Positions 1-64,000 of a DNA stretch of 64,000 nt are shown in pieces. The DNA comes from Galerina marginata (taxonomy: Eukaryota > Basidiomycota > Agaricomycetes > Agaricales > Galerinaceae). Both the position numbers and the translations under genes were made by a program. The stretch is from the NCBI GenBank assembly GCA_023014335.1, contig JAECYW010000012.1, forward strand, positions 744,001 to 808,000. Direction: 5' to 3'. Position 1 is the first letter of the stretch. Every line of letters starts with the position of its first letter. The notes under the pieces are model-generated. The model did no database searches, had not been told where the DNA came from, and saw only the letters and a list, made by a program, of their open reading frames with translations.

Positions 1-20
1 TCCCTCTATACGAGGACCCC

Positions 21-377
21 ATGGACCCAAAATGGGAGGCATTAGTTCATCCTGAAATTGCTATCATCGAAGATTGGTCTCAAGGCCGGCTCCCGTCTCT
101 TGAGAGGGTGTATTTACGTCATGGTCGTGACGAGTTTAGCCCCATATCTTCTGCTTTCACATTCGGGGAAGATGTTTTACTGGAACTGAAGAAGCCTGGT
201 GACGAGAGAAACAAGTACACACCAAGCCGGTGGAATTTTTTTGACATCACGCCACCTGGTACTCACCGTTATGAAAACCTTTTACATCCACATGGCCAAG
301 AGCATTCTATTAGACAGGAAGACATTGACCTTTATGCCACTGATAGCAATGCAAGTGACGATGAAGATAACAACTAG
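21..377 (+). CDS. Hypothetical protein fragment, acidic C-terminus
   Basis: A 118-codon open frame opens with ATG at 21 and ends in an Asp/Glu/Asn-rich tail (last residues SDDEDNN). It is a normal-looking globular sequence with several Trp, Tyr and Pro residues and no recognisable domain. Because it begins almost at the window edge it may be the last exon of a longer gene whose start lies outside. The 213 bp after it, before the GH31 remnant, hold nothing I can support. I do not recognise the family; it could be the C-terminal exon of a transposon-borne protein. Confidence 0.35.
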   Translation: MDPKWEALVHPEIAIIEDWSQGRLPSLERVYLRHGRDEFSPISSAFTFGEDVLLELKKPGDERNKYTPSRWNFFDITPPGTHRYENLLHPHGQEHSIRQEDIDLYATDSNASDDEDNN

Positions 378-589
378 GATTTGACGAGGGCACGATTTGA
401 CGAGGGCACGATTTGATTTCATTGAAGGAGGAGGAAGGTGGCATACGATACTTTGTGGTACATGCTTCATACTCATTAGCACTACTGCATCATTTTCAAT
501 GAATCATTTCAAGATGTCCCAAGAGTCAAATTACAACTAGCCTAGGACACTCTTAGTATTATAAATATGGCCAAGAATCTAAATCACCT

Positions 590-1307
590 GCTAGAATGGG
601 TCATCCCAAGGTAGATTAAGAAACTGAAACCTAGAGTTAGAAGAATAGCAAAAGGCTAAGGAGTCTGACTGACATTTGAACATTTGTTTTTTGAATTCGG
701 TTGTCCAGCAGGAAACACGGTAACACCTAGAAAGGAGGTAAGTTAATTTCGAATTCGAAGCACAAACAGTAAGCTGTACCACACCCAAACTTTCACTTCC
801 GTTTCAAGCTTTGAGCCAAATATCGAGTGCTTTACCATTGTCATAAGGGGTGTAACCTTGGTCCGGCAAATAAGCGAAGGCAGGATCTGTCAGAAGAAAT
901 GGAAACAGAGTTAGCCATGCCCAACATAACTGGCGGGAGTTCTTACCGAACTTTTGGGTGTAGGCATGGAGATAGCTTACGATTTCTCGCATCCTTGCAA
1001 GGGAAGTAGTTCAGGTCGAGGGTAAAGACTCTTCGGCGGTCCATGTAATCTATCATTGTCATCCTTCAGGTTACAAAGAAGAACAGGAAAGGAAAGAACA
1101 TACCGATATCAGTCCACATCCAAATCGGCACTGATGCAACCCAAAAGTGCAATACGGAACTTCAGCTGGTACGCCAACAATTTCAGCATATTGCTGAGCA
1201 ACAGCGGTCGGATCACTCTCACTTCCAGCAAGGAAGTAAAAGTCTGAAACCCCTCCAATGACATTATACTCCTACACCGGTCCTCCAGGATTACGGTTGG
1301 AAGTAAG
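590..1307 (-). pseudogene. GH31 alpha-glucosidase fragment (decayed)
   Basis: Minus-strand conceptual translation shows an ordered run of GH31 (alpha-glucosidase) motifs: [13 protein letters not shown] near 1230, then GVPAEVPY and LHQCRFG near 1130, IDYMDRRRVFTLD near 1045, MREIVSYLHAY near 975, DPAFAYLPDQGY near 870, DIWLKA near 815 and NGSESLGVV near 790, trailing into PWDDPF near 595. Two introns of normal size separate these blocks (about 1064-1103 and 887-946). The copy is dead: stop codons interrupt it at 1272-1274 and 804-806, and one C appears lost in a C-run near 1000, so FP and ARMREIV are in different frames. Both the N-terminal domain and the catalytic half are missing. It follows the ribonucleotide reductase remnant in the same orientation and in the same reading frame, as if the two had been joined. 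Family identity is from recalled conserved motifs, not a search. Confidence 0.8.
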
Positions 1308-3590
1308 ACAAACGAGAATGCGATTGGCCTGTGTAGGCACAGGATCGAATTTAAGAGGAGTTGGTGAGACGGGTTCCTGCTTGACGACGACGGGTGCGGC
1401 CACGGGTGTAAGAGCAGGAGCAGGGGTAGATGGCGTTGACGATTCCGCTAAGGGACGTGAGGGAGATGGCGACGAGGAAGGTGTAGGGATGCCCGTTGAG
1501 CGTACAGCAGGTCGTCCGGCGGCGTTAGCAGCCTTCAATGCAACCGCATCCGAGTTCTGCTTCTTCGCGTCCTTCAATATGCTCTGGTCGACGGTGAACT
1601 GGATAGCCTGCGCCGCCGACCTCGTGCGGAGATAATACATGCCGGTCTTCAGCCCCTTCTTTCACCTGTAGAAGTGCATGCTGGTCAGTTGGCCCATCGT
1701 CGGCGACTGCAGGTGCACGTTCAAGCTCTGGCTTTGGCAGATGAAGGCACCACGGTCCGCGGCGAGGTCGAGGACCTTCTTCTGGCTGATTTCCCAGACG
1801 GTCTTGTAAATGGCCTTGACGTCGTCGGGGATGGTAGGGATGTTCTGGACGGAGCCGTTGTGTGCGATGATCATATTCTTCATGTTGTCATCCCATAGTC
1901 CGAGGTCGACGAGCTCGCGGAGGAGCCATGGGCAGACAACTTGGAATTCGCCGGCAAGGACACGACGTGTGTAGATGTTGCTGTTGAGAGGATGTCAATA
2001 CAGCAACTTTGGCAAATAAGAGGGAAAAACGTACCTCGTATATGGCTCAAAGCATTCATTGTTGCCCAAGATCTGACTGGTAGAAGCCGTAGGCATAGGC
2101 GCGACGAGCAGTGAGTTCCTCAGGCCAGTCCTGGCAATCTTCTCCTTTAACGAGGCCCAGTCCCAAAGTCCCGTAGGCGTAACGCCCCACATGTCATACT
2201 GGAGTTGACCTAGTTGAGCAGGACTGCCCATCCAAGTCTCATACGGCCCATCACGCTCAGCAAGCTCGGAACTCGCCTCAAGAGCACCATGGTAGATGGT
2301 CTCGAAGATCTGGATGTTCAGAGCCTTCGCTTCCAGGGAATCGAACGGCATATGCAGAGACATGAAGGCATCGGCCAGGCCTTGCACGCCGACGCCGATG
2401 GGACGATGGCGCATGTTCGACCGACGCGCCTCAGGGATGGGGTAATAGTTGACGTCGATGATCTTGTTGAGGTTGTAGGTGACAGACTTGGTGACGTCGT
2501 GCAGCTTCTGGAAGTCGTATTTGCCGTTGACAATAAACGTGGGGAGGGCGAGCGAGGCGAGATTGCAGACGGCCGTCTCGTCGGGGGAGGAGTATTCGAT
2601 GATCTCGGTGCACAAGTTGGAAGACTTGATGGTGCCCAAGTTCTTCTGGTTGGATTTGTCTAGGAGAGTACGTTAGACGAAGCAGGGAATTAAAGGAAGC
2701 GAGACTTACTGTTAGCATGGTCCTTGTAAACCATGAACGGCCCTCCAGTCTCGATCTGAGCCTCGAGAATGGCGTACCACAGTTTTTGGGCAGGGATAGA
2801 TTTACGCGCACGACCTTCCTTTTCGTATCGCTTGTATAGAGCTTCGAACTCTGCTCCGAAAACGTCGTGCATGCCGGGAGCCTCGTTCGGGCAGAACAAA
2901 GACCATTCACCGTTCTCTTCCACTTGCTTCATGCTACGAATAAAAGATCAGGCATTGCTCATAAGAAAAGTCGTAATCAATAACTCACAAAAGATCAGGG
3001 ATCCAAAGAGCATAGAAAAGATCACGAGCGCGGGCTTCTTCCTTACCGTGGTTCTTGCGGAGGTCGAGGAACTCGAACACATCAGCATGCCATGGTTCGA
3101 GGTAGATTGCGAAAGCTCCGGGTCGCTTGTTACCACCTTGGTCGACATAACGGGCGGTGGCATCGTATGCACGCAGCATGGGCACGATACCATTCGAGTA
3201 ACCGTTGGTGCCGGCAATGTATGACCTGGTACAGATGGTAAGGAAAGTGAAACAACCACGATCAAAGGCGGCTTACCCAGTGGCGCGGATGTTATGGATG
3301 TTGATACCAATTCCACCTGATGTCTTGCTAATCATAGCACAGTTCTTGAGCGTTTCGTAGATACCTTCAATTGAGTCATCTTTCATGCATATGAGGAAGC
3401 ATGAGCTGAGTTGGGGATGAGGTGTGCCAGCGTTGAAGAGTGTAGGAGACGCGTGCGTGAAGTAACGTTCAGACATGAGGTTATAAGTTTCGAGGACACT
3501 GTCGATGTCGCGACCATGGATGCCGACAGCAACTCGCATGATCATGTGCTGAGGTCGCTCAGCAACACGACCGTTGATACGTAGGCACTT
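1308..3590 (-). pseudogene. Ribonucleotide reductase large subunit, 3' part (broken)
   Basis: The minus strand encodes the class I ribonucleotide reductase large chain, which reduces ribonucleoside diphosphates for DNA synthesis. Visible exons are about 3277-3590, 2989-3225, 2710-2933, 2035-2659 and 1308-1980, separated by introns of 49-54 bp. Recognisable blocks in order are [24 protein letters not shown] (first active-site Cys), [14 protein letters not shown], the NLCTEI active-site block near 2600 and GMYYLRTR near 1635. Three defects are seen. The first 200 or so residues (cone and early barrel) are absent because the frame runs into the KDZ element at about 3590. TGA at 1662-1664 sits where the family has Trp in HFYGW. 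The C-terminal tail lacks the paired cysteines and runs in frame into a GH31 remnant. An intact copy must exist elsewhere if this is essential in the organism. Confidence 0.93.
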
Positions 3591-5661
3591 CAGTGGCCCC
3601 CAAAGACCTGCCTCTTAGGCTGATTAATTCCTGATAGGAAATACAGCCTAAAGGCAGGCCAAAAATGATTTATAAAAAATGTTTTATCCAAAATGATTTT
3701 CTTAAATCGCAAAAACATTTTGAAAAACATTTCTGATGAAATGTTTTTGCAACTTTAAAAATAGATATCCCCAAAACATTTTTAGATTCCAAAATGTTTT
3801 ACAGAAAAACATTTGTCACATGCTAAAAATAGAAAGTTAAAAAATGTTTTACAGAAAAATGTTTGTGACATGCCAAATATAGAAAATTAAAAAATGTTTT
3901 CCATAGTAAAAAAAATTAATATTCTTTAGCAGTGCCAGGGGTCCTAAAATCAAAAAAAAAGTTTCTTTTTCCCAGTACTGGCAGCACTATCCCATACATA
4001 AACAAAGGCTTACTACAGCTTAATATAATAAAATAATAGTTGAAAATATAGGTCTATGATAAATCTATACTAATAATAATTCTTGAAAATCTAGATAGAT
4101 AAATGGACTACTCAATATTGCCAAGAGTATTGCATGTCATTTGCAAGTAATCCATAGGATACAAAGAAATACAGTAAATTCACTTTAATAGTGCTCAAGT
4201 CACCATGAGTTATCTCACTTATTTCTTGCCCATTTAGGAGGTTTTTAGGCTCGTTTAGACAGGTAAACCTACAGAAATTGCAGGTACAGGTACAGGTATA
4301 CACTAAGATACCTAGAGATTAAGATACCCAGAGATTGAGAATACAAGTTACTGTACTATGTCAATCTTATGTTCACTTTATGTTATGCATTAAGCACATA
4401 GTTGTCACAATCCAATTCTAAGTCCCTCGCTTTTGTGGTTCCAATTCTGAAACATCTGTCATTCCGGCCAGAATCCGGACGGACACTCTCCCTTCTACTT
4501 CTCGGAATCATTTGTCCCTCTCCACACAATCCTCATGTTAACTTATCCTTATGTTGGTAAGGATCAGGCCCCGAGGCTTCTTTCTGCAGTATATCTTACT
4601 GAGGTCTTCCCGAGTTTCACAGTTGCGGAGTTGGGAACAACTCTGCCCTTATATTTAAAGACTTGTAATTACACCTTAGGACTTCAGTCTGATTATTAGT
4701 CTATCCACCCACACAACCTTGACATCTTATTGCTCTCATCTATCTAAGTTGTTCACTTCCAAAATACGCCTTAGGGCAAGGTGCTGACCTTCCAGTCTCC
4801 TAACCATAAATTGGGGCATGTCATTAGGCTAGGCACAGTTCATAACTGAGGCCAAAGCCCTGTTCGTCTAGTTCCGCATTCCGCATTCCGTTGGAACCTC
4901 AGATTCTCAGAACCTCGGACTCAGTCTTAACAATAGTTCACTTTGCAACATGATCATAATGCTACAAATAGGCCTAATCAGGACCCTAAGGGTCCACCTT
5001 TGCCACTCCAACCCTTACCCATAATCTAGGTGGGTTTTCAAAGCTGGGTATTTCTCTAAGCCTTATTATGTACACCATCATTAAGCAAATGCATGGGTAA
5101 CCCTTGGGTATCCTGGCACCTACCTGTACCCATACCCACAAGGACCCATACCTGCAACCTGCACAGGTTTACCTGTCAAAATGAGCCCAAAAACATTGAA
5201 AACAGGTGAGAAATAAATGAAATATGGGCAATTTTGACAAATTTCACAAAATTGAACTATCTCATTCAATTCTGGCCCAAAAAAAAACATTCTTGGACTC
5301 GTTTTGAAGATCATGGGTATGCAAATTGCTACCTATACCTGTATCCATTGGTACCCTTACCCACAACCCATGCGGGTACACTGTACCCGTGTATTTTCCT
5401 AACCATCATCAGATGTTGCAACATCTAACTTCTCCAAACTTTAATATGTGTCTGCAGATCACACAACTTCCAGACATGAAAACAAATGCCATCTTTATAT
5501 ACTAGTACAAATTTTCATTGAAACCCAGTATAAAAGCTATATATTCGACATCACCCAAATCACCGCAAGTCCTCCACAAGTGACATATAAAACACAATAA
5601 GGTCATAATAACCACATTCAAGTCACTGCCACTCTGGGAATCCAAAGAATCCACTCCAACA
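3586..5661 (+). repeat. Left terminal inverted repeat of KDZ element 1
   Basis: Every position x in this block pairs with 28532 minus x in the right copy without any length change, and the stretches compared base by base are identical. Identity stops abruptly at 5661: two transitions follow, then divergence. It contains many short AAAATGTTTT/AAAACATTTT motifs (3660-3905) and a nested patch of GGGTA/TACCC words (5090-5410). Open frames inside it (for example 4112-4303 and 5120-5314) recur in the other copy and look non-coding. Confidence 0.95.
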
Positions 5662-6288
5662 CCACCTACTGTAGTATTTCATTCCATTCATACAAGGGGT
5701 GGATGTGTGGCCCCACTGTATGAATATTTTATTTTGTACACCTTCCAAATGAGGGTGGACCCTGTGGTTTTTGGCCAATTTTGGACCCTAAATTCCCTTG
5801 TTAAGGCTAAAAAATGTTTATTGTACCACAAAACCTTTTGATCTATATGAAAATGTTTTATTAAAACATTTTACAACTTGGCCAAAACATTTTCAGCTCA
5901 TTCATAAACATTTAATGATCAATCCAAAACAATTTAACATTGTCAAGCATCATTAATCCCAGTTTAAAATGTTTTTTTTACAGTTGAAAAATATTTTTCC
6001 AGTAAACAAAAACATTTTACATTAGTCAAAACATTTTCAAGCTGTCAAAAGACATTTTCAAGCTGTCCAAAAACATTTTCAAGCTGTCAAAAGACATTTT
6101 CAAGCTGTCCAAAAACATTTTCAAGCTGTCAAAAGACATTTTCAAGCTGTCCAAAAACATTTTCAAGCTGTCAAAAAACATTTTCAAGCTGTCAAAAAAA
6201 CATTTAGACTCTACTATCACAACTACTTATTTATTCATTCAAAAACAACTTAACACCAGTTATATAACTTGACAACTATTGAAACAAA
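5662..6288. repeat. Subterminal AAAACATTTT repeats and 21-bp tandem array
   Basis: Between the left inverted repeat and the transposase gene, AAAACATTTT-type words recur from 5810 on. At about 6006-6200 they become a tandem array of roughly nine 21-bp units built on ACATTTTCAAGCTGTC. The array produces an artefactual repetitive open frame on the minus strand. Similar words with GAGCTGCTG occur inside the right end (22016-22440). By analogy with other DNA transposons these may be transposase-binding subterminal repeats (inference). Confidence 0.8.
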
Positions 6289-9200
6289 CTACAGTACCAT
6301 TTCATCATCAGAATAATCAATTTCCACATCCAATCCCTGTGTTTCTAAATCGTCCATCATCTCAGACTCTCCCATAAACCTTTCTTCATCAGAATCCACA
6401 GACATATTCTCACTTCCTTCCACATGGGTTTCCCTTTCAATAACATTCTCTGTATTTTCAAATTTTCTTGCTTCAGCCAATTCTTCCAGAGTTGGCCCCC
6501 AACTGCCCTCCAAAATTCCAGAAATCTGTCTCACAACAGGCTCCCAATTTAAACACAATCGAAGAAGATATTTTTGGCGTATATTCAACTGATAAACCAA
6601 TTCTGGTGATTGTTCAGACCAATGCAAAGCAGCTTTTGTAATAGCCCATTCTTCCTGCATCCACTGAAACATTGATAATTTCTCAGCTTCAAGTCGTCTT
6701 TCTTCTTCCATGCAACGATCAAGCTGCAATAACCATTTTATTCCCACCCGAACATCATCATCTCCAAGCCACAATGGAATGCTAGTATTATCATCATTAT
6801 CATCAGTCAGCCCAATATCCTGCCAGATATTATCATCAACATCAAGTCTGAATAGCCCTTCAAGTTCAATTGGCAAAGGTGCAAGTGTACCCCGAGGTGC
6901 TTTCTTTGTTTCAATCATTTTGACAAGCTCAGTGCACAACTTGTTGTAACTTCTAGCCAGTGATTGAATACCTGGCTCCTTCCTGCGAATCTGCTGGTCT
7001 GTGTGCTTTTGCAACTTTGCTTGATTGACAGTATTTCGATATGCCCTTTCCAATCCTTCAATTTCAAATTTCCGTTGTCGAAGTCGGTCACGAATCCTTT
7101 GCTTTAAAGCCAAGGCATTCATCCGAATTTTCAAAAACTCATTTCCTATAAGTTTGCTCAGATTCATCCTGCCATCAACAGATAATTTAGCTCTTTTATT
7201 ACTGATTGTTTTCTTTGTCTTCTTGATTTTATTTTGGAGGTCCTCAATATAAGATTGGACAGTAGAAGCATCCAGACCATCTTCATATTCACCACTGTCA
7301 AGCATATTTTCATATTCCTCCAATTCCTTTGCATTATTTTCCATGTTTTTGGCCAATGCCAGAATATCCTCAATCTCTTTGTTGGCCAAATGCTTGGATT
7401 GTTTGGTCAAAGGTTTTGTCTGTTCAATAATCTGAGCCTTCCATTCATTTCGTAGTACATCTTCAGTGTATCCAAGATCTAAAATTGGTTGAAGTCCTTC
7501 CACAGCAGCATTTTTCTTTTCCATAGTAGTCTTCCATTTACGCTGCAACCAATTTCCCAGACCCAACAATGACTTTTCATCAATGTGTTTAACCTGAGTA
7601 TCAATTGTATAGATACGATTGTAATATCCTGACACTCGGCAAGATGGGATCAAAGCTTTAATTGCACTCCAAAATCTTTCGCAGCCTTCACCATCTGTTA
7701 GCCCAAATCCCACACATTTACGGGGGTGATATATAACCTGACATGGCCATTGATGACCATATGCGTGAAACACAGAGATTCCGAAGACAATGCGATCCAA
7801 AAAATTGCCTAGAAACCCAAATTTTTCACAGCTGCGGTGCAACTGACAACCAATATCATACAAAAGTCCAATCCGCATTGACTCTGGTATATGCTCATAT
7901 AGTTTCATAATCAAGGTCAAAGCATAGTGCTGCTTTTCACCAGCTGAAGTCATATTCACAAGCCACAAAACCCGATCATGTCGACAAAGCAAGGCCATAA
8001 GTCCAGTATCCGCAAAAAACAAAGTGCTAGCTTTCATTCGCTTCTCATCTGCTGCTAGAAATGAATCATGACAGCCATCAAGCACAGAAGTAGGCACTCG
8101 CATTCCAGGCTCATAGTCAGGTTGAGCACTGGCACCAGTTTGGGTCGATTTACCCTTAGACTTAGACTTTTTGGGTGGACGTATCTCTTCTACCTTTGTC
8201 TCCATTGCCTCTACCTCATCTTTAGGGATAAAAATAGTTTCAGGATGAGTGCGCGGACCCTGCCATTGCTTGCTGTCAGTCTTGCGGCGCTTTTGAGTAA
8301 AGCATGCATCAATGCAAACAATTGCATCAACCCTAGTATAGGAGTTATAACATGGACTACTAGCAAAATGAATCAGAAAAACTCACAATTCCTCAGGCTT
8401 ACACCAATTTTCACCCCCAAAACAAAGAGGACATCTCTCACGAAGATATTCACTAGGGCGGTTAGGTTGAAAGCCCTTGTTTTCATTATTCTCTTCTTCT
8501 TCCTCATCTATTACAGAAATCAATAGATGAAAAATAATCAAGTAATTTAATAACTGTACCTCCAGGTTCCGGTTCAGTTGTCTTTTCTCTTAAACTTTGC
8601 GGCTCGTAATGGACATCTACAAGCCACCATAAGAATCAAATCAATAGCAAATAATGCCTGAGAATATTTACCTTCAGTATCATCCTCTTCATCATCCATA
8701 GATAATACAGCTCCTCTCATTTTGTTCAAATAATCCCTCATCAACAGATTTTTGGTGTCTGTCAGAGTAGCATACCAAAGCAAAGCATTTCCAAATCTCC
8801 CACGCAAACTGTCCTACATCAATATTAGCTTCCAACATAAACAACATAAACATTAGAGGGCACATACTCGGGTTGTTAACTTGAAATTTTTAGAACTAAG
8901 AAAACCTTCCAAAGTTTCACACCATGCAGTAGTATTAGGAGCAGCATTGGCAAACAAACTCCTAGCAAAATCCAAGACATTGAGATCAACTGCCAAGGTA
9001 GGTTCTAAAGGTGCACAAGGAAATAGGCCCTGATTCAGAAGCTGTAAAGCAGGATCCGTGCAGGTACACAAAGAAATCTTCTCAATTTCTACTTGTGATG
9101 AGTATGACTAGTCAGTAGAACAATACAGGACTTACTTTCAAAGAAAATACAAGAAACCTCAATTAAATGACCATCTGCACAGCCTAAGCATCCTTTTGGC

Positions 9201-9604
9201 TTCCTGAACTCCTCCATGTTACGCAAGCCCGAAGACTCATGCAAAAGAGACAAATATGGCTTCAACAAAGCTGGAATAATATCCTCACTCCATCTGCGCC
9301 ATTGTCGCTGCTTCTTTTCAGCTCTAGACTGAGCCTCAGCACCAATTCCATCATCTCCAGCATTCATAGGCACATGAGTAGCTTCATTTGGGGTAAGAAC
9401 TGCTCCATCTGCACCTCTGACTTGCGAAAAAGTTCCACCTGCTGCATAAACTCGGCCCTCTGCACCCACAACCACCTCAGGCAGGCCATAGGGTCTCCGA
9501 GAAACAGGAACATCCGCAATAGGTACCAATGATGGTGTTACATTTGACCCAGCCACTAGAGGAGCTGATCCCAGAGCCGAAGCGCGACGGAAGGCAGAAG
9601 GCAT
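6289..9604 (-). CDS. KDZ-family transposase (element 1)
   Basis: This is the catalytic protein of element 1, expected to cut and join DNA at the element ends with an RNase H-fold active site. I join six exons: 9136-9604, 8868-9091, 8672-8813, 8560-8616, 8387-8507 and 6289-8332, which give 1,018 codons in one frame with GT-AG introns. The start is the ATG at 9602-9604. In order: an N-terminal region with IPALLKPYLSLL, a Cys cluster with CLGC and CTCTD, GLFPCAPLEPTLAVDL, then RCPLCFGG and the first catalytic-type acid in VCIDACF. The core follows with LLCRHDRVLWL, LLYDIGCQ, FHAYGHQWPCQ and LTDGEGCERFWS, then a long coiled-coil half (about residues 570-780) and an acidic tail. All three acidic blocks are present, so the gene may be functional. 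The next gene upstream is on the same strand, 270 bp away. Confidence 0.93.
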
Positions 9605-9873
9605 GAAGAGAAAGAACAAAAAGAGCGGGGCCGAAAACGCAGAAAGCAGATAATCAAGAGCCACGTACCCTACCTTTATAGCAACCCTTAACAACTTACG
9701 ATCACATCACACCATGGCCCGAGAACATCAAAATAGATTCAAGGTGATTGGCTGATGAGACCAAGTCACCCATACATGTCATGCGCGAAAAGATATATAT
9801 ATACATTCTAAACTAGAAAGTCAGTTCAGTGTTATAATTAGTATGTCAGAAGATCACTTACCAGTGCCCAAGA

Positions 9874-12620
9874 TTATGCCGCGGCCGGAAGTTGATGAGG
9901 AATAGACGGGGCCCTTCCGAAGTAGTCGAAAAATGTCTGGCAGTAAAAAGGACATGCAATCCTCTCCACCGCCGTAACACTCGCTTCCGAAGCCTCCATC
10001 ATAGTCTGGGTTTTCTTGACGAAGGCCGTGATCTTCTTCAGCTCCTGTGGTGCCTCAGGCCACGAAGAAAGAAGAATGCGAAAGGCGTCAACCACCTCAG
10101 CACGATCGGCACAATTCGCAGCACCAAGCCCTTGATCACGTCGCGGCAGGTCCAGCAGCAGAGGGGTTTTAAACATGAAGCAACGATAAACCATGCGATC
10201 GCGCTGAGCTACCTCCCACTCCAATGACATTTCTGCCCGAGGAACAATGCACCGGTCCAGCGCCAGCAACTCCATGCGGAAATTATGTTCCTCGAGGTCC
10301 CAGATAATTTGCCGCATGACGGTGGTGGAAAGGCTGAAAGTGCCAGCTGCCATATCTGATTGGGAAACAACCTCGTGCCCATTCCAGTAGATCGGCGTCG
10401 GCCCATTGATTTGTACCAGCGCCTGCAGGGCGAACATCTGCTTGAGGGTATCCCCATCATCGACACGGCGACGCTTGCTCGACCTTCCAGTCGCGGAATT
10501 GGACGTGGCGTTGGCTGGCGAAGACGAAGCCCCACGCGACGAAGTTCCCCGCGACGACGAAGCCCCACGCAATGGAGCTCCACCTCTTCCTCGAGGCGCG
10601 CCGCGGCCGCGAGAAGACTGGCCTCCACCACGGCCTCCTGTCGAATTAGATGCTCCACCCATGGACGACTCAGGAGCCTCTGCAGGAGCCACCGGGTTAT
10701 TCATCGCAATGCCCATTGGGCTGGCCACCATCTTCCACAAAAAATCCCTCCAGTTCTGCGGGGTAGGGAACTTGTTGTCCCCGGGAACTCGATTCGTCGT
10801 GCGACTGAACCATGCCACACGTATCGCGAGCCAGGCAACAGCATATTGCAAAGTTCGGCCAACTTTCCAGTCGGGGTTACCAGGCGTGTCATTCATCAAG
10901 ACAGAGGAGGGGAAAATTGGGTACCCGTGGAGCAGCGCAAGATCGCGATGGTTAATAATACGCTTCCAGTCAACAATGATGCCTTGACGGGCGAACCTCC
11001 AAAAAGCATTGGCTTTCGGCTGCAAAACCGATGTTGAAACACGGAACTTCGTCATGTCGATGGCAAATTGCTGCTCGAAGGATATATAACGACCGGGATT
11101 GGGAGAAGGCACAGTCATGCTGGCCGACGAAGCAGAGGGGGCGGAAGAGGCAGGATGCATGGCCGCCATTGTCGATGACGAGGCGCGGGCGGAAGTGTCG
11201 GGCGGAGCTCCGCCGAGCGACGACGTGGAGGGTGCAGGAGCAGGGTTCGATGTCAAAGCAACACCGGCGAGGGCATTCTGCTGGGTCGACCTAGCAGGAA
11301 AGGCCGCGAAAGGGTCGAGGAGTCTAACATGGTCTAGAATTACGAGTCAGACAAAAACGAGATACCCCATATAAACTTGAACACCTACCGTGCTCGTAAT
11401 GAGAAACATGTTGCTCCGAGGTGATGTTGAAGGCGCTGTGACCCAACCTAATATTCTGCATGCCTGTGCGTAGACATGCCCGATTCCGCGTCGCACAGGC
11501 AACACCAACGTATGCCGCGGGTTTGTTGGGCATGACTTCTCGTACCAGGCCACTGGGAATCGACGGGTCACATTCGTGGCCGATATTCATGTCGTGAGGG
11601 ATCGACGAAGGTGTCCTAACAAGCCAGGTCGGAACACCCATGGCGTGCAGACGAATGGCCACATTCGTGTCGACGGTAAGCGCGCCCATGATGGTTTTGT
11701 CAACAGGACGGGGAGGAGCATCGACATCGAGGTTCATTTCGCGTTCCTTCCAGACCGTGAGGTATGCGTAACACGCCAGAGATTCCAAGACGTGGCGTTG
11801 AAAGGTAGTGACCGTAAGGAGAGTATCCTCGTATGTTTGCGGGGCAAATGTGAGGGTGAGGGATGAATAATGCATACCCGTCTTGCTGAACTTGATTTCG
11901 TCGTACTGGTTTTCCGCCCATCGACCCACGTCAATGAGGGCTTGGATTCTCGACGAAAGCGTTTTGCGAAGAGCGATGAACTCGTCTGCCAATGCAGGAA
12001 CAATCCTCCCCAAACCAGAACTCTCGGCCCCCATTTCCAAAACAAAATCCGATCTTTGAAGCTCCCTCCACGCCAGACCAAATTCGTGTCGAAAAATCTC
12101 GGAGGCGGGAGGGCGAACTGGGATGAACGCCAAGAAATACGTTCCGTTGTACCAAAACTGAGGCGCCAAGCCGGGATCAGCCAAGAAGAAATGTCCATCC
12201 ATCCGAGCAAGGACCTCCTCTGAATCCTTCATTATATCCGGGAGCCAATCCATGTTCGGGGACGTGACGACAATTCCATTCGGACGTAGGTAGCCTCGTT
12301 CGTCTTCTTCGCCGCTGACGCGATAATCCAGCCCGGGAACAGCGTATTGAAGGCCGCGTTTGTATTCGTGGATCACCAGAGCGTCGGTTCCGACAAACTG
12401 AGCTGTAAGAGAACGTAAGTCATCGAATATTCCATGTACAAGAAGCAAAGAAGACGAGACATACGAGAATTCGGGCGGGTATAAGCCTCGATTTTCCAGA
12501 TACCGCTTGTCGAATAGCGCTCTCGATTATAACAGTCAAAGTAAGTTACTGTAGGAAGTCAGTAAAGAAATAGAAACATGAAAACCAAAGGTACGCACAT
12601 CCAGGAGGCTGAATGGGCAT
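9874..12620 (-). CDS. RGG-box protein of KDZ element 1, unknown function
   Basis: Four exons (12599-12620, 12465-12548, 11389-12402, 9874-11333) join into 859 codons starting at the ATG of MPIQPPG. Residues about 10-370 form a conserved-looking globular part with TYFDCYNRERYSTSGIW, EAYTRP, DALVIHE, FFLADPGLAPQFWYNGTYFL and TGMHYSSLTLTFAPQ. I associate this with uncharacterised proteins that recur in Agaricomycete genomes, but I cannot name a domain. After a Ser/Ala/Pro linker, residues about 590-650 contain an RGG box (GGRGGGQSS, RGRGAPRGRGG) and a basic SSKRRR motif, so RNA or single-strand binding is plausible. It is transcribed in the same direction as the transposase. The upstream 12.7-13.1 kb holds nine copies of a hairpin motif in the sense orientation; they may lie in its leader. 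A possible upstream exon at 13127-13220 does not join in frame. Confidence 0.75.
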
Positions 12621-12726
12621 GGTATCGAACAAACTTCTGCAAAAAAAAGAAAACATGCATCAGAACATCAACAACAACACAGCGCAAGCGAATTGAGGCC
12701 GAAACTCGCGAAAGGCCAATGGAGAC

Positions 12727-13080
12727 GGCGAGATAGTCTGCCAGTCCTTGAGCAAAAGGAAACGCGAAGGGTCGAGGACGGCGAGGTAGTCTGCCAGTCC
12801 TCGAAGCGCGAGGGAAGAAAATTGCGAAGGGTCGATGTATTCTGACCCCCGCAAAGACGGCGAGGTAGTCTGCCCGTCCTTGAGCCAATGGAAATGCGAA
12901 GGGTCGTTGTATTCAGACCCCAGCAGAGGACGGCGAGATAGTCTGCCAGTCCTTGAGCGAAAGGAAACGCGAAGGGTCGAGGACGGCGAGGTAGTCTGCC
13001 AGTCCTCGAAGCGCGAGGGAAGATAATTGCGAAGGGTCGATGTATTCAGACCCCAGCAGAGGACGGCGAGGTAGTCTGCC
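12727..13080 (-). repeat. Hairpin-motif cluster A (9 copies)
   Basis: Nine 16-bp cores begin at 12727, 12780, 12831, 12859, 12903, 12932, 12985, 13036 and 13065. Read on the minus strand each has a 10-nt loop, AGACTACCTC or TGAATACATC with small changes, enclosed by complementary arms. Three copies have GGGTC/GACCC arms. The others have GGC/GCC continued past a one-base bulge by GAC/GTC and up to five more pairs, for example TCGAGGAC with GTCCTCGA at 12780 and 12985. The two kinds of unit alternate, so part of this cluster has also grown by local duplication. Uncertain whether it lies in an intron or leader of the RGG gene. Confidence 0.85.
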
Positions 13081-13589
13081 AGTCCTCGAACAAAACAAAA
13101 GAGATAGGAAGGGATCGGGGGCTTACCGGCGCTACCTGTCGATTTTGGGCGGTGGTGGACGAGATGAAGAAAGATCACAGTAGGAAATCGATCAAAGTCC
13201 GAAATCGTCCTTTGTGACAAACGTTACAAAATCACGTGACTAGTTACCAGCGCGAAGAGTTACGCCCCCGATAAGATTGTAAAGAGATGATTTATGTAGC
13301 CGTTCTGGACATAATAAATATAGCAATCCATAGAATCATATCTTACTCTTGCAGTATATTACTTATGTTAAAATTCTGTTGAATTCGGAACGGAAACAGA
13401 ACTGCAATTATATGATTGCATGGTGAAATTATATTCAAAGTTAAGATTATCTGAAAGAAATACAGTTCTTGGAACGTTAGATGAATGATGCTTGTCATTT
13501 GCTATACATAACCATGAAGTCAATGCTCAGTACAGAACATTGCTCAACCTCTACACCTCATTTAGCAACACATCACCTCATTTGACCAC

Positions 13590-14380
13590 CGTCTCATGAC
13601 GGCCGTGTCGTTCCTACAATCCCGCGCACCTCGTCATTGGAACAATGCAGTCTGCTGTTGGCAATAAACCGCGAGAGCTCACTAACCAAAGAAAACAATT
13701 TAGCAGCCTTCCAAGATATCAGAGAGGAGTGATGGCTGGACGTACTGGTCAACAAATTCAACGCTGATGCCAAACGCCCCGCTTGAATTGGCAAATCGAA
13801 ATGAGGTGGAGGCCGTCGTAGGTCTTTGAGTCGGTTCCGCCGGTCTCAGTCTCCCCCTTCGTCGATGATTCTGAGGAGTTGTTGGTCAATGCGCATTGCA
13901 TAAGGAATGAGGCAGACTTACTTCTCGTCTTTGGTCATGTTCGTGGTGACAGTATCGGTGTCGCTGAAGACGAATCCTATGCGGACGATCGTCAAAACGA
14001 TATCGATGCGTGAGCCAAGGCCTAAGGTACACACCTTGTCTCCTATCCCTGCCAGATAATTAGCCCTCGCCTTGGGAGCATCCGAAATCTCGGACTCTCC
14101 TTCTATCTTCTCCGCTTCAGCTAGTCGTTCGTCGAGATTGGCCTTGTCCATCTCAGCAAGGAAGGCGGTATCAAGGGACAAGACGGACGACGAGGACGTT
14201 ATACTTCGGTAGTAGGGCCCCATTTCTATTTGAGATCTCATTAGATACAACAGAACAATTATCATGGGCCTACATACAGTCAGCTTTGATGCCTTCAAGC
14301 AATTCTTTCCGGGCATTATCGTGTAGGTGCTTCAGGGCGGATTGGAGAGTACGAAAAGGTTCTCTGGAACCCTGAGATTA
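13590..14380 (-). pseudogene. Rpn7 (26S proteasome subunit) gene fragment
   Basis: The minus strand carries a decayed piece of the proteasome regulatory-particle subunit Rpn7/PSMD6. In order: ENLFVLSNP near 14365, ARKELLEGIKAD, an intron (about 14232-14275), MGPYYRSIT, LDTAFLAEMDKAN, LDERLAEAEK, EGESEISDA, KARANYLAGIGDK and LGSRIDIVLTIVRIGF. After another intron comes an EGGD-stop-DRRNRL block near 13835. Short internal segments of the family are missing (after KAN and after GDK). A TGA replaces the Trp of GDWDRRNRL, and a one-base frame change separates the NRL part from YDGLHLISICQFKRG. The PCI domain is gone. It sits inside KDZ element 1 with introns retained, so it was captured as genomic DNA rather than through mRNA. 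Confidence 0.85.
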
Positions 14381-14545
14381 GGAATAGTGCGAGATGGAGA
14401 AGGGCAGGCGAAGCGCAATTGGAAACGAGGTCGGTGTCGAGGGGTAGTCCGTGGGGTGCGCCGTGTTTTGAGGATAGGAACCCTGCTCGAAGCGACGGTG
14501 AAGTTGAGCGATGGAGCGAACGATTGAGCTCGTTTCTAAACTGTG

Positions 14546-14721
14546 AGCGATGTATTCAGCTCTGGGAGAGCAGGCGAGGTATTCAGCCTGTAGGAAGTTG
14601 GGCGCGATGCAGGCGCCCTCGAGATTGGGAAAGGGTAGCTTTGGGAGCGATGAATTCAGCTCCGATATGCTGACAACGAGCGAGGAAGTCAGCTCATTGT
14701 GAATAGGCGATGTATTCAGCC
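14546..14721 (-). repeat. Hairpin-motif cluster B (5 copies)
   Basis: Copies at 14546, 14573, 14646, 14679 and 14706 share the core seen on the plus strand as GATGTATTCA, GAGGTATTCA, GATGAATTCA or GAGGAAGTCA. Their arms differ but stay complementary: GAGC/GCTC, CAGGC/GCCTG, GGAGC/GCTCC, GAGC/GCTC and AGGC/GCCT. Orientation is the same as cluster A (sense on the minus strand). Confidence 0.85.
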
Positions 14722-14957
14722 TGGAAGGTCCGACGTTCTCGACAGGGAGGGAATGAAGATAAGCTGTTATCAGTCGCGATTGGACTTGACGGATTTCGAA
14801 GACAAGTGCCACGGTCTCGTGACTCAATTTTGGACTCTGGCCAAATTTGAACGCGATGCGCGCGTTGTTTGTCAACGGACCGCTGTTTGGCAACAGCTTT
14901 GTTTGGGTTTTATCTACTCTCCATCGTCTACCCCATCGTGCATGATGGGATTTCGAC
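14722..14957. promoter_or_regulatory. Orientation-switch spacer, candidate divergent promoter
   Basis: This roughly 235-bp spacer separates hairpin copies that all face left from copies that all face right. Genes on the left of it (RGG gene, Rpn7 remnant) read leftward and the AT-hook gene on the right reads rightward. I see no clear TATA box. The call rests only on the orientation change and the gene directions. Confidence 0.35.
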
Positions 14958-15169
14958 CTGGGCTGACTACCTCGTCCCAGCAACGCGGCAGACTACCTCG
15001 CCGTGTCCTAGCAGCTCACTGACTCCATCGTGAGCTGCCTCGTCTTCATTGTCTGCCGCTGTGGGCACGATGTGAGAACGACACGGGCTGAATACCTTGC
15101 CCAACCTACAACGGCAGACTACCTCGCCGTATTACTTCCCTGCAGCTCACTGAATACATCGTGGGCTGC
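14958..15169 (+). repeat. Hairpin-motif cluster C (6 copies)
   Basis: Plus-strand copies start at 14958, 14983, 15011, 15085, 15111 and 15142. Loops are TGACTACCTC, AGACTACCTC, TGACTCCATC, TGAATACCTT, AGACTACCTC and TGAATACATC. Arms are CTGGGC/GTCCCAG (one bulge), ACGCGGC/GCCGTGT (one G-T), GCAGCTCAC/GTGAGCTGC (perfect 9 bp), GGGC/GCCC, ACGGC/GCCGT and GCAGCTCAC/GTGGGCTGC (one T-G). The 9-bp arms here are the strongest single evidence that the structure, not only the loop, is maintained. Confidence 0.9.
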
Positions 15170-15195
15170 TTCGTGAAGTATGTGAGGTCGTCGTT

Positions 15196-15490
15196 GTCTG
15201 GTTTTTCATCCGCGCGCGCTCCGTTTCTATGCCCAGGGTTTGTCAGTCCGCTACTTTACATTCATAGTTCTGACGATTTTTTCTTAGAATCTTTGTTTCT
15301 CATGTCGATTCCTTGCGCCCATACGACTCCCACCTGCGTCTTGTCTGGTTTTTCATCCACACTTCCCACTCCGTTTCCATGTCTGGTGTTTGTCAATCCG
15401 CTTCTCTAAATCCTCAGTTCTGACGTTTATTTCTTAGATTTTGGCTCCCCATATCGATTCCTTGCTCCCAAACGACACCCACCTGCGCGA
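15196..15490. repeat. Tandem duplication of about 148 bp
   Basis: The segment starting TCTGGTTTTTCATCC at about 15197 recurs at about 15345. Shared blocks such as TTTGTCA.TCCGCT, GTTCTGACG, TTTCTTAGA and CATATCGATTCCTTG (first copy ATGTCGATTCCTTG) are in the same order. The copies differ by scattered substitutions. No coding function is evident. Confidence 0.75.
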
Positions 15491-16434
15491 AAATCCCTCG
15501 GTTTCTTGACTTCAGTGTCATCTTCGGCGTGTTCCACCTTTCCAACCGTACCCGGCGATATCTATTCGAACAGGGACATAGTATCATCTTTCGCCACATC
15601 GACGACTCCAACTACACCAGCAACCAAGTTCTTTGAAACGCCCCTCGACTTTCTGCTTTCCACGGGTTTCGCCCCCCAACTGTGCTTTTCCGAGAGCCTG
15701 CTGTCTTCTGTTTCAATGGGTAACTTCGTTATGCCATTCTGCTACCAAGAACTAACCATCGGGTCTATAATCAGTCAATATGTACTTCTGTTTCCTAAGA
15801 CTGCAGTCCCAAACTGCCTCGAGTCGAGCACTATTTGAATGCTATGACGGTGACTGTCGAATAAGTCGTGTATGTTGTCGTATTTATTTTACTAACAGCT
15901 TGAGAATGCGCGTTGATTACGGCTTCTATCTAGCATTTAACAATATCAAATATTTGAGTTGGAGTGATCTTAGTGCGCTGACAAACCAGGAAGTTGGGTA
16001 ATGCCGTTTCTGTCGTCCTCAATAGATTTTGTCTGAAACAATCCCAACAGAACACCCCATGATTGGGTCTAGAAAACGTTCGTCAGGCACGATCCAGACC
16101 TGCTCAAAGCATCCCCCAAACCTAAATGTCCTTCAGAGAAGTCGCGGTATGTTGGAATATACATTTAACGGCTTGGAAATTCGTGTTGATCGCCGCTCCT
16201 AGCATTTACCTATATTGAATTTTTGATATGGAACTAAAAATTTCGAGGCCCCACGAACCTGAAATACACGTCGACAGATTCTGTCACCGAAAACTTACCT
16301 CCGTTGGCCTAACTGGGTCTTAACTCCCAGACTATCCTGGGACCTTGCCAGGGTCTGGAAAACCCTACGGGTACTTAAGGCATCGCACTGGCGATTCTTC
16401 CTATCCTTTCCCCCCATTTTTTTGGTTTTGAACC
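15491..16434. other. No supported gene; upstream region of AT-hook gene
   Basis: Several short open frames occur but none continues across plausible introns or shows a motif. The last 60 bp before the ATG at 16435 are pyrimidine-rich (TCCTTTCCCCCCATTTTTTT), as is common just upstream of starts in this kind of fungal gene. Confidence 0.5.
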
Positions 16435-19400
16435 ATGCCGTCCAAACGCAAAGCTCCGGATGATTTCAAAAAGGCTGACAAATCCTCCAAGGTTAGTTCG
16501 TTTTGCTCGCTCAACTTCTCGTCCTCACCTACGCCTCCAGAACGATCGAAAGGACGAGAGCGCCGACGACGAACGCGAAGAGTTGGCGCGACCTTCAGCC
16601 AGAGCGAAGGTGCTCAAGGTACCTCCGCCTGCCTCCTAACAGGTTCACAACTCACGGCCATATTCACAGAAACGTCGCGGTCGTCCCCCTGGAAAGCGTG
16701 TGGCCGAAGAAAGCGCCGACGACGGCGAACGTGAAAGTTCGGAGGAGGATGGCGAACCTCCCGTAAAGGTATTGCTCCTGCTACTTCATGATTGTCGGTC
16801 CTCATAGACTCCTCCAGCGTCCTCGTGGTCGTCCTCCCAAAGGCCTTGCTGCTGCACCTCCCTCAATGTTAGTAATTTTTGGCTCTGCTTCCCTACGTGG
16901 CCAGCTGGTGGATGTGGAAACCTTTGGGCAGACTACCTCGCCTAATGAGGAGAAGTTGTGCAGACTACCTCGCACATCTTCTCTTTGCTTAACCCGGTTG
17001 GGGTTGGGCTGACAATATCGGTCATTTGTGGAGGACTTGTGCTGAATACATCGCGCATATTTGTTCCCATTATTGGCAGACTGTGTCACCGAGTTTCCAA
17101 TCCCGATGACCGCCACGTAGGCACTGAAACCTATGCTGAATTATTTTCTTAGTCCGGCTCCGAGGGTTACGCGCGCCTCTGCACGTTTGTAAGTTTGTTC
17201 AGACATGTCGCCTTGTGTATGTTTTGCTGACTGTCTTCTTCAATAGGATGGCCAATCCACCGCCTGCGTAGGTGTCTCTCTACTTATTTATGCATTCATT
17301 TTTTTGACTCTTTTTTGCAATAGAGCGCCTCTTCCGGTTAGCGTTCGACCGACTCCTCGTCGCCGGTCCCCTGGATACACCAAATTGGCCAGCGAGGATG
17401 AGGGCTACAGCCACGCCGTCACCAAGAAGTGGCAGCGTAAATACCACGCCAAGAAAGAGCTTCAGGCTAGGGAGGCCTTCGTGAAAGCTCGCAGGCTGGC
17501 AGGTGCGCTGAAGCGCAAGAAAGGCCGTAAACCCCGTCGGGCCAGCAATGAAGACGACGACGATGATGAGACCGAGACCGAGGACGAGGAAGCACCGGAT
17601 GATGGCCCTGCCCACGGTGGCCGCCGCGACGGTGGTCCTGACAAGGATCACGAAGGAGGAAATGAGGACACCAACGACACCAACCACGATGAGCCTGGTG
17701 CCAATGATAGCGATGGGAATTCTGGGGGTGGTCGGGCAGGGTACCCATCATCTCGAGATGTCGCACAGCCTCCTCGAGCACCTTCGGTGGATGTGTTCTC
17801 GGCGGGTCCTCCTGGCATGCCCACTAGAATTGCCCGCGGCCTTTTCGCTGCCTCTCCGCCTCTGGAGAGTGACTTGTCGGGGAGTGACTTCGAGGAAACG
17901 GAGCGTGCTGCAAAGGTTACGAGGGCCTTTCGAAACCGGAGGTCAATTTCAGTTGACAAAGATGGGGACGACGACGACGACAGCACTCTTCAGGCCGAAG
18001 TGGTGCAGTCGAGCGCACCGCTTACTGGAGAGGATTTGGACGCCGAAGTAGTCGCATCCAGCCCGGCACCACCGGATGACGCGGCGTACGTCGACAGAAC
18101 CACCAGGCGACAAGATCCCAAAGGCGCCCCTCCGGCTACCATCCCTGGCGACGAGGATCGTTCGACGGGTGACGTGGCCAGCGGGCAAAACGAAGAAGCT
18201 CGAGCCGGTAGGACATCAAAAGTGGCCGATGAAGAGTGTGAAGATTTCGGAGTGCGTACTGAGGCTGAAGCCAAAGATATCTCTTCGAGGAATCGGCTAA
18301 CAGTGGAGACTGTATACACGAAGGCCAAGCTCAGGCGCCTTTTCCATCGTGCGCCGAACCCTTGGAATCAACACCAAGCTGTTGAGGCGCGGGCTAGTCG
18401 GGTACCCGGGGAAGGCCGTATGTTATATGTTTTCATCGTATGACATTCTATTTACTAACAGCTTTGTTTTTAATAGGTGATGGTTTTGTCATTCGTGCTC
18501 GTGGTCTCTATGTGGAGAGCACCGATCCTCAGAAGCACACCGAAGAGGAAATCCTGGCCTTCAAAAAAGAACTGGGCAATACCATTGAAGAACTCGCCGG
18601 ACTTCCTGGGGCTTTGAAGGCTCCAGTCAGTCGGATGAACGACAATGTGGCCGAAGTCAAGACTACTGTAAGTTTTAATTTAATCCTTACAAAATTTCAC
18701 GTTTGCTCATGAGATTTTGAAGTTAACCTCCCTTGGTCGTTTCAACCCGGATATTCACCATATAAACTTTGCCCTCTACACCGGCACTGATCAAGCTGCC
18801 CGCCAGCTTTCGGGCATCGTAACTGCTTCTGACCTTGTGGTTGAGATGATCAGAGAGCCAGAAAATAAAGTCATGGTCCAAGACTTGGTCGACATGTTTG
18901 TGGGGATGTTGAGGTAATCAACTGCTCTTTGCTTTGCAGTCCTGATGCTAACTTTGACCATTTAGTAGCATCATTGGTAAAGCCAAGGTTGCTGAGACCA
19001 TCAACAAAGGGAGCTGTGGCAAGCAGCTGGCCGCGGGTGAACCTGTTTTGTATGTTCTTATCTTATCATCCTTTCACGTTCTGACCAACTCGCTTTCAGA
19101 TCTAAATCTGCTGTGGATCGGAAAGGCAAACAACGAGCGGATAGGCTTGATGTCGAGCCTAAGATTGTTCCTATCCGGAAGGAAGGTGTTGATAATGCAG
19201 TTGCCTACGACTTTCGAAATGTTTTTACCATGCGACTTCTCAATATGCTCAGTATGTTATTTGTTTGCTTCCTCTTCTGATTCTTTGTCTGATTTACCTT
19301 TAGATGGCATTATCTCTTGTGTGTCGACAGCTGCTATCCGGAACACAATGTCTTGGTCGAAATTTGGGACTCTTGCTGTTACCTACTGCCTCCGAATCGT

Positions 19401-20445
19401 GTCCTGGCCCCATGGGCTTCTTCATATACCTGGGCGGTATTTTGACTGTGCCAAACTGGGGTTGTCTGACTGGAAGCACCTCTTTGAACTGTGCTCTGAT
19501 GGGGAGCTGAAGGTGGTACCCTGGACTTCTGGTATGTCTTCCTTTTTATTTTGGTGTGCTTTCCAGACTCTTACCTAGTCTTGAACAGAGGAAAAGGGAG
19601 TGATTGTTGGATCAGTGGCATTTGGAGAGATACCTCTTGTTGTCAGTGACCAGGGTATCACTCTTCTTTATGCAAGGGATGTCCAAGAGAAGAAGAAGAA
19701 GAAAGTTGCTCAAACAGCTCCAAAACGTCCAGTGATTGCCCGAACCCCACTTCTTTCTCCTCCTCCCCCTTCTCCTCCCCCTCCTTCCTCCCATCGTGTT
19801 GCCCTTCCTCAAGTGCCTGCAGGTCGTCATCCTATTCAGGGACCTGACAATTTTTTGGGCTACGAAATTGTTGACCAGCCTTCTGGTGACAATGAGCTTT
19901 GCCGCTATGATGAGCCTGACATACGTGTTCTCCAGCAACAAGCCAATGCTTATGAGCAGGAGGTTGAGACCTCTCGCCGCGGTGACATGGGGCGCTATGC
20001 CTATCGTCGTCTTGTAGTTCCTGTGACGAAGAGGCCTTTTCTTATGGCCCCAGGTGTTCCACCACCACCTACTCAACTTCCCAGCAACGATTTCTACCAT
20101 CAGCTCTTAAAACCTCCTTCATCTCGTCCACTTCCTCCCCTCCATCCTGCTAATCGTGTTCCCACCACTGCTCCATCTCTACATCGTGCACCCTCCATGG
20201 CCCAGTCTCGGGCTGAAACTCGCTCAAAGCCTGGTCCAGTGTCTGGACCTGCATCTACTCAAAGGCTTCCTGGACAATCTGGAGGTTATGCTGCACATTC
20301 TCGCTCAGTATCAGGTCCAGCTCGCCAACCTGTTGCTGAATCCAGCAGAATGGCTCAAGCTCGGGCTCCTTATTATTACGACGATTATATGGATGAAGAG
20401 GAAGCTGAAGAACTTGAACGGTACCAGCTCCACAGTGAGGTTTAG
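16435..20445 (+). CDS. AT-hook nuclear protein of KDZ element 1, unknown function
   Basis: Thirteen exons join in one frame (1,045 codons): 16435-16491, 16541-16618, 16670-16768, 16818-16867, 17153-17188, 17247-17267, 17324-18417, 18477-18667, 18723-18913, 18966-19049, 19100-19251, 19304-19531 and 19589-20445. Two AT-hooks (KRRGRPPGK, RPRGRPPKG) at about residues 46-90 and a basic KKGRKPRR imply binding of AT-rich DNA in the nucleus; targets could be the AT-rich element ends (inference). A long acidic, disordered stretch follows (about 190-480), then a globular part with GLPGALKAPV, SDWKHLFEL, VGSVAFGE and SDQGITLLY, and a Pro-rich tail. From 19226 to 19440 another frame reads more protein-like, suggesting two compensating one-base changes. 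The 285-bp intron 16868-17152 holds three hairpin motifs in sense orientation. I recall similar uncharacterised Agaricomycete proteins, not a named family. Confidence 0.75.
16924..17057 (+). repeat. Hairpin-motif cluster D (3 copies, intronic)
   Basis: Inside the fourth intron of the AT-hook gene, copies at 16924 (TTGGGC/GCCTAA around AGACTACCTC, one G-T), 16957 (TGTGC/GCACA around AGACTACCTC) and 17038 (TGTGC/GCGCA around TGAATACATC, one T-G) keep the same format and the sense orientation. Two weaker look-alikes near 17010 and 17076 lack good arms and are not counted. Confidence 0.85.
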
Positions 20446-20559
20446 TTGTTTCATGATGCTTTGTTATATTTTCCTTGCTGCATTTCAAGATTTGTTTTGG
20501 TATGATTGTCTCAGCTAGTTACAGTCCTTCTATTGTTACTTTCTTCTACTATTGTTGTG

Positions 20560-20720
20560 TGGCCTGGCTGGTTATAGCTGTCCTGTCATTACTTATCTCA
20601 TATTCTGGCTTTGCTTGCCTGTCCTGTCATTACTCATCATATTCTGGCTTATCTGGCCTGTCCTGTCTTTACTCATCATCCTCTGGCTTATCTGGCCTAT
20701 CCTGTCTTTACTTGTGTATC
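20560..20720. repeat. Short tandem repeat, about 36-44 bp units
   Basis: Three to four imperfect units containing CTGTCCTGTC and TTACTCATCAT and TCTGGCTTATCTGGCC follow the AT-hook gene. They lie in its probable 3' region and show no coding pattern. Confidence 0.7.
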
Positions 20721-20910
20721 TAGGCATTCAGTTTTATCTGTTTGTCTATTTTTATACCCTCCAATATCAGTTTCTTGTCTGATTTCCCAAGTATTTGGAA
20801 TAGACACTTGGTAAGTGGAGTCCTGAGTAGGATGAAGTTCAATGTTTGCATTGTTTTAAGGAGCTTAAATGATTTCTGATCATGTTAAACATTTTGGATA
20901 ATCAATTAGA

Positions 20911-21467
20911 GTTTGGAAGTCTGGTCTCAAAACCAGACAAAAACACCAACCAGGCCAGACATGGACCAGAAAAGACTGGATGGCAGTCTGGTCTTTTGGT
21001 TTTGAGATCTCGAGACCGCAAAAAGACCGGTCTGCGTTAACCGGTCTTTTATGCGCATAACTTTACCCTTCAAAACGCGTCTAAGATCATGTAATTTAGT
21101 CAAGTTTTCGTTGAGATATCACCAAAGTACCAAAATATATATCAAAAAAGGTAGATCACTTGGAATATTTTTATAACTTCATCAGTTTTGAGGCTACATA
21201 AGCGTTCTCGGGCTCGTTTTAAAGCGATTGGGAAGGTTAATAATTCTACCGAGTCATATTAATTAAATTTTTACTAAGAAACCGGTCTTGAGCTGGTTTT
21301 GACCGGTGCAGACTGAGACCAGTCTAAGGACCGCAAAAAACCGCGGTTAACGGTCTTTTGCGGTCCTGGTACGGTCTTTTGCGTTTTGAGAAACTTGTAG
21401 ACCGGTCTCGGTCTTTGGTTAAGGCTCTCGAGGCCAAAAGACCGGACCAGACCGGACTTTCAAACAC
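20911..21467. repeat. Nested repeat with inverted ends (GTTTGGAAGTCYGGTCT)
   Basis: The left end GTTTGGAAGTCTGGTCT and the right end (reverse complement GTTTGAAAGTCCGGTCT) match at 15 of 17 bases. The interior is full of ACCGGTCTTTT and AAAAGACCGG words on both strands. It encodes nothing and looks like a non-autonomous element nested in KDZ element 1. No target duplication was recognised. Confidence 0.6.
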
Positions 21468-21639
21468 TATGAAAAACAGTGGATAATTTCTAATTATTTT
21501 GTTTCTTTGTCAATTCTTTATGGAATTTCACATTCTTTGGCTTGTTTTGAACCTAAATAGCATTTGATTAAGTCTACCGAGTGATATATTTGATGCTTCT
21601 CATGCAAAACAGTTCACAACCTGTTTTAAATAATTAATA

Positions 21640-21921
21640 CTAAGACCAGTCTTAGGACTGCAAAAGACTGCAGTCTTGGTCTTTTTTGGTTTTGTGCAGT
21701 CTTTTGCAGTCTGGGCAGGGGTCGGCATTGGTCTCACTGATAAGATTTTGCCTGCGGCTGTAAGTCCACACATTCTTCTTGTGGTTTGCGATCTCCACCA
21801 TGAAATGTAGAGATGTCTAAAATTGGCATCTAATCTGGTCCTTGGACTAATGCAGACCAGTCCAAGTGTCAGTCCTGGCCTCTGGGGGGTCAAAGACTGG
21901 ACTGGACTGGACTTCCAAACA
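21640..21921. repeat. CpG-poor relative of the nested repeat
   Basis: This stretch ends in GACTGGACTTCCAAAC, matching the end of the repeat at 20911-21467. Inside, words that read ACCGGTC or GACCGC in that copy read ACCAGTC, GACTGC or ACTGG here. The CG-to-TG/CA pattern is what decay of methylated cytosines would give. It is truncated on its left side. Confidence 0.5.
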
Positions 21922-22015
21922 ATATAATCAATGGAACATTTTTGGATAATTTAAATAGACTTCTTTTGAGGCTTGAAATGCTTGGTGCAGGTCATGAAAT
22001 GATTGTTCATACCTG

Positions 22016-22440
22016 TAAAACATTTTGGGTTTGACTGAAAATGTCTTTAAGCTGCTATAAAACATTTACACTGATCATTAAAATGTTTTTGAACTACTCT
22101 AGAACATTTGCACATGTTCTAAAAATGTTTTTTAGCTGCTGAAAAATAGTTCACCAACTATAAAATGTTTTTGAGCTGCTGAAAAAGAGTTTCCCAATTA
22201 TTAAATGTTTTTGACCTACTCTGAAACATTTACACCTGTTGTAAAATGCTTTTGAGCTGCTCAAAAACATTTCATCAATTATTAAAATGTTTTTGGGCTG
22301 CTGTAAAACATTTAAAATCATTATGAAAATGTTTTTTGAGCCCTAGAAAACATTTACACCTGATTAAAATGTTTTGTGGCTTGCCAAAAACATTGCTGAG
22401 GATTTTAAAATATTTTGGTCGACTGATTTTAATACTTTTT
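22016..22440. repeat. Subterminal AAAATGTTTT repeats, right side
   Basis: About ten AAAATGTTTTTGAGCTGCTG-like words, with AAAACATTT words between them, lie spaced 35-45 bp apart just inside the right inverted repeat, mirroring those at 5810-6200 on the left. Candidate binding sites for an element protein (inference). Confidence 0.75.
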
Positions 22441-22870
22441 GGGAATTTACTGAGGACTTAAGGTGACTCAGATGATGTTGAAGTGAGTTTATCTTGTTGC
22501 ATGTATGGCTTACAGATTGAGTCGCAGGGAAAGAAAATGTTAAACCAGATTCAGATCACTTAGGACCACAAATTTCAAAGACTAATGAAGACCATTTACT
22601 GCAGTCCAGTTAAGAGACATTGCATTATCAAAAATCTAGGGACCAATATAAATGTGCTTTAACCTGTTTCAACCATTTGATTGGGCTACAACTTAACACA
22701 AAGACAGGTGCAATAAATATCCTTTGGATGAGCCTAAAATCATGATTTTAGACAGAAAGGTGACAATGTTACAGCCATAATTGTGAGATTTTGCAGTGAG
22801 CTTGCAGTAACATGTGACGCTATTGGGGTTTTACCATCAGTTCTGGGGGAACTTGTGGTGAATTAGGTAA

Positions 22871-24946
22871 TGTTGGAGTGGATTCTTTGGATTCCCAGAG
22901 TGGCAGTGACTTGAATGTGGTTATTATGACCTTATTGTGTTTTATATGTCACTTGTGGAGGACTTGCGGTGATTTGGGTGATGTCGAATATATAGCTTTT
23001 ATACTGGGTTTCAATGAAAATTTGTACTAGTATATAAAGATGGCATTTGTTTTCATGTCTGGAAGTTGTGTGATCTGCAGACACATATTAAAGTTTGGAG
23101 AAGTTAGATGTTGCAACATCTGATGATGGTTAGGAAAATACACGGGTACAGTGTACCCGCATGGGTTGTGGGTAAGGGTACCAATGGATACAGGTATAGG
23201 TAGCAATTTGCATACCCATGATCTTCAAAACGAGTCCAAGAATGTTTTTTTTTGGGCCAGAATTGAATGAGATAGTTCAATTTTGTGAAATTTGTCAAAA
23301 TTGCCCATATTTCATTTATTTCTCACCTGTTTTCAATGTTTTTGGGCTCATTTTGACAGGTAAACCTGTGCAGGTTGCAGGTATGGGTCCTTGTGGGTAT
23401 GGGTACAGGTAGGTGCCAGGATACCCAAGGGTTACCCATGCATTTGCTTAATGATGGTGTACATAATAAGGCTTAGAGAAATACCCAGCTTTGAAAACCC
23501 ACCTAGATTATGGGTAAGGGTTGGAGTGGCAAAGGTGGACCCTTAGGGTCCTGATTAGGCCTATTTGTAGCATTATGATCATGTTGCAAAGTGAACTATT
23601 GTTAAGACTGAGTCCGAGGTTCTGAGAATCTGAGGTTCCAACGGAATGCGGAATGCGGAACTAGACGAACAGGGCTTTGGCCTCAGTTATGAACTGTGCC
23701 TAGCCTAATGACATGCCCCAATTTATGGTTAGGAGACTGGAAGGTCAGCACCTTGCCCTAAGGCGTATTTTGGAAGTGAACAACTTAGATAGATGAGAGC
23801 AATAAGATGTCAAGGTTGTGTGGGTGGATAGACTAATAATCAGACTGAAGTCCTAAGGTGTAATTACAAGTCTTTAAATATAAGGGCAGAGTTGTTCCCA
23901 ACTCCGCAACTGTGAAACTCGGGAAGACCTCAGTAAGATATACTGCAGAAAGAAGCCTCGGGGCCTGATCCTTACCAACATAAGGATAAGTTAACATGAG
24001 GATTGTGTGGAGAGGGACAAATGATTCCGAGAAGTAGAAGGGAGAGTGTCCGTCCGGATTCTGGCCGGAATGACAGATGTTTCAGAATTGGAACCACAAA
24101 AGCGAGGGACTTAGAATTGGATTGTGACAACTATGTGCTTAATGCATAACATAAAGTGAACATAAGATTGACATAGTACAGTAACTTGTATTCTCAATCT
24201 CTGGGTATCTTAATCTCTAGGTATCTTAGTGTATACCTGTACCTGTACCTGCAATTTCTGTAGGTTTACCTGTCTAAACGAGCCTAAAAACCTCCTAAAT
24301 GGGCAAGAAATAAGTGAGATAACTCATGGTGACTTGAGCACTATTAAAGTGAATTTACTGTATTTCTTTGTATCCTATGGATTACTTGCAAATGACATGC
24401 AATACTCTTGGCAATATTGAGTAGTCCATTTATCTATCTAGATTTTCAAGAATTATTATTAGTATAGATTTATCATAGACCTATATTTTCAACTATTATT
24501 TTATTATATTAAGCTGTAGTAAGCCTTTGTTTATGTATGGGATAGTGCTGCCAGTACTGGGAAAAAGAAACTTTTTTTTTGATTTTAGGACCCCTGGCAC
24601 TGCTAAAGAATATTAATTTTTTTTACTATGGAAAACATTTTTTAATTTTCTATATTTGGCATGTCACAAACATTTTTCTGTAAAACATTTTTTAACTTTC
24701 TATTTTTAGCATGTGACAAATGTTTTTCTGTAAAACATTTTGGAATCTAAAAATGTTTTGGGGATATCTATTTTTAAAGTTGCAAAAACATTTCATCAGA
24801 AATGTTTTTCAAAATGTTTTTGCGATTTAAGAAAATCATTTTGGATAAAACATTTTTTATAAATCATTTTTGGCCTGCCTTTAGGCTGTATTTCCTATCA
24901 GGAATTAATCAGCCTAAGAGGCAGGTCTTTGGGGGCCACTGAAGTG
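22871..24946 (-). repeat. Right terminal inverted repeat of KDZ element 1
   Basis: Reverse complement of 3586-5661 with a constant coordinate sum of 28532. The outer end is ...CCACTGAAGTG, after which the flank TCCCGGAAAGGGTG shows no relation to ribonucleotide reductase. The blocks I compared (around 24060, 23000 and 22900) are identical to the left copy. Confidence 0.95.
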
Positions 24947-25953
24947 TCCCGGAAAGGGTGAAGGCCAGATTAACAGCCATCAACGCCGTGATCCTTTTTC
25001 AACCACCATCACTCAGCCTCTCTCGCCCGCCCACCTCCTCAACTCCTCAAAAAAGCGTAGTAAGTTATTTTTATAGCTAATCTTCGTATTTAAGCTAACT
25101 TTACAAGTTTAGATGATGTAAACGACGCGAACGAACCCATACAAACGCGCCGCCACGTCGCGAGCCCCCCTCCAACCTGAGGGCTGTGGGCCGACGTCTG
25201 GATAGGCGAGATCGGGTTGGCAGGTGGAAGTGAGGCAAGGGGAGACCCAAGCTGTGGGAGACCCGCTAGGTACGTCGTGAAACGAGTCTACGAGACTCGT
25301 TTCAGTTCACCTCTTCACTTCAACCCCTTGCTCACACACCAGCCCCAGCCACACCGCCTCCACTCACCATTGCCTCGGCATTGACCTCACCGCTCCCTGT
25401 CGGCCCCCGTCCTCGACTTCGACACCGCCCAGAGTCGCAAACAGCAGCAGTGCTGTTTGCGTGCGCGATGACGACGAGCAGCTGCACCAACACCAGCAGC
25501 AACGCGCCAGCTGGTGTCGTTGGGATATCGCGACGCGGAAGCAAAGCAACAGCACGAGTACGTGCTGTTGCCAGTGCTCGTTACTCACCCACCGCCTCGC
25601 TTTGACGCGATTCCGCGTGGAGTCAGGTTCAACCTGCCACCACCCCCACTGTCGCATGCCCTAGCCGGCGTCGTTCAAGCCAACGACGATCGAATGGGAG
25701 CCGTGGGCGAGGAGCAGTAGTCCTGTGCTACTGCTCGTTGGCTGCGGGTGGTGCTGGCTGAGGGGCGGGCACCAGCACTACTACCCAGTCGTGCTGTTGC
25801 TAGCGGTCCCGCTCGAGCGGCAGAAAGAGAAAGGAGGAGGCAGGACGAACCACACGGTTCGTCCTGTCATTCCAAGCTCCGTTCGACGAGCCCGTCGCGA
25901 CGCCGCCCTCCTGACCATCCTTACCCGTGACCAGCCGCCGCCGATTCATCCCA
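24947..25953. other. No supported gene
   Basis: A GC-rich stretch with many short overlapping open frames on both strands and Ala/Ser/Arg-rich translations, typical of chance frames in GC-rich DNA. Nothing matches the missing 5' part of the ribonucleotide reductase gene, which would be expected here for a simple insertion. Confidence 0.5.
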
Positions 25954-26330
25954 TCATGCCGCCCCGTCACACCAGACACACCCTCTTCCCTGCAACCGCC
26001 ATGGTATTCGACCCAGTTCCACCAAGAACGAGGACCCCGTGTGAATGGGAGTGAGGCGATCGCGGAAGGAGCAACGACGGCAGCTGGGTCTTGACGGCTC
26101 GCGGCTCTCGACGGAGCCTTCGCCTATCGACAAACCAACGGCGGCAGCCTGCCAGCCACTCGTAGAGGAGCGGTCCGAGAAAACATTGGGCGTGTCGTCG
26201 AAAGCCCTCGCAAATTCGGGATCTTTGAATGAATCCTGTGGTTCATCGTCAGACAAGTCACCGGACAACCCAAAGTCAGGATCCGGGTCTTCGTTAGCAC
26301 CAACATCTTGCTCGAGCGGTGAGTGCAGCC
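25954..26330 (-). CDS. Hypothetical acidic exon
   Basis: On the minus strand a frame reading QDVGANEDPDPDFGLSGDL, then SDDEPQDSFKDPEFARAF, stays open from about 26330 to 25954. Its composition is unlike the chance frames around it. There is no recognisable domain, and its start and continuation are unclear. It lies just downstream (in minus-strand terms) of the tandem array at 26560-27940, whose units contain splice-like signals, so it might be the last exon of a decayed gene. Confidence 0.3.
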
Positions 26331-26559
26331 CATGGTATGACCGTTGCCAGCCGAAGGCGGAACGGAAGCAAATTTACTGATGAATTGGGAAATACCCCTC
26401 AAGACAAATATGACTGCTACAATGGATATGAAATCTCCGTTGTATACATACCTGGGGTATCTAATTCATAAATGTATATCTCTAATTATCAATGTAAATA
26501 AATTAGTACATCTAGCTTTCGAAGAGATGGATGAGATGTGACTCACACTTGTTTCCGCT

Positions 26560-27940
26560 GAACAAATGGAGCGACAACTGTCATCTTAACATGGTTTTAA
26601 GAACAACCTATGGGTGTTTCATTTAAGTCCAGGATCATGAAAAGTGATTGAAATTTGACGGACTTACACTTAGATCTCTCTAATTTTCTCCTCAGACTGC
26701 ATGGACTCAAACCCCACTGCCTGCAAATACTTGATTTCCACAAGAACAAACAAAGCGATGACTGTCGTCTCAACGCAGTGTTGAATAGGACCTATCAGTG
26801 TTCCATTTAATCCATAATCACGAAAAGTGGTTGAGATTTGACGTACTGAGACATACTGACAAGGATTTGTGCGCCAATCCTTAATTTCCACGTGAACGAA
26901 CGGAGCAGCGGCTGTTGTCTTGACGTAGTCTCAGTAAGAACCTATTTATGTTTCGTTTGAGCCCAAAATTGTGAAAAGTAGTTGAAATTTGATAGACTTA
27001 CAGATCCTCTCCCATTTCTTCTCCTGCACGCAAATCCTCGAATTCCACGAGAACAAATGGAGCAACAGCTGTCGTCTTGATGTAGTCTTAATAGGGACTT
27101 ATTTGTGTTTCGATTAAGCCCAAAATTGCGGAAAGCGGTTGAGATTTGGTGGACTTACATAGGAGTCTCCCCCTGCTTGCAAAAGGTCGATTTCCACAAA
27201 AACAAATGCAGCGACGGCTGTCGTCTTAATTTAGTCTTAAATATGACCTATAAGAGTTTTATTTGAGTCCAGAATCGTAAAAAGCGGTTGAGATTTGACA
27301 AACTTACGGGATTCTCTCCAATTTTGCCCCTGCCTGCGAATACTTGATTTCCACCAGAACAAATAAACCGACAGCTGTCGTCTCAATGTAGTCTTAGATA
27401 AGGCATACGAGTGTTTCATTTGAGACCAGAATTGTGAAAAGCGGTTGAAATTTGACAGACTTACAGGATTCCCTCTAATTTCCCCCCCTGCCTGCGAATA
27501 CTTGATTTCCACAAGAACGAACGGAGCGACGGCTGTCGTCTCAAGGCAGTCTTAAATAGGACCTATAAGAGTTTCATTTGAGTCTAGAATCGTGAAAAGC
27601 GGTTGAAATTTGACAGACTTACACATAGGTCTCTCTAATTTCCCCCTCTGCCTGCAAATGCTCAATTTCCACATGAACGAACGGAGCGGCGGCTGTCGTC
27701 TCAACGCAGTCTTAAATAGGACCTACATGTGCTTTATTTGAGTCCAGAATAGTGAAAATCGGTTGAGATTTGACAGACTTACATAGATGTTTCTCCCTAC
27801 CCATAAGCACACAATTTCCACAACAATATGTAGAGAGTTGGCTGTCATATCAACTCAGTCTTAGGCAGGTCCTATAAGTGTCCTGTTTAAGATCAGAATC
27901 ATGAAAACAATTGAGATTTGACAAACCTACCTGGTGATGA
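26560..27940 (-). repeat. Tandem array of about 155-bp exon-like units
   Basis: Nine imperfect units are marked by GGCTGTCGTCT-type words at about 26574, 26763, 26912, 27068, 27218, 27375, 27532, 27691 and 27841, a spacing of 149-159 bp apart from the first (189). Read on the minus strand most units contain GTAAGTCTGTCAAATTTCAA, a pyrimidine-poor stretch, GACGACAG, and then a 67-68 nt segment whose best frame reads VAPFVLVEIKYSQAGG. The layout resembles a duplicated intron-plus-exon. The exon-like piece is not a multiple of three, so a spliced product would change frame at each unit. Confidence 0.7.
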
Positions 27941-28009
27941 GTACATCACTCCACAAAAGGCATCCCAGTGTTTGGAGCTTAAAGGAAACTATGGTTATCA
28001 AGCATTCCA

Positions 28010-28720
28010 TGCAGATGGGTAGAGAGGAGCTCAAGGAAGGTGGTGGGAAGATGAGAGAGCCATACCAAAATTTATCTCCTCCTTCCCCTCAAGATTGTTG
28101 ACTCCAAATTTCCTTTTCCGGACTGGGACCTGCGCGTTTTGGCAATCTCAGCACGTCAACATGGAATTTTTGAACTCGCGATGCTGCTAGACACGAGGTA
28201 AGCAAATTTTTGACACGAATAAAACTGATACTGACCTATGTTGACTTCGGCAGCGCCTTTGCTTTTGACAAGTGTCCGACACCCAGGATTGGGCTTGATA
28301 ACCTGCTATGCAACTCGAAAAGGACAAGGCCGAGGGCGGGCCCTGGTGCCATGAGTGTGATTCGGACCGCCGCAGGAAGGACTCTATGCAGATGGTGTGA
28401 ATGGGTGGAGAGGAGCTCAATGAAAGTGGTGGGATGATGAGAGAGCCGTACCAAGTTTGATCGCTTCCCTCATGTTGACTCCTAATTTCCTATACCGGAC
28501 TGAAACCTGCGCATTTTGGCAACAATCTCAGCACGTCGAGATGAACTCGCGATATTGTTGTATGAGGCTGCTAGGCACGAGTTCAGCAGATTTTTGACAC
28601 AAATAAAAACTAATACTGACCTATGTTGCCTTCGGCATATCATACACCCAAAATTGGGGCTAGATAACCTGCTATGCAACGCGAAAAGGACAAGATCGAG
28701 GGCTACAGGAAGGGCGTGCA
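28010..28720. repeat. Direct duplication of about 375 bp
   Basis: Two copies (about 28010-28385 and 28386-28720) share GAGAGGAGCTCAA, GTGGTGGGA.GATGAGAGAGC, ACCTGCGC.TTTTGGCAA, TCAGCACGTC, GATACTGACCTATGTTG and GATAACCTGCTATGCAAC in the same order, with small deletions. They follow the 155-bp array directly. No gene is supported. Confidence 0.7.
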
Positions 28721-30959
28721 AGCCAATCGTCCGTTTGAGGAATATGACGGCAATGAGGACCATTGTGGGAGGCAGAGAACGTTTGGAAAACGAGCTCAAG
28801 GTGCACAATGCCAGGGAGCGGCGTGGAACGGTTGCTCGATGACGAAGGAGGAGGCTGTAGTGGCAAGGCAAAGCAGGGCAAGAATGCCGTGGTTTGAATG
28901 CCGTGGTTTGGGCTTGAGGGCGATCAGCTTTGATAGTCGGCCATTAGGCGATGGGTGGGAGGAACAGTGCTGCGGCCGCACCTTGTCAGATGATGATGGA
29001 CAGTAGTCTTGCCTACTTCCGGTCTGCGCTGCTACCTCTGTCATCCTGCACCATATCGTGGCCATTACTGTAAATAGATCTGGGATGTGGGGGTAGGTGA
29101 ACTGCTAGGCAAAAAATGTCAGTGCTGTTGACATCGCAGGGCGAGGTAGAGGGGAAAGAAAACACATACTCCAAACCCATGCATCCTCTGAAGCCCTGGA
29201 AGAAAGAAGATGAGGATCAGCCTGCGACATCGCCAACAATATTAGGATGGGCTGACCTTGCCCCATCAACGCGCATCCCGCCGCCTTTGGAGACTGGTGT
29301 TTGAAACGCCTAGCAAGTAGGTAAGTTTTTCATTCTCTTCAACCACAAAATGACGCGTACTCACCTTGCCAGCGCTTCCTGCAACCATTCTTTCGACCAT
29401 CCGTGGCGAGGCGGCGGCGGCGGACTAGATAAATGTGGTATCAGTGAGGGTCCAGGGAACGATAAAGACATGAAACGGCAGCTTACTCGGAAGGAGAATC
29501 CGGACTCCAAGCTTGCTGCCGTTGGTTCGCGCTGGAGAAGGTCAGGACTGGTGAACAGGTTTGTGCTCACGCACAATTCGCGTGTTGTTGATTCAGTTTT
29601 TGGAACGTGACTTGCCCATTTAGGCCAGTCCTTCGAATTCTCTCTTGCACAATTCCTGTTTGCGCATTTGAATAAACATGTAGTTTCCAAGACTATCCAT
29701 AGTTTTGGGAGGAGATTAGAATAACTACTTTTAATATACTATATTGAAGGATTTGGACACAAACCTTCAATAACTGCTCTTCAGTTTGTGAAATACACGA
29801 TTTCTGCACAAGTAAGCACTCATAATGGCAGAAGTAAGTGAAGTACTAAAACCAGTGTCCACTTAATTTTACGGTAAATATTGTAAATATCGTAAATATC
29901 CTGGCCCGTGCCCATCATTAGGACGCGTGCCGACAAAAGGACCGGGGATCTTGTACAAATGTAAATCTAAGAGTTGTTGAGGTGAGATAATTGACCTGAG
30001 GCTTTCGGAGGAGTCAGCCTTAGCTCCCCTTACAGTATACTTGTGTAAGTAGGTACTCAGTATCTGTCAGTGGTTCATTATGATGGGCTATTTTGTCACA
30101 TATGATATTTTTATTATCCAAGGTACGCTACATCGGCGTCGAAGTAAATACTAACAGACTCCTCATACCATCTAGCAGACCTTCACCAATCCCAGATTGA
30201 GATCTTCATTCCAGGTGGATTCGGAGGGTGTGCTGGCAATGGAAACGCGTCAAAAGAAAGCTGCCAGTGGCGGAGGGTTTGGGGTATGTATTCCTGCTTC
30301 CCCTCCGGCGCCTCCGCGCGCTGCGACATTGACAGTGCTGAGATGCGGCCCAACAAGTTGTCACTCCCTCCTTCCTCCACCGAATATTCCAGCTGCCTGC
30401 AACGGTATCTCTGACACCGCCTCTAGCTAGCAAGGGAACAAGGAGAAGACATCCTGAGGGAGCAGCGGACGATGATGCCGTTAACCTCGTTCTTGTGTTG
30501 TTGGCGACGGCTGAGTGCCGCTTCCGTGGACCTATGAATTCTCACCAATTCGTTGTTGACCTCCGGCAATCCACTGATTTCCCTTCCCAGAAAAGATTCT
30601 TGGAGGTCGCATTTGACTCTTGAGGAGAGTTTGGCGATGGGTGATGGCGCTGGGCAGGTTATGAGACTGCGGCTTGGTGTGAGACTATGGTTGGGATTCG
30701 GGAAGGTGCTGGCAATGAGGTGAGTGGCATTCAATCCTAATATGAGCTGATACTTATCTTGTAATTTGCAAAATTCCTTCAACGTTGACAACGCCCAAGG
30801 CGAAGCGAGAAAACTTGGACAATCATCGTCAAAAGCATGGGACCAAGTTCGGGGCAGGCCGCCTCCTCTCATTGACAAGGCAAGATGAGTTCCGGGTCCT
30901 GTCAAGCTGTTGACAGACAAGACCAACACGACGTTTTGATTTTTTTCGCGATTTCGTAT
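28721..30959. other. No supported gene
   Basis: Short open frames on both strands, including one of 188 codons on the minus strand (30423-30989), lack recognisable motifs. Their composition (Ser, Pro, Leu, Arg) does not separate them from chance. A few splice-like signals occur but I cannot build a consistent gene. Confidence 0.45.
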
Positions 30960-31500
30960 AGCTCTGGAAAGAGCTGTGATGGTTGTCATTGGTTGTTTGC
31001 AGGCATTGCTTATCTCCTCAGCAAGGTGTTGCTATAGCTATGAGGATGAAAGGAGCGAAATGGAAGAGATGAACACAGGGGCATGAAAAAAAACCTAGAC
31101 GTACTTGAGCCTCACAGAATCGTCAGAGCATTTGTCAAACAGGCACAGCCCGCTGAGAAGCATCGCCTGTCATGTTCCAAAGGTGTCGGCATATCTATGA
31201 GGGCTAACAGGAGCGGAACGGAAGAAATCAGCACAATCCCACGAAAGGTTAACGGAATTGAACGTAGACGGGCTTCACAAAATTATCAAACATTCGTCGA
31301 ATAGTCGTAGACCATCGAGAGGCATCGCTGGTCACGCTCTGGGTCTGTCATTTACCTTCAGGTTAACCGAACCAAAATGGAAGAAGTGAGCATATCTGCA
31401 TGAAAAAATGACCAATTGAGCCGTCCTCGAGTTCCACAGAATCTTCAAAGCATTCGCGAACTCGTCGTAGCCGTCGAAAGTCATCGCTTTCTGTGTCACT
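30960..31500 (-). repeat. Second tandem array, about 160-bp units
   Basis: At least three units start near 31117, 31279 and 31438 with the pattern AATCNTCAAAGCATTCG...CATCGC, spaced 162 and 159 bp, with a more decayed unit before them near 30970. On the minus strand a frame through the last unit reads DTESDDFRRLRRVRECFED. The unit length matches the array at 26560-27940, but the sequences are unrelated. Confidence 0.6.
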
Positions 31501-32454
31501 CATTGTCTTCCCTGACCGCCTTTCGAAGCTGTTGATTGATTTGTGAGGCTGCCAAAACGGAAATGGAAGAAGTACGACTTCACGACAAATGAACCAGACT
31601 GAACGCACCTGAGCTTCAACAAGCTTAGCCAGTGGTGCTCCGGTCCGTTTCAGGCTACACATGGTGCGTATGATGGGACTGTAGTGGTGATTGCGTTGGA
31701 TAAAGCGGTTGTTGCTGCCTGCCATTGCCAGCAGCCGGTGCAGATTGTTGGATGGGTGGGTGCCGAGTTCCTGACTGATCGAGCAAGGATCAAGTTTTCT
31801 AGAGCAGCGTCGGCAGTTGAGCTGTTTCTTGCGGGCTAGATGCGGGGTGGTGAGAAGTTGGGGCGCGACATTCGCGTTACGCACCTGCAGAGTTCTTCTA
31901 CCCTATTTCTGTGTTTGGTAGTAACTGTGTTTGGGTTACGGCGGACGGGTTTCACCGACACATACAGGTAGTGTGGTTCGTTGTTGTCATGATTGTCATG
32001 ATACCTTGTACAGCTCTTGTACCCGCGGTATCAACATTTGCGCAACATGGTTGGGAGTGGCCAACAAGGTGTACTGGGGAGGCCTGCCGAAGTATCTACG
32101 GCCCCTACAGTCATGTCGGTGGCATTTAGATGCATAGAATTATTGTTACAACATAGCATGGGCTTCAGCCTGTTTTGCGCGCTTGTTTCTGAAGTCAGGA
32201 GTTTCAGCGGTGCAGTGGTATCACTTCTCAGCTACTAACCCTCCGGCTTCATTGTCCTCCTCGGCATTCGCTCCCATCGTACGCGATGGGGACTCCTGCT
32301 GCCGAATCGTTTCCAGAATCGCCCAAGGCGCAGAAGATAACGGCTCCGGGATGGCTCGTGTTGGCAGCTGTGAAACAGTAGTCATTCCAAGGATCAACTT
32401 GAGGGTAAATAGACGCACCTTGTTTATTAATAATTATAAGATCTGAGGGAAGAA
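31501..32454. other. No supported gene
   Basis: Only short overlapping frames are present. A minus-strand frame (31363-31884) includes QLNCRRCSRKLDPC but nothing that extends it through introns. Confidence 0.4.
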
Positions 32455-32629
32455 TCACTGCGGCGGCCCGACTATTTTGACGGGGGTGCAAAATCCGAAG
32501 GCAGGTTGTTTGAATTTTGCCTACCTCGATTTTGCCAATCCGATGGGTGGGGACATGTGACTTGGCAAAATCCAAACTACCTGCCTCGTATTTTGCATCC
32601 CCCGCAAAATAGTCCGGCCGCAGCAGTGA
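32455..32629. mobile_element. MITE of 175 bp with long inverted ends
   Basis: The two halves are near-complementary over about 65 bp each: left 32455-32521 begins TCACTGCGGCGGCCCGACTA, and right 32560-32629 reads in reverse complement TCACTGCTGCGGCCGGACTA. Inner words such as GCAAAAT and GGCAGGT also pair. It has no coding capacity. No clear target duplication: left flank GGGAAGAA, right flank AGGAGCCT. A related partial copy lies at 63488-63571. Confidence 0.8.
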
Positions 32630-34231
32630 AGGAGCCTCGCAGGAACAGGGACAGGGAGCAGTCCGTAATGGCAATCAAAAGTCGCCATGGCCGCGTGGGA
32701 AAATGGTTTGTAACGATCATTCACGTGTTTGCGAATTCGGCTGGTTATGTTCTGGTGAACAACTGGGACGTTTTGAACTGGACCTTCAACATTCAAGCAC
32801 GACTTGCACCCTGGTTGTACGACTTTTAACGCCGTCCTGAACCATTGCCGATGGTTCCGACAGGTAACCAATTCCTCAAAATCTCCAGCATGCCTACATC
32901 CGGCTTTGAACTGGTTCTGGTTGTATAAAGCTCAGAAGTAGGTCGCTTATTGCGAGGTAAAGATGATGTCTAACTTTATAATACTACTGCATATCTTTTA
33001 CTAACGGCCCCATTTCTGTATTCGAACAGCTGGCTTGATAAACCAGAAAGAAGTCATGAGATAATGCGTGATTGCTCACAGCCTGCTATACCTCTCGCCA
33101 GTCGCCCCGATTGCCATCTTCGGGTTCGTCCAGTTACTCTACTTCAACTCCATCACTGGCAACAATAATAGGTTCCTCCATTGCTTGCAGTATGCATTTT
33201 CTTGTCGAGGTTCGCATACATTACTTGTTACGGATGAAGAGGTTATCGATAATTTGTTTTCAGCAAATTCTTGTAATTTGAAATGTTGCACGGACGTGCC
33301 AACTACTTCTTTTGAGTGTATTGTGGTGAATATATACTGCAAATCCAGCTCTCACAGTTCCTGCCTTCTCATACGATCGTCAAGTCTTCCCGGTAATGAC
33401 CAAACCTCATTTCGATTTTTAAAGCTCGCAATCCTTTTGACCCAGCTTTGTAACTATAGGTATTTGTGGGTTTCCCTGCGTCGCAAAACACCTGGATACC
33501 TCACTACGCACTATGCACGCGAAGAGAATCTGGATCTCTATTATTCTCTCCGGAATGCGTGCACGGCTTAACAATTTTGTGTTACACAGTAAGTCCCACA
33601 ACATCTTATCCCAAGTACATTGTTGCAGATTTAAATCTCACACAGCTGTTGGCCGGGCTACCTTTTCGTGGTATTGGATCAGCCTCTCAACAGCAATTCC
33701 AACACCAATGCCGAGCCAACATGTCTTCATAGTCTTTATTCTGTCCGCATCGTTATTCCAAAGGTAATGAAGGTTGCCATTTTCCCACTACCCTTCCTTT
33801 CCCATTCGGAAGACTGTAGAAAGTCAGCGTGAATCAGGTTGCGCATGAACTGGATTAATCATAAAATTTGTTCTCGCATTATATCGGGTCACGTGCAGAT
33901 GCCTCATGGCCTTACCGTCTCTTCAAAGATGAAAGGAATTCCTCGAACTTACTCCCGACGTTGAGAACTGTCTTCAGAGAAATCCAGGGGCTGAACTCTC
34001 CATTCTTGAAATTTCCTGTCGAAGAACGGCAACGTTTTCTTAACCCAATTATGCAAACACGATCGCAAAAGGTTAGCCAACGAATTCCTTTCATGGTTTA
34101 ATGTGCAACTCAAAGCATTTATCCTGTATCCAGGTGGCCCTAGGAATTCAAATCCCTCCTTCAGTAAGCCCTCTGGAAATTGTCCTCTAATTTGTAACTC
34201 ATGAAATCACTGCTCAAAGAGCATCCTTCGA
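32630..34231. other. No confidently supported gene
   Basis: Plus-strand frames at 33068-33571 and 33868-34101 might be upstream exons of the F-box/LRR-like gene that follows, but I cannot link them in frame. The text is moderately AT-rich with no repeats of note. Confidence 0.35.
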
Positions 34232-35245
34232 GTGACGTCGACCGAAAAAATCGACCGCCTATTTTTCCTTGCAAACCAAAGGCCAAATGATCTTTGGAAC
34301 GTTGTTATGCTTGACATTGACATTCAGAGACCGATTGGCCGTTATTTGGAAAAATTGCACCACATTCTTGAGGCGACTCAAAACATCACCACCCTCGAAC
34401 TTAATATCCAACGCATCAGCGTATCGGAGTCTACACGCCTCCTATCCGGTCTTACTTTTAATCAACTCACGGGCATATTCACCAAAAACGTCCCTCATCG
34501 AGGAATCCATGCGTTCACATTGCAACACCCCAATCTTACTGCCATATCTCTCGGACCTTGCACCAAAGCCTACTGCCCGTTTCCGGATGCGCCGTTATTC
34601 AGACGGTGTGAAGATGTAAGAGGGCCTACTGAATGTATCTGGCCGTTCATATCCCGAGAGACAATTAAAATTGTTGCCACTATGGACGCCTCCAACGACG
34701 CCGACCATCACCTGCTCTTTGGACAAATCACCGCATCCTTGGCTCCTGTCGGTCTACTTTGGCTCAAATTTTCATCCACGGACAACGAAATTATGGCCAG
34801 GGTCTTCACTGCTTCACCAGCGGTCTCCACATTGTGCTTGGAGGAGCTCGAACACAAAAAGGTGGAAATTAACCTGCTATTCTAGATCTCTTTCGTTTAT
34901 TGATTGTTCTGATAGGTTCTGCCTGCAACATATCCCTGGAGCGCCGGCCTCTCTTGGGAGAAAAACCTTAGCAAATTACAGCGTCTCAAACGTTTCCGCC
35001 TAAAAACAACATCTTCTCTTATCGCCGATTCCGAAAACGAAATACAAGAGTGGGAATTGATATCCTCGTGGTTTGTTCTGGATAAAAAAGACTCAAATTA
35101 CCAAAAGGATCTGTGCAGTGTTACCCTGTGGTACAACTGCAATAGAAAGCAAAAGAAGTCGTTCATGAGTTTTTGGGTGCGTGATGGAACGCAATGGAAT
35201 CGGAGGACCGTCATTAAGAATGGCAATAATTCCGACTTTCACTGA
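34232..35245 (+). CDS. F-box/LRR-like protein, C-terminal part
   Basis: Two exons (to 34861, and 34916-35245) join through a 54-bp GT-AG intron into about 320 codons. The protein shows the features of the large Agaricomycete family of F-box-associated, leucine-rich proteins: RPNDLWNVVMLDIDI near the start, ATQNITTLELNI, LSGLTFNQL, LQHPNLTAISLGPC, a later SAGLSWEKNLSKLQRLKRF, and EWELISSWFV near the end. A canonical F-box (LPxElLxxIF) is not visible in the part I can assign, so the N-terminus is probably encoded upstream of 34232 or lost. Such proteins may act as substrate receptors for SCF ubiquitin ligases, but many are uncharacterised. No membrane segment. Assignment is by overall pattern only. 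Confidence 0.5.
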
Positions 35246-36184
35246 TGGCTTGCATAACCTCACATATATATCAAATTCTGTATATTACATCCAAGACCGC
35301 GTTTACTTCAAACCTAAATCACTATTATCCGGGCTGCATCAGGCTTGCAATTGGCCACATAGATGAAGGATGGGAGTTTGCACCCGTGACCACGATTTGC
35401 GAGGTCGCGATGCGAATTCGAACTAGCCTGCGGTAACATCGCACATTTCTAAAAATAATCTGAGTTTCTAAAGGCGATGGGTGCCTAATTAACAAGTGCC
35501 TAAACAAAAGATGGCAGAACCAGGCTCATGATCACTTGGTGAAACCTTGGTGAAACCACCTCAAGGGCGTGTCCTTTCTAGTTCACCTGATCCCCACATT
35601 TTTGGAAGAAGCGACTCTAGAATTAACTTGGTTTGTGGGCCATTGCAAGCATGGCATGTACAAGTCTTTCCTCTTTGTAACGATTCCAATTTAGAGAGAT
35701 CCATGCGGGCTAGAAACAAGGTGAGTGACAATTCAACGAGAATATGAATTGTTACTTACCTTGTCAATTCAAAATCCAGAAGGCATCGTAACCGTCAAAT
35801 CGACTTAATGGATGCGCCTGGGGGAAAGTCAAATGTCGACGGTTGGGTTCCACGTTGGTGTGCGTAGAGAACCCGTTGCTATATATACCATGTAAGCGAA
35901 CTTTTGAGCTGAAAGAAAGTATTACTCACCTTACTTATTCCCTTGTAACCGCTCCAACACCTTTGCACTGCACCGTCAACTCCGACTCCAAGGTAGGGAA
36001 TAGAACGGGTAACCCGCGGGTGTCCCAGCAGTTACCCCTACCCAACACGTTAACCCATAGGTAAGATGCCTACGGGTATGGAGGGTATACACGGGTAGGG
36101 GTAACACAATGGGTACCACTACATATTGGACGCAGCTGTGCAGGCGTTAAGTTACAAGATAGTATATCCTGAATCTGTAGAATA
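35246..36184. repeat. No gene; GGGTA/TACCC-rich patch at 36000-36115
   Basis: Most of the stretch shows nothing. Around 36000-36115, words such as ACGGGTAACCCGCGGGT, TTACCCCTACCC and CACGGGTAGGGGTAAC recur on both strands. They resemble the patch nested in the inverted repeats of KDZ element 1 (5090-5410), so both may derive from one small repeat family. Confidence 0.45.
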
Positions 36185-37115
36185 CTACAATAAAATTTTA
36201 TCCCATCCTTCTTCGAGCTCCTCTTCCCCTGCCTCAATGTTAGCCATAAGAGCGGCAGCTTGGAGGTCCAAATCATAGCCACTTAAGCTCCAGCTCCCGA
36301 GGCAAAGAAGTGCTCGAGTAACTTGTGATAATAAGTGATTCTTAACATGCGTAGGGAGTCGGCCACGGCTGAAACCCAGTTCAACGTCAACAGAAGTAGC
36401 TGGAGATGACAATCAGAAGAATGAGAAACAAATTCAAAAACAAAGAGAACAAACTTACCTGGAATACTCAAGTAATCCAAGGCTATCCTTGAAAGGCAGG
36501 GGTACATCGCTCGACGGTCCCGCCACCAAGTCAGAACGTTCTGAACGGTGCTGCGATAGCGATCAATTTCATCCTGCAGGTCGGTGCGCTTGGACGACGA
36601 ATCGAGGATGGTGTCAAAGATATTGGCTGGTTTGCTCGAAGCTTTCGATTTTGAGGGCTAAAGGAAATAGTTGTCAACAGGAGCGCAAGCAAAGAAACAT
36701 AAAAGCACGTACCTGGGAAGGTTGAGTACCAGATATTGTCCTTTCCGACGGTTCTTTTCGATAGGCTGCGTTGAACCGGGTTTTTACGAAGTTGAGTGCT
36801 GTGTCAATCCAAGCCTGTTCCCGACCGGCTTTACAGAAGTAATCGAGTTTGTACTGGGGATGAAGGACTAAATATTCGGGTTTCAGTCACAATTCGAAAA
36901 AACGAGGAAACTTACTCATCGCATTACGATATGTCTCAGAATCATCTGTGCAAGAATAGTACCGATTTAACGTTTTCTTTGCCTTTCCGAGTGATGTGCG
37001 AATGGCGGGCGAAAGCGAAGTGTTGTTTGCTCGTGCCGTGAGGCAATTGTTGATATGGTCCATGACTGGGATGGCATTAGCGAGGTTTGGCGTTGAACGA
37101 GAAAAGAAGAGCATT
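36185..37115 (-). pseudogene. hAT-family transposase, C-terminal remnant
   Basis: On the minus strand, exon-like blocks read LFFSRSTPNLANAIPVMDHI and YYSCTDDSETYRNAM near 37100-36915. Then come VLHPQYKLDYFCKAGREQAW near 36868, YPCLSRIALDYLSIP near 36500, and the hAT dimerisation block TSVDVELGFSRGRL and LSQVTRALLCLGSWSL near 36360, ending in EEELEEGWDKILL at 36185. Introns of about 50 bp separate the blocks (for example 36400-36458). The catalytic N-terminal two thirds are absent: upstream of 37115 the hAT homology stops. It lies just left of KDZ element 2. Confidence 0.85.
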
Positions 37116-37728
37116 GCATGCTTCAAGACCTACCAAGAATCCCCTTGTCGGCTCACTCCATGCACCCTGCAAGTCGCTATTACGCCTAAGAACGCGGAAC
37201 GGATGAGGCGACAGGGTCCAGCTGGCTCTGTTGCGGGCTTGTCCAAACGCCGCGGGAAGGAATTCGTCGAGGTCGGGGGTGGTACGAGAGGCTTCGTGGG
37301 TTGTTTTTGATGCGTTGGGGCAGTTGTTATCAACTTGGCCTGTCTGGCCATCAATGTGGTGGATGACTCAGGAGGCCAAGCTGAGGTGGCCATGTTATCA
37401 GCATCAAAGTTGGAGTAGAGGCAATTTTTGGCATCGCCAATGTGCATGTCTATGCGTTCCAAATATCTATGTTGCTCAGGACGCGGAAGCGGATTTTTCG
37501 CTGATGGTGCGACGCCTGGTGCAAGTCTCCACTCGGCAAACATCGCAGATGAGTGGCCTTGCTGTGATGTGGCGGCAAACGCAGGGTCTCAAGACGTGCT
37601 GGACAGAGCTGGGACATGGTGAAATGCGGACGGGCTGCACGGGGGAATCTGCTACTCACCAAAGTGTGATCCACTTCCTATTCCTCCCAGGTCTTCACCT
37701 GTAGCTGCTACCTTGATGTCTAAATAAT

Positions 37729-37760
37729 GGTAAACTACCCTAAGTCCAAGTTGCATCAGG
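37729..37760 (+). repeat. Left terminal inverted repeat, KDZ element 2
   Basis: Begins GGTAAACTACCCTAAG and ends AAGTTGCATCAGG. It pairs with 52087-52118 apart from about four mismatches in the middle. Confidence 0.8.
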
Positions 37761-37764
37761 ACTG

Positions 37765-38929
37765 CAATCTGACCATGACTGTAATTTGACCATGGACTGA
37801 CGACTTACCAACGGCCGTAATTTGACCGTCAACGGTCAACTTACCAAGAACTGTCAAATTACCAAGAACGGTCAGATTACCAAAAATGCTCGAAAAAAAC
37901 AGTAAATGCAGTAAAAATTGCGGTCAACAGGGCAACTACGGGGTGAAGGAGGGGGAAAAAAACAATCATAAATCGTCAGGGCCAGGAAAGGTCCAAAATA
38001 GGTGTAAATAAACAGAAAAACAGGGGGGAAAATGCGAAAAAACACGAAATAAAACACCAAAAATGCAGAAAAAACCAGGGGAGGAATGCAAAAAAAATAT
38101 GAAACAAAAAATGAAAAATAGGTGCAAAAATAAGAGAGAATGGGCAGAGTAGTATATAGGGAGAAACACTTCAAAACCATGCTAAATGAACCGAAAAAAA
38201 GACTGAAAAATAAATAAAACAGGGTAATTGTGGGTGATGAATAATTAAAGATTGGTAATATAAAAGAGAGGTGATTGTAATGCAAAGGATGACTGAAAAA
38301 TCGGGGGAAATGGTATGAAAAAAGAGAAAATAATGGACAAATAATGTAAAAAGAGGCTATTAGGATTAAATGGGTGATATAGATGCAGCTGAAAGGCAAG
38401 AACCATGCAATATAATGGACAGATGAAGATGAGCCGAGCAAATCACAGAAGACGTAGCGAATAGAGAGGTATCGAAGGCGGCAATGACAATGACCGGAAA
38501 GGCGTTGACGATGACGGATGAGAAGTAGCGAAAGCGATGACAAGACGGGTGTTGATGATGATGGATAGTGCTAGCGGGAGGATACAACGTCGGCAGTGAC
38601 AATGATGGAAGGGAGGTAGTGAGCGCTGACGACGACGACGACGACAAGACGGGCATTGACGATAACGAAGGGGGCTAGCAGGAGAATAAAAATGTCGGCG
38701 TTAACGATAAACAGGTCAAAAACGCCATCAGTGATGGCGGTGAGACGAATGCGAAATGGGTGGGTTGGTTGAGGGGTCAGCGACGACGACGACGACGGCG
38801 TTAACAGAGGCGGCGTTGACGAGAGCGGAGACAAACGGACTTCGGTATGATGGGGACGCAGCACGACGCGAAGGAGCTAAATTATCATGAGATAGAATTT
38901 AAAGAAAGAGGGGAAAATTTACTCACCCA
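37765..38929. repeat. Subterminal repeats and AT/GA-rich non-coding sequence
   Basis: From 37765 to 37890 words like TGTCAAATTACCAAGAAC and GTAATTTGACCGTC recur about six times on both strands, the expected position for transposase-binding repeats. From 37890 to 38400 the sequence is purine-rich with A-runs. From 38400 to 38840 imperfect repeats of GACAATGA, GACGACGAC and AAGACGGG follow. Open frames here are low-complexity and I do not call a gene. Confidence 0.6.
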
Positions 38930-41683
38930 TTACGCCGAGTACACCTGACACAGTTTATCCAGAACCCAGCTCACGTCCTCAACAGCCAGCGTCCACGAGG
39001 ATGTGGATTTGTTGGCTAGATGAAGTGCCCTACCCCAAAAGAACAGAGCCGCGACGATGCTGGGCCAACCATTGGTGCCAGGTTTGTCGAGGGCATCCCA
39101 GCCCCCTAATACGAGCCTCTTGGTCGTATCTGGTTCGATACTCCTCCAATTCGGTTGAAGGACGGCCCACCAGGCCCAAAACTCGGCACCAAATTCCCCG
39201 GTATCAAGCGAGGGGGAGAAAGTTGGTGCACGAGCACGCTGGACCCAGGCTTTGATCGAAGGGGGTCGCGAAGCGGTCGATAGCTGTGACGAGCCCTTGA
39301 ACTCATGAAAACCCTCGAAACGAAGCCACAGGTTGACGAGGCGGTCCCACGAGGCTCCCAAGGCCATTCGCTTGACCATGGTCAACGTATTCTTGATGGC
39401 AAGCTGGCAGTCCGCTGGCAGCATTGGCGTTGGGGGCAGAACTGATTCCGTGGCTGAGGTCGAGGCCAAAGGGGATGACGCCGAGGTAGAGGTCAAAGGG
39501 GGGACGGGAACCGACGCCGAAGACTGCGCTGAAGGCTTAACCCGTTTCGATGGGATGTCCTCCTCGTCTGGGATGTCCTTCCGCTTCTTACTGCCTCCCT
39601 CGTTCTCCTTGTCTGATGGTCGCCTCCTCTTCGACCGCCGGTCCTTTCCAGCAGCGTCTTCGGCCTGTCTCTTCTGGCCGACAGACTTGGATTGGACGTC
39701 TTCATGCGTTGACCCTAGAGGGGCGGAGGACGGAGTGTTGATAGGATTGCGAGGGCGCCGTGGATGGCCGAACTTGATGCCCGGTGGAGCTTTCAGTAAC
39801 GGGGGGGAGGAAAGACTCGGTTGATTGCTCTCCGAGGTAACGGGGTGCTGGGCAGCGGCCGGCAAAGCGTGTTTCGGAGAAGAGGGGGACGGAGGGGCGC
39901 TCGGTGGGCAAGAGGGTGGGTCGTGTGGAGGGGTCAGAGGTCGTAGAGGTGGTCCATCAGCGCCAGGACGGGTACCCTGGCTGGGTACACCACCAGCGGT
40001 GTCGTTGACATTACCCAAACGGGGCTGCTGACTCGTAGTAAGCGACTGCGAGGGATTATCCCCAACATTCGCCACCACTCCGCGTCCTTCACGTCTTGAG
40101 TCCGCAGTCTCCTGTTGTTGGGAGCCGTGACTTTTCTTCCTTTGATGCTTCGAGGAAGATGAGGTCTTCTGAGGCGGGACGGAAGGAGGGACTTGAGTTG
40201 TCGAAGAAGTGTTTCGAGGCGCTGGGGCGGCACTGACTTTCGTAGTAGGTAAAGCGTTTGGTGGAACAAGCGGGGCGTCGTCGTCATCAGAGTCATCGCC
40301 GACTGCGTGGTCGTAGTTGATGGCGTGGTCGTCGATGATTTGCAGCAGCGAAGTAGCACCAGCAGGGAGAGCGGCCGCCCGACAATCTTCGCGAGCTGTA
40401 TTTGAATGAGACTTTAGAATCGAGGTGAAGACAAAAGATTAATGAACGCACTAAAACATTTCTTAAGGAAGCTCGAAAAGACCGGCACAACCTGCTCCTT
40501 GTAACCTGCGTGCTCCGCCTCGCCGAAGTTCATTTTGACTGGTCCTCGGACCGATCCAGAATGCAGGCTGTACGCGGGATCAGGTTAACGGTGCAGATGA
40601 AGGGAAAAGTAGACGAACCTTATAATGTTCAGACGCCCCTTGTCCGCCGGTTCTGGACCACCCATCATGAATGTTGTCGGCATGCCAGTGAACTCCAGCA
40701 CCAAGTCCAAGATTGGCTGCATGAAGCCGGTGATTCTGTCGATGCACCTATGAGACAAAAAACACGGTAAGTAGGCGAAGAAATATAAGGAAGGGATGAC
40801 GAACTGTTGACGAGCTTCCGGATCCTGTGATGCAGGACGACGAACAGCCTCCTCCCATTCCAGAAGTTGCCGCCTGTGTTCCTGCTCAGCTCTAAGATTC
40901 CAGTATCGCTGGTCGACGTCGGGAAGTGCTTTGAAGAGGGCACGGCCAGCCTCCTGACGAACGTTGATGTCGACCCTCGCTCCTTTCGTGGACTTGAGCG
41001 AGGACTTGAGTGCGACTGTGAATGCCTCGTCGACCAGTTCTTTGTTCAACTTCGCCCACATGTTGCTCGCAACCGGCTTGCGAGGCTTAAACGACGAGGC
41101 ACCAGTCAGGCGACAAGTGAGGATGGTGATGGGGTCGTCGAGGTCGATCTCCTTGGCGCTTCCGACTTCCTTGTCATGGCGGTAAGTGAACCAGCGAGTA
41201 ATTTGCTGGAGGAGGAGGAACATCGTAAGCGACGGAATGCAAAGAGACTCAGAGAGTCAGAGAGTAAACGAAGAGTTCAAAAACACGTGGTCTCGGTCTT
41301 GTGATATCGAGCCCGAGGTCTTGTGATATCAAACGCGACCGTGAATCAAACAATAACCATGAACTCACCCCAGTTCGACACTCGATGAGCTCCTGGCGAT
41401 CTTCATACGCCTTCAAAGCGACCCGGTATTCTTCTGGCGACATATCCTTGGCATTCGGTATCGGCAGCTCCTGGTCTGGTTTAGAATCATCCACGGCTTT
41501 CAGATGGTCCTCGGTTGGGTCCTGATCCATCTCGAGCTCGACGGGAAACCTCTTGAAAAATCGTCGAATGACGTCCTTCAAGAAGTCCTCCTTGGAATTC
41601 TTCTTGAGAGCTTCGGCGTAAGCTGGTCTCTCCTTCTCGAGGAACTCGAACCGTAGTCCTTGAAACAGGGAGCGCGCCGGCAT
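38930..41683 (-). CDS. KDZ-element-2 protein of unknown function (808 aa)
   Basis: Five exons (41369-41683, 40805-41205, 40619-40747, 40452-40567, 38930-40395) join through GT-AG introns into 808 codons, starting at the ATG of MPARSLFQG. The N-terminal part (about 1-330) is globular, with ERPAYAEALKK, FFKRFPVELEM, ITRWFTYRHDKEV, LPDVDQRYWNLRAEQEH, ITGFMQPILDLVLEFTGMP and GSVRGPVKMNFGEAEH. A long Pro/Ser/Lys-rich linker with nuclear-localisation-like clusters (GKDRRSKRRR, SKKRKD) follows. The last 150 residues form a Trp-rich module: WDRLVNLWLRFEGF, SIKAWVQRAR, EFWAWWAVLQPNWR, LVLGGWDAL and WVLDKLCQVY. I recall this pairing of an N-terminal block with a Trp-rich C-terminal module from uncharacterised Agaricomycete proteins, but no function is known to me. 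Probably nuclear. Confidence 0.75.
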
Positions 41684-42020
41684 ATCTGACGATGAATGAA
41701 GACAACGAAGATGAAAAGGAAACGATTATCGGTATAGCCCTTGAAATCGTAGGAGAAGACTTACCGAAGAAGGCGAAGATCTCTCTTATATAACCTGGCC
41801 CCTGTGAGTGAAGTTTCGGTGAGTCTATCCCAATTTATCCCCTGCTCCGAATTTCATCTGCTTACCTCAAAGACAGTTGAGGAAATCGGGCTGAGAAACG
41901 GAGATTTCCTGCAGGGTGGACTTGCGACGGTATGTAATCGAATCTCGTGGTAAAGCTCGCCTAAATTTTCTCGCTGTTTGACTTCGTATTCAGCTTTCAA
42001 TCGCCTCACACCCCACCTCG

Positions 42021-43259
42021 ATGAGTCAAACCAATTACACCCCAAGTTCGCCATCGTCGCTTTCGATGTCGATGCCTCAAACCCCGCGAAGTTATCGACC
42101 TGCTGGTAAGCCTCTTACCTTTCCGATCCCACTCGATCCCTCTGTCTCTCGCTGACGACCTCATACCAACAGTCCCGCCGTCCTCCTCACCGCGACTCGC
42201 GAGAAACTTCATTGCGACACCATCCAAAGGTTCGCTTTCCCCAGTGAGGCTTTCCTCGCCCACCAAAGCCCGCGCTACAGGTTAGTTCACAAGCCAGCCC
42301 CTTGAATGCATGAGCTTACAATATCAGAACCAGGCCGTGCTCAACGCACTGAAACGACTACCACGACCACCTCAACTCCCACTGCTTTCGGAGTTCAGGT
42401 CCAAACCGTCACCCACACAGTTACGACTACGACCATCGAAACCGCCGAAGCGGATGCTGAAGTCGCCCAATTCGAAGTCCCTCAACGCGAAACCAACGAA
42501 GAGGTCGCCCATCCGAGCAGCCGCGCCATTCCTACTGTTAGGAAGTACCTAGCAGTTCCCCCAAGTCGCCTCCCGTTCGTCTCCGGGCAGGGTGTTTATG
42601 TAGTAACAAGGGCGCAGCTGCCTGGAATTTATAAAAACTGGTACGCATTTTCACGTCTTTTGATATTGAACATACCATTCATGACCTTGGTACCCAGGCG
42701 GGATGTTGTAGCAGTTATCAAAGGTGTTCAAGACCCGATTTTTGAGGGACGCCAGGACTTCGCTGACGCCAAGAGGGTTTATACCCTCGCGTATGAAGAA
42801 GGCACGATCTCAGCCCAACCCATCCCAGGTGGCCGCTACGACACAGGCCATTACGTCGACGAGCCGATTGAACTCGACGATGTTCTCGTCTCTGGCCTTC
42901 GTAGTCTCACCTTCCGTCAGTATTACATCCCCAGTCCTACCGAGCTCGAGCAACCAGATTCCCATAAATTTTATGTGGTGCTAAAGGGGGAGGCCGTTGG
43001 TGTTTATGGCTCTTGGTATGTCTTTGATATTCACCCTTCGACTCAGTGGTCTCATATTTAATTTAGGCACCAAGCCAAAGTTAGAACCGAGCGCGTCAAA
43101 TCGCGCGGCTCCCGTCTTCACAAATGTTCTTCGTGGCGCGAAGCATTGATTTCGTACACTCTTGCCTATAACAGTGGCGAAATCGAGGTCTTTCCGATCC
43201 CAGGGGGAATTTTCGATATCCCAATCAGTCAGGAAACCCCTGAGCAGTTGTTCCTTTGA
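42021..43259 (+). CDS. Protein with two RNase H1 N-terminal-type modules
   Basis: Five exons (42021-42105, 42173-42280, 42328-42640, 42698-43015, 43067-43259) give 338 codons from ATG at 42021. After a Ser/Thr/Pro-rich start, residues about 132-185 read YVVTRAQLPGIYKNW, then DVVAVIKGVQDPIFEGRQDF and A..VYTLAYEEG. This is the pattern of the RNase H1 N-terminal (viroplasmin-type) module, which binds RNA/DNA hybrids or double-stranded RNA. A second, more diverged copy follows (KFYVVLKGEAVGVYGSW, ...WREALISYTLAYNSGEI). In each copy an intron cuts the codon of the final Trp in GIYKNW or GVYGSW, supporting duplication of one ancestral two-exon module. No RNase H catalytic domain is present. The name viroplasmin comes from plant-virus proteins; nothing viral is implied. 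It lies between the 808-aa gene and the MYND gene. Confidence 0.75.
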
Positions 43260-43877
43260 CGTTTGACTCCTTCTTGTTCATAAACCATCTATTCAATAAA
43301 TAACCTCATTTGGAAAGTTCCCCGTTCGATCCGAATCTCCCGGAAGGCCCAGACCAATATAAATTAGGCATTTTCGTCATCCTTTGGCAAATTTCAAGCT
43401 TCGCTGTCAATCTGGTTGTTTATTTCCATTTGTTTTCCACGTCTACGTGGTTGGTCTCTGTCTCCGTTCAGCATCCGGCACCTAGGGTCCTCTTGGTGAA
43501 AGGCAAGTAGCTTCTTTTTTTTTTTTCGTTAGTCACATTGATGCTCGGATAGCGATTCTCTCCTCCAGGTTTTCACACTGAATAACTTATTCACTGTCTC
43601 ACGGCGGCGGGCTGTCAAACGGCAGATATCCGACATTCGATGGTAGATCTAGGTTATGAAGTTTCGATCTCAAACGGCGAATATAGGTCACGCCTCACGC
43701 TTTGACCGTATATTCATCAACTGACATAAAACTCGGTCATTTCCATCGTGTCCGTCGTTTCCGCGTCGTGTCCGCGTCGTGCCTTCGTCGTGTCTTTTGT
43801 GTCTGGTATTCAGTCAAGGTATGCCGCCAGCAATCAATGAATAACATCCAAACTAACCTGGAGTTAGATGCATGCAG

Positions 43878-44615
43878 GAGTTCAGGTCCCCTCTGCTGGC
43901 CGCCGCTGCTTCGAGTGCTTTGATAAACAAAGCCGAAACTTCATATGTGTTGGATGTAATCGAGCCTTTTATTGTGTATGTTCTTTCGCTTTCTTATTTT
44001 TCCGATGGGTCTGAAACTTCGAACTAGAATAAAGCTTGTCAAATCAAGCACAGAAAAATCCATCGACCTTACTGCCACGGCGAGAAAGTATCACCCGACT
44101 TAAGTCTCGGCGTAGCATGGCTGGAGAGCAACCAGACGAGAGTGGTACGGATTGCGCTTGGACTTCTCCTGCTCGACGCAGCTCCCGACACCTCCCGCCC
44201 ATACCACGAAAGGGTGAGAAAGGTGAAGGATCACGCCAATACCTGGGCAGCCTGCTTTACGCTGGTGATGCTGCAAGTCGACCCTCGGCTCCCTGCTGCT
44301 GACCAGATAGTCATTGATACGACTACGGTCAACCTTGTCGACCGTCGCACGATTTCTGAAGTGAAATACAACGCTTTCAATGCCGAGGAGAGGGAAGATT
44401 TCGAGGTCAACATCCTACTCAAGGTCCACAGCTTCAACGACATGGATTACGGGCTAGAAAGCAGGTTAGTTAGCCTTCGTTTCAACCACGAGGATCGCTT
44501 GCGAGACATTCCATCTACTCAAATGGAGATCAAGATGGAACTCCAAAGGTTATTAAGCGACGGGGGGATAACGGGCTTAATCCACACCATAATGTTACAC
44601 CTAAATAGTCAGTAA
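43878..44615 (+). CDS. MYND zinc-finger protein
   Basis: Two exons (43878-43975 and 44028-44615) join through a 52-bp intron. The joined sequence has the MYND spacing: CFEC, then CVGC, FYCNKAC, and H...C in HRKIHRPYC. Zinc ligands are therefore C-x2-C, C-x2-C, C-x3-C and H-x3-C, a protein-protein interaction finger common in chromatin factors. The remaining 180 residues (LLLLDAAPDTSRPYHERV, DQIVIDTTTVNLVDRR, EVKYNAFNAEEREDFEVN) form an uncharacterised globular tail. The exon upstream of 43878 and the start codon are not certain; a donor at about 43822 (TCAAG/GTATGC) suggests a short first exon. No SET domain is present. Confidence 0.7.
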
Positions 44616-45414
44616 ATAGTTATAGGTATATCGTATGATTAGGAATCCAGAAAACGACTCTCCTTCACCGCGTAAAGCGTTCGCCGCCATCGCAAGTTTG
44701 TCGTTGTGCTTGCAAATTCGAGACCGTCATATATAAATTATGGTACAAATCGAATGAGCCGTAGTTAGAACCCGTACTACATAGCTATCTGACTTGCTTG
44801 CCTCACTGCTTGAGGAGAGTGGTCGCGAGTTTCGCGAGGTCTTAATAGATATTGAAATAGCGGCAGTTTCGTCGATTTCGTTGTAGAGTACTTAATCAAC
44901 TCGTTTTTCACTTGTTTGAATGGTCACGGAGGCCGCGAGTTCTGAATACATACTGAATAGCAGTAATTTTGTTGGAGAGTAGTTAACGGACTGCATTCGT
45001 TTTCTTTTTTGAGAGAAACATGTAGATTAATTTGATTACTCTGAAGGCTCGAAGTATGTCTTACTGCCTTTGAAGCCGGCTTCAGGTGCTGCTTTGCTCA
45101 CCCAGTATTGAATGTCAAAAGGCCCTTCAATGTGTCGCTTTGCTCTATAACCCACTTTCAAACGTCAGATACATTAGTTTCTCTAATTTTACAGAGGCAT
45201 AAAGTACTTCGAACGCATAGATCGAAGCTGCGTAAACTCGTAGTAAGCTTCAGTGGCTTTGAGCTGACTTCAGAGCTAATCATTTTAGATTATATTTCAT
45301 GCCCTAACTAACTGCTTTTCAACATCGTAAACATTGTAAATCCATAGGCAATAGATGTATAGTAGGCATTTGAATCTATTAATGGGCTACGACATTACAA
45401 GATAAAATAATAAG
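44616..45414. other. No supported gene
   Basis: An AT-rich spacer between the convergent MYND and TET/JBP genes, so it should hold both transcript ends. I see no repeats or motifs worth naming. Confidence 0.5.
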
Positions 45415-47213
45415 CTACGCTACGGCGGTCTTTTTAGTCGACCCGTTGAAAAGGCTATCCAGCTCCTCCAGCGTCGAATACAGAGAAAGTCCGTACTCGA
45501 GCTGGTTGGACAGGTCGCCGAGGGTTTTGGCCTTCTCCGCTGGGTCCATGCTGCCCAAAGAGTCGACGCTTTTCTGATAGCCGTTGTCTATCCAGCGGAA
45601 AATTCCCCCTGAGCTATATTGCGTGAACGAGTATCGACGCTCAGTCGGTTGAATGCGTATGTTGGAGTGATGGATCGCGCTGGAGGGGATTATGATAGTG
45701 GAGCCCGGGGGAAATTCGATGACCAAGCCAAGTTCCCAAAGAACAAGGTGCCCGCCTTTCTTGTAGTCGTACTCGCCCAACGCAGTGATGGAGCACCAGC
45801 CGAAGGCCAGATTCCCGAAATCGGCATGTTTGTAGCAAACGGTTCGGGGGCCGAAGTTCAGGGTGGTGGCAGCCCAGGGCGTATGCGCAAAGTTTCGACG
45901 AAGCTCCTTTTCATCAGGCTTCGGATGCTCGTTCGTCTCGCGTAGCTTTTGGTCGTGGGCGATGATTTTGGAGAGCGTGTCGTTTTGATGGGCATAAAGT
46001 CGAGGAGCCCAGGTGGCGAACGCGCCTGGTGGGTGAGAGGTACGTCAGGTTGGGTATGGCCAGGCTTTTCGTAACTCACCGGTGGTAAACCCTGAAATGC
46101 GTTTAAAGGCCTCCTCTTTCATGAGATTCTCGAGGACAGGCTCGTTCTGCGACTCTTGAACGAGCATCTTGGGATAACTCTGACCCCCGCCGTGCGATAT
46201 TCCAACTGCCAAGGCGGGGAAACCCCCGCGGCGGTGCTTAAGGTCTTTCTTTTTGAAACGAAGGCGGGTTCTGGCCTCCTCAAGATGGTCGGAGGCGGCG
46301 AGCTGAACGGAGTCCCATGTTTCGTCGCCGCGGGGCTGGCCTGCACAGATCCCAATGACCAAGTTGTTTCTATCGAGAAGGGGCATCGAGCTCCTACAGG
46401 GGGATTAGGCTGCGTGGTTGGATGATTGGATTGAGGGAAAGCTCACCTGCCGTCCCACTCCTTCAACTCCAACTTATATCGAGACTCTGGCCCCGTGAGT
46501 TGACTGAGGCTGTACGTAGTTGCATGGGCTGTCTCGCGCTGAGAGATGTAGCCAGTAGACGCGATATCGAAGTTTTTGGCGTTGTACGTCGATGAAATGC
46601 TGACGGCGCTGTGAAGTTGGCTGAGAGCTAGATCCGCCTTCGGTTCGAATTTCTCGGTCCTCGCCTTCTTCATCTTTTTGTTTTTGTGCCCTTGCTTTTT
46701 CTTTTTTGCTTTTCTCTTCTCCTTACGAGTCGGTGCTGGTGCGGATGGCAAGGACGAAGCGGGCCCTGTAGAGGGATTGGAAACCGAGATTTGCGGTATA
46801 CGGGGCGTAAGTTCCGGGGTGGTCGGTCGTGAATGGTCTGTGTCGGTTAAAGGCGTCAAAGGGGAGTCGATTGGGACGATATCTTCGGAATCAGAGGGGT
46901 CGGATGCTCGAGCCCAGCGGCCGATGCCTGCGAAGACTTGTCTGTTGAAGTCGAAGCTGGGGTCGGCAGGATAAATGCCTGTAGGAGATGTCAGTTGGGC
47001 GGAAGATGGTATGGAACGAAAAGGTACACGTCGTCGTCAGGCCCATTCCCTGCGGGGTATTTGCGAGACGATTCAGCGATCCCTGAGGAATGGATTGGGC
47101 ACGGAAAGCGAATTCCTTGCGAGGTATCCGCGTTTCCGTTACCATGCTCCGAAAGAAGGGGGTGGAAAGGAAAGAGATCGCATATGATACTCACCTTTCA
47201 TGGAAGAAGGCAT
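45415..47213 (-). CDS. TET/JBP-family 2-oxoglutarate/Fe(II) dioxygenase
   Basis: The minus strand encodes the double-stranded beta-helix enzyme of the fungal TET/JBP family, expected to oxidise 5-methylcytosine in DNA in the nucleus. Secure exons are 46447-46978, 46080-46393 and 45415-46025; the N-terminal exons up to the ATG at 47211-47213 are uncertain. The N-terminal tail is Lys-rich (KEKRKAKKKKQGHKNKK). Then follow LLDRNNLVIGICAGQP, HRRGGFPALAVGISHGGGQ, FATWAPRLY and LNFGPRT. The HxD iron motif is H-A-D at 45820-45828 (CYKHADFGNLAFGWC). Next come YDYKKGGHLVLWELGLVIEF, GSTIIIPSSAIHHSN (distal His at 45667-45669) and ERRYSFTQY (2-oxoglutarate Arg). All catalytic residues are present. It is divergent from the KDZ transposase with 261 bp between starts; co-occurrence of these two families in Agaricomycetes is published (Iyer and colleagues, 2014). 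Confidence 0.9.
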
Positions 47214-47474
47214 CTCTCGGCCAGTCGCAGAAACAACGGTTAGACAAGAAGGCGGTGTGCCTAGTAGGGGAACTTGGGGAAGGAGTTGGACTTGCGTTGA
47301 TCGCAATCTCTTGAACACGTGATCGCGTTGGGCGAAAGGCACAGTCACGATCAACGACGCGTCCTAGATCACGAGTTAAGACACGCTGAATCCGCGAGGC
47401 GTTTCGCCTCCTCACCCAAAGTCTCCCCCCGCTCTGCTTTCGAGTCTCCTTCCGCTCTGGTTTCGGTTTCGAGG
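47214..47474. promoter_or_regulatory. Divergent promoter between TET/JBP and KDZ transposase
   Basis: Only 261 bp separate the presumed starts of the two divergent genes, so one control region probably serves both. I see no firm TATA box. The stretch is CG-rich, hence a possible methylation target and substrate of the neighbouring enzyme (inference). Confidence 0.5.
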
Positions 47475-50400
47475 ATGGCTTCCAAGGCCAACACGGTAAA
47501 AAATCAGGGACGCTCTCAAGCTAAACGCATCCGCGTTGCCCTGGAGGATGAAGACGAAGCCGAGCAATTCGAGGTCCAATGGCGGGAACACCGCCTCCAC
47601 GGAAGCAGGGGTCGAGGCTACGAATCTTCTCGTTCCACTGTCCCTCGCGACGCGCGTCTACCTGCTGACGACCCGAATATTGGCTTAGAGCTTGACGGCG
47701 ACGCCTTCAACGATCTGCTCGACGCCGATATCGAAGACATTCTCGGAGAGCCTGGACCCGTGAAGCAGAAGAAGAGAAGCTTAGCATCGGTACGTCGTGC
47801 TTATTACATCCTTACAGACCTACAAATTAATTGCCTATTTCGAAGGCCCGTCCTATGGTTCTGTGGAAGGAAGGCTTTCGAGACGTGTATCTCGATGAAA
47901 TGCTTCGGTTGGAGGGGCGGGGAGATGCTTGGGTAGAGGGGGAGGCGGTATGCTCAGACTGCGCGGCCCGCAGGGTCGATACTCCTCCACCCGGCGCGTA
48001 TCGATGCGCTGAATGCTTCCTCCCAGCCCTCCTGTGTAAGGAGTGCTGCGTGAAGCGACACCGCGTGCTCCCTTTCCATACGATCGAGGTAAAACATTCA
48101 TCGACTTGTTGTTTTTGTTGCTTATTTTGTCTTAGGCGTGGACCGGCACATCTTTTGTCAAAACTACATTAAAAGATCTCGGCCTCCGTCTCCAGCTCAA
48201 CCATATGAGCATGCGATGCCCCAACCCAGAAGCGTGTCATAAGCAATTCGCCATCCTCCATACGAACGGCATCCACGAAGTCGCCGTGGACTTCTGCGGA
48301 TGTACTCGGTCGGTATCGAAAGTTCGCCAACTCCTTCGTCGTGGGCTCTATCCAGCAACTCAGGAAATGCCGCGAACGTGTGCGACCTTCGAACTCCTCC
48401 AGCAAATGCACATGTTACAGCTCACCTCAAAATCTGCTACCTACGACTACTATCGAGCAATCGAGAAGCTCACGAACAACACCGGCGTCGACACTCCACC
48501 CACCAAATATCGCTCTCTCCTGCGCATGGGAATTCAATGGCGGCATCTAAAGCTTATGAAAAGAGGCGGCAGGGGACACGATGAGACGGGTGTGAAAGGG
48601 ACGAAGGAGGGAGAGCTTGCTGTGATGTGCCCGTCTTGCCCGCACCCTGGTATTAACCTTCCAGAGGGTTGGGAGAAGGCTCCCGATGGTGTGAGGCGAG
48701 TATTGTGATGTGTATTTCAAATACCCCTCCTTAACATGTACTGCTTTGACTAGGTTTCTTTATTTTGTTTTCCTATGTATGGATGCAAACTTCCGGCTCA
48801 AAAATCAGTTGGTCTCGAATTACTCGGCAGATCCTGGTCTTGGGATCGGACTAGCTTATATGATCAAGCGTGAGCCATTGGAGGGGTATGTACAAAGTCG
48901 GATAAAGGACCTTGATGTATGTAGTATTTTCTTCCTTATTTTACTTCAATCTCACAGGGTATCTATAGGAAGAAAGCACAAAAGGTTGTGGTCTCCAAGC
49001 AGTGGAACAGGCACACACGAGATTCAACAAAGGTCTTCGTTACACTGGAGTTTCGGCTGTTTCGTGTGGAAGGAGTGAAATGGTCATGCCGTGTTCCGTC
49101 GGGAATCTTAAGAAAGGCGAAAAGTAGGTTTAACTCTAAATCAATTTTGTATTTTCTAATCTATCTTTAGGTATTCAAACATGGACTATGGCTTTGGCCG
49201 TGTACTTCAATTTTTTTGGGTTCTTTGGGTTTTGATCAGCTATGATGCTGCTTGCCATTGGTTTATAAACCTCTACCAACGCATCAGAGATCATTGGCCT
49301 GAAGATATCAAACCAAAGGAGGGGGTTACTATTGAGCCTTTGATCCCGAAGTTGCATGATGCAGGACACAAAAAAACAAAAAATCATGAACAGTTTTCGT
49401 TTAATTTGTTTAAAGGTGTTGGGCTTACTGATGGAGAGTGCCCGGAGCGAATTTGGGGGCCACATAACCCTCTTGGAAACTCCACTAAGACAATGGGTCC
49501 TGGGTCGCGCCATGATGTTCTGGATGATCACTTTGGCTTTTGGAATTATGAGAAGTATATTTCTATGGGTATGTTCTTATTTTAAAATGTTGTGATCTAG
49601 ATTTGATTATTAATTTATTTTGTTCCCAGGAAAAACACTCATGCGGAGATATCGAAAGGCACTACCTGAGCGGAACCAGCAGGTAGAAGCCCATCGAGGT
49701 TTTACAGCCTCACTTGATGCTGCTGATGTGGAAAAATGGACTGCCATGTGTAATAAATGGGAGTCCGATCATTTCCCAAGGACTGCCCCGAACCCTTATG
49801 AGGTTGAAGGATCAAGTAAGTATTTATTCACAAAATCTTGAGCATTTATATTGATTAAATTTGTAGATATAACCCAGGCTCAAGCTGAGCAAGAGCTTGA
49901 AAATGAAGAAAAAGAACACCGCTTACTCAACCAAAGCATACAATATCATGAAACCAGTGCATGTTCGTTTCTAACAAAAGGCTTTGAGATTGAAGAGTCT
50001 CAGTATGTTTAACTGAATATTTGGAAACCTTGTAAATATACTGATATCTATTTTTATTTGCTTGTTTTAGGCATTGTATATTGGAACTACGAAAGGCCAA
50101 TGAGGATACCGAGTCTCTTGTCCAAAAACGCAAAGTTCTTTGGAAAGAGATTGAAAGTTGGCGACGTCTACAGACAGTATACATGCCAGGTCTTATTCAA
50201 CACCACCATGACTTGGAATCCCGTGAACCTGGGAGCACTATAGAGAGTGAAAATCCGGAAGAAGCTCTACTTTGGCTTCCGTCTGCTTTACCCAATGATT
50301 TGCGGAATGTGGTCTGTACACCAGGGCTGGCTTTGGCTGAGGAGAAACTACGAACTGCTCAGTGCTACGACTCTCTGACTGGCATCCGGGATACTTTGCG

Positions 50401-51160
50401 TCTAAAAACTCGGATGATACATTTCAAGAACAAGAATGTCCGAGGTCAACGACCTAACACACGTTCACGTTCAATCATTGATCGAGTTCACGACCAGGCC
50501 AAAAAGTTTGCACGGAGGTATCGGATTGCTAGAGAAGCCAAGTTTAATCTTTCTGGCCCTGGACCATGGGAACAGTCTCTTCGCATTCTGGAAAACAAGG
50601 ATATTCGTTCTTATCAGGATCCGGAACGAGTCAAAAAAAGAACAGGAAGAAAAGGTATATGGGAGGATTCAGTGGTTCCACCTAGACCATCGGATTTGGA
50701 AGGTGATGATAGTGATATTGACTTGATGCAGGAGGACCGACGTAAACGGGATGGTACTGGCCAGACACACACAACACTATCATGGATCTGGATAACTGAT
50801 CAGCAGGATCCATCGACCAATGCCGATGACATTTTACGATCCGAGTGGGCTCGAAGCCGTGCAAGAGCTGAAAGAGCAACAGAAGAAGTATTGTTGCTTC
50901 AAGAGGAAATGCGGAGAGTTCTTGCCTTTTTAGATTGGAGAGCTAGATGGTGGTCCTCAAAACAAGAAAACCGGCCAACTTCCGATACTGTACTGGCTGA
51001 AGGTTTACGTGCTTATGCAATTGATCAAGGATCTCTTCAACGAAAGCTTCAAGCCTCATATGAAAGCATTTGGAAGAAGCCATTGGAAGAGAGCGAAGAT
51101 ATTGATGAAGAGGAGGAGGAGGATGAGGAAGAAGAAAATGATGATGAGAATGACAGCTAG
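47475..51160 (+). CDS. KDZ-family transposase (element 2), apparently intact
   Basis: Nine exons join in one frame into 1,081 codons: 47475-47789, 47846-48088, 48136-48695, 48754-48916, 48969-49123, 49171-49568, 49630-49815, 49867-50002 and 50071-51160. The CxC2-type cysteine cluster reads CSDCAARR, YRCAECFL and LCKECCVKRH, then HTNGIHEVAVDFC. The RNase H-fold core follows: CPSCPHPGINLP, MDANFRLKN (first Asp), GLRYTGVSAVSCGRSEMV, KYSNMDYGF, LISYDAACHW (second Asp) and LTDGECPERIWG (Glu). A coiled-coil C-terminal half ends in an acidic tail. Intron 3 (48696-48753) has a GC donor (GTGAG/GCGAGT); all other donors are GT. All catalytic positions are present and no frame damage was found, so it could drive movement of element 2. 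Confidence 0.95.
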
Positions 51161-51179
51161 ATTATATATCAGGATGTGC

Positions 51180-51955
51180 CCAATCCAATTCTATATTTTT
51201 TTCTGATTTTTCCCCTATTTTTCTCGATTTTTTCCTATTCCGAATGACCCTGAATAGCCCAATCCAATTCTATATTTTTTTCTGATTTTTCCCCTATTTT
51301 TCTCGATTTTTTCCTATTCTGAATGACCCTGAATAGCCCAATCCAATTCTATATTTTTTTCTGATTTTTCCCCTATTTTTCTCGATTTTTTCCTATTCCA
51401 AATGACCCTGAATAACCCAATCCAATTCTATATTTTTTTCTGATTTTTCCCCTATTTTTCTCGATTTTTCACTATTTGGAATGACCCTGAATAACCCAAT
51501 CCAATTCTATATTTTTTTCTGATTTTTCCCCTATTTTTCTCGATTTTTTCCTATTCCAAATGACCCTGAATAACCCAATCCAATTCTATATTTTTTTCTG
51601 ATTTTTCCCCTATTTTTCTCGATTTTTCCCTATTTGGAATGACCCTGAATAGCCCAATCCAATTCTATATTTTTTTCTGATTTTTCCCCTATTTTTCTCG
51701 ATTTTTTCCTATTCCAAATGACCCTGAATAACCCAATCCAATTCTATATTTTTTTCTGATTTTTCCCCTATTTTTCTCGATTTTTCCCTATTTGGAATGA
51801 CCCTGAATAACCCAATCCAATTCTATATTTTTTTCTGATTTTTCCCCTATTTTTCTCGATTTTTCCCTATTTGGAATGACCCTGAATAGCCCAATCCAAT
51901 CCTATATTTTTTTTAATTTTTTCTCTATTTTTCTTGATTTTTTCCTATTTAGGAC
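51180..51955. repeat. Minisatellite, about 10 units of 78-79 bp
   Basis: Units begin CCCAATCCAATTCTATATTT and end TGACCCTGAATA(G/A). They are almost identical apart from a short variable part (TTTCCTATTCC versus TTCCCTATTTGG) that splits them into two sub-types partly alternating along the array. T-rich on the plus strand. It starts 20 bp after the transposase stop and may form its 3' region. Confidence 0.95.
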
Positions 51956-52086
51956 AGCCCTGACCATGTCTATTTCAATTATTTGGCTTTTTGTTTGTAT
52001 ATATGCTTACGTAGTAGTAGAACGTAAAGCGTAGGCACGTACAACCCTATGATTTGGCTAGTTGACAGCCCTGGGTAGTTTACAAA

Positions 52087-52118
52087 CCTGATGCAACTTG
52101 GTCTTTGGGCAGTTTACC
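52087..52118 (-). repeat. Right terminal inverted repeat, KDZ element 2
   Basis: Reads CCTGATGCAACTTGG...AGTTTACC on the plus strand, the inverted partner of 37729-37760. A second partial copy of the terminal word (GGGTAGTTTACAAACCTG) overlaps its inner edge at about 52072. Confidence 0.8.
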
Positions 52119-52784
52119 TACCTGATGTCTTCAACTAGCGGCATAGGCTGCAGGTCTTGCAAGACCCCGCCATTTTTGAGCCATCCATAACGATCAGAAG
52201 CCTGAGGATGTCGGGTACGTCGAGGCGAAGTGTTGGGCAGTAGAAGTTTGAGTGGATGAGGCAGCGCGCGTGTAAGATCTGCGAGGGTCATTAGTTGGGT
52301 GCACAGGAGTAAGTAATATACATACGTGAGACATTATAACGGGCTGCGATGGACGAAGGTCCTTGAGGCCTACCGTCATAGACAGCGACAACGATGAATG
52401 GTGATACTAGTGAACTGACAGAAAGCGCCGATGAGGACGGAAATAGAAGTGCGGAAGCCGGAATTGAGCGGGCCGGCTCGTATAAAATCCTTGGTGGGAC
52501 CCAAGGATAAATAGGGCTCGTTATCAAAATAGAACACCCCCAGCACCGTCCACTTTGACCCCCAAATCAGATTTGTAACTACCACTTTTACCCAGTGTAT
52601 GGCCTCTGTACCATTGGCGCTGCCAGGTATCTTTCAATGGATAAGCTTTGTTATTGATCACAATTTAAAACTATAGAACTACTGATCGGTCTCTTTTCTG
52701 GTCGATCTTGCTGCTTCATTTGGAAGGAAACTTCGGGAACTTCAAAGGTGGGTAATGAGTAAAGAACACTAACAACAATAGATG
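52119..52784. other. No supported gene; right flank of element 2
   Basis: Short frames only. The first bases (TACCTGATGTCT) resemble the left flank of element 2 and may be a target duplication. Confidence 0.45.
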
Positions 52785-53990
52785 TCAAGTCTTTTTTGAT
52801 GCAGTTGTAGATTTGAGGCTGGAGATCCCCTTCGATGTTGCGACCACAGCTGTAGCAGGCCTGGCCGTCTGACGCTCTCCGTTCTTGGACGCTCCCAAAT
52901 TAAGACGGGTTGAAGGAGCAGCACGTTTGGGGAGCCCACTTTTTGGAAGATTCTTCGACGTTGAGGGCACTTGTCTTGAATGTCCTGTAGTCGGAACGGC
53001 TAGCTTCCTGGATGTGGTTGCTGCTGCAACCTGCTTGGGATGCACTGCAACGACAGATTTTAGGGGCTGGCTAGATGGCAGCATGGGCGTCGAGTCCAGG
53101 CGATTCCTGGTCAAGGCAAAAGTAGAAACCACCTTGGGGGGAGCTATAGCCGCGGGTTTTGCGGGAGGCACTTGTATGGATGTCGAAGCCACTTGGGTAC
53201 GAGCGGGGATCACGACAGAAAAGGCTTTGGATCCAGAAGGCACAGAGGCCGCAGGTTGTTCCGAGGTGACACTTGGTACAAGTACACTAAGATTAGCTAG
53301 TCGGATGTGCAAGTCTGTCGAGGGAGTATATACCTCTGAATTCTAGAATGACTGACCCTGTCTTGAATACCATGACTAAAACCAGCTGATTGATGCTCTT
53401 TAGCCGCTGGTAAAACCGTGTTAAATTTGAATCATGGAAATCACAGATTTCGAATACTTACAACCTACGTGACTGTTAACTGTGAACCCGCTGATGTCGA
53501 TACCGCTTTTATGACCAATGGATTGTTCATGAGCTATAATTATACAGAGAAAACACCACTGACTTGGCACCCATGACCTCAAAAACATATTCCTCGTCCT
53601 TTGGAAGAAATATACGGCAGCTATGGTTCTCGATCTATAGGTTTCCGTCATGAGTAATTGGTTTGCCCCCGCTACGTTCATGATTGGCTGACCCGATCGC
53701 GCGAGAGGCTGCAAACAGTGAAGTATTGTACCTCGTCAGATCCTTCTGATCTGTCGTTATTCAGAAAGCCAATTCGAAAAGTTGTTCGTTGCCTCTCATT
53801 TACGACATTGGGGTTCAACGCGACGCTCGTCAGGAAGTGGTCGTCAGTGGAGGTGTAGACATGTGTTGTTTGGCCAGGAAGGAATTCCACCCTGTAAGCC
53901 ATTTCTGTCAGTGCGAATTTTGTGGATTCAAGACTGGTCTCACCACAGCATCGTAGGAGTTTACTTGAATTGCAGTCGGTGTGAAGACAG
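52785..53990 (-). CDS. Hypothetical protein, nucleoplasmin-like start (tentative)
   Basis: Minus-strand exon-like blocks read VFTPTAIQVNSYDAVV near 53985-53950. After an intron follow EFLPGQTTHVYTSTDDHFL and SVALNPNVVNERQRTTFRIG (53895-53730), then IENHSCRIFLPKDEEYVFEV near 53630. Last comes a long Ser/Thr/Pro/Lys-rich tail (53312-52785) with PSTSKNLPKSGLPKRAAPS. A beta-rich N-terminal part with PGQ and YTSTDDHF, an acidic DEEY strand and a basic disordered tail recall fungal nucleoplasmin-like proteins, such as the N-terminus of nuclear FKBPs. I cannot confirm this. No FKBP domain is visible. Exon boundaries in the middle are uncertain. Confidence 0.4.
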
Positions 53991-55265
53991 GAAACAACGG
54001 CACGATCAGTGATTGACCTTGTTTTCTACTTCGGTCCTTTTTGTACATGTCCCTTTCACAATTTCACTCGTGGCCGATTGGGCCGGGCGGGCTTGCAACG
54101 GCTTTGCACTCAAAACACAAGTGATATTGACCAATAGCTGGGTCGGGGCTAACCAGGTACATCTATTTTTTGATAATAAGGTAAACCTATGTTTCTGACA
54201 AAGATTGCGTACCGGAACGGCAAAATAGACAAAAAGTGAACTTTCAGGTCAATGATGATCCCCAGGGCGTTGAGCAACTGAAATAAATATTTGAGTACGT
54301 CCGTCCACAGGAAAAGCAACAAACTTTTTGCAAACTGCCCATATTGCGAAACAGCGGGAATTCATTCGCGGTTGACTTTAAAGGACGGCCAAAAAGAGTG
54401 CACGATAGGACGAAATCAACGAAGAGAATATAGGATGGGTTCTTTTTGAGAAGGAGGCTTAAAGTTATGACTAGATAGTTTTGACTGTCCATTTCCAATC
54501 TTGACGACAGGAAGTCTAAAAGTGAAATATGGTCACGAGAACACAACCTATAGAGTAACAAGGCTATTAGAACTAGAGATTCAGCCAACAGTCAGCCCCA
54601 AAGAGGTCTAGACGCAACCGTCTGTGATGCTTTAAGTCCTTGAGCCAACCCGTAAGTCGTGGAATATGCCCCAAATATAGAAATTATTCAATTTCCCACT
54701 GAGGTCAGAGATCGAACCGAAAAAGCGCTGGACAGAAAGGCGTTCAAATCTCGGATAGTCTGCCAGTGATTTGTGCATAATTATAAGACGGTGCCCGCTT
54801 CCACCACTAGGGTCGGGTTTGGGAATAGGAGACTTCTGGTTAGAATGGTTGAGCGCTGGCGCTCTCAACCGCCTTCCACTGTGCATATCTAGAAATATGA
54901 GAAAAAGAACGAAATCAAACATACCGGTTTGCGCAAAGATAGACAGGAACAATGCGCCACGGCATGCAATTGAAGTTGATCACAATTGGTGACAACCGGG
55001 TATATATCTTTCCTGCAGCGTATCGCATGGCGGCCAAATTTGACGTCAGTTTACGAAGTTTGAGGTCAGAACTATACCTATAGGTATCTTGGTATCCGCT
55101 GTAACTGAATAACTGAAAACAAGAAACTTGAAACCATCGCGCCCGTCGCTCCTGTATTAGTAATTAAAATTTTCTCACGCCTATACTTGCTTGACAGTGT
55201 TTGATGTCCAATTACTTCGGTTTCCCTGTTACCAGACCGCGGACAGGCGCACCCGGTCATGTCTG
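53991..55265. other. No supported gene
   Basis: Several short frames on both strands with no continuity or motif; ordinary base composition. Confidence 0.45.
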
Positions 55266-57694
55266 ATGTGCGTTGATCCGGGACGTTCCAGATTTAAATG
55301 TATAAGGACTCATTTGCGATCTTGCTACCAGGATATCCTGGCAGTAGCAGAAACTCTCGCTCTCGAAGGTTTCAATCGTCAAGAATCTCACAACAAAGAA
55401 ATAGGTCAACTGGAACTGGAAATATCCAAGATAAAGAAGGTCCAGGAAAAGACCAATAATCGGCAGAAAGACATCGACGAGAGACAGGACCGCGAAGAGA
55501 AACAATACACAGAACTAACAGAAATAGGATTGAAGAATGTCCAACGATTTGACACAAACATAGCCTCGCTAAGGAGCGGTTTAAGTATTTACTCTTTATG
55601 ATTATAGTTATTTACGAAAGTCGTTTTGACCTATAACTATTGCAGCTGCACATAATAGCAAAACTTCAAGAAACAATTATGCCTACTCTAGACCATACAG
55701 GTACCGGAAACCGAAAGTCGATACTCCTACCCGGGTTGTTCTTTTCAATCCGCCCGAAGACATGGGAATAAAAGTAGCAGAAGACGAGACTGAAGTTTAC
55801 CAAGAATCCGAAGGATTTGGGGCGTCTATCAAAAGACTTACGAACAAGGTGGACGGTGATTACAGAGGAGTTGGAGATGATGGACTGCACAAAGTGGCGA
55901 TGGGGCCCTTCAGAGAACATGTTCCCAGTAGTTCGTTTGAGACTACGCAAACGGAGACAGTGGATGAGCAGAAAGAAATCCACGATAAACATGAAGACAA
56001 CGGCAAAGGATCCAAGAGGCAGTCAAGAGGCGAATTTGGCAGTGCTGGGGGGCGTGATCAGGGAGTGCCGGATAAAGCGAACCTTCGAGGAGAGATGATT
56101 GTGAAATTTGAAGAAGCGGAAGCAGAAGGTCAAGAGGAGATGGTAGGAGCAGATGAAAACATCGAACTCAGTGGTGATTTCAGTGTCGAGGACAAAGGGG
56201 GCCGGGAAGGTGTCAATTGGGCAGACGATGATGGACATCTGGAGGTATCCGAAGGAGATGCAGAGGTGTTTGGAGGAGAATGTCAAGAAGCGGTCGTGCT
56301 GGGAGTCAACGAAAATGTTGCCCTGGGCACGTTCCAGCAAGCGCATGAAGAAGTGGCGAAAGAACACCCAGAAATCCAATGCGAAACTATGGAAGTATTG
56401 GCAGCCGCCGAGCTAGGTTGTGGTTTCAACGAAAGTGGTCGGGAAGTTGAAGAAGTCTATAGGGCAGCCGGTGAAGGAGACGTGGGGGTAATGGAAGGAG
56501 GCCTAGGGGATGAAGAAGAGGTAGCGGTGCGAACTGACGCTCAGAAATTTTACGAAAAGGTGGCGGAAGAATACCCAGAAATCCGACCGGAAAGTGTGCA
56601 AGTATTGGCGGCAGAAGTCTGCAAGGAAGACGACGAAGGAGAGGGCAGGGAAGGGGTGGTCGCACGAACCGACGAAAGCGATGGCCTTGGTGCGCTCCAG
56701 AAACCATATAACGAGGTTGCAGACGAATACCCGAAAATCCGAGCCGAAGGTGTGCAAGTATTGGACGCTAGCCGAGCAGGTGCTGATTTGGGCGAAGCTG
56801 AAGAACATGGGAGGAGAGAAGAAATCCAAAGGGCAGTTAATGAAAAATTAGGCCGGGAAACCGAAGAACATGTCGTCTTCAATGCGCTTGAGGAAGCTAG
56901 CCCAGAAACCCAAGCGGGACACGCTCCGGCAATGGACACTGTCTTCACTGTTGAGACAAGGTGCACAACTGGAAGCCGGCCAGGGCTCCTCCCGGCTGAA
57001 GGTATTGGAGAATCAGAGCCTGACAGGTTGCCTAAGGCCGGCGGAGAGCATGGCCCAGGAGAAAATGAGGACGACGAACTTGACTACAACAACGGGGGTA
57101 CCTATGGAGGCCTCGAAATTGTCCATCCCGGACGTCGAGAAGCTGGAGATCCTCGAGTAGTGCATGAAAACTCGGAGACCGTCCAGCTTGAAAAGTTAAA
57201 AGGTGGAGGATTTCGCCAGATGTTTCGCTTTTTCTATTTGGTTTACCTTCCGGTCCTTCGCCGCCTCCAGCCCGGTCAGCCTTTCCTGCAGCTCTTGCGT
57301 CAACCCCAGCAATCTGATCCTCTTGTTATAGTTAGAGGTGTTAACGTCTCCCAAAATGGCGCTTTAGAGGAACCCACACTCCTATATCAGGTCATCTGCT
57401 GCCTTGGTTCTGAACTCTGGTGCCAAACAGCGGATATAAAGGGTTTTGTGAGTTTCCTATCCTCCAACTTCCACCCATCATCATATGTTAACTAAACTGA
57501 TGCAGGCCGTTGCAATTACCTGTATTGGCATTAGCCTTGGGATTCTTTCAGCCATTCTAATGATAGTGGTCCTAATTTTCTTCCTGATAATAGCCCTTCT
57601 CTACCGCACGATTTCAGGTTATCTTCTTCAGACACCGTATCTCGCACCTCTGCCGCTTTCGGATGCGTATTTGCACTATTTCAGAACTGCATAA
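55266..57694 (+). CDS. Acidic-repeat protein with coiled coil and C-terminal membrane segment
   Basis: From ATG at 55266 the first exon (to about 55587) encodes a charged coiled coil (QESHNKEIGQLELEISKIKK, KDIDERQDREEKQY). A 59-bp intron leads to a long exon (about 55647 onward) that is very rich in Glu, Val and Gly. It contains at least three imperfect copies of a roughly 80-residue unit: FQQAHEEVAKEHPEIQ, FYEKVAEEYPEIRPESVQVL and PYNEVADEYPKIRAEGVQVL. The end of that exon is uncertain; a donor at TATCAG/GTCATC would join in frame to 57505-57694, which encodes a strongly hydrophobic stretch (IGISLGILSAILMIVVLIFF) near the C-terminus. The product would be a tail-anchored or single-pass membrane protein with a repetitive acidic domain. 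I do not recognise the family. Confidence 0.5.
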
Positions 57695-59928
57695 ATTTGC
57701 TCCCTTCTCTTTTTTTGGATATTTGTTTTGTCTGGCTCAGATAGCAGTGTACGGTGCTGTAGGATATCTGGACACCCGAATCACAGAATGTGCCTACCTC
57801 GTCACGAAAGGTGATTCAGTTTCTTTTGCTTGTGGGCTATTGAGTGACATGAACAAGCATCTACCCATTGATATTGCACTATCACTATAGATAAAGATGG
57901 GACAAAGCCTCACCCTAAATAAACTTACAATGCTGCTATTTGAGGGCCGCGCCGGGACAGAGGAGGGATCGACTCATCGAGAATCGAAATCAAAGACGTT
58001 GATCTGGTGTACGATCACATGATACGCGTCAAATCCTACCTGCTCTTAATATCTGCTCTTCCAATTCCCCATGCCGCTCTTACGTTCTAGATGTGGGTTT
58101 AGCTATTTTTCTAATAACTCCTTCGACACGTTTACAGGGTTCTCTCTGCTGCTGGTTTAACAACCTTGCCTTCACACCTGGGGAGTCAACGAGCAGCAGG
58201 CCAGGCTCTAGATGTGCAGTTGTTCACGAAGGACCATGCTTTGTCTTACTTAACGAAGTTCTTACTTCAGTTTCTTTAGACCCAAGGTTTGCTTTCGAAG
58301 GGTGGGGATGGATTGGCCTATTGACTTTGGTGTTACGAGTCCTATTGATGAGTCCTATTTATAGTTCTTTAATCCCTCACCAGGATTTTGTCACACGAGC
58401 CGGCCAGCCGGACCATTTCCGCACCCTATCTCCGTCGTCGTCGGCTTCAACCACCTCCCACCCTTCGTCTCTCCAGCCCAATTCACTGTCCGTCTGCCGT
58501 CTCACCAGCTTCATATAACACGCCCCAAAACAATGCCAAGGACCATTCCGAGTGCCCCTCCCCTCCAATGAGGTATGTGGGCCGGATTTTGAGGTCCTTC
58601 GTACTATATGTCCGCCCCAGCCTCGCTCGTTATGCACTCCCCGTCGTGATATCGACTTGACGGATGCAAACTTCGTTGTCGAGGGCGCCGCTGCCACAGG
58701 TAAGTAATAGTTTGTTTAAAGCTCGAAAACTTACCTAACCTCATAACTAGGATTGTAAACCAGCAATTGTGCCTTTGAGTACACAACAACGCACCTTCTC
58801 CCTTTGCATCCCGACTAGGCATCCAAACCACAGACTCTCGACGCTCCACAGTCGCATGTGTCGAGTCAAACAACCATTAGGGAGCCTTTCGCGATACCCA
58901 AGTGAGTAACCCTTCCATTCATCGTCAAATTATTATTTACCTTCTTTCCAGCACCTCGAGCTCGTGATTTCGACGTCTCAACTACACCCAGTAACCCACT
59001 ATCACTTGTCCGCCCACTCCCCAACTCCTGTCTTGCGATTGCGCATCACTGTCCGCCGACCTGTGATCTTGACCTTGACTACTTCCCGTAGCCGTCGCCG
59101 TCGCCTCTGCTTGTCGTTACCGTTCCCTTCATTCGTTAGTTTGGCAGCTGCAGCTCGAGCCGCGGGAGGACCTGTGATGGGAGTATGGACTTCGGGTCGT
59201 TGCTGAGCGACCTGCAGGGTCTAATATCAAGGTCCCCGATAAACTTTAGGCAAGTTTATCGTTTCTTTCCTCTTCAATTAAATCTGCTCACAGCTTGTAG
59301 GGATCCAACAATATCAGGGAAAGCTCCGCGGTATGGGAAGAGAGTGGGCTGTGACAATGTGACACAAGCTTCGTTCCCGCTAGAAACCGTCTCATTTGCA
59401 GAAGCTCCCTCCTTACACGACGCGTTGCACACGAGCTTAGCTTTGCCATGGATAATGTCACATACGATGCTTGTGAGTTTCCCTTCTCCTTTCAAAAAAT
59501 TTCTGTGGTGCTTATTCCTCTGTCTACGTAGCTGAAGACCTGGTGGTGTATGGCGCCGACGGCACTCCAGTCACCTTTAACCCGGCGACATGGGCTTCGT
59601 CCTTTGCTCGATGGCCCTTCTGTGGATTATGATTCCAGGTGTCGGCCTGTTCTTTTCTGGTCTTCTCCGCAGAAAGAACGCGCTCTCGATGATTTGGACA
59701 TCACTCGCGTCTATTGCCGTTGCGTAATTCCAAGTGCGTTTCTCCCACTCTAAGTTATATGAACTATGTCAGGCTAACGCGAAACTCAGTGATTTTTCTG
59801 GAGGTTCTCATTGGCCTTTAGCGAAACTGGCAGTGCTTATATTGGAGACTTGAGTGAGTTCTTTATTGATCCGTCTGACTAAAATATCTGCTAATTACGG
59901 AATGCCTATCTTAAGAGTACTTCACTGC
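57695..59928. other. No confidently supported gene
   Basis: Scattered exon-like fragments occur, for example a frame reading DIDLTDANFVVEGAAAT before GTAAGTAA near 58700, but I cannot assemble them into one gene or name a family. Confidence 0.4.
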
Positions 59929-60370
59929 TGGAAGGGGAATATTCTGCGGGGCGCAGAATCTAGGTAGAATGTAATGTTAAATCATTTAGTTCTGATTAAA
60001 GCAGAATAATAAAATTTTAATTGTTTCTGCGACGACGCAAAAGACAATAAGAATCGAGGGAGATTTTTATGTTTTGCCTAAATTCAGTATCTCGCAGAAT
60101 TTTTCCTTCTGCGCCGATTCTGAGACAATTAGAATCTAATCAAGACGTAAGGTTTTACCCAAATTCACCCTAATTCAGAACATATCAATCTGCAATTGCG
60201 CAAAATAAGCTGAGAACCTTTCATTCTGAGTTATTTAGAACGTATCATTCTGATCTAATTCCGAACGGATTTAAATTTTTGTAGAATCTTATTATAAATA
60301 AAAATTCTACATTTTGCAGAACGCATCGTCCCAAGTCGGGGGTACGTCATCTGACCCGACTTGGGCCCCG
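59929..60370. repeat. AT-rich repeat with TTCTGCG words and an 11-bp stem
   Basis: The stretch contains ATTCTGCG/CGCAGAAT as a hairpin at 59941-59959 and further TTCTGCG/CGCAGAA words at about 60035, 60090 and 60110, pointing to a decayed non-autonomous element. Near its right edge a perfect inverted repeat, CCCAAGTCGGG (60330-60340) with CCCGACTTGGG (60355-60365), can fold with a 14-nt loop. The stem lies about 110 bp beyond the stop of the CACTA transposase. Confidence 0.55.
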
Positions 60371-63097
60371 ACAATGACTTATTGACTAAAGACGAAGTCG
60401 GAATAGATTGATAAGAACAAATATAATAGAATTCATGTGGTATTAGTAAATAGATGGCTACCGAGATAATAATTACAAGATAAGGAATTGAAGATTAGTA
60501 CTCCTGTATAGATAAGCAATTGTTAGCCTTGGTCCAAAGTAAGGGAACAAGATAGTTACCCGACATAAAGATATAACAGCCAAACAGTCGGCGCCACACC
60601 ACGGAAAGAACAGGCCAGCAAAGTGTGATTCGACGTCTTGAGGCTTGATAATTACAAGTTGTCCAAGTTGTTGAGACCAGAGCGACGAATGGAGGAAGGG
60701 GTATTTTTGAAATGGGTCTTCGGACATAGTCCTGAGGAAAAATCGAACAACAAAATAAACTTCCCCCGTAGAAATCTGGAGGATGCTTTCGATCTGAGCT
60801 GGAATAGATAGAAGCGGAAGGCGGCGGACAAGAATGAAGCTGTTGCCTCTATGGCGAGCAACCGTGGTGAATGTCAAATGGTTTATGGTATAGCAAGTCA
60901 GGACTTTAGCTTCGCGTGGTGTTGCCTTCGTGGAGGAGAGGTATGTCCGCAATGCTCGGTAAGGTCCTTCCGCAATAGCGGTCATCCTACCAGTTATACC
61001 AGCTGGCTCATCTGCTTCGTCGTCGAGGGACAGAAACCGCGCAATATCTGTAAGCAATGTATTGCGCACTTGTGGGTCAATTAGTTTTGAGAAAAGGCCA
61101 CTGCAATTTCTGATTGCCTGAGGACAACCCTCTTTGAACATGAATGCTCGGAGGTTGGCAGACTTCGTAAACGAGGAAGATATTGTCTCCTCGAGTTTAC
61201 CTGAAGGTACAATGAGTCAAACTCAAAAACGAAAGAAAAATGCTTACCGTTCTGGAAGTTATTTGGAATACGTTGGAGCATTCCGATCAAACGTTCGAAA
61301 GGAAAGGTCCACCAAGAATGTACCGGACCATAGAGTCGCAAATATTCTGCAAGATGGAGGGCCATATGCTGATTCGGAAGGAACCTATACCGCGGAAACA
61401 GTCCCCGAATTCCCTTGAGATACTTTTGCATGTGATAGAGATAGAGGTCAGCATTTTCCTGTGAAGTAGTCCGAGAAGATGCGATGATGACCGCTGAGAC
61501 CAGAGATAGGGTGACTTCTAAAAGCTCTTTGCATTGCTTTGAGCGCTGATCCGTAAAATCTTCTGCTTGTTCCCACAGGCGAATAAGTGAAATCGGGAGA
61601 TAGGTCGTACTGAGTGTACGCCATTGATCTGCCTTGAGCTTTCCATGACTCGGTTCCCCAAGGTTGTTTGGAACCGACGTGAGCCAGGAAGGGGTGATCA
61701 TATTTTCGATATCAGACCGAAGCTCAGCAACTTCCATAGCAGTAAGAATTGAGCCGCTCGTAAAGTTTTGTGGTGTTTCAGTTTGGGTTAACCGCTATAC
61801 AAATAATATTAGCCTAAGTTGACCTTCGAAGAGGAGTTAAGACTGACCCAGGCAAGAATTGAGTGTATGAAATCGGGTTTATTGAACCTTTTTTTGTTGA
61901 CATGATTGGTGTCTGCCTTCAAGGAGGCGCCGACTGATGTAAAAAGTAATTTGAGTGCTTCTCGATGTAGGGGAAATAACCGCTTGTAGTATTTATCATA
62001 GCCGACCGTCAACTTGAGTTCCTTCTTTATAGGGGCTTCAAGGATAGTTATTAAACGGAGGACGCTCTTTCGTTCATGAACATTCAACCGAGCAATTTCC
62101 CCCTCGGGAACATGAATTATGATAGATTTTGCTGGTTTGTTGATATTGTTAAGTCGAATCCCCAGGATGTCGAAATGTTCCTGGACCAAGCCAAGAAACA
62201 GGTTGTGCATAGCGTCGACGACAATGAAACATGAGGTGTTAAAATATGGGAGCCGAAATAGTTCAGACCACTGGATCCCGGTGTCATGAACAGTTTCAGT
62301 CCTCGCCTTCTCATTCTCAGCATCCAGATAAGCTTGCGCAGAATTGCGAATTTCTTGGTCTGTCCGTCGGTTCCCTAATCTTGCAAATGAGTCATTGAAG
62401 GTATCATCTGGCCGTCTTGTACAGTGACACATTGCACACATTTGCGTGTGGTGAATTGATGCAAAGCTGCCGGTTTTACGAGCCGCAGGAAGGTCAGAAA
62501 CGAGACAAACGAGGGCACATCGGACCACCCTCCCATAATAATAAGCCGCAGTGCGGGAAAAGCGAATGCCATTGTACCAGAATTCCAACAACATGTCAAC
62601 GAGTAGACGAAGGTAATGATTGAGACAGGTTAAGGGAGGTTCGTTCGGTCCAGGAATAATTCCAAATAAAAACATGTTTTCCGGTTTATAGCGCATTTCT
62701 GGAGGTAGGTTCAGACAAACGAGCGATATCAAGCCGATCGACTTCTTCTTCCCTGCCTGTTTGTTGCCCAGGGGATTGAAGTAGTCGACGCAGAGGGAGA
62801 AAACATACCGGCCTTCATCGCCGCCAGCACTGAAGTGCAGTCCGTCAAGACCTTTGAAGTTTCGCAAGACTTCGGCGTCGAAAATGTCCTTCATTTCCTT
62901 GGGAGGGGTTGATCCGTCTTTGCATGACGCCCAAGCATTATCCATTTTCTCCTCATAACCAGAACGTGACAACAGGCCGCCCAGCCAGTCCTTAAAGCTA
63001 AAAGCGACAAAGGGCTTGATTGGAAGGTAAACTGTGTGGCCATTCACGCGTCGTGGTTTGAGAAGTGGTGTACCACATTTCTTGCTGCCTGGAAAGT

Positions 63098-63904
63098 GAG
63101 GTCTTTACTCTGCCCCACCCGGAATGGGCGGATTCCGCCGGATTCCGGTGCATTCCGGCGGAATATTTCCATTCCGCCCCAGCCAAAAGTGCAAATTCCA
63201 CCGGAATATTGCCAAAAATGCTGATTCCGCCGGAATTCATTCCGGAAAAAAACCGGAATGGGACCGGAACGGAATGATCTGACATAAATAAGGGTTTGAT
63301 GCCATCAAAACAAGTCCGAGAACCTTGAAAACGGTGAAGGAATAGCCACAATAGTCTCAGTTTCAGTGATTTTCAGACTAACTAACTCAATTCTTCACCG
63401 CAAAATGAGTTCTTAGGTTTTTTTTTGAAGGAATAAAGATGTTTGATGGTATTTATAGTTGTTTGTGTGTGTTAGGACCCCTGAAAATCACTCTTTTGCC
63501 AATCTTATGGTGGAAACACATAACTTGGCACATTTTGCATCCCTGCAAAATAGTCTGGGCGTGGGAGTGATAAATCCACCAACCGTACTCACCAAAAATA
63601 GAACATTCTGACTATAATAAAGTTCAATAAAACAGCAACATACCTATGAGCTGCACTCTATGTTGTGCACGTGCACCATTCCTGAGTTATTTGTAAAAAT
63701 GTGATTCCAGTCTATTCCAGTCTATTCCGGTCCATTCCGGTGGATTCCGGTGGATTCCGGTCTACCATTCCGCCGGAATCCACTGGAATCCACTGGAATT
63801 TCCTACTTTTTCAGGCTTATTTGCTCAAATTCCACCGGAATCCACCGGAATCCACCGGAATCCGGCCATTCCGGCCGGAATAGGTGGGGCAAGGTAAAGT
63901 ACAG
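63098..63904. mobile_element. hAT-like MITE (807 bp) inside the CACTA gene
   Basis: An 8-bp direct repeat TGGAAAGT flanks the element (63090-63097 and 63905-63912), the target-duplication length typical of hAT elements. The ends are imperfect inverted repeats sharing CTTTAC and TGCCCCACC, followed on both sides by arrays of GGATTCCGG/CCGGAATCC words (63120-63260 and 63705-63885). It encodes nothing of note. Confidence 0.85.
63488..63571. repeat. Partial copy of the 32455-32629 MITE family
   Basis: Shares CTTGGCA, ATTTTGCATCC and GCAAAATAGTC with the right half of the MITE at 32455-32629, and is bounded by ATCACTC and GAGTGAT. It lies inside the 807-bp hAT-like element, so it was either nested there or captured. 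Confidence 0.6.
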
Positions 63905-64000
63905 TGGAAAGTCACGATGGTGGCACATGTTAGGATAGACGGGGATAGGTGAACCCGCCTGGAAGGTTGGCTCGTATGTAAAATGGCAGTCGGGGTTGGG

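Follow-up and report, generated by a model that had tools for sequence, protein, structure and literature searches.

A 21-kb KDZ DNA transposon of Galerina marginata contains arrays of small hairpins whose loop sequence follows the element and whose arms follow the position in the element, changing in compensated pairs. This transposon houses all the hairpins of the window, by which we mean the whole 64,000-nt stretch of DNA that was analysed. Its KDZ transposase ORF (6289..8382, minus strand), which is part of the transposase gene, matched PF18758 (E 5.5e-64) with a score of 216.3 bits for a cut-off of 26.6, and terminal inverted repeats (TIRs) of 2083 nt are present at both ends (left, 3586..5668, plus strand; right, 22864..24946, minus strand). 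The TIRs are reported as 100% complementary and are not letter-perfect, because a test of exact equality was false. A target site duplication of 8 bp, as stated for Zisupton, was not found at the TIR ends, whose flanks differ from each other, and the true ends of the element may be located elsewhere. TET/JBP was rejected as the element's own anti-silencing gene: the matches that exceeded the cut-off (three by themselves and five more when in-frame neighbours were included) lie elsewhere, and none is closer than about 60 kb to an element with hairpins.

Four clusters of hairpins surround a central, putatively divergent promoter-like stretch (14735..14950) and point outward from both of its sides. 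Cluster 1 (12723..13084, minus strand) comprises nine hairpins with 24-nt cores at 12723-12746, 12776-12799, 12827-12850, 12855-12878, 12899-12922, 12928-12951, 12981-13004, 13032-13055 and 13061-13084. Five hairpins form cluster 2 (14542..14725, minus strand; 14542-14565, 14569-14592, 14642-14665, 14675-14698 and 14702-14725), the upstream neighbour of which is a conserved GATAACA box. Cluster 3 (14957..15167, plus strand), for which a first exon or leader is predicted, is made of two triplets (14957-14980, 14983-15006, 15013-15036; 15082-15105, 15109-15132, 15144-15167), and cluster 4 (16923..17059, plus strand) of three hairpins (16923-16946, 16955-16978, 17036-17059). A covariance model including the window copies (R1) gave 23 matches at E up to 1, and a hold-out model trained on 54 hairpins from other elements only (R2) gave 22, of which 20 were at E up to 0.02; all matches of both models were located at 12723-17059, and R2 had none elsewhere in the window. 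Cluster by cluster, the hold-out model recovered 8/9 (12899-12922 was missed), 5/5, 6/6 (two at E 0.2) and 3/3 hairpins. The 23 hairpins with a near-constant loop that an earlier note had described are therefore real.

Similar results were obtained with simpler searches. A hybrid-loop scan of the 64 kb, requiring the exact loop or at most two mismatches when at least four stem pairs follow, gave 28 sites, 23 of them at 12730-17052, and the five others (908, 9919, 27079, 33327 and 62702) had two loop mismatches or no stem. The generic loop WGAMTNYNTC was followed by at least four stem pairs in 20 of its 23 matches inside 12701-17100 and in none of its 12 matches outside. The number of loop-plus-arm matches was 20, compared with a mean of 0.43 and a maximum of 3 in 200 dinucleotide shuffles of the window, and no Rfam match was obtained at E up to 1 over 12500-17300. 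The 23 copies represent 17 distinct arm sets. Cluster 1 is largely composed of two tandemly repeated types, which corrects the earlier note. Copy number has grown by tandem duplication of whole blocks, as seen in the 73-nt period of cluster 1, in the doubled hairpin triplets and in doubled promoter-plus-triplet units.

The arms of the hairpins pair more often than expected from shuffled 3' arms. In the window family, pairing was observed in 121/156 cells, the maximum of 2000 shuffles being 100; the corresponding values were 60/78 (shuffle maximum 56) for C10a, 70/90 (67) for C23, 82/102 (74) for C1a and 95/108 (77) for C10c, and pairing was not above the own shuffles of C6a (3 sites) and C5 (4 sites). 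Compensatory change around the near-constant loop, as first proposed from the window, was borne out: among 75 distinct hairpins of five families, two non-pairing rows being left out, double changes that kept pairing filled 163 cells versus 61.8±6.8 after shuffling, these cells not being independent events, since recent duplications gave rise to part of the copies. With the non-pairing rows included (77 rows), the values were 165 and 64.4. The covariation score was 0.547 versus 0.174 for shuffled arms and 0.07-0.16 with slid partners. A coarser count, that of pairs showing at least one double change, gave 7 versus 5.9, and 81/500 shuffles reached 7. Decayed hairpins were also found (C10a 4.1 and 4.3, C23 3.2). 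That the hairpin is a selected structure is well supported.

The loop, described in the earlier note as a conserved 10-nt loop, is indeed near-constant, and its length probably has to be revised. Since positions 2-3 and 9-10 are able to pair, the unpaired loop probably consists of 5 nt plus one bulged nucleotide. These presumed inner two pairs are nearly invariant in A1, and A-U, G-C and G·U all occur at inner pair 3-9 in C5 and C6a only; RNAfold on AGACTACCTC favours another register of the inner pairs.

The same clusters were present in related elements (64-81% identity over the aligned parts) and in one more distant element. The window element uses two types of loop rather than one, AGACTACCTC and TGAATACATC, and the loops of other elements are AGACTTCATC, AGAATCCTTC, TGAATACATC, TGACTTTGTC and WGRATGTTYC, the sequence following the element; five families share the form WGAMTNYNTC, and WGRATGTTYC is that of C5 and C6a. 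The arms follow the position in the element, at which they are conserved between elements, and change in compensated pairs; they are not arbitrary sequences. This crossed inheritance was quantified on 20 hairpins assigned by hand. Loops differed at 1.24 of 10 positions within an element and at 3.30 at orthologous positions (1.30 and 3.00 without C10c), and arms differed at 8.64 of 14 positions within an element and at 5.57 at orthologous positions (8.77 and 4.37 without C10c). Comparisons of orthologous pairs, in which one event is counted several times, yielded 10 doubly changed with pairing kept (5 pair positions), 17 singly changed with pairing kept and 17 with pairing broken. The core was concentrated in KDZ elements, as had been predicted: 69 of the 100 places listed (219 matches in all) were in hairpin-bearing KDZ elements, and the reversed control gave 39. 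Further clusters were recognised by pattern at C5:2019439-2021142, C6:1054863-1056565, C39:1058447-1059695 and C12:3423460-3424382. Taken together, stems shared between related transposons, each of which has its own loop, suggest a private RNA recognition code.

Several observations connect the hairpins to the transcript. Their orientation was outward, along predicted transcription, for 23/23 window sites and for 112/113 sites over seven elements. Among distinct arms of five families, 25 G·T and 2 A·C were observed at stem positions 1-4, versus 37.7 and 22.0 expected from crossed arms. As G·U is tolerated in the stems and A·C almost never, the selected strand is probably that of the transcript.

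Clusters 1 and 4 lie within long introns, predicted from conserved splice signals, and clusters 2 and 3 within predicted leaders. This placement, the uniform orientation of the hairpins and the specificity of the loops for the element had escaped the earlier note. The intron holding cluster 1 is a 490-nt predicted 5'UTR intron of gene A (12637..13126, minus strand; GTAAGC...TTTTGCAG), which ends 16 nt before the ATG and whose donor, acceptor and upstream block are conserved in C10a, C14, C23 and C10b. All 41 cluster-1 sites (41/41) were inside predicted 5'UTR introns, in the window element (W), C10a, C14, C23, C10b, C10c and three tandem introns of C1a. Cluster 4 is held by a 285-nt predicted intron of gene B (16868..17152, plus strand), which measures 285-291 nt in five elements; in C10c, cluster 4 is in a predicted intron of the gene at the corresponding place. 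The predicted introns with clusters 1 and 4 are 162-565 nt long, compared with 49, 49 and 58 nt for the three other measured introns of gene B. In the gene B intron, a conserved long-range stem (CTACGTGGC/GCCACGTAG) closes the array, and in the predicted consensus structure the 5' splice-site end is base-paired to the side of the branch point. Folding of the window RNA was better than that of shuffles for the cluster-1 intron (z -4.59), cluster 3 (z -4.98) and the gene B intron (z -4.77), and only marginally so for cluster 2 (z -1.94, 4/200). The C10c cluster-4 stretch, roughly cut, folded no better than its shuffles (z 0.08). One stretch of another KDZ element (L048) is devoid of arrays and is uninformative, since it lies on the wrong side of the gene A of that element.

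Gene A (9874..12620, minus strand, exon ends approximate), with its ATG at 12620 (MPIQPPG...), encodes an RG/RGG-rich segment that was present in 4/6 elements searched and was not found in C23 or C1a. Its homologues are annotated as hypothetical proteins of Galerina marginata, and no relatives beyond this species were found among the candidates scored (5739, and 7999 in a second search). Gene A showed no Pfam match, no known RNA-binding domain and no PDB match by sequence, and the structure model of a homologue was poor (mean pLDDT 38). Gene B (16437..18443, plus strand, end approximate), with its ATG at 16437 (MPSKRKAPDDFKK...), has short introns and one long one. It encodes two AT-hooks, KRRGRPPGKR and PRGRPPKG; the AT-hook was not found in C10c, and a search with the exon protein gave no relatives among 8000 candidates scored.

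We consider it fairly probable that the hairpins serve as RNA operators and that an element-specific factor, probably encoded by the element itself, reads them. Sequence comparison supports the paired structures, their strand, the location of the arrays in predicted introns and leaders, the conservation of the stems and the specificity of the loops for the element; the existence of a protein reader, its identity and its effect are inferred. According to this proposal, each KDZ element would transcribe two divergent gene sets from its centre, with leaders and unusually long introns bearing the arrays. Each hairpin would be built of a stem that is specific to its position and in most cases closed by C-G, a bulged nucleotide (A or U), two pairs (GA/TC or GG/CC) and a 5-nt loop, MUNYN. 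The stem would only present the loop, and its sequence could therefore drift in compensated pairs. The loop would be the key, near-constant among the copies of one element because a single trans-acting factor reads all of them, and when the specificity of this factor shifts the loops of the element would follow, which would give each element family a key of its own. The first candidate reader is gene A, in view of its RG/RGG-rich segment and its own predicted 5'UTR intron packed with sites, and the second is gene B, with its AT-hooks and the sites in its intron. Binding to nascent transcripts would probably control splicing or the output of the element's own genes, or keep the protein at the element during transcription.

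A close parallel is VANDAL/VANC of Arabidopsis, where short motifs are present in introns and upstream non-coding regions of the transposon's own genes, in one orientation and in dense arrays that diverge family by family (PMC5735166). Dense family-specific motifs in predicted introns and upstream regions were also found here. This likeness, together with the AT-hooks of gene B, favours a DNA motif system in which an element protein binds the duplex core and the arms have a role at the DNA level alone, such as cruciform extrusion. We regard such a system as unlikely: reading of a duplex motif does not need conserved, compensated arms, and a DNA cruciform does not predict that A·C is rejected and G·T tolerated on one strand only. 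The VANC motifs are described as being read in double-stranded DNA and spread by tandem repeats, the relevant part of that paper makes no mention of paired arms, and its main text has no occurrence of hairpin or palindrom (PMC5735166). Unlike them, the KDZ hairpins have conserved, compensated, position-specific stems, and their strand appears to be that of the transcript.

A second explanation, to which we give little credit, is that the arrays aid splicing, compacting or masking long introns for removal or controlled retention by a host spliceosome that prefers short introns, the loops being a motif for a host protein. The length of the introns with clusters 1 and 4 and the long-range pairing in the gene B intron are in agreement with it. 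However, clusters 2 and 3 are in predicted leaders, a host factor leaves the difference in loops between elements of one genome unexplained, and compaction requires stems but no fixed loop. Base-pairing of the loops with another RNA, such as a guide RNA or antisense transcript of the element, would fit short, exposed, element-specific loops, but is improbable. For four of the six loop cores tested (AGACTACC, TGAATACA, GACTACC and ATACATC), the predicted transcripts of the window element contained no complementary sequence, and the other two, GAATACA and CTACCTC, had two complements each, away from the arrays; moreover, loop positions 2, 3, 5 and 9-10 are nearly fixed over five aligned families, which points to a structural frame and against an RNA partner. 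The earlier note had left the choice between a selected structure and a replicating mini-hairpin; the latter, in which template switching or an inserted small hairpin copies the flank into an inverted arm, could be suspected in the window alone from the many arms around one loop and was rejected as having almost no likelihood, since the arms are alike by position between elements and the loops change together within them, the opposite of what hairpin-copying dispersal predicts, and since whole tandem blocks are the unit of copying and the core is concentrated rather than scattered.

The proposed RNA operators have known counterparts. Csr/Rsm RNAs such as CsrB and RsmZ are described as carrying several hairpins per RNA, with a common loop motif, A(N)GGAX, on C-G-closed stems and one protein reader, and resemble the KDZ arrays in these multiple common-loop hairpins in leaders or sponge RNAs (PMC4005645). 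They differ in being bacterial and without a transposon. The A(N)GGA loop was not found in the KDZ hairpins, GGA occurring in another context in some WGRATGTTYC copies (C5, C6a), and no CsrA/RsmE-type Pfam match was found in the proteins scanned. We know of no family-specific loop codes within one genome for Csr/Rsm. The coat-protein operators of RNA phages (MS2 and kin; PMC4231745) offer another parallel. Their loop sequence and length are different from those of the KDZ hairpins, and no coat protein was found in the KDZ element. In these operators, which serve autoregulation and are usually described as one per gene, a bulged nucleotide and two pairs lead up to a small loop, and the sequence of the stem under the bulge is only loosely constrained; the KDZ hairpins may have this architecture as well. 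Fungal KDZ (Kyakuja-Dileera-Zisupton) transposons have the same transposase superfamily, TIRs and extra genes, and the words hairpin and stem-loop are absent from the main text of the paper describing them (PMC12730594). In line with the earlier note, which knew of no described element of this form, none was found in the open PubMed Central papers searched.

A eukaryotic DNA transposon family thus appears to tag the RNAs it makes with hairpins, the loop of which is different in sister elements of one genome. Self-recognition of transposons is generally attributed to their DNA ends. It is quite possible, and we advance it tentatively, that each KDZ family has a private RNA address: a protein of the element would read its own loop in nascent transcripts, protein and loops would co-diverge without cross-talk between sister elements, and introns would provide the arrays on which the protein lands for self-recognition, autoregulation or anti-silencing, as an RNA counterpart of the plant VANC system. 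If true, this would provide six natural loop variants together with the factors presumed to read them, would make the avoidance of cross-regulation among coexisting transposons testable and could be a source of new orthogonal RNA tags. Even without a protein, the arrays clearly exemplify a mobile element that keeps long non-coding stretches for the sake of a conserved RNA structure.

The earlier note had claimed a family of 23 hairpins, and a loop scan of the window returned 28 sites, 23 of them at 12730-17052, while the other five had poor loops or no stem. A covariance model that included the window hairpins (R1) gave 23 matches at E up to 1, all within the hairpin interval, and a hold-out model trained on 54 hairpins of other elements only (R2) gave 22 window matches, every one of them in the same interval. 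The motif WGAMTNYNTC followed the same distribution, since it was found with at least 4 stem pairs in 20 of the 23 matches inside 12701-17100 and in none of the 12 outside; when the window was dinucleotide-shuffled 200 times, the mean was 0.43 (maximum 3).

The hairpins form four clusters (12723..13084 and 14542..14725, minus strand; 14957..15167 and 16923..17059, plus strand) in a KDZ element extending from 3586 to 24946, bounded by 2083-nt inverted repeats, in a genome of 69.3 Mb and 43 contigs. Its transposase ORF (6289-8382, minus strand) matches PF18758 (E 5.5e-64), the matches for its proteins are Galerina marginata CBS 339.88 proteins, and no target site duplication was seen in the flanks of its ends at 3586 and 24946. 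The same contig holds two further near-identical 6-kb matches to it, and one of these two copies shows 3 differences over ~19,900 compared positions. The element also contains a host-captured fragment of the RPN7 proteasome subunit (13412-14387; PF10602, E 4.9e-9), 88-92% identical to loci on contigs C12 and C21 in which the pieces are separated by extra stretches, possibly introns. Subterminal tandem repeats at 6028-6205 and 22038-22394, with AAAATGTTTT / AAAACATTTT cores, are possibly transposase binding sites. Outside the element, a tandem repeat of a 79-nt unit occupies 51179-51949 (9.8 copies, 94% matches).

Other hairpin-bearing elements of this genome, named here by contig, differ in their loops. 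C10a and C14 (78-79% identity to the window element over 6.9 kb) carry AGACTTCATC, besides close variants such as AGACTGCATC and AGACTACCTC, and the window element carries a mixture of AGACTACCTC and TGAATACATC. Across the part of the element that holds gene A (described below) and the transposase, identity is 69-81% for C23 and C10b, whose loops read AGAATCCTTC, and 64-72% for C1a and C1b, the loop of C1a being TGAATACATC. C10c was found de novo through its own repeated loop, TGACTTTGTC, and matches the window only weakly, at the translated level. C5 and C6a have a few hairpins, of another loop type (AGAATGTTTC, AGGATGTTCC, TGGATGTTCC or TGGATGTTTC).

Pairing was analyzed in an ungapped alignment of 75 distinct 24-nt hairpins from the window, C10a, C23, C1a and C10c families, selected by a loop with at most one mismatch, the arms playing no part in the choice; two non-pairing C23 loop matches and the near-copies C14, C10b and C1b were omitted. 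Paired cells amounted to 85.3% versus 64.9% after shuffling, and the proposal that the arms change in pairs was borne out by 163 double changes versus 61.8 ± 6.8. The covariation score was 0.547 versus 0.174 shuffled, and 0.07-0.16 when partners were slid by one to three columns. A coarser count, of pairs with any double change, did not separate the data from the shuffles (7 versus 5.9; 81 of 500 shuffles reach 7). With the two C23 rows put back, 583 of 693 cells pair versus 447.5 and double changes number 165 versus 64.4; the covariation result also persists without the window hairpins (54 rows). In each of the five families separately, the real arms paired better than in all 2000 sets with exchanged 3' arms, which was not so in C6a (3 sites) and C5 (4 sites).

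The 10-nt loop described previously holds as a near-constant block that is probably not fully unpaired, since positions 2-10 and 3-9 can pair: they are G-C and A-U, respectively, in nearly all copies, and 3-9 is G-C or G·U in C5 and C6a. This inner helix can only be inferred, because variation in it is scarce in the main set and RNAfold takes a neighbouring register for AGACTACCTC; the unpaired part would be a 5-nt loop plus one bulged nucleotide (A or U) at position 1. Predicted folds exceeded those of shuffles for the cluster 4 intron (z -4.77), cluster 1 (z -4.59) and cluster 3 (z -4.98) of the window; for cluster 2 the excess was weak (z -1.94), and none was seen (z 0.08) in a coarsely trimmed stretch with cluster 4 of C10c.

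The descent of arms and loops was compared in 20 hairpins, drawn from clusters 3 and 4 of five elements, with positions assigned by hand from array order and alignment, a set that omits clusters 1 and 2, decayed copies and the second cluster-3 triplet of the window. Loops differed at 1.24 of 10 nucleotides within an element versus 3.30 between elements at matching positions, and arms at 8.64 of 14 versus 5.57. Without C10c, whose arms are not matchable by descent, the values were 1.30 versus 3.00 for loops and 8.77 versus 4.37 for arms. Loops are thus alike within an element and arms alike by position, and therefore arms descend with their place and loops change together element-wide. Among orthologous pair positions without C10c, 10 were doubly changed with pairing kept, 17 singly changed and kept, 17 broken and 70 unchanged; the 10 double changes represent five distinct pair positions, some recurring across several comparisons. 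One compensated change is GCAGCTCAC/GTGAGCTGC (window, C10a) versus GCACCTCAC/GTGAGGTGC (C10b).

The arms also carry a strand asymmetry. Among the distinct arms of five families, the first four stem positions held 25 G·T pairs and 2 A·C pairs, where crossing the arms predicts 37.7 and 22.0 (p 6e-6 for a test against equal shares and 1e-3 for one against the background share); position 4 was skipped wherever a bulged T could pass for a paired base. A structure selected in both DNA strands would not produce this difference. Of the 113 sites in seven elements, 112 are directed away from the centre, the sole inward site being one of the two C23 sites without pairing arms.

Gene A starts at 12620 (minus strand) with a peptide common to annotated Galerina proteins. 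A predicted 490-nt intron with conserved donor and acceptor ends 16 nt before its ATG and encloses every one of the nine cluster-1 sites. This arrangement recurs in C10a (5 sites), C14 (6), C23 (4), C10b (5) and C10c (4), and C1a has three such predicted introns with 3, 3 and 2 sites, so that 41 of 41 cluster-1 sites lie inside predicted introns. A 187-aa frame with GLADYLAVL-like peptide repeats, open across all of cluster 1 (12660-13223, minus strand), is probably a by-product of intronic tandem repeats. The divergent gene B starts at 16437, and its measured predicted introns are of 49, 49, 58 and 285 nt, the last containing cluster 4; the splice sites of this 285-nt intron are conserved in five elements (the window element and two near-copy pairs), as is a long-range stem of 9 bp within it, and double changes occur in 9 of 89 pairs of its consensus structure. 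In C23 (stretches L033/L034), gene B has a ~5.2 kb insertion between parts matching window 16723 and 16792, beyond which cluster 4 is found. Clusters 2 and 3 flank the centre, each lying downstream of a promoter-like stretch on its own side. In C10a and C14, donor sites come after cluster 3, which is therefore probably part of a first exon.

The concentration in KDZ elements that the note names as support was recovered over 24 loci (171.6 kb): R1 gave 134 matches at E up to 1, partly by construction because most of those elements trained R1, and three weak matches fell outside KDZ elements (two in stretch L003, one in L007; E 0.18-0.38). A stretch of another KDZ element (L048) had no R1 match, but it misses the expected hairpin place. 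Across the genome, GCWGAMTNYNTCGC occurred 219 times versus 39 for its reversed control, with 69 of the 100 matches listed being in hairpin-bearing KDZ elements by manual count; GCAGAATNYTTCGC occurred 31 times versus 2, with 25 of 31 in such elements by the same means. GCTGACTTTGTCGC occurred 26 times versus 0 (C10 9, C12 7, C39 6, C4 2, C1 1, C17 1). The C39 set (1058447-1059695, minus strand) is directly upstream of a gene A relative (1057420-1058040) on the same strand, and the genome search found no gene A or KDZ match adjoining the C12 set. TET/JBP genes at C3:1340143, C10:919628 and C39:268759 have other KDZ transposase matches ~4-5 kb away and are not within hairpin-bearing elements.

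The hairpins probably act as operator sites for one reader, as suggested by the sequence-free stem, the fixed small loop, the many copies per RNA and the concerted loop change within an element. Such a reader would be expected to be specific to its element, because sister elements that share a nucleus retain different loops. Genes A and B are candidates. An RG/RGG-rich segment is present in gene A of the window element, C10a, C14 and C10b, and the script found none in that of C23 and C1a; two AT-hooks occur in gene B of five elements, and the same scan found none in C10c. No Pfam or PDB match supported an RNA-binding fold, and the structure model of a gene A homologue was not usable. The arrays within their own introns suggest putative autoregulation of genes A and B, or recruitment to nascent transcripts.

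No description of KDZ elements with hairpins was found in searches of open PubMed Central papers, nor anything for Kyakuja with hairpin or Zisupton with stem-loop, nor among the titles and abstract openings listed in a broader search, and the main text of a fungal KDZ paper lacks the words hairpin and stem-loop (PMC12730594). Plant VANC motif arrays are described in passages of PMC5735166 as occupying introns and upstream regions in one orientation, diverging together, and being duplex DNA; bacterial Csr/Rsm hairpins, in passages of PMC4005645, present a shared loop on stems with a C-G closing pair. For each of the two, one defining feature tested was not found in the KDZ hairpins, whose shape is reminiscent of the MS2 operator (PMC4231745). 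No described family was found that fits the system, although its working logic has analogues in VANC, Csr/Rsm and MS2; in that logic, the KDZ hairpins stand between the plant VANC arrays and the bacterial Csr/Rsm hairpins.
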